From an archaeon (GTDB lineage: Archaea; Hydrothermarchaeota; Hydrothermarchaeia; JALTZZ01; JALUTC01): a DNA stretch of 17,505 nucleotides. Of this stretch, positions 1 to 17,505 are shown one piece after another. The position numbers were made by a program, and so were the translations under genes. How positions within the stretch are numbered: position 1 is the stretch's first letter; every line of letters starts with the position of its first letter. Under the pieces are notes generated by a model. The model was given only the letters and a program-made list of their open reading frames with translations, searched no databases and had not been told where the DNA came from. The stretch is taken from contig JALTZH010000084.1 in assembly GCA_027051265.1 (NCBI GenBank), forward strand, positions 1 to 17,505. The letters are read 5' to 3'.

Positions 1-394
1 ATTTTAAGCATCTCTTTAAACTCTTCTCCATGAATTTCCTCCTCGTTTAATTTCCTCCGGATTTTCTCCAATTCCTCGGCTATATCAATATCTGCACCGC
101 CTTCCCTTGTAATTCTTTCCCTCACTTTAACAACTGCAGGGACTTTAATTATTGGCCCGGTTATTATTGCTTCTCCTCTATTCAACGAGGATAGATTTTT
201 TGCAAAGCTTTCGGTTAACGTTTCCGAAGCATCCCTAACTGCGTTTTGGTCTTGAGGATTTGTCATCCTTAATATTATTTGCGAATTACATTGACTTAAA
301 ACATCCTGATCAATTCTCTTTGGTCTTTGTGTAATTACTATCAAGCAAATACCGAATTTTCTACCTTCTGAAGCAATCTTTTTTATAATTTCCT
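1..394 (-). pseudogene. herA: HerA-type DNA translocase, C-terminal fragment cut at a CRISPR repeat
   Basis: Reading leftwards from about 394, the minus strand is open to the window edge and encodes a stretch with KIASEGRKFGI, VITQRPKRID, DVLSQCNSQIILRMTNPQDQ and GEAIITGPIIKVPAVVKV. This is the C-terminal part of the ATPase domain of HerA, the hexameric DNA translocase that works with the nuclease NurA in archaeal end resection. The Walker A and B motifs should lie upstream, but homology stops at 394, where a perfect CRISPR repeat begins; the frame meets a TAG inside that repeat and no start is present. The 3' end lies outside the window. The right side of the array holds no herA sequence, so this is not a simple insertion. 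Either the gene was broken by a rearrangement or the join is an assembly artefact. The family assignment is firm; the cause of the break is not. Confidence 0.85.
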
Positions 395-820
395 GTTTAA
401 GCTATACTAGTAGTATTGAAAGTATCCTTGCTAGATTAGTAGAATCGTCTGTTACTCTTTCCGTTTAAGCCATACTAGTAGTATTGAAAGTTTAAAAAAT
501 TGTATGTTACAAGTCTAACCATACTAACACCGTTTAAGCTATACTAGTAGTATTGAAAGGACTTGGAGAGGTTGAAGAAATGGCTGAAAGGCTTTGGACG
601 TTTAAGCTATACTAGTAGTATTGAAAGAATCGGGGTTTTGGCTAAATGGTGCTAAAAATGTTTATGGTTTAAGCTATACTAGTAGTATTGAAAGACCTTG
701 AAATCTTCTAGATTAACTGTTTTGTTTTTAAGAAGTTTAAGCTATACTAGTAGTATTGATAAAGTAATATTGAAAGTTTTTAACATAAATTCGTTTAAGT
801 CATGCTAGCAGTATTAAGAA
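395..820 (+). CRISPR. CRISPR array, 7 repeats, leaderless and without cas genes
   Basis: Five 28-nt repeats start at 395, 463, 532, 600 and 667. They begin GTTTAAGCTATAC and end ATTGAAAG; repeat 2 has one T-to-C change. They are followed by an expanded repeat (735-776) and a decayed one (793-820). Spacers 1-5 are 40, 41, 40, 39 and 40 nt; the sixth gap is only 16 nt. The ATTGAAAG end matches the usual crRNA 5' handle, so transcription should run left to right. Decay at the right end agrees, because leader-distal repeats are the ones that degenerate. The repeat can form a short stem, ATACT with AGTAT. The leader should lie left of 395, but herA coding sequence is there instead. No cas gene is in the window. 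None of the spacers obviously matches the rest of the window by eye. Confidence 0.97.
735..776 (+). repeat. Expanded CRISPR repeat with 14-nt tandem duplication
   Basis: Repeat 6 is 42 nt instead of 28. Its last 14 bases occur twice in tandem: AGTAGTATTGATAA at 749-762 and AGTAATATTGAAAG at 763-776, each with one or two changes from the consensus AGTAGTATTGAAAG. The following gap is only 16 nt. Confidence 0.85.
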
Positions 821-854
821 GATTTTGTATTTGCTAACAATTCGTAAAAATTTT

Positions 855-1673
855 ATGCAACAAAATGAAGAGAAAGTAAAAGAGATATTCCTAAAACTTA
901 AAGAAAATGTTAAATATAGTCTAGAAGCTGAATATATTACCCCAGATGATTTTGCTGGAAAGAGTAGAGAAGAAATAGAAAACATACAAGTATACTATGC
1001 GAATATTAGAAAGAAACTAGGTGAATTTTTTGAAATAGAAGGAAATGCTACCAATGCAAAACCTTCAGAAATTAAAATAATAATAATTGGAGACTTATCC
1101 AAAGTTAAAAGAATTGGTGAGCGGATGACATCTGGAACTATTATAATAAAAGGTAATGTAGGAATGCATCTGGGAGATTATATGAAAGGTGGTAAAATTT
1201 TAGTTGAAGGAAACGTTGGCAGCTTTTCTTTCACAAGCATGAAAGGTGGCGAAGCTATAATAAAAGGAAACGTTGGTGATTATCTCGCATGTACATACAG
1301 AGGAGATTGGAGAGGAATGAGTGGAGGAAGAATTTTAGTTGAAGGAAATGCAGGAGATATCGTAGGATTGTTCATGCAGGATGGTTTAATTGAAATAAAA
1401 GGAAACGCTGGTGAATTTGTCGGAAATCATATGAAAGGTGGTACAATAATTGTATATGGAACAGCTAGAAGAGTTGGTGCTCAAATGAAAGGTGGAAAGA
1501 TAGTAATGTTGAACGATATAGAGATATTACCCAGTTTTAAATTTGTTGGAAATGTTAGTAATCTAACAATAGACAAGTACACGTTTAATTATACATTTAA
1601 AAAATATATTGGAGATTTTGCTGAATCAAAAGATCCGAAAGGTGAGCTTTATGTCAAGATTGATACAAAGTAA
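855..1673 (+). CDS. fwdC: FwdC/FmdC-like protein (formylmethanofuran dehydrogenase subunit C, GXGXG beta-helix)
   Basis: About 272 residues. The middle is a run of seven turns of the type G-x-x-M-x-G-G-x-I (for example GDYMKGGKI, GNHMKGGTI, GAQMKGGKI), the GXGXG right-handed beta-helix shared by FwdC and the glutamate synthase alpha C-terminus. The stretch YRGDWRGMSGGRI is characteristic of FwdC. In the tungsten/molybdenum formylmethanofuran dehydrogenase, which makes or oxidises formyl-methanofuran at the C1 end of the methyl branch, this subunit is structural. No other fwd subunit is in the window, so it is an unlinked copy or has a different partner. I start it at the ATG at 855, which follows TTTT, rather than the in-frame TTG at 825, because the extra ten residues sit against the last CRISPR repeat. 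Its promoter must overlap the decayed end of the array. Confidence 0.85.
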   Translation: MQQNEEKVKEIFLKLKENVKYSLEAEYITPDDFAGKSREEIENIQVYYANIRKKLGEFFEIEGNATNAKPSEIKIIIIGDLSKVKRIGERMTSGTIIIKGNVGMHLGDYMKGGKILVEGNVGSFSFTSMKGGEAIIKGNVGDYLACTYRGDWRGMSGGRILVEGNAGDIVGLFMQDGLIEIKGNAGEFVGNHMKGGTIIVYGTARRVGAQMKGGKIVMLNDIEILPSFKFVGNVSNLTIDKYTFNYTFKKYIGDFAESKDPKGELYVKIDTK

Positions 1674-1692
1674 CTAGGAGAAGTTTTATATT

Positions 1693-2214
1693 TTAAACGT
1701 TGAGATTACGTATTTGTTGCAGATATTTTTTTCTAACTTTTAACAAGAATTTACATACAATATCGGTTTTATAATCGGGAAATGTCCACGGTAAATAGAT
1801 GCAAGAATTCTTTCTAAACAATAATGTAACTTCCGCAAATACATTTTTCGATAAATAAACTCTATGAGGTCTTTCTTTCTTAGACGTAAGAATTAAACTC
1901 GTTACAGTTATATAGCCGGGATCAATATTTATTTGACGTTTATTATTAATCATATATTTTTGTTCGATATTCATTGTATTCAGCTTAATTTTAACGATAT
2001 CTTCTCTATCTATTAAATGCTCAAACGATAATAATCGCTTTTTTAAATTCTTACCAAACTCTTTTTCATAATATCTCGTAAATTTATCAAAATCATATTC
2101 CTCCGACTCTTCATCAACAGGACCATAAATCTCTTCCAAATATTTTTTTACATTATTAAATATATTTAAATTTTTATACATCATAGCAACAATAAGTTTA
2201 ACCATTCTAATCAT
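1693..2214 (-). CDS. DUF4416 family protein
   Basis: The product of about 173 residues matches the DUF4416 pattern: an N-terminal VKLIVAMMYKN strand, then YYEKEFGKNLKKRLLSFE, then NIDPGYITVTSLILTSKK, HRVYLSKNVFAEVTL and LPWTFPDYK near the end. The function of the family is unknown. An in-frame ATG at 2292 would add 26 residues rich in Tyr, Ile and Lys with no family similarity. The TATA-like box at 2243-2252 would then lie inside the gene, so I prefer the ATG at 2214 (MIRMVKLIV); the ATG at 2205 is also possible. The gene stands alone: its 3' end faces the fwdC-like gene 19 bases away and its 5' end faces a 260-base AT-rich gap. I know the family mainly from thermophilic bacteria, so transfer is possible. 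Confidence 0.8.
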   Translation of the reverse strand: MIRMVKLIVAMMYKNLNIFNNVKKYLEEIYGPVDEESEEYDFDKFTRYYEKEFGKNLKKRLLSFEHLIDREDIVKIKLNTMNIEQKYMINNKRQINIDPGYITVTSLILTSKKERPHRVYLSKNVFAEVTLLFRKNSCIYLPWTFPDYKTDIVCKFLLKVRKKYLQQIRNLNV

Positions 2215-2242
2215 ATAATTGAAATTATATTTCACTATAAGC

Positions 2243-2252
2243 TTTATATATA
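2243..2252 (-). promoter_or_regulatory. TATA-like box A of the DUF4416 gene
   Basis: The minus strand reads TATATATAAA, centred about 33 bases upstream of the chosen ATG at 2214. That predicts a short leader of roughly 8 bases. It is the main argument against the longer start at 2292. Confidence 0.5.
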
Positions 2253-2445
2253 CGTTAGCCAATATATAAGTATAAATCCTACGAAATTTCACCTGTGAAG
2301 TCTATTAAATGTATTCTAATAACTTTGCTAAGAATAATATAATCCTAAACGAATATTTACTTGTAACACTTAAAGTTATTTAAATTTCCAGTAGAGTAAT
2401 ATGTATTTACACAAATAGATAACAAAATTCATACATATGTAATAA

Positions 2446-2455
2446 ATTTTTAAAT
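2446..2455 (+). promoter_or_regulatory. TATA-like box A of the secreted coiled-coil gene
   Basis: TTTTTAAATT lies about 28 bases before the ATG at 2479, predicting a nearly leaderless transcript. The rest of the gap 2293-2478 is AT-rich, and I see no gene, RNA motif or repeat in it. Confidence 0.4.
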
Positions 2456-2478
2456 TATCTTATTATTTAATATTAAAT

Positions 2479-3669
2479 ATGATGGGGGCGAAAATCCTTT
2501 ATTTACTTATAGCTGGAATATTTCTTGTATCAATAGGGTATGGACAAGTAATTCTAGTAAGTGACAATGTTGCGGATTATGCTCTAGCAAAAATCGTCGA
2601 AAAAAAATTAGGATATGAAGTTGTAAAAACACCATGGGGTAAATATGAGGAAGAAGTTCTCAACAAAATTATCAACTTAAATCCTAGTGTTGTCGTAATC
2701 ATCGGCGGCCCTGTAGCCGTTCCAGAATTGTATGAGAAAAAGTTATTAGAACTAAATATAACGGTTAAAAGAATATACGGTGAAAATAGAATAGAAACAG
2801 CAATCAAAGTAGCAAAGTTTTTAAACCTAACAAATGTTGTAATTGTTAACGGCTATGATCCACTCAGTATAAGGAAAGCTCTTGATTTAGCTATGAGAGA
2901 AGATTGTATGCTGATATTTATAAAACAAGAGATACCATCCGAAGTAAGAAAAATGTTAGAAGTTGCTAAAAGGAAATTGTTGATAAAAACACCTGGAGTA
3001 AATATAACAGAGGAAGAAGTTGAAATAATAGAAGAAGACTTATACAACAAAACGTTAAACTTAATTGAATATGTTAAAGAAAGAATCTCAGAAATTAAAG
3101 AAAGACTCAAAAATGAAACAAATAAAGGAATATATATAGCAGTTGATAGAGTACTTAAGAATGCCGAAAAAGTCCTTAACGAATCCATTGAAAGACTAGA
3201 AGATAAAAAATTACAAGCAGCATATAACCTTGCCATATCCGCAATGTATATGGTTGAGGCTGCTGAGAGAATATTGGAAAGAGCTCAGTTAGAAAAGTTT
3301 GGAGAGATTTTCAGAGAAGAACTTAAAGAATTAAGAAAAGAACTTATGGAAATGAAAAAAGAACTCAAATCGTTAAAGATGAGATATATCAAAGAATTAA
3401 ATAAAACGCTAGAAATGTGTTTGGAACAAAATATATCAAGAGAAAAATGCAATGAAATGATAGAGGAATTGAGAGAAGAGTTCAGGGATGAAATTGAAGA
3501 GATTGTTGAAGAAATGAAAGAAATGAAGTACGAATTTATGGAAGAACTTAAAGAAATGGCTGAAGAATACAGAGAAAAAATGTTTGAAATGAGAAAAGAA
3601 ATGAGAGAAAAAATGCACGAAATGCGAGAAGAGATGAGAGAGATAATGAGAGGATTAAGAGAGGATTAA
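2479..3669 (+). CDS. Secreted cell-wall-binding-repeat-2-like protein with long Met/Glu-rich coiled coil
   Basis: 396 residues. Residues 1-23 form a signal peptide (a Lys, then a hydrophobic core ending near GYGQ). Residues 24-125 resemble one CWB2 (cell wall binding repeat 2) unit: VILVSDN opening, IIGGPVAVP at 74-82 and RIYGENRIETA at 98-108. CWB2 domains normally come as three units and hold surface proteins to the envelope in Gram-positive bacteria; related domains occur in archaeal surface proteins. A second partial unit may begin at VVIVNGYDP (120-128). From about 175 to the end the chain is almost all charged helix; the last 120 residues are built mainly of E, K, R and M. There is no C-terminal membrane anchor. 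Several NxS/T sites fit an exported glycoprotein. A surface stalk or S-layer-associated role is inference. It is monocistronic and converges on ribH with 3 bases between stops. Confidence 0.75.
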   Translation: MMGAKILYLLIAGIFLVSIGYGQVILVSDNVADYALAKIVEKKLGYEVVKTPWGKYEEEVLNKIINLNPSVVVIIGGPVAVPELYEKKLLELNITVKRIYGENRIETAIKVAKFLNLTNVVIVNGYDPLSIRKALDLAMREDCMLIFIKQEIPSEVRKMLEVAKRKLLIKTPGVNITEEEVEIIEEDLYNKTLNLIEYVKERISEIKERLKNETNKGIYIAVDRVLKNAEKVLNESIERLEDKKLQAAYNLAISAMYMVEAAERILERAQLEKFGEIFREELKELRKELMEMKKELKSLKMRYIKELNKTLEMCLEQNISREKCNEMIEELREEFRDEIEEIVEEMKEMKYEFMEELKEMAEEYREKMFEMRKEMREKMHEMREEMREIMRGLRED

Positions 3670-3672
3670 TTT

Positions 3673-4092
3673 CTATTCCTTTTTTTCTTTTAATCTTTTT
3701 ATCATTTTAACAACTGCTTCAACTGCTCTCTTTGCATAGTCGACACGATCAAGAGCTTCTACTAAACTTTCACCAGGACCTGATATTCCTAGAGCAACAG
3801 GTTTTCCATATTCTATCATCAAATCCATTATTTTTCTCGCAGCATGTTGGGCTACGATTTCATCATGTTTTGTTTCACCTTCTATAACAGCACCAAGAGC
3901 AACGACGCCATCGATATCTTTATCTTCCAATAATTTTTTAACAGCAAGTGGAATTTCGAAGACGCCTGGAACTTTTATTACTCTAACAATTTCAACGCCG
4001 AGGAATTCTGCATGCTCTTTTGCCTGTTTCAACATTAGGTATGTTATTTGGTAATTAAATTCTGATACAACAATTCCTATTTTAATTTTCAT
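3673..4092 (-). CDS. ribH: 6,7-dimethyl-8-ribityllumazine synthase
   Basis: 139 residues, the usual length. It condenses 5-amino-6-ribitylaminouracil with dihydroxybutanone phosphate to give lumazine, the penultimate step of riboflavin synthesis; in F420-using archaea the same precursor also feeds deazaflavin synthesis. Visible signatures are the N-terminal VVSEFN substrate loop, [15 protein letters not shown] (42-55), [16 protein letters not shown] with the catalytic His at 76, and the phosphate-contacting GISGPGE region. The enzyme forms 60-subunit or pentameric shells in other organisms. It lies 12 bases behind the small coiled-coil gene on the same strand, so the two are probably cotranscribed. 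Confidence 0.96.
3679..3692 (+). terminator. Possible T-tract terminator after the secreted protein gene
   Basis: A seven-T run followed by C and four more T sits 10-22 bases after the TAA at 3667. Archaeal RNA polymerase can stop at T-tracts without a hairpin. The tract lies inside the 3' end of ribH, where it encodes Lys-rich residues, so it could be coding only. Confidence 0.35.
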
Positions 4093-4104
4093 TCACTACA
4101 CTTC

Positions 4105-4296
4105 TCATTTAATTTTTTTTTCGAGTTTATCTATTCTCTTCTTTAATTCATCGATTTCTTTTTTTAATTCTAAAAATCTCTCTTCGATTAATCTAAAAAT
4201 GTTTGCATAGTATTCAGAATCTTGCTCAAATTTTTTCATTTCATTAATTATGTCATATGGTTTGGTTGGATATATATCGATGTTTGGATACCTCAT
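4105..4296 (-). CDS. Small coiled-coil protein, unknown function
   Basis: 63 residues. The first 30 contain an aromatic/proline-rich segment (MRYPNIDIYPTKPYDII). Residues 38-63 are a clean heptad coiled coil of E, K, L and I (for example ELKKEIDELKKRIDKLEKKIK trimmed to its core LKKEIDELKKRIDKLEK). There is no membrane segment or cysteine. It starts 36 bases from the divergent Fe-S gene and ends 12 bases before ribH, so it is probably the first gene of a two-gene transcript. I do not recognise a family. Its codon use and position support a real gene. Confidence 0.6.
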   Translation of the reverse strand: MRYPNIDIYPTKPYDIINEMKKFEQDSEYYANIFRLIEERFLELKKEIDELKKRIDKLEKKIK

Positions 4297-4332
4297 AATT
4301 TTATTTAAAAATTCATTTTTTTCGCAATTTTT
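4297..4332 (+). promoter_or_regulatory. Compact divergent promoter region
   Basis: Only 36 bases separate two divergent starts (4296 minus, 4333 plus). TTATTTAAAAATT at about 4306-4318 is a fair TATA box roughly 20-26 bases before the plus start, which follows TTTTT directly and so is probably leaderless. The minus-strand box is not clear; the same AT-rich, nearly symmetric element may serve both directions. Confidence 0.35.
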
Positions 4333-4803
4333 ATGAGATTGAATCCTTTGGATATTTATAAATACTTACCTAAAAAAAACTGTAAGAAATGCGGTTTACC
4401 TTCCTGTATGGCTTTTGCTATAAAACTTATAAAACGTGAAGTTGGTTTGGAGGATTGTCCCGAGATTAATTCAGCAATGTTTATAAGAAATAAAATGAAG
4501 TTAAAAGAAATACTTAAAGAGTATTATAAGTCGTTGGAAACAAAGCTTGTTATCGATGAAAAGTTATGTAATGGTTGTGGAATATGCATGATTTCATGTC
4601 CTGTAAATGCTTCATACAGTTTAGATGTTGCTGGTGGTAAAGGATTTGAAAAGGATAACAGTAATCTCATTTACAAAATAGAAGATGGAAAGGTAAAGGT
4701 AATAAACATTAAAAAGTGTAGAAGATTTGAAGAAGATATAGAATCGAGACCTTGTAGTGTTTGCGTAGATAATTGCCCAACTAAAGCGATAACATTTCTT
4801 TGA
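4333..4803 (+). CDS. Ferredoxin-like Fe-S protein with N-terminal CdhE/AcsC-type cluster motif
   Basis: 156 residues with three predicted [4Fe-4S] sites. Residues 17-42 carry C-x2-C-x4-C-x16-C (KNCKKCGLPSCMAFA ... EDC), the four-Cys module found at the N-terminus of the gamma subunit of CODH/ACS and of RnfB-like proteins. Residues 79-89 are C-x2-C-x2-C-x3-C-P (CNGCGICMISCPV). The last Cys group is C129, C141, C144 and C148-P (RPCSVCVDNCP). As usual in two-cluster ferredoxins the ligands are probably shared between the latter groups. There is no membrane segment. It is the first gene of the operon with ccmC, ccmD and ccmE, with only 2 bases before ccmC, which suggests a redox role linked to cytochrome c assembly. 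That link is inference; it could instead serve C1 metabolism. Confidence 0.8.
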   Translation: MRLNPLDIYKYLPKKNCKKCGLPSCMAFAIKLIKREVGLEDCPEINSAMFIRNKMKLKEILKEYYKSLETKLVIDEKLCNGCGICMISCPVNASYSLDVAGGKGFEKDNSNLIYKIEDGKVKVINIKKCRRFEEDIESRPCSVCVDNCPTKAITFL

Positions 4804-4805
4804 CT

Positions 4806-5447
4806 ATGATCTCCTCAATTCTTATACTGATTTCATACCTCATATCCCTATATGTTGCATACAATGTTTTATTTAAATTAAAAATCTATGCATATGAAGG
4901 ATTTGAAGTTGTTGAAGCAAAAATAGCATTCTTTCATATACCAAGTGGATTGACAGCATATCTAGCTTTTACTGTAACATTTATATTAAGCTTATTATAC
5001 CTAAAAAATAAGAACTTAAAAAATGAGGTTCTTGCATATTCCTCGGCTAAACTAGGAACGATGTTTACATTTCTAACATTAGCTTCTGGAATTATTTGGT
5101 CCAAACTTGCATGGGGTGCTTATTGGCATTGGGATCCAAGACAGACAACCGTCTTGATATTGTTCTTAGCTTTTCTAGCTTATATATTTTTAAGAAACAG
5201 TATAGAAAACATTTCAAATAGAGCAAGAATCTCTTCGATATATGCTATCGTTGCTTATTTTATGGTTCCAATATCTTACCTCTCTGCAAGAATGTTTGGA
5301 AGTTTACATCCCAAAACAGGTCAGTGGAGTATGGATCCTATAGGAATCTTTATGCTTCTTTTAATGATGATAAGCTTTATTCTACTATATATAGCATTGC
5401 TTAGGATTGAATATAAAATAAATTTAAAGGTGGAAGGATATGGATAA
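4806..5447 (+). CDS. ccmC: CcmC-like haem-handling membrane protein for cytochrome c maturation
   Basis: 213 residues with about six membrane helices. The tryptophan-rich periplasmic signature WGAYWHWDPRQT is at 103-114, flanked by the two expected axial histidines, H44 (FFHIPSG) and H168 (GSLHPK). In the Ccm system I pathway CcmC binds haem in the WWD domain, with these histidines as ligands, and attaches it to CcmE. I start at the ATG at 4806, two bases after the stop of the Fe-S gene. A TTG at 4800 overlapping that stop would add two residues. The last 8 bases overlap the start of the ccmD-like gene. No CcmA, CcmB, CcmF or CcmH is in the window. Confidence 0.88.
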   Translation: MISSILILISYLISLYVAYNVLFKLKIYAYEGFEVVEAKIAFFHIPSGLTAYLAFTVTFILSLLYLKNKNLKNEVLAYSSAKLGTMFTFLTLASGIIWSKLAWGAYWHWDPRQTTVLILFLAFLAYIFLRNSIENISNRARISSIYAIVAYFMVPISYLSARMFGSLHPKTGQWSMDPIGIFMLLLMMISFILLYIALLRIEYKINLKVEGYG

Positions 5448-5544
5448 GATTCAGGGGATATTCCTTGTGATATTAATCTTATATACAACACTACTACTCT
5501 ACGTAATTTACATTGAAAGAAGATTAAGAAAAATTGAGAGGTGA
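5440..5544 (+). CDS. ccmD: CcmD-like 34-residue membrane protein
   Basis: A very short gene between ccmC and ccmE. The product begins MDKIQGIFLVILILY, forms one membrane helix and ends in a basic tail (YIERRLRKIER). CcmD proteins have this design: one helix and a charged cytoplasmic tail, in a complex with CcmC and CcmE that releases haem-loaded CcmE. The ATG overlaps the ccmC stop by 8 bases and is preceded by AAGGTGG with 6 bases of spacing. The stop overlaps the Shine-Dalgarno site of ccmE. Size, topology, position and translational coupling all agree. The primary sequence is too short for a firm family call. Confidence 0.78.
   Translation: MDKIQGIFLVILILYTTLLLYVIYIERRLRKIER
5538..5544 (+). 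promoter_or_regulatory. Strong Shine-Dalgarno site of ccmE
   Basis: GAGGTGA, complementary to the archaeal 16S rRNA 3' end, lies 6 bases before the ccmE ATG and inside the ccmD stop. It serves as the local reference for internal-gene initiation and matches the site before priS. Confidence 0.75.
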
Positions 5545-5550
5545 CCATTA

Positions 5551-5922
5551 ATGAAAAAAATGTTATATATTTTTGTTATTGCATCTCTCATTTTTGCTAT
5601 ATATAGCATTATAACGTATTCTATACCAACGGTTGAAATGTCTGAGTTAGAGAAATTTATAGGAAAAGATGTACAAGTTCAAGGGACTGTTGTAAAAGGA
5701 AGTTTAAGAATATTTGAAAATAACAATACCATAGTATTTTCTATAACCGATGGAAAAAATGTTGTAAGAGTATATTATAATCTTGAGAAGTTATATATTC
5801 CTTCTGAAACTGAAGAGTTAATAGCTATTGTTAGAGGAAAGGTTATAGATAAAGAAACTATTCTTGCAAAAAAAGTTCTCATTTCATGTCCTTCCAAATA
5901 TGAAATTAAGGTTGAACAATAA
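5551..5922 (+). CDS. ccmE: CcmE haem chaperone, cysteine variant
   Basis: 123 residues: a short N-terminal membrane anchor (about 4-25), then an OB-fold beta domain with the family pattern GKDVQVQGTVVKGSL near 38-52. Near the end is C-P-S-K-Y (C113, Y117). Classical CcmE binds haem covalently through His in H-x3-Y. A variant with Cys instead (C-x3-Y) is known from archaea and some sulfate reducers, and this protein belongs to it. It should accept haem at the CcmC/CcmD complex on the outer face of the membrane and pass it to apocytochromes. It has a strong GAGGTGA site and follows ccmD by 6 bases. Confidence 0.88.
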   Translation: MKKMLYIFVIASLIFAIYSIITYSIPTVEMSELEKFIGKDVQVQGTVVKGSLRIFENNNTIVFSITDGKNVVRVYYNLEKLYIPSETEELIAIVRGKVIDKETILAKKVLISCPSKYEIKVEQ

Positions 5923-5934
5923 CATTAAAAAAAA

Positions 5935-6981
5935 ATTTTAGAACTAACTGAAAAAATTAGAAAGAAAGGTTTAAAAAGTAGAAAACAATCTGTAAGAGCA
6001 AAATTTTGGATTGAAGAGGATTATATCGGTAAAAAGGTTAAAACTGGTGTTCTTATATTACCAACAATCGGATGCAGACATGCTAGAAAAATAGGATGTA
6101 CTATGTGCGGTTACATATATGATACGGGTACAAAAATTACAAACGAATTTATTGTAAAGGAATTTCTAAGAGCATTAGAATTTTTTAAGAAAAATGAAAT
6201 CGAATACTTGAAAATATATACATCCGGTAGTTTTTTAGATGAAGAGGAAATAGATACAGATACGAGAGAATTTATGTTAAAGAAATTGAACGAATTAAAT
6301 TTAAGAAGATTATGCATAGAAACTAGAGTGGAATTTATAAAACCCTTAAAATTGGAATACGATTATGAACTCGAATATGCTATTGGTTTAGAATCGAGTA
6401 ATGATTTTGTAAGAAACGTTCTAATAAATAAAGATTTAAACCTTCAAGACTTTGAAGAGGCAATAAAGTTATGTAAGAAAAATAAAATTAAGACAAAAAT
6501 TTATCTATTATTAAAACCGCCATTTTTAACAGAAAGAGATGCTATAGAAGATTGTATAAAATCTGCTATGTATTGTTCCCAATTGGGAGTTGATAAAATA
6601 TCAATAAATCCTATGAATATACAGAAATTTACCCTCGTTGAATATCTCTGGAAAAATAACGAATACTCTTTACCATGGTTATGGAGTCTTGTTCACGTGC
6701 TAAAAGAAATTAAATTAAAAGTAAGAGTTCCAGTTGTATCATATCCAGTTGCTGCTGGAACATCTAGAGGAATTCATAACTGTAAGAGATGTAGTAAGAA
6801 AGTCTTAAGTTCAATTTTAAATTTTTCTCTAACACAGAACGTTAATTATTTAGAGGAAATTGATTGCCACTGTAAAAATTTATGGCGTGAATTATTATTC
6901 TTAGAAGATTTAAACCGATCAAACTATAATATTTCTAGAGAGTTTTATTCTCTTCCAATCCAGAATAACGAATCTAAGTAA
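5935..6981 (+). CDS. raSEA: Archaeosine biosynthesis radical SAM protein RaSEA, no canonical start codon
   Basis: From the ATT at 5935 the frame encodes about 348 residues. The radical SAM cluster motif C-x7-C-x2-C (GCRHARKIGCTMCGY) begins at 6073. The first internal ATG (6103) is inside this motif and cannot be the start. Upstream, the frame gives FWIEEDYIGKKVKTGVLILPTIGC, a clear match to the RaSEA N-terminus. A C-terminal Cys cluster (NCKRC ... CHC) fits the zinc site of the family. RaSEA with the lysine transferase ArcS converts the preQ0 adduct at G15 of tRNA to archaeosine. Between the in-frame stop at 5926 and 6103 there is no ATG, GTG or TTG. Options are ATT (5935), or an ATG at 5900 in another frame reaching this frame by slippage on the A9 run at 5927-5935, or a sequencing error there. 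It follows ccmE closely. Confidence 0.85.
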   Translation: MLELTEKIRKKGLKSRKQSVRAKFWIEEDYIGKKVKTGVLILPTIGCRHARKIGCTMCGYIYDTGTKITNEFIVKEFLRALEFFKKNEIEYLKIYTSGSFLDEEEIDTDTREFMLKKLNELNLRRLCIETRVEFIKPLKLEYDYELEYAIGLESSNDFVRNVLINKDLNLQDFEEAIKLCKKNKIKTKIYLLLKPPFLTERDAIEDCIKSAMYCSQLGVDKISINPMNIQKFTLVEYLWKNNEYSLPWLWSLVHVLKEIKLKVRVPVVSYPVAAGTSRGIHNCKRCSKKVLSSILNFSLTQNVNYLEEIDCHCKNLWRELLFLEDLNRSNYNISREFYSLPIQNNESK

Positions 6982-7000
6982 AAATTTATTGATATTTTAG

Positions 7001-7335
7001 TTAAAATAATAAAAAATCGGGGGTTAAAATTATACCTATAAATGTTCCCAACATAAACCTCGAAAGCATGTCAAGTCTTTTTTCTAATCCTCTCATCTCA
7101 TTTCTTAAACCTTCAACTTTAATATCAACGTATTCCTTCAAATCATTCTTCAACCTTTTTAATTTCGTTTTTAAGTTTTTCGATATCATCTTTGGTAGCG
7201 ACTTCTTTCAGAACAGCTTTAACAATTAATTTCCTTGATCTCAAAGCGATTTCCGTTGCTAGGATATCTGTAATTCTTACTCCTTGCTTCCTCGTCTCTC
7301 TCAAGCATTTCTGTGAGCTTCTTTAAATCTATCAT
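7001..7335 (-). pseudogene. Small coiled-coil/membrane protein gene broken by two frameshifts
   Basis: Three overlapping minus-strand frames join into one sensible protein. From the ATG at 7335: MIDLKKLTEMLERDEEA. In the second frame: RKQGVRITDILATEIALRS, then KLIVKAVLKEVATKDDIEKL. In the third: LKEYVDIKVEGLRNEMRGLE, then KRLDMLSRFMLGTFIGIILT. Together they give about 105 residues with an N-terminal helical region, a central coiled coil and a single C-terminal membrane helix. A second copy at 8037-8159 contains both the middle part and the membrane part, which supports their having been one gene. Read alone, the third piece is a 62-residue ORF starting at 7189. The function is unknown. Sequencing indels in A-rich runs could mimic this decay. 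Confidence 0.6.
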
Positions 7336-7407
7336 CTATCAAAGAAAAAAATTAACCTCAAAAGTTTTCATATCGTTTAAACTTACAACAGAAGCAAAAA
7401 ATAAAAA

Positions 7408-7920
7408 CTAATAATTAATACCAAGTTGTTGACACATGAGTGTATACTTATCACCATGATAATGAATATTCTTTACGCATTTTCCTTTTTTATTCTTCTC
7501 AAATTCTTCTATACTCCATAGATTATATCCGATTGCTATTGGAAAGTTTTCATATTTAATATATACGAGAGAATCTTTCTTTATATTTTTATCATAATCT
7601 AAAACACCCGGCCTCATGAGATCTGCACCGTTTAAAATACTTTTAGCAGCGCCTTTATCAACGAGAATCCAATATTTATTGAGATTTATTTCTCTCAAAA
7701 GTTTTAAGCTGGGAAATATCATGTTCTTATACTTGATAAATAAGGGGTTTCTCTCTATTACAATAAATGAGAATGATCGATTTAGCTCTATTATTTCAAC
7801 TCTTTTTTTTAAATAATCTTTAAGTTCAGGAAATTCGTTCAATATTTCGTTAAAAATTTTCTTTACAAGACTTTTTCTCAAATAATACCTTTTTATTTCA
7901 GTTTGTCGCGAGGTCATCAT
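7408..7920 (-). CDS. PUA domain RNA-binding protein, MCT-1/Tma20 type
   Basis: About 170 residues. The C-terminal half has the PUA core: YWILVDKGAAKSILNGADLMRPGVLDYD, written here by its key parts VDKGAAKSIL and GADLMRPGV, followed by KKDSLVYIKYENFPIAIGY. The N-terminal half (RYYLRKSLVKKIF) is the pre-PUA domain of the archaeal MCT-1-like family, related to eukaryotic density-regulated initiation factors; a translation role is known for the eukaryotic relatives and inferred here. The only ATG codons near the start (7920 and 7917) lie in the C' box of a C/D box sRNA on the same strand. A TTG 13 codons in would remove part of the conserved RYYLRK segment. The start is therefore uncertain, although the frame is secure. 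Confidence 0.8.
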   Translation of the reverse strand: MMTSRQTEIKRYYLRKSLVKKIFNEILNEFPELKDYLKKRVEIIELNRSFSFIVIERNPLFIKYKNMIFPSLKLLREINLNKYWILVDKGAAKSILNGADLMRPGVLDYDKNIKKDSLVYIKYENFPIAIGYNLWSIEEFEKNKKGKCVKNIHYHGDKYTLMCQQLGINY

Positions 7921-7951
7921 CCTTCCTTCAGATGTCGCTGGGCTTCATCAT
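7898..7951 (-). ncRNA. C/D box sRNA guiding 2'-O-methylation
   Basis: On the minus strand the order is: C box ATGATGA (7951-7945), a 13-nt guide AGCCCAGCGACAT, D' box CTGA (7931-7928), a 7-nt linker AGGAAGG, C' box ATGATGA (7920-7914), a 12-nt guide CCTCGCGACAAA, and D box CTGA (7901-7898). All four boxes are perfect. The total of 54 nt and the 12-13 nt guides are the normal archaeal design bound by L7Ae, Nop5 and fibrillarin. The guides are GC-rich in an AT-rich neighbourhood, as expected for rRNA or tRNA targets. By the N-plus-five rule the methylated bases would be C in AUGUC(GCUGGGCU) and U in UUUGU(CGCGAGG). Both guides share GCGACA next to the D boxes. I could not assign targets. The RNA overlaps the 5' end of the PUA gene. 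Confidence 0.85.
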
Positions 7952-8036
7952 TTATTAAAATAAAAAAATATTACTCTGTTGCAAATTTTAAGTCGGGAAT
8001 TAATTTATAAAAGTTTTGTTAAAATTATAAGAACTG

Positions 8037-8159
8037 AGAATTAATATTATACCTATTAAAAGTTCCTAACATAAATATCTTTCGTAGTAACTTTTTTAGT
8101 ACTATTTTAGCGATAGGTTTTCTCGATTTAATAATAATCTCAGCAGCTAAGATAAGAAA
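8037..8159 (-). pseudogene. Relic of a second copy of the small coiled-coil/membrane gene
   Basis: Immediately after the priS stop the minus strand reads FLILAAEIIIKSRKPIAKIV, then LKKVTTKD, which aligns with ITDILATEIALRSRKLIVKA, then VLKEVATKD, of the locus at 7001-7335. It then jumps, in another frame, to FMLGTF followed by a sequence almost identical in bases to the membrane-helix end of that locus (TTTATGTTAGGAAC against TTTATGTTGGGAAC, then ATAGGTATAAT in both). The roughly 50-residue coiled coil between these parts is missing. This is an internally deleted, frameshifted paralogue. The surrounding gap 7952-8036 shows only AT-rich sequence. Confidence 0.65.
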
Positions 8160-9071
8160 TTATCTTAAAACCTTAGGTCTAGCATCATATATTGGATTAA
8201 ATTTATATAAATTCTTTACCTCCTTACATATGAGACCAACTTTTGAATGTAAAGAGCTTGGTAATCTTATCAGTCTTTTCAAATCTACTGTTACCTTAGA
8301 GTCTAGAATTTCTCTATTTACTTTAACGACATCGTTTATAAGTTCTCTAAAAATCTTCGATCTTCTCATACTATTTAAATCATCAATGCTCAATATTTTT
8401 TTGATATAGGATATATATCTTTTATATCTTCCAAATTTTTTTGAATAATCCAACCTCTTTAAAAATTCAAGAATTGTTCTTTTAAACGTTTTATAATAAG
8501 CATATCCTTTAATTTCTTCTTCCAGATCTATGGGTTCACAACCGATCACGAATTTCAGTATCTCAGCTCTCTCAAAACTTTCTAGATTCAATATTTCTTC
8601 GTCAACTACTCTTATATGATAACCTCTACCAGAAAATATTACATGGATATCTTTCAATCCTAATTCTTTCAGGCTATCAAGTATTATATAAACATAATCT
8701 TTCGCATCGTTTAAGCATATTTCACAAACGTCCCCTCTCTTACAACTACATGTTCTTAAAGGCATATCTTTAACATCTAAATCAAAAACCAATTCGGATC
8801 CTAACCAACCTTCCATTTCTTCAGGTATTTCATAAAATGCTGTACTGGAATATATTGCATATGGGTATTTTTTTCTTATCCATTTTTCCAAATCGGTTAT
8901 ATTTTCAAACTTTCTATATCTATCACTTGGTCCTTCTCCAGTATAATCAAAACCGAATTCCTTATATCTTAAATTTCTCAATATAAATTTAGGTATATAT
9001 TTTAAATTCCATTCAGTTGTATAATAGAGTTTTCTTTCTTCAAGAGTTACTTCTCTAAAATATGTTACAAT
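8160..9071 (-). CDS. priS: DNA primase small (catalytic) subunit, ATT start
   Basis: With the start at 9071 the protein has 303 residues. It makes RNA/DNA primers together with PriL at replication forks. Visible features: the N-terminal YFREVTLEERKLYYTTEW segment, FGFDYTGEGPSDR, the catalytic D-x-D at 97/99 (ELVFDLDVKD), a zinc knuckle (CSCKRGDVCEIC), SGRGYHIRV, and the C-terminal third-Asp region VDLKRLIRLPSSLHSKVGL. The D-x-D position nearly equals that of Pyrococcus PriS (95/97), which requires the N-terminal extension. The first ordinary start codon in frame is a TTG at 8981, which would delete about 30 conserved residues. The frame is open back to a TAG at 9084 and contains no ATG, GTG or TTG before 8981. 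The ATT at 9071 lies 7 bases behind GAGGTG. The gene follows archease directly. Confidence 0.93.
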   Translation of the reverse strand: MVTYFREVTLEERKLYYTTEWNLKYIPKFILRNLRYKEFGFDYTGEGPSDRYRKFENITDLEKWIRKKYPYAIYSSTAFYEIPEEMEGWLGSELVFDLDVKDMPLRTCSCKRGDVCEICLNDAKDYVYIILDSLKELGLKDIHVIFSGRGYHIRVVDEEILNLESFERAEILKFVIGCEPIDLEEEIKGYAYYKTFKRTILEFLKRLDYSKKFGRYKRYISYIKKILSIDDLNSMRRSKIFRELINDVVKVNREILDSKVTVDLKRLIRLPSSLHSKVGLICKEVKNLYKFNPIYDARPKVLR

Positions 9072-9078
9072 ATTGTAA

Positions 9079-9084
9079 CACCTC
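9079..9084 (-). promoter_or_regulatory. Shine-Dalgarno site that points to an ATT start for priS
   Basis: The minus strand reads GAGGTG, sharing its first G with the archease TAG stop, then TTACAAT, then ATT. The six bases pair fully with the archaeal anti-SD, and the spacing of 7 is close to that of the ccmE site in this window. No other start codon in the primase frame is within reach. Confidence 0.7.
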
Positions 9085-9497
9085 TAAACATCAACTATAA
9101 ACCTAGCAACCCAAAGATCATCTTTCTTCTTTATTTCCAAATTATGATACGTTACTGCTTTAACTTCAGTTCTTAATTCATGAGATTCGGATGCTTCTTC
9201 ACCATAAGCTTCACCTACTAATCTATATTTATTTTTAATTTCTACCCTAAATTTTGAGAACATCATGTTGTAAATATCCTTATATGCTAATAGAGACGAT
9301 AACCAAGCAACGAGGAGGAGATCTATCTCCTCTTCCTCTACAACGATTTCTTTCTTTTCTTTTGGAGAAACTTTCTCTAGATTACACATCAGATTAAACA
9401 CTGCTTTTGCAGCATTTTCAAACAATTCGTTTAAGTTTTTACCATACGCTATTATACCAATATCAGCTGTTGTTTCGAAATATTCATAAGATTTCAT
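9084..9497 (-). CDS. Archease
   Basis: 137 residues, the usual length. Archease is the protein cofactor of the RNA ligase RtcB; it speeds guanylylation and multiple turnover in tRNA splicing and RNA repair. Signatures are the N-terminal Y-E-Y-F-E-T-T-A-D-I-G-I motif (family D-H-T-A-D form, here with T in place of H, and D12 retained), NLNELFENAAKAVFNLM, the WLSSLLAY segment, EVKAVTYHNLEI and the C-terminal RFIVDV strand carrying a metal-binding Asp. A TATA-like box ends the upstream gene and predicts a nearly leaderless mRNA from the ATG at 9497. It is followed directly by priS. RtcB is not in the window. Confidence 0.94.
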   Translation of the reverse strand: MKSYEYFETTADIGIIAYGKNLNELFENAAKAVFNLMCNLEKVSPKEKKEIVVEEEEIDLLLVAWLSSLLAYKDIYNMMFSKFRVEIKNKYRLVGEAYGEEASESHELRTEVKAVTYHNLEIKKKDDLWVARFIVDV

Positions 9498-9523
9498 AAG
9501 AAATATGAAGAAATGTTCTCACG

Positions 9524-9535
9524 TATTTATATCTT
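9524..9535 (-). promoter_or_regulatory. TATA-like box A of the archease-priS unit
   Basis: AAGATATAAATA on the minus strand lies about 32 bases before the archease ATG and overlaps the stop codon of the upstream radical SAM gene, so archease-priS probably has its own transcript as well. Confidence 0.55.
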
Positions 9536-10592
9536 AATAATAGAAGTGATAACGATTTCTCTCCGTATCTTTTGAAACAGATTTCTTTATCATATCAATG
9601 TATTCCATAATAAATTGTTCGATACGTAATCTTTTCTCAATTATTCTTTCAATTATCTTTTTATCGATCTCTATCTTTGTCTCCTTTGTATAATCGTACG
9701 TCGATAACAATCTTTTAAAGTCTGTAACTGTCCCGCTTGGAATTCTACCTACGTATAAGATCTCCTGCTCTATTCTTTTTGCAACTTTAGTACCAAATAT
9801 TTTAAACAATGGGAACTTTGTCAATGCATTAGCACCTGATAATAGGAATAAACCTATAGATGAGATGTTATCAATCCATGGTCCAACAGTTATCTTGATT
9901 TTAGGAAATCTTATCCTCGTTTCCGCAATTATTTCAGAAACATATATTGTTGATGGCGAAACATTATTCTCAAAAATTGTACCTTTATGTGGTATTAACG
10001 TATAGAATATTATCTTATCAAGTTTAAGTTCTTTAACCAATTTAAACAAATTTTCTAATTTGGTTTTATCTTCTCCTAATCCAAGTATTATAGTTATACC
10101 TGTTTTAAAACCAACGCTCTTTGCTTCTTTAAGCATTTTTATTATTTCTTCTAAATTTTTAGACGGACATATATTTTTTCTAAGCTCGAAATCAAACGTT
10201 TCAACAGCACCAACGATACCTTCAACGTAAGATCCGAAGTCTAAATTTTTTAGCACACCAACATTTAACCATACCGGTTCACCAACAACGTATGATACCA
10301 TTTGTGATATCTCATCGATTTCTTTATGAGTAAAAGCGTTATATCCTGAGGTAAGAAATTCTATCTTCCATCCAATCCTTTTACACAATATTGCTTCGGC
10401 TAAAACTCTGTAAATATTTCTTATAGCTTTATTTTTGTCGATCTTTTCTTTGATAGAAGACATATAACAAAACTTACAATCCGCTATACCACAATACCAA
10501 GATAAGAACAATGCTCTTTCAAATGATACAACGTTACCATGATATTTTAATGTTAATTCATTAGCTTCTTTAAGTTTTTCAAAGTAATCCAT
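9534..10592 (-). CDS. Radical SAM protein, biotin-synthase-related (COG2516-like), unknown substrate
   Basis: 352 residues. The cluster motif is C34-x4-C39-x2-C42 (WYCGIADCKFCYMS), a variant of the standard C-x3-C-x2-C. The TIM-barrel follows: IEFLTSGYNAFTHKEI, a GAVETFD glutamate strand, GFKTGITIILGLGED (the glycine-rich SAM-contacting strand) and FYTLIPHKGT. The C-terminal half includes SGANALTKFP and TDFKRLLS. This architecture fits the biotin synthase-related radical SAM group COG2516; no substrate is known to me for it. There is no extra Cys cluster, so an auxiliary Fe-S site is unlikely. It is the first gene of the minus-strand block that continues with archease and priS. Its TATA-like box lies at the edge of the tnpB relic. 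Confidence 0.8.
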   Translation of the reverse strand: MDYFEKLKEANELTLKYHGNVVSFERALFLSWYCGIADCKFCYMSSIKEKIDKNKAIRNIYRVLAEAILCKRIGWKIEFLTSGYNAFTHKEIDEISQMVSYVVGEPVWLNVGVLKNLDFGSYVEGIVGAVETFDFELRKNICPSKNLEEIIKMLKEAKSVGFKTGITIILGLGEDKTKLENLFKLVKELKLDKIIFYTLIPHKGTIFENNVSPSTIYVSEIIAETRIRFPKIKITVGPWIDNISSIGLFLLSGANALTKFPLFKIFGTKVAKRIEQEILYVGRIPSGTVTDFKRLLSTYDYTKETKIEIDKKIIERIIEKRLRIEQFIMEYIDMIKKSVSKDTERNRYHFYY

Positions 10593-10610
10593 TTTTTATA
10601 ATCTTAATTT

Positions 10611-10622
10611 AACTTTATAACT
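10611..10622 (-). promoter_or_regulatory. TATA-like box A of the radical SAM gene
   Basis: AGTTATAAAGTT on the minus strand, about 25 bases before the ATG at 10592, predicts a leaderless transcript. It lies just beyond the last recognisable tnpB codon at 10630. Confidence 0.45.
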
Positions 10623-10629
10623 TTCATAA

Positions 10630-11440
10630 CTAAAGTATTGATCTAACGTAAGCTTCGAATCTGCTTCTCCATACGATGTAGTACTTTCTGACTTTATCTA
10701 AGTTTCTTTTGGATTAAGCTTCGGCAATCCTCTTCCTCAATTAGAATGCTTCCGCTTTCAATGGTTTTCCGTTGATTAGGAAAGTGGTTCCATCTTTTAC
10801 GAAGACCGTGAACAAATTATTGATGCCTAGATCGATACCTGCTTGTTTATTTCCATAAGGTGTTAGAGAGATTTTTCTCCATTCGTTACTTACGATTTTT
10901 TTCTTCGACGTAGGATAGTATATATGCGAACCATTTTTTCTCACATCATCATAACGAATTTTGAGACGTTTTTGTTTGCCTTCGATATGGATTCTACCTT
11001 TATATTTTAGTTTGAACTTAAAATCTTTCAGATTCGTGCCTTATGATCAAAAAGGGTTCTCTTTTATTTTTCTTCCTATCCTTTTTATATCCCGGTGGTC
11101 TTGGAATTATGAAGCATGGCCATGTTTTCCTTCTTAAGCTTAAGAAGTTTGAAAAAAGATTTCCACGCCTCAGTATTCTTCCTCGAACATTCTTGTACTT
11201 CTCGTATATCATTTTCTCAGTCGTCGCAAAATCCACCCTTACCTCGTTGAAAAATTGCCTCCTACTTAAATAATTTATCTCGTTCCAACACCTCGCAAAT
11301 ACATCTCCAAGTTCAAAAAGTTTATTCTCCGTTTCTTTGTCTACAACTAATCTTACTCTACATGTCTTCGTTAATATCAATTCTCGTTTCTTCTTCGTAT
11401 CTTTTTTTTCAACGTTGCGTGCGAGATATGCATGCATCAA
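10630..11440 (-). pseudogene. tnpB: Decayed tnpB (IS200/IS605-family RNA-guided nuclease)
   Basis: The parts of a TnpB protein follow in order but in several frames. From 11440: LTKTCRVRLVVDKETENKLF, then FARCWNEINYLSRRQFF. In a second frame: NTEAWKSFFKLLKLKKE. Back in the first: IPRPPGYKKDRKKNKREPFL. In a third: YKGRIHIEGKQKRLKIRYDD and GIDLGINNLFTVFVKDGTTF, holding the first RuvC Asp. It then meets in-frame stops at 10741, 10714 and 10630, between which LRKRIAEA and DKVRKYYIVWRSRFEAYVRS are still readable. The C-terminal RuvC parts and zinc finger are gone. TnpB is the RNA-guided nuclease of IS200/IS605 elements; this one must be inactive. No tnpA is visible. A perfect short palindrome, TGACATTGTCA, at 11523-11533 may be left over from an element end, but this is uncertain. 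Confidence 0.92.
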
Positions 11441-11561
11441 ACAAATATTTCGCTTGTTTCTTAAATCTAATCTTCCTCATGACTTATTCAATTCACTCCA
11501 TCCTGAAAGACGAAGCTTGGATTGACATTGTCATGCAATAGTTTTACAAAGCATATATGTT

Positions 11562-12962
11562 TCATTGCGTGCAGTTAGTGTGTATTTTTGCGGTTTTTTC
11601 CAAATCACTTAAATCAAAACAATAAACTTTTCTTCCTTCGAATTCGGAGATCTTTCTACTAAAACTTTTGGCAAATATTGCAAAGTATTCTTTTCTCTGA
11701 TTATTGGACCAATTAACGTAGTTAGACTTTTCTACAAGTTCTTTAACAGATTTCTTGGCATTAACCCCATCCTTCCACTTACATTCGCAGAATAGTATTT
11801 CTTTAGTATTTTCATTTAAAGCAACTATGTCAATTTCATAAGTTTCTTTTGTTTTAGAAATCTTTCCCCATTGTTTACCTATCCTTATAAACATAGGTAG
11901 TTTTTTGTGTTTTATTAGCTCGATTAGGAATTCTCTGCATATCTTTTCGAAGACAAGACCAAGATATGTGTTATAATCTTTTTTAATAATTTTGATATCG
12001 AAGATGCCCTCTTCTATAGATGATAAATTCGGATAGATATATCTAAACCAAAATGTTAGGAAGTTATCTTGAAGGTAATACCTACCTTTTCTGGATGTTT
12101 TATTTTCCAATATAGGAACTTCTCTTTTTATGAACTCGGTTTCGATGAGGTTTTTTAGATACGGAGAGATATCCGTCCTTCTCAAACCTATAAAATCTTT
12201 AATTTCGTTAACTTTCGTTTTTCCACGTGCAATTGCGTGAAGAATAGATTTGTATGTACCGATATCCTCAAATTCATATCTAAGTAAGAAATCCATCTCA
12301 TCAACGATAAAACTCTTTATTTTTAACTCTTCCTCAAGCCATGTCCAAAAGTTTTTTGTGGGATCTATTTTTTTAAGATAATAAGGAATCCCATCCGCAA
12401 ATCCATAAATTTCTATAAGCTCGTGTATGCTTTTTTTAGGGAAGAATTCTCTTATCTCTAAAAATCTTATAGGTTTCAGTTTCAAAGAAAGGCTTTTCCT
12501 TCCATAAAGTGGTGCTTTATAGCTTAGAACTTTTGAGGTAATTACAGAAACTGTCGAACCGAGCAATATTAGTTTCAGATTAGAATCTTGGAGCAAAGTA
12601 TCGACAATTCTTTGAAAAATAGAAAGGATGGCTTTGTTTTCTTTTATGAGATTCTGGAACTCATCTATAATTATAACTTCTATCTTATCCTTGAGATAAT
12701 CAAATATTATTTCCCAATCTTCTTTTAATTTTGAAACTTCCGGAAAACGTTTAGCACAAGTTTCTTGAAATGTTTTAAGATTAGCCTTTTCAACGGCAAG
12801 ATAATATATCCTTTCTTTATTCTTAGTAGCTTCTAGAACAAGAGTTGTTTTTCCTATTCTTCTTCTTCCATAAATTATTATTAAATCGAATCCTTCTTTA
12901 TTTAAATATCTTTTCAGTTTAGCTAATTCTTCTTTTCGGTTATGAAATTTTTGTATATTCAT
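11562..12962 (-). CDS. Archaeal ATPase with C-terminal DUF234 domain
   Basis: 466 residues, full length for the family. FHNRKEELAKLKRYL at the N-terminus, Walker A GRRRIGKTT (32-40), Walker B VIIIDEFQNL near 95-104 and the sensor-like KLILLGSTVSVI define the archaeal AAA/STAND-like ATPase of COG1672. A helix-turn-helix follows (GKTKVNEIKDFIGLRRTDIS) and then DUF234, which looks like a PD-(D/E)xK nuclease fold: E-x-D in YEIDIVAL and ECKWKDG close to the C-terminus. Such proteins are numerous in archaea; their function is unresolved, and defence or mobile-element roles have been suggested. It is a single gene with the tnpB relic behind it. It is divergent from metG across 191 AT-rich bases. Confidence 0.88.
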   Translation of the reverse strand: MNIQKFHNRKEELAKLKRYLNKEGFDLIIIYGRRRIGKTTLVLEATKNKERIYYLAVEKANLKTFQETCAKRFPEVSKLKEDWEIIFDYLKDKIEVIIIDEFQNLIKENKAILSIFQRIVDTLLQDSNLKLILLGSTVSVITSKVLSYKAPLYGRKSLSLKLKPIRFLEIREFFPKKSIHELIEIYGFADGIPYYLKKIDPTKNFWTWLEEELKIKSFIVDEMDFLLRYEFEDIGTYKSILHAIARGKTKVNEIKDFIGLRRTDISPYLKNLIETEFIKREVPILENKTSRKGRYYLQDNFLTFWFRYIYPNLSSIEEGIFDIKIIKKDYNTYLGLVFEKICREFLIELIKHKKLPMFIRIGKQWGKISKTKETYEIDIVALNENTKEILFCECKWKDGVNAKKSVKELVEKSNYVNWSNNQRKEYFAIFAKSFSRKISEFEGRKVYCFDLSDLEKTAKIHTNCTQ

Positions 12963-13153
12963 AATTATACTAATATTAATTATACAAATTTAAACGTTTC
13001 GCTTTTTTATTGTAAATGTTGTGAACTAAACCTAAGTGGGTAGAGAATATTGAAACGTAAACAAAACTTAATCACCAATAGAGAAAACCCATTTCTTTAA
13101 AAAACGTGAAGAGTTAATATAGATAAATTGAATATCATTTTTTCAATTTTTTT
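12963..13153. promoter_or_regulatory. Divergent intergenic region between the ATPase gene and metG
   Basis: 191 bases, AT-rich, with no ORF or RNA motif that I can see. The metG ATG follows TTTTTTT directly; TTAATATAGAT around 13114-13124 and CTTTAAAAA around 13095-13103 are candidate TATA boxes. On the minus strand TATAATTAATATTA lies close to the ATPase start. No clear operator is visible. Confidence 0.35.
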
Positions 13154-15091
13154 ATGAGAATATTAATCACCGCAGCTTTACCATATGTAAATAACGTTCC
13201 ACATATAGGAAATATCGTTGGAAGTCATCTACCTGCGGATATATTTGCAAGATTCTGTAGATTACTTGGATATGAAACGTTATTCATAGGAGGTAGTGAT
13301 GAACATGGTACACCGATAGAAGTTACTGCAAGAAAATTAGGAATTCCTCCTAAAAAATTGTGTGATGTTTTTTATGAGATACATAAGGAAATATACGATT
13401 GGTTTAATTTTAGTTATGATAATTTTTCAAGAACGTCGAGAGAGATTCATCATCAAACAACAAAAGAGTTCTTCCTGAAAATGTATGAAAACGGATACAT
13501 AATTGAAGGTGAGCTAAATTTACCTTATTGTGAAAACGATAAGATGTTTCTACCAGATAGATATGTTTATGGAACCTGCCCAAAGTGTGGTTATGAATTG
13601 GCTAGAGGTGATCAATGCGAAAAATGTGGTACTCTCCTAAATCCGGAGGATTTGATAAACATAAAATGTACTATTTGTAACGAAAAACCTATATTTAAAA
13701 AAGTTAAACATTTGTTTTTTGATTTAAGTAAGTTACAGAAAAAACTCGAAGAATGGATTATGAGTAAAAAGGATATCTGGTATGAGCATGTTTTAAACTT
13801 AAGTTTATCGATAATAAAACAAGGCTTAAAGCCACGTTGCATCTCAAGAGATTTAAAATGGGGTGTTAAAATACCTATAAAAGGTTATGAGAATAAAGTT
13901 TTTTACGTATGGTTTGATGCACCTATAGGTTATATTTCATCAACGAGAGAATATTTTAAAAAGCAAAATAAAGAAAAAGACTGGGAGAAGTTTTGGAAAG
14001 ATAAGGAAACAAGAATCTATCATTTCATTGGAAAAGATAACATTCCATTTCATACAATCTTCTGGCCAGCTATGCTGTTAGCAAATGGAGAGTATTGCCT
14101 CCCATATTTTGTTGTCGGACTAAATTATTTGAATTATGAAGGAGATAAGATTTCAAAAACCAGACAATGGGGAATATTTTGTGAAAATCTACCAAAATCT
14201 GGATTAGATTCGGATATATGGAGATATTATTTAATACATTTAATACCAGAAACATCTGATACGGAATGGAAATGGAAAGAATTTAAGGAACGCGTAAATA
14301 ACGAATTGGTTGCAAACATAGGTAATTTTATCTATAGAACGCTGTCATTTTTGAAGAGATATTTTAACGGTATTGTTCCGGAATATGAACTCAAAGTTTC
14401 AGATAAAGAATTTTTGGAAGAATTTAAACAGAAAGTTAACGAATATAAAAAACTAATGTTAAAATTAAGGATCAGAGATTCTTTAAGAAAAGTCCTTGAA
14501 ATATCTTACCTTTGTAATAAATATTTTCAAGAAAATGAACCTTGGAAATTGATAGAAAAAGATCGTAAAAGAGCAGAGACGGTAATTTACATTTGTATAA
14601 ATCTATGCTTTTACCTTGCTATTCTTTTAGAACCATTCCTACCTAATACTTCGAAAAAACTTGAACGAATATTAAATAAGAGGATTAAAAGTTTGGAACA
14701 AATATATCAGTTTAATATTAAACCGGGAGATAAAATAGGAGAGCCGGAGATATTATTTCCAAAAATTGATGATAAAAAGATTGAAGAAATAAGAAAAATA
14801 GTTACTAAACCATTAAATTTTGAGGAATTGTTTTACATAGATGTTAATGACTTAATGAAGTTAAACTTGAGATTATGTAAAATAGTTGAAGCAAAAAGGC
14901 TGGATACGAATAGAGTTTTGATTAAGGTAAAAGTTGATGAAAACATTAAGGAAGTTGTTTTAAATACAAAAGATGATGAAAAGAAGCTAATCGGAAAGTA
15001 TGGAGTTTGTACTGAAGATGGATTATTAACAGTTGGCGATAAAATCATAACAGTGGATCGTAATATTGAAGAAAATGCTAGAGTAAGATAA
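13154..15091 (+). CDS. metG: Methionyl-tRNA synthetase
   Basis: 645 residues, class I. It charges tRNA-Met, including the initiator. Seen: ALPYVNNVPHIGN with the HIGH motif as HIGN, GGSDEHGTPIE, one full zinc knuckle (CPKC ... CEKC, about residues 143-158) plus a half knuckle (CTIC), VWFDAPIGYISST, the KMSKS loop as KISKT (GDKISKTRQWG), and the helical anticodon domain with NELVANIGNFIYRT. The last ~85 residues (LFYIDVNDLMKLNLRLCKIV ... GLLTVGDKIITVD) look like a shortened EMAP-II/Trbp-type tRNA-binding domain, the domain used for dimerisation in other MetRS proteins. The start at 13154 follows a T-run, with no Shine-Dalgarno site, which fits leaderless translation. Confidence 0.97.
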   Translation: MRILITAALPYVNNVPHIGNIVGSHLPADIFARFCRLLGYETLFIGGSDEHGTPIEVTARKLGIPPKKLCDVFYEIHKEIYDWFNFSYDNFSRTSREIHHQTTKEFFLKMYENGYIIEGELNLPYCENDKMFLPDRYVYGTCPKCGYELARGDQCEKCGTLLNPEDLINIKCTICNEKPIFKKVKHLFFDLSKLQKKLEEWIMSKKDIWYEHVLNLSLSIIKQGLKPRCISRDLKWGVKIPIKGYENKVFYVWFDAPIGYISSTREYFKKQNKEKDWEKFWKDKETRIYHFIGKDNIPFHTIFWPAMLLANGEYCLPYFVVGLNYLNYEGDKISKTRQWGIFCENLPKSGLDSDIWRYYLIHLIPETSDTEWKWKEFKERVNNELVANIGNFIYRTLSFLKRYFNGIVPEYELKVSDKEFLEEFKQKVNEYKKLMLKLRIRDSLRKVLEISYLCNKYFQENEPWKLIEKDRKRAETVIYICINLCFYLAILLEPFLPNTSKKLERILNKRIKSLEQIYQFNIKPGDKIGEPEILFPKIDDKKIEEIRKIVTKPLNFEELFYIDVNDLMKLNLRLCKIVEAKRLDTNRVLIKVKVDENIKEVVLNTKDDEKKLIGKYGVCTEDGLLTVGDKIITVDRNIEENARVR

Positions 15092-15101
15092 TTTTTCATG
15101 A

Positions 15102-15109
15102 TTTATAAT
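15102..15109 (+). promoter_or_regulatory. Possible TATA-like box upstream of cdhC
   Basis: TTTATAAT in the 54-base gap after metG, about 40 bases before the cdhC ATG. It would give a short leader; read-through from metG cannot be excluded. Confidence 0.35.
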
Positions 15110-15145
15110 TAAAAATTTGTGTTTCTTAAATTTTTTTTATTAATT

Positions 15146-16549
15146 ATGTTTGAAGGAATTCCTGTAGATGTTTCTCCAATATATGAGGGAGAAAGGATTA
15201 GAAAGGGACAATATTATGTAGAACTAGCAGGTCCTAAAAGTAAAGGGGCAGAATTGGCAAGAGTATTACCAATGGAAGAAGTCGAAGATGAAAAAGTAAC
15301 CATTATAGGTCCGGATATTGACCAAATGGAAGAAGGAAAGGCATATCCGTTCGGATTATACGTTAAAATCGCAGGTGACGATTTGGAAACTGATCTAGAA
15401 GGAGTATTTGAAAGAAAGATACATTATTACTTGAATTATATCCAGGGCTTCATGCATTTGAACTCAAGAGATTTAATATGGTGTAGAATCAGTAAAGATA
15501 GTTTTAAAAAAGGCTTAAGATTACATCATGTTGGAAAGGTTTTAATAAAAATGTATAAGAAAGAATTCAATGCCGTTAAAAAGGTGGAAGTTATAATTTA
15601 TACGGATCCAAAAGAGGTTGATAAATTTATCGAAGAAGCAAGAAGTATCTATGAAAAGAGAGATGCTAGATTAAGAGGATTGAAGGATGAGGATGCCGAT
15701 GTATTTTACTCATGTCTCCTCTGTCAAAGTTTTGCTCCTAGCCATATATGTGTAATAACACCAAATAGACCAGGAGGATGTGGAGCTGTAACATGGTTAG
15801 AAGGTAGAGCTGCGGTAAAAATTGATCCCAATGGCCCAATAGGTGTTATTGAAAAGGGTAAATGTCTCGATCCAGTTAAAGGTGAATACGAAGGTGTAAA
15901 CAGATACGTTCAAGAAAAGTCCGGAGGAAAGATCCAGAGGGTATTTTTATACAGTCTCTTTGATAATCCTCATACGAGTTGTGGATGTTTTGAAGCTATA
16001 GCTTTTTATATACCGGAAGTAGATGGTATAGGAATTGTTCATAGAGAGTTTAAAGGAATGACACCAATAGGATTACCATTTTCAACACTAGCAGGGCAAG
16101 TTGGTGGAGGAGTTCAGAGTAACGGTTTTCTAGGTATAGCTATTGAATATATGAGAAGTCCAAAATTTTTACAAGCGGATGGCGGATGGTATCGAGTAGT
16201 ATGGATGCCTAAAGCTCTTAAAGAAAGGTTAAAAGCTGCAATACCTTCGGAATTATACGAAAAAATTGCAACAGAAGAAGATGCAAAGGATTTAGACTCG
16301 TTAAAAAAATATCTATATGAGAAACAACATCCTGTAGTAAAGAAATTAAAAGAAAAAGAATCCAAAGAAGTTACGGAAGAGAAAAAGGAGGAAAAAGTTC
16401 AGGAACCTCAGAAAGAAGTTATCCAACAAGTTCAGCAAATTCCTGTAACGATGCAGGCACAACCATCTACACAAATAGTTCCAAACTTCACAATAATATT
16501 AAAGAATGCAAAGATATATGCTGAAAAGATTATAATCAAAAAGAAATGA
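15146..16549 (+). CDS. cdhC: CODH/acetyl-CoA synthase (decarbonylase) beta subunit
   Basis: 467 residues. This is the acetyl-CoA synthase subunit of the archaeal ACDS complex, which builds or cleaves acetyl-CoA at the Ni-Ni-[4Fe-4S] A-cluster. The cluster ligands are all visible: C190, C193, C202 and C212 (spacing 3, 9, 10, the same as in bacterial AcsB) for the cubane, and the C-G-C pair C279/C281 (HTSCGCFEAIAFYIPEVDG) for the distal nickel. The N-terminus, MFEGIPVDVSPIYEGERIRK, is typical of CdhC, so I use the ATG at 15146 rather than the GTG at 15119. A Glu/Lys/Gln-rich linker (about 395-445) precedes a short conserved end, FTIILKNAKIYAEKIIIK. It overlaps cooC by 4 bases (ATGA). The other cdh subunits are not adjacent. 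Confidence 0.97.
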   Translation: MFEGIPVDVSPIYEGERIRKGQYYVELAGPKSKGAELARVLPMEEVEDEKVTIIGPDIDQMEEGKAYPFGLYVKIAGDDLETDLEGVFERKIHYYLNYIQGFMHLNSRDLIWCRISKDSFKKGLRLHHVGKVLIKMYKKEFNAVKKVEVIIYTDPKEVDKFIEEARSIYEKRDARLRGLKDEDADVFYSCLLCQSFAPSHICVITPNRPGGCGAVTWLEGRAAVKIDPNGPIGVIEKGKCLDPVKGEYEGVNRYVQEKSGGKIQRVFLYSLFDNPHTSCGCFEAIAFYIPEVDGIGIVHREFKGMTPIGLPFSTLAGQVGGGVQSNGFLGIAIEYMRSPKFLQADGGWYRVVWMPKALKERLKAAIPSELYEKIATEEDAKDLDSLKKYLYEKQHPVVKKLKEKESKEVTEEKKEEKVQEPQKEVIQQVQQIPVTMQAQPSTQIVPNFTIILKNAKIYAEKIIIKKK

Positions 16550-17277
16550 TCGTTGCAGTATCTGGTAAAGGTGGAGTTGGTAAAACTTTAATTTCTTCTC
16601 TTATAATAAAATATCTGTTAGAAAATACTGATGCTAAAATATTAGCGATAGATGCAGATCCCGATTCCAATCTACCGGAATCTTTAGGTTTGAATTATGA
16701 AAAAACGATTGGTGATATAAGAGAAGAATTAACAGAGGAAAAAGTCCCAGCTGGAATGAGTTTACAAGAATATTTCGAATATAAATTGATGTCTGTACTT
16801 GTAGAAACAGAGAGACTTGATTTATTAGTTATGGGAAGAAGTGAAGGACCAGGATGTTATTGTGCAATTAATCATATTTTAAGACAAGCAATAGACATGT
16901 TGGCAAAGAATTATGATCAAGTAATAATTGACTGCGAAGCCGGATTGGAGCATTTATCAAGAAGAACAACACAAGATGTTGATGTAATGCTTGTAGTATC
17001 AGATCTATCAAAAAAGGGTTTAAATACTGCTAAAAGAATAAAGGAATTAGCTGATGAATTACATATAACCTTTAAAAAGATATATCTCATAATAAACATG
17101 TATAATGGTGAAAAGATAGATCTGAGTAATACTTTAAATATGGAATTAATTGGTATAGTACCAAACGACCCTCTTATCAGAGAATACGATGTTAAAGGGA
17201 TTCCGATGATACAATTGCCTGAAAGCTCTAAAGCGTATATTGAAATTAAAAAAATATGTAAAAAAATCTTTGGATAA
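16546..17277 (+). CDS. cooC: CooC-type nickel-insertion ATPase for CODH/ACS maturation
   Basis: 243 residues, MinD/SIMIBI-class P-loop ATPase. The deviant Walker A is SGKGGVGKT (6-14), followed by IDADPDSNLPESLGL. The Ni-binding C-x-C is GPGCYCAINH (C104, C106), the pair that bridges the CooC dimer. DCEAGLEHLSRRT is the switch/Walker B segment. CooC proteins use ATP to load nickel into carbon monoxide dehydrogenase; related AcsF/CooC forms serve acetyl-CoA synthase. The ATGA overlap with cdhC implies coupled translation and suggests this copy serves the A-cluster of CdhC. Its stop lies 1 base from the end of the convergent response-regulator gene. Confidence 0.93.
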   Translation: MIVAVSGKGGVGKTLISSLIIKYLLENTDAKILAIDADPDSNLPESLGLNYEKTIGDIREELTEEKVPAGMSLQEYFEYKLMSVLVETERLDLLVMGRSEGPGCYCAINHILRQAIDMLAKNYDQVIIDCEAGLEHLSRRTTQDVDVMLVVSDLSKKGLNTAKRIKELADELHITFKKIYLIINMYNGEKIDLSNTLNMELIGIVPNDPLIREYDVKGIPMIQLPESSKAYIEIKKICKKIFG

Positions 17278-17278
17278 A

Positions 17279-17505
17279 TTAAACTACTTTAACCTTGATC
17301 TTTTTCTTACATTTGATATTCCTTAACAGTTCTCTAATATCATTTAAATCGAAAGGCTTCTCAAGGATATAATCTACGCGTGAATCTTTAATGTTTGAGA
17401 AGATTGTTGCAAGTATTATATAGGTACCTTTTCTTTTTGCTTCATTTATCAACGTGTTAAATTTATCCTCTGGAAAATATAAGTCTAGGATTAGAATATC
17501 ATAAT
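17279..17505 (-). CDS. Response-regulator receiver domain, C-terminal part (runs off the edge)
   Basis: About 75 residues are inside the window, reading in from the right edge. YDILILDLYFP carries the probable phospho-acceptor Asp at the end of beta-3. GTYIILATIFSN has the Thr of beta-4. YILEKPFDLNDIRELLR has the conserved Lys-Pro of beta-5. The protein ends soon after (KCKKKIKVKVV), so it is a stand-alone receiver or ends with the receiver domain. Partners and any output domain lie outside the window. Confidence 0.75.
   Translation of the reverse strand, partial: YDILILDLYFPEDKFNTLINEAKRKGTYIILATIFSNIKDSRVDYILEKPFDLNDIRELLRNIKCKKKIKVKVV

Follow-up and report, generated by a model that had tools for sequence, protein, structure and literature searches.

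A C/D box guide RNA at the 5' end of an archaeal PUA-domain protein gene, with the apparent start codon in its C' box

The box motifs of C/D guide RNAs (ATGATGA and CTGA) resemble start and stop codons. According to the account of Tripp et al. (2017) given in PMC7994747, about 7% of the C/D sRNAs in six model archaea overlap the 5' end of a downstream open reading frame (ORF), and a 5' overlap of this kind reduced expression of the downstream reporter. In these known 5' overlaps, the start codon usually falls within a guide or on the 3' side of the D box (PMC7994747). For Sulfolobus acidocaldarius, the same review describes box motifs that are essential for maturation and flanking sequences that can be changed without effect. 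Overlapping start and stop codons have also been proposed to speed the evolution of box motifs (PMC7994747). The box C/D protein L7Ae represses the mRNA from which it is made and certain other mRNAs of Sulfolobus through kink-turns (k-turns) in their leaders, and it reduces the expression of reporters that carry k-turn sequences from archaeal mRNAs (PMC5539422).

Here, we describe a locus in a 17,505-nucleotide stretch of DNA (referred to as the window; contig JALTZH010000084.1, positions 1 to 17,505, GenBank assembly GCA_027051265.1) from the MAG (257 contigs) of an uncultured archaeon. The comparison within the genus covers two genomes (i.e., the window genome, G000, and that of a sister species, G001).

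The guide RNA element and the adjoining PUA gene

The element extends from position 7951 to position 7898 on the minus strand and contains four perfect boxes in the order C (RUGAUGA), D' (CUGA), C', and D. Read along this strand, the C box ATGATGA (7951-7945) is followed by the 13-nt D' guide AGCCCAGCGACAT (7944-7932), the D' box CTGA (7931-7928), the 7-nt linker AGGAAGG (7927-7921), the C' box ATGATGA (7920-7914), the 12-nt D guide CCTCGCGACAAA (7913-7902), and the D box CTGA (7901-7898). A first-pass annotation of this DNA had placed a perfect C/D sRNA at 7893-7955; all four boxes, the guide lengths (13 and 12 nt), and the linker length (7 nt) are confirmed, and its interval takes in the present element and a few bases on each side. 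Archaeal C/D box sRNAs typically have guides of about 10-13 nt and a short D'-C' linker, and both features are seen here. The C box (7945-7951, minus strand) also begins a 7-codon ORF, MMKPSDI, whose stop is the UGA of the D' box.

With three mismatches allowed, the full box pattern and spacing matched once in the window and in none of 200 shuffles, and a looser C-D'-C' pattern matched once in the window, compared with an expected 0.01 matches. An Rfam search of the window at gathering thresholds gave no match. We regard the element as a genuine archaeal C/D box sRNA, with a predicted role as a 2'-O-methylation guide.

The downstream gene on the same strand (7920-7408; 170 aa with the C' box as its start) encodes an MCT-1/PH0734-like protein with Pre-PUA and PUA domains. 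The protein scored 137.5 bits (cut-off, 120.6) against TIGR03684, the universal archaeal PUA protein; both Pfam domains were above their cut-offs, and the closest solved structures were those of PH0734 and human MCT-1. The earlier description of the product as a putative translation factor is reasonable on the basis of this family, and the assignment stops at family likeness.

Upstream of the element lies priS, which ends approximately 210 nt before the C box. A TATA-like sequence, TTTATAAA (8004-8011, minus strand), begins 60 nt 5' of the C box; as a candidate promoter, it is compatible with a shared sRNA-PUA transcript, and it does not constitute proof of one. Elsewhere in the window (10741-11440, minus strand), two ORFs resemble a broken TnpB-type transposon protein with the motif KQAGIDLGINNLFTVFV.

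The element in a sister species and the start of the PUA frame

A DNA search recovered the element in the sister genome (contig C103, approximately 1936-1985; E value, 4.9e-10), immediately 5' of a PUA gene whose product is 62% identical to that of the window. The layout is ATGATGA AGCCCAGCGACAT CTGA AGGAAGG ATGATGA CCTCGCGACAAA CTGA a ATA AAA AGG in the window and GTGATGA TGCACCGCGACAT CTGA AAG GTGATGA GCTCGCGACAAG CTGA ttgat ATG AGA AGG in the sister. The D'-C' linker thus measures 7 nt in the former and 3 nt in the latter, the guides keep CTCGCGACAA and GCGACAT beside the D boxes, and the differences between the species preserve the boxes. Because the upstream neighbors differ (i.e., priS in the window and, in the sister, a 366-aa gene called purP-like from its sequence only), the linkage of the sRNA is to PUA.

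The first-pass annotation had treated loss of the boxes in relatives that keep the PUA gene as evidence against the sRNA. The sister retains the boxes, a result that favors the sRNA within the genus. The motif beside the PUA gene was present in the sister species but had no convincing counterpart upstream of PUA at 25 orthologous loci outside the genus.

The sRNA overlaps the start of the ORF downstream on the same strand, whose first ATG codons lie in the C' box, where initiation would take place. Near the conserved domain of this ORF, the only ATGs are those at 7920 and 7917, both within the C' box; upstream, the frame meets stops within the C box, with no ATG, GTG, or TTG between there and the C' box. 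That these are the only ATGs had been stated in the first-pass annotation and holds near the conserved domain, but two other start candidates, a TTG at 7881 and an ATA at 7896-7894 (minus strand), had gone unmentioned. The ATA occupies the orthologous start position. The PUA proteins of the sister and of an order-level relative (G002) begin M-[KR]-R-Y with an ATG, and the window reads ATA-AAA-AGG-TAT at this point. Many of the more distant PUA orthologues start a few residues earlier and have the same basic-aromatic motif.

In the sister, 5 nt separate the D box from the PUA ATG, and within the sRNA the PUA frame is interrupted by stops. The frame of the sister's C' box (GTG ATG AGC TCG CGA CAA GCT GAT TGA; 8-9 codons) terminates a single base ahead of the PUA ATG; its counterpart in the window continues directly into PUA. 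Relative to the sister, the window has a D-box-to-gene spacer that is 4 nt shorter, a C' box reading ATGATGA instead of GTGATGA, and AUA instead of AUG; together, these three differences join the C' frame to the PUA frame. Given that the sister shows the unfused frame, that the window frame is fused, and that ATA stands in place of the presumed ancestral ATG, the PUA start in the window species is most likely the ATGATG within the C' box. The purine-rich linker AGGAAGG resembles a Shine-Dalgarno sequence and lies directly 5' of the ATG; we do not claim such a role for it, since the other loci with starts in a C' box are without a linker of this kind.

C/D sRNAs, apparent C'-box starts, and candidate guide targets in the genus

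Searched genome-wide, the C-D'-C' pattern gave 19 matches in the window genome and 27 in the sister genome, some of which are shifted reads of one locus. A reversed-pattern control gave 0 matches, and other genomes of the class had 0 to 4 C/D pattern matches with an ATG-type C' box. Approximately 40 distinct C/D sRNAs were read in context across the two genomes; their commonest geometry consists of 12-nt guides and a 3-nt linker (13/12 nt and 7 nt in the window element). On the basis of the genome-wide matches, the zero control matches, and the approximately 40 elements read, the window element is one member of a large and genuine set of C/D sRNAs. The genes that adjoin sRNAs in these genomes include several for translation or tRNA functions (gatA, gatB, aspS, ABCE1, the arcS halves, and the MCT-1-like PUA gene), and they recall eukaryotic snoRNA host genes.

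A census of the two genomes yielded six ORFs that start in a C' box. At gatA (window genome, locus L253), the C'-box ATG is the first and sole plausible start, the next start codon being a TTG at codon 45, and at the N-terminal half of arcS (archaeosine synthase; sister, L275) it is likewise the sole plausible start before the conserved region. The same holds in both species for an orphan ORF of 83-85 aa (L265 and L273); the two orthologues can be aligned starting at the C'-box methionine, at 43% identity (E value, 6e-19), and their one gap lies near the C terminus. The sixth case, a translin-like ORF (L238), offers an alternative ATG immediately 3' of its D box. At the L265 orphan locus (C box at approximately 676, plus strand) and the arcS locus L275, the upstream ORF stops within the C box and the downstream ORF starts within the C' box; L273 has the orphan-ORF start in the C' box without an upstream stop overlap. 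Because gatA, the arcS N-terminal half, and the orphan pair are without a start between the C' box and the conserved region, C'-box starts, as read from these ORFs, do occur in the genus. The proposal of the first-pass annotation that the C' box holds the PUA start codon is very probable in light of the sister genome and of three further genes that are arranged likewise.

The sister ArcS is apparently split, its N- and C-terminal halves being encoded at separate loci (L275 and L250), and each half overlaps a C/D sRNA (the start of the N-terminal half lies in a C' box and the stop of the C-terminal half inside an sRNA). The ORF that precedes gatA at L253 resembles, judged from sequence only, an RNA polymerase A'' subunit with an intein.

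The rRNA targets of the guides were scored on class-level relatives, the rRNA genes of the window genome, the sister, and the order-level relative being absent from their MAGs. The D guide pairs with helix 89 of the 23S rRNA of the class relatives (GUUGUCGCG[A/G]GC), with N+5 at U2460 (Escherichia coli numbering). Against one of them (G012), the pairing comprises 10 Watson-Crick bp for the window guide and 11 bp for the sister guide. Shuffled guides were equally good in 44 of 1,000 cases for the window guide, 13 of 1,000 for the sister guide, and 31 of 1,000 for that of a second sister sRNA; these three guides are related sequences and do not represent independent tests. These results provide moderate support for helix 89, with N+5 at U2460, as the putative target of the D guide, and the host's own 23S rRNA is predicted to read UUGUCGCGAG at this site and to carry the methyl group at N+5. 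The second sister sRNA has the same helix-89 guide in the D' position (L067, 674-705, minus strand). This sRNA and the 3' end of an ORF for an ABC-ATPase overlap, and the final residues of that ORF, MMNSRQTES, echo the MMTSRQTE of the PUA extension.

For the D' guide, the rRNAs of the class relatives contained no target better than those of shuffled guides. One candidate, an 8-bp pairing with 23S rRNA at approximately 2086-2093 (E. coli numbering), was rejected, shuffles being as good in 475 of 1,000 cases. Of the genome's 36 own tRNAs, 30 were read, and none of these offered a good site; the best tRNA match of the D' guide has a mismatch beside the methylation position and was rejected. The first-pass annotation had noted that both guides share GCGACA and may address two related sites, an idea that receives partial support: the D guide fits helix 89, and the D' guide is without a convincing target. 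The exact D guide beside CTGA was found in 0 of 392 other genomes, and in this exact form the predicted guide is not broadly conserved. An exact-pattern contig scan for the D guide proved too degenerate; among the matches listed, which were mostly bacterial, only one sister locus (L143) was useful.

Two proposed fates of one transcript and comparison with known systems

We consider it probable that the C/D guide RNA is embedded at the 5' end of the PUA gene, with the AUGAUG of its C' box as the start codon, and that each transcript yields either the sRNA or the protein. If the change ran in this direction, the sRNA would originally have been part of the PUA leader, a position that it retains in the sister species, and the window lineage would then have fused the C'-box frame with the PUA frame. 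A single precursor RNA would have two mutually exclusive fates. In one, L7Ae-Nop5-fibrillarin would bind, and trimming to an sRNA of approximately 55 nt would remove the PUA start; in the other, a ribosome would initiate in the C' box, and the PUA protein would be made. A ribosome on the start codon would cover both C' and D. Competition for one transcript would follow from the anatomy of the C'-box start, provided that the sRNA and the mRNA share a transcript.

The PUA protein may instead start past the C' box, either at the AUA or at the UUG at 7881, behind a real C/D sRNA; the C'-box ATG would then be an accidental in-frame extension, and the sRNA could be excised with the message intact. 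The sister, in which PUA starts just past the D box, and the ATA exactly at the orthologous start position speak for a downstream start, as does the translin-like ORF, the one of the six C'-start ORFs with an ATG right after the D box. Initiation of translation at AUA is very rare, however, and starting at UUG 7881 would delete the conserved KRY motif. Moreover, gatA, the arcS N-terminal half, and the orphan pair lack a shared start between the C' box and the conserved region, and we consider a downstream start unlikely. A chance match or a decayed element without an RNA product would accord with a D' guide that has no target; it is hardly credible for a pattern that is absent from shuffles, that the sister keeps at the corresponding position with changes that leave the boxes intact, and that belongs to a set spread over the genome for which the control gave no matches.

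The C/D motif might also be mainly a cis-regulatory kink-turn, with free L7Ae or the sRNP on the leader repressing PUA translation. Reporter expression falls when L7Ae binds k-turns located in the leader or the coding sequence of an mRNA (PMC5539422), and the C'/D motif sits on the PUA start codon. Nevertheless, the guides as well as the boxes are conserved with the sister, and the element is one of approximately 40 ordinary guide RNAs, with nothing to mark a regulatory role; we judge this explanation to be quite improbable. L7Ae-dependent control of PUA within the either-or arrangement that we favor is possible: the sequence fits both such control and plain competition between maturation and translation, and no feature of it separates the two. 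A wider version of that arrangement, in which the C' box has become a regular start in the genus and gatA, the arcS N-terminal half, and PUA, all genes with tRNA or ribosome functions, are coupled through one transcript to the assembly of ribosome-modifying RNPs, appears improbable. If it were true, free box C/D proteins would switch these three genes off, and a shortage of the proteins would switch them on.

The sRNA is real, and its overlap with the start codon probably is as well. For one and the same pair of sRNA and gene, the sister genome has the element in the leader and the window genome has it fused with the apparent start codon. If the arrangement is confirmed here and at the other genes of the genus, the assembly of RNPs and the translation of the genes concerned would draw on a single RNA in competition.

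The arrangement is an extreme form of the known class of 5'-overlapping C/D sRNA genes, with an uncommon position of the start in the C' box. As in the class described by Tripp et al., a coding-strand sRNA covers the start of the downstream ORF; unlike in that class, the apparent start is the C' box itself, several genes within a single genus have it, and the nonfused state is preserved in a sister species. The locus also resembles the cases in which a box doubles as a punctuation codon. Within the genus, L265 and L275 share both stop and start codons with their sRNAs, whereas in the window, with priS ending well before the C box, only the start codon is shared. In common with L7Ae autoregulation (PMC5539422), a k-turn-forming motif lies in a 5' leader beside the start codon, but the autoregulatory elements are single k-turns without guides, and the element described here is a complete two-guide sRNA.
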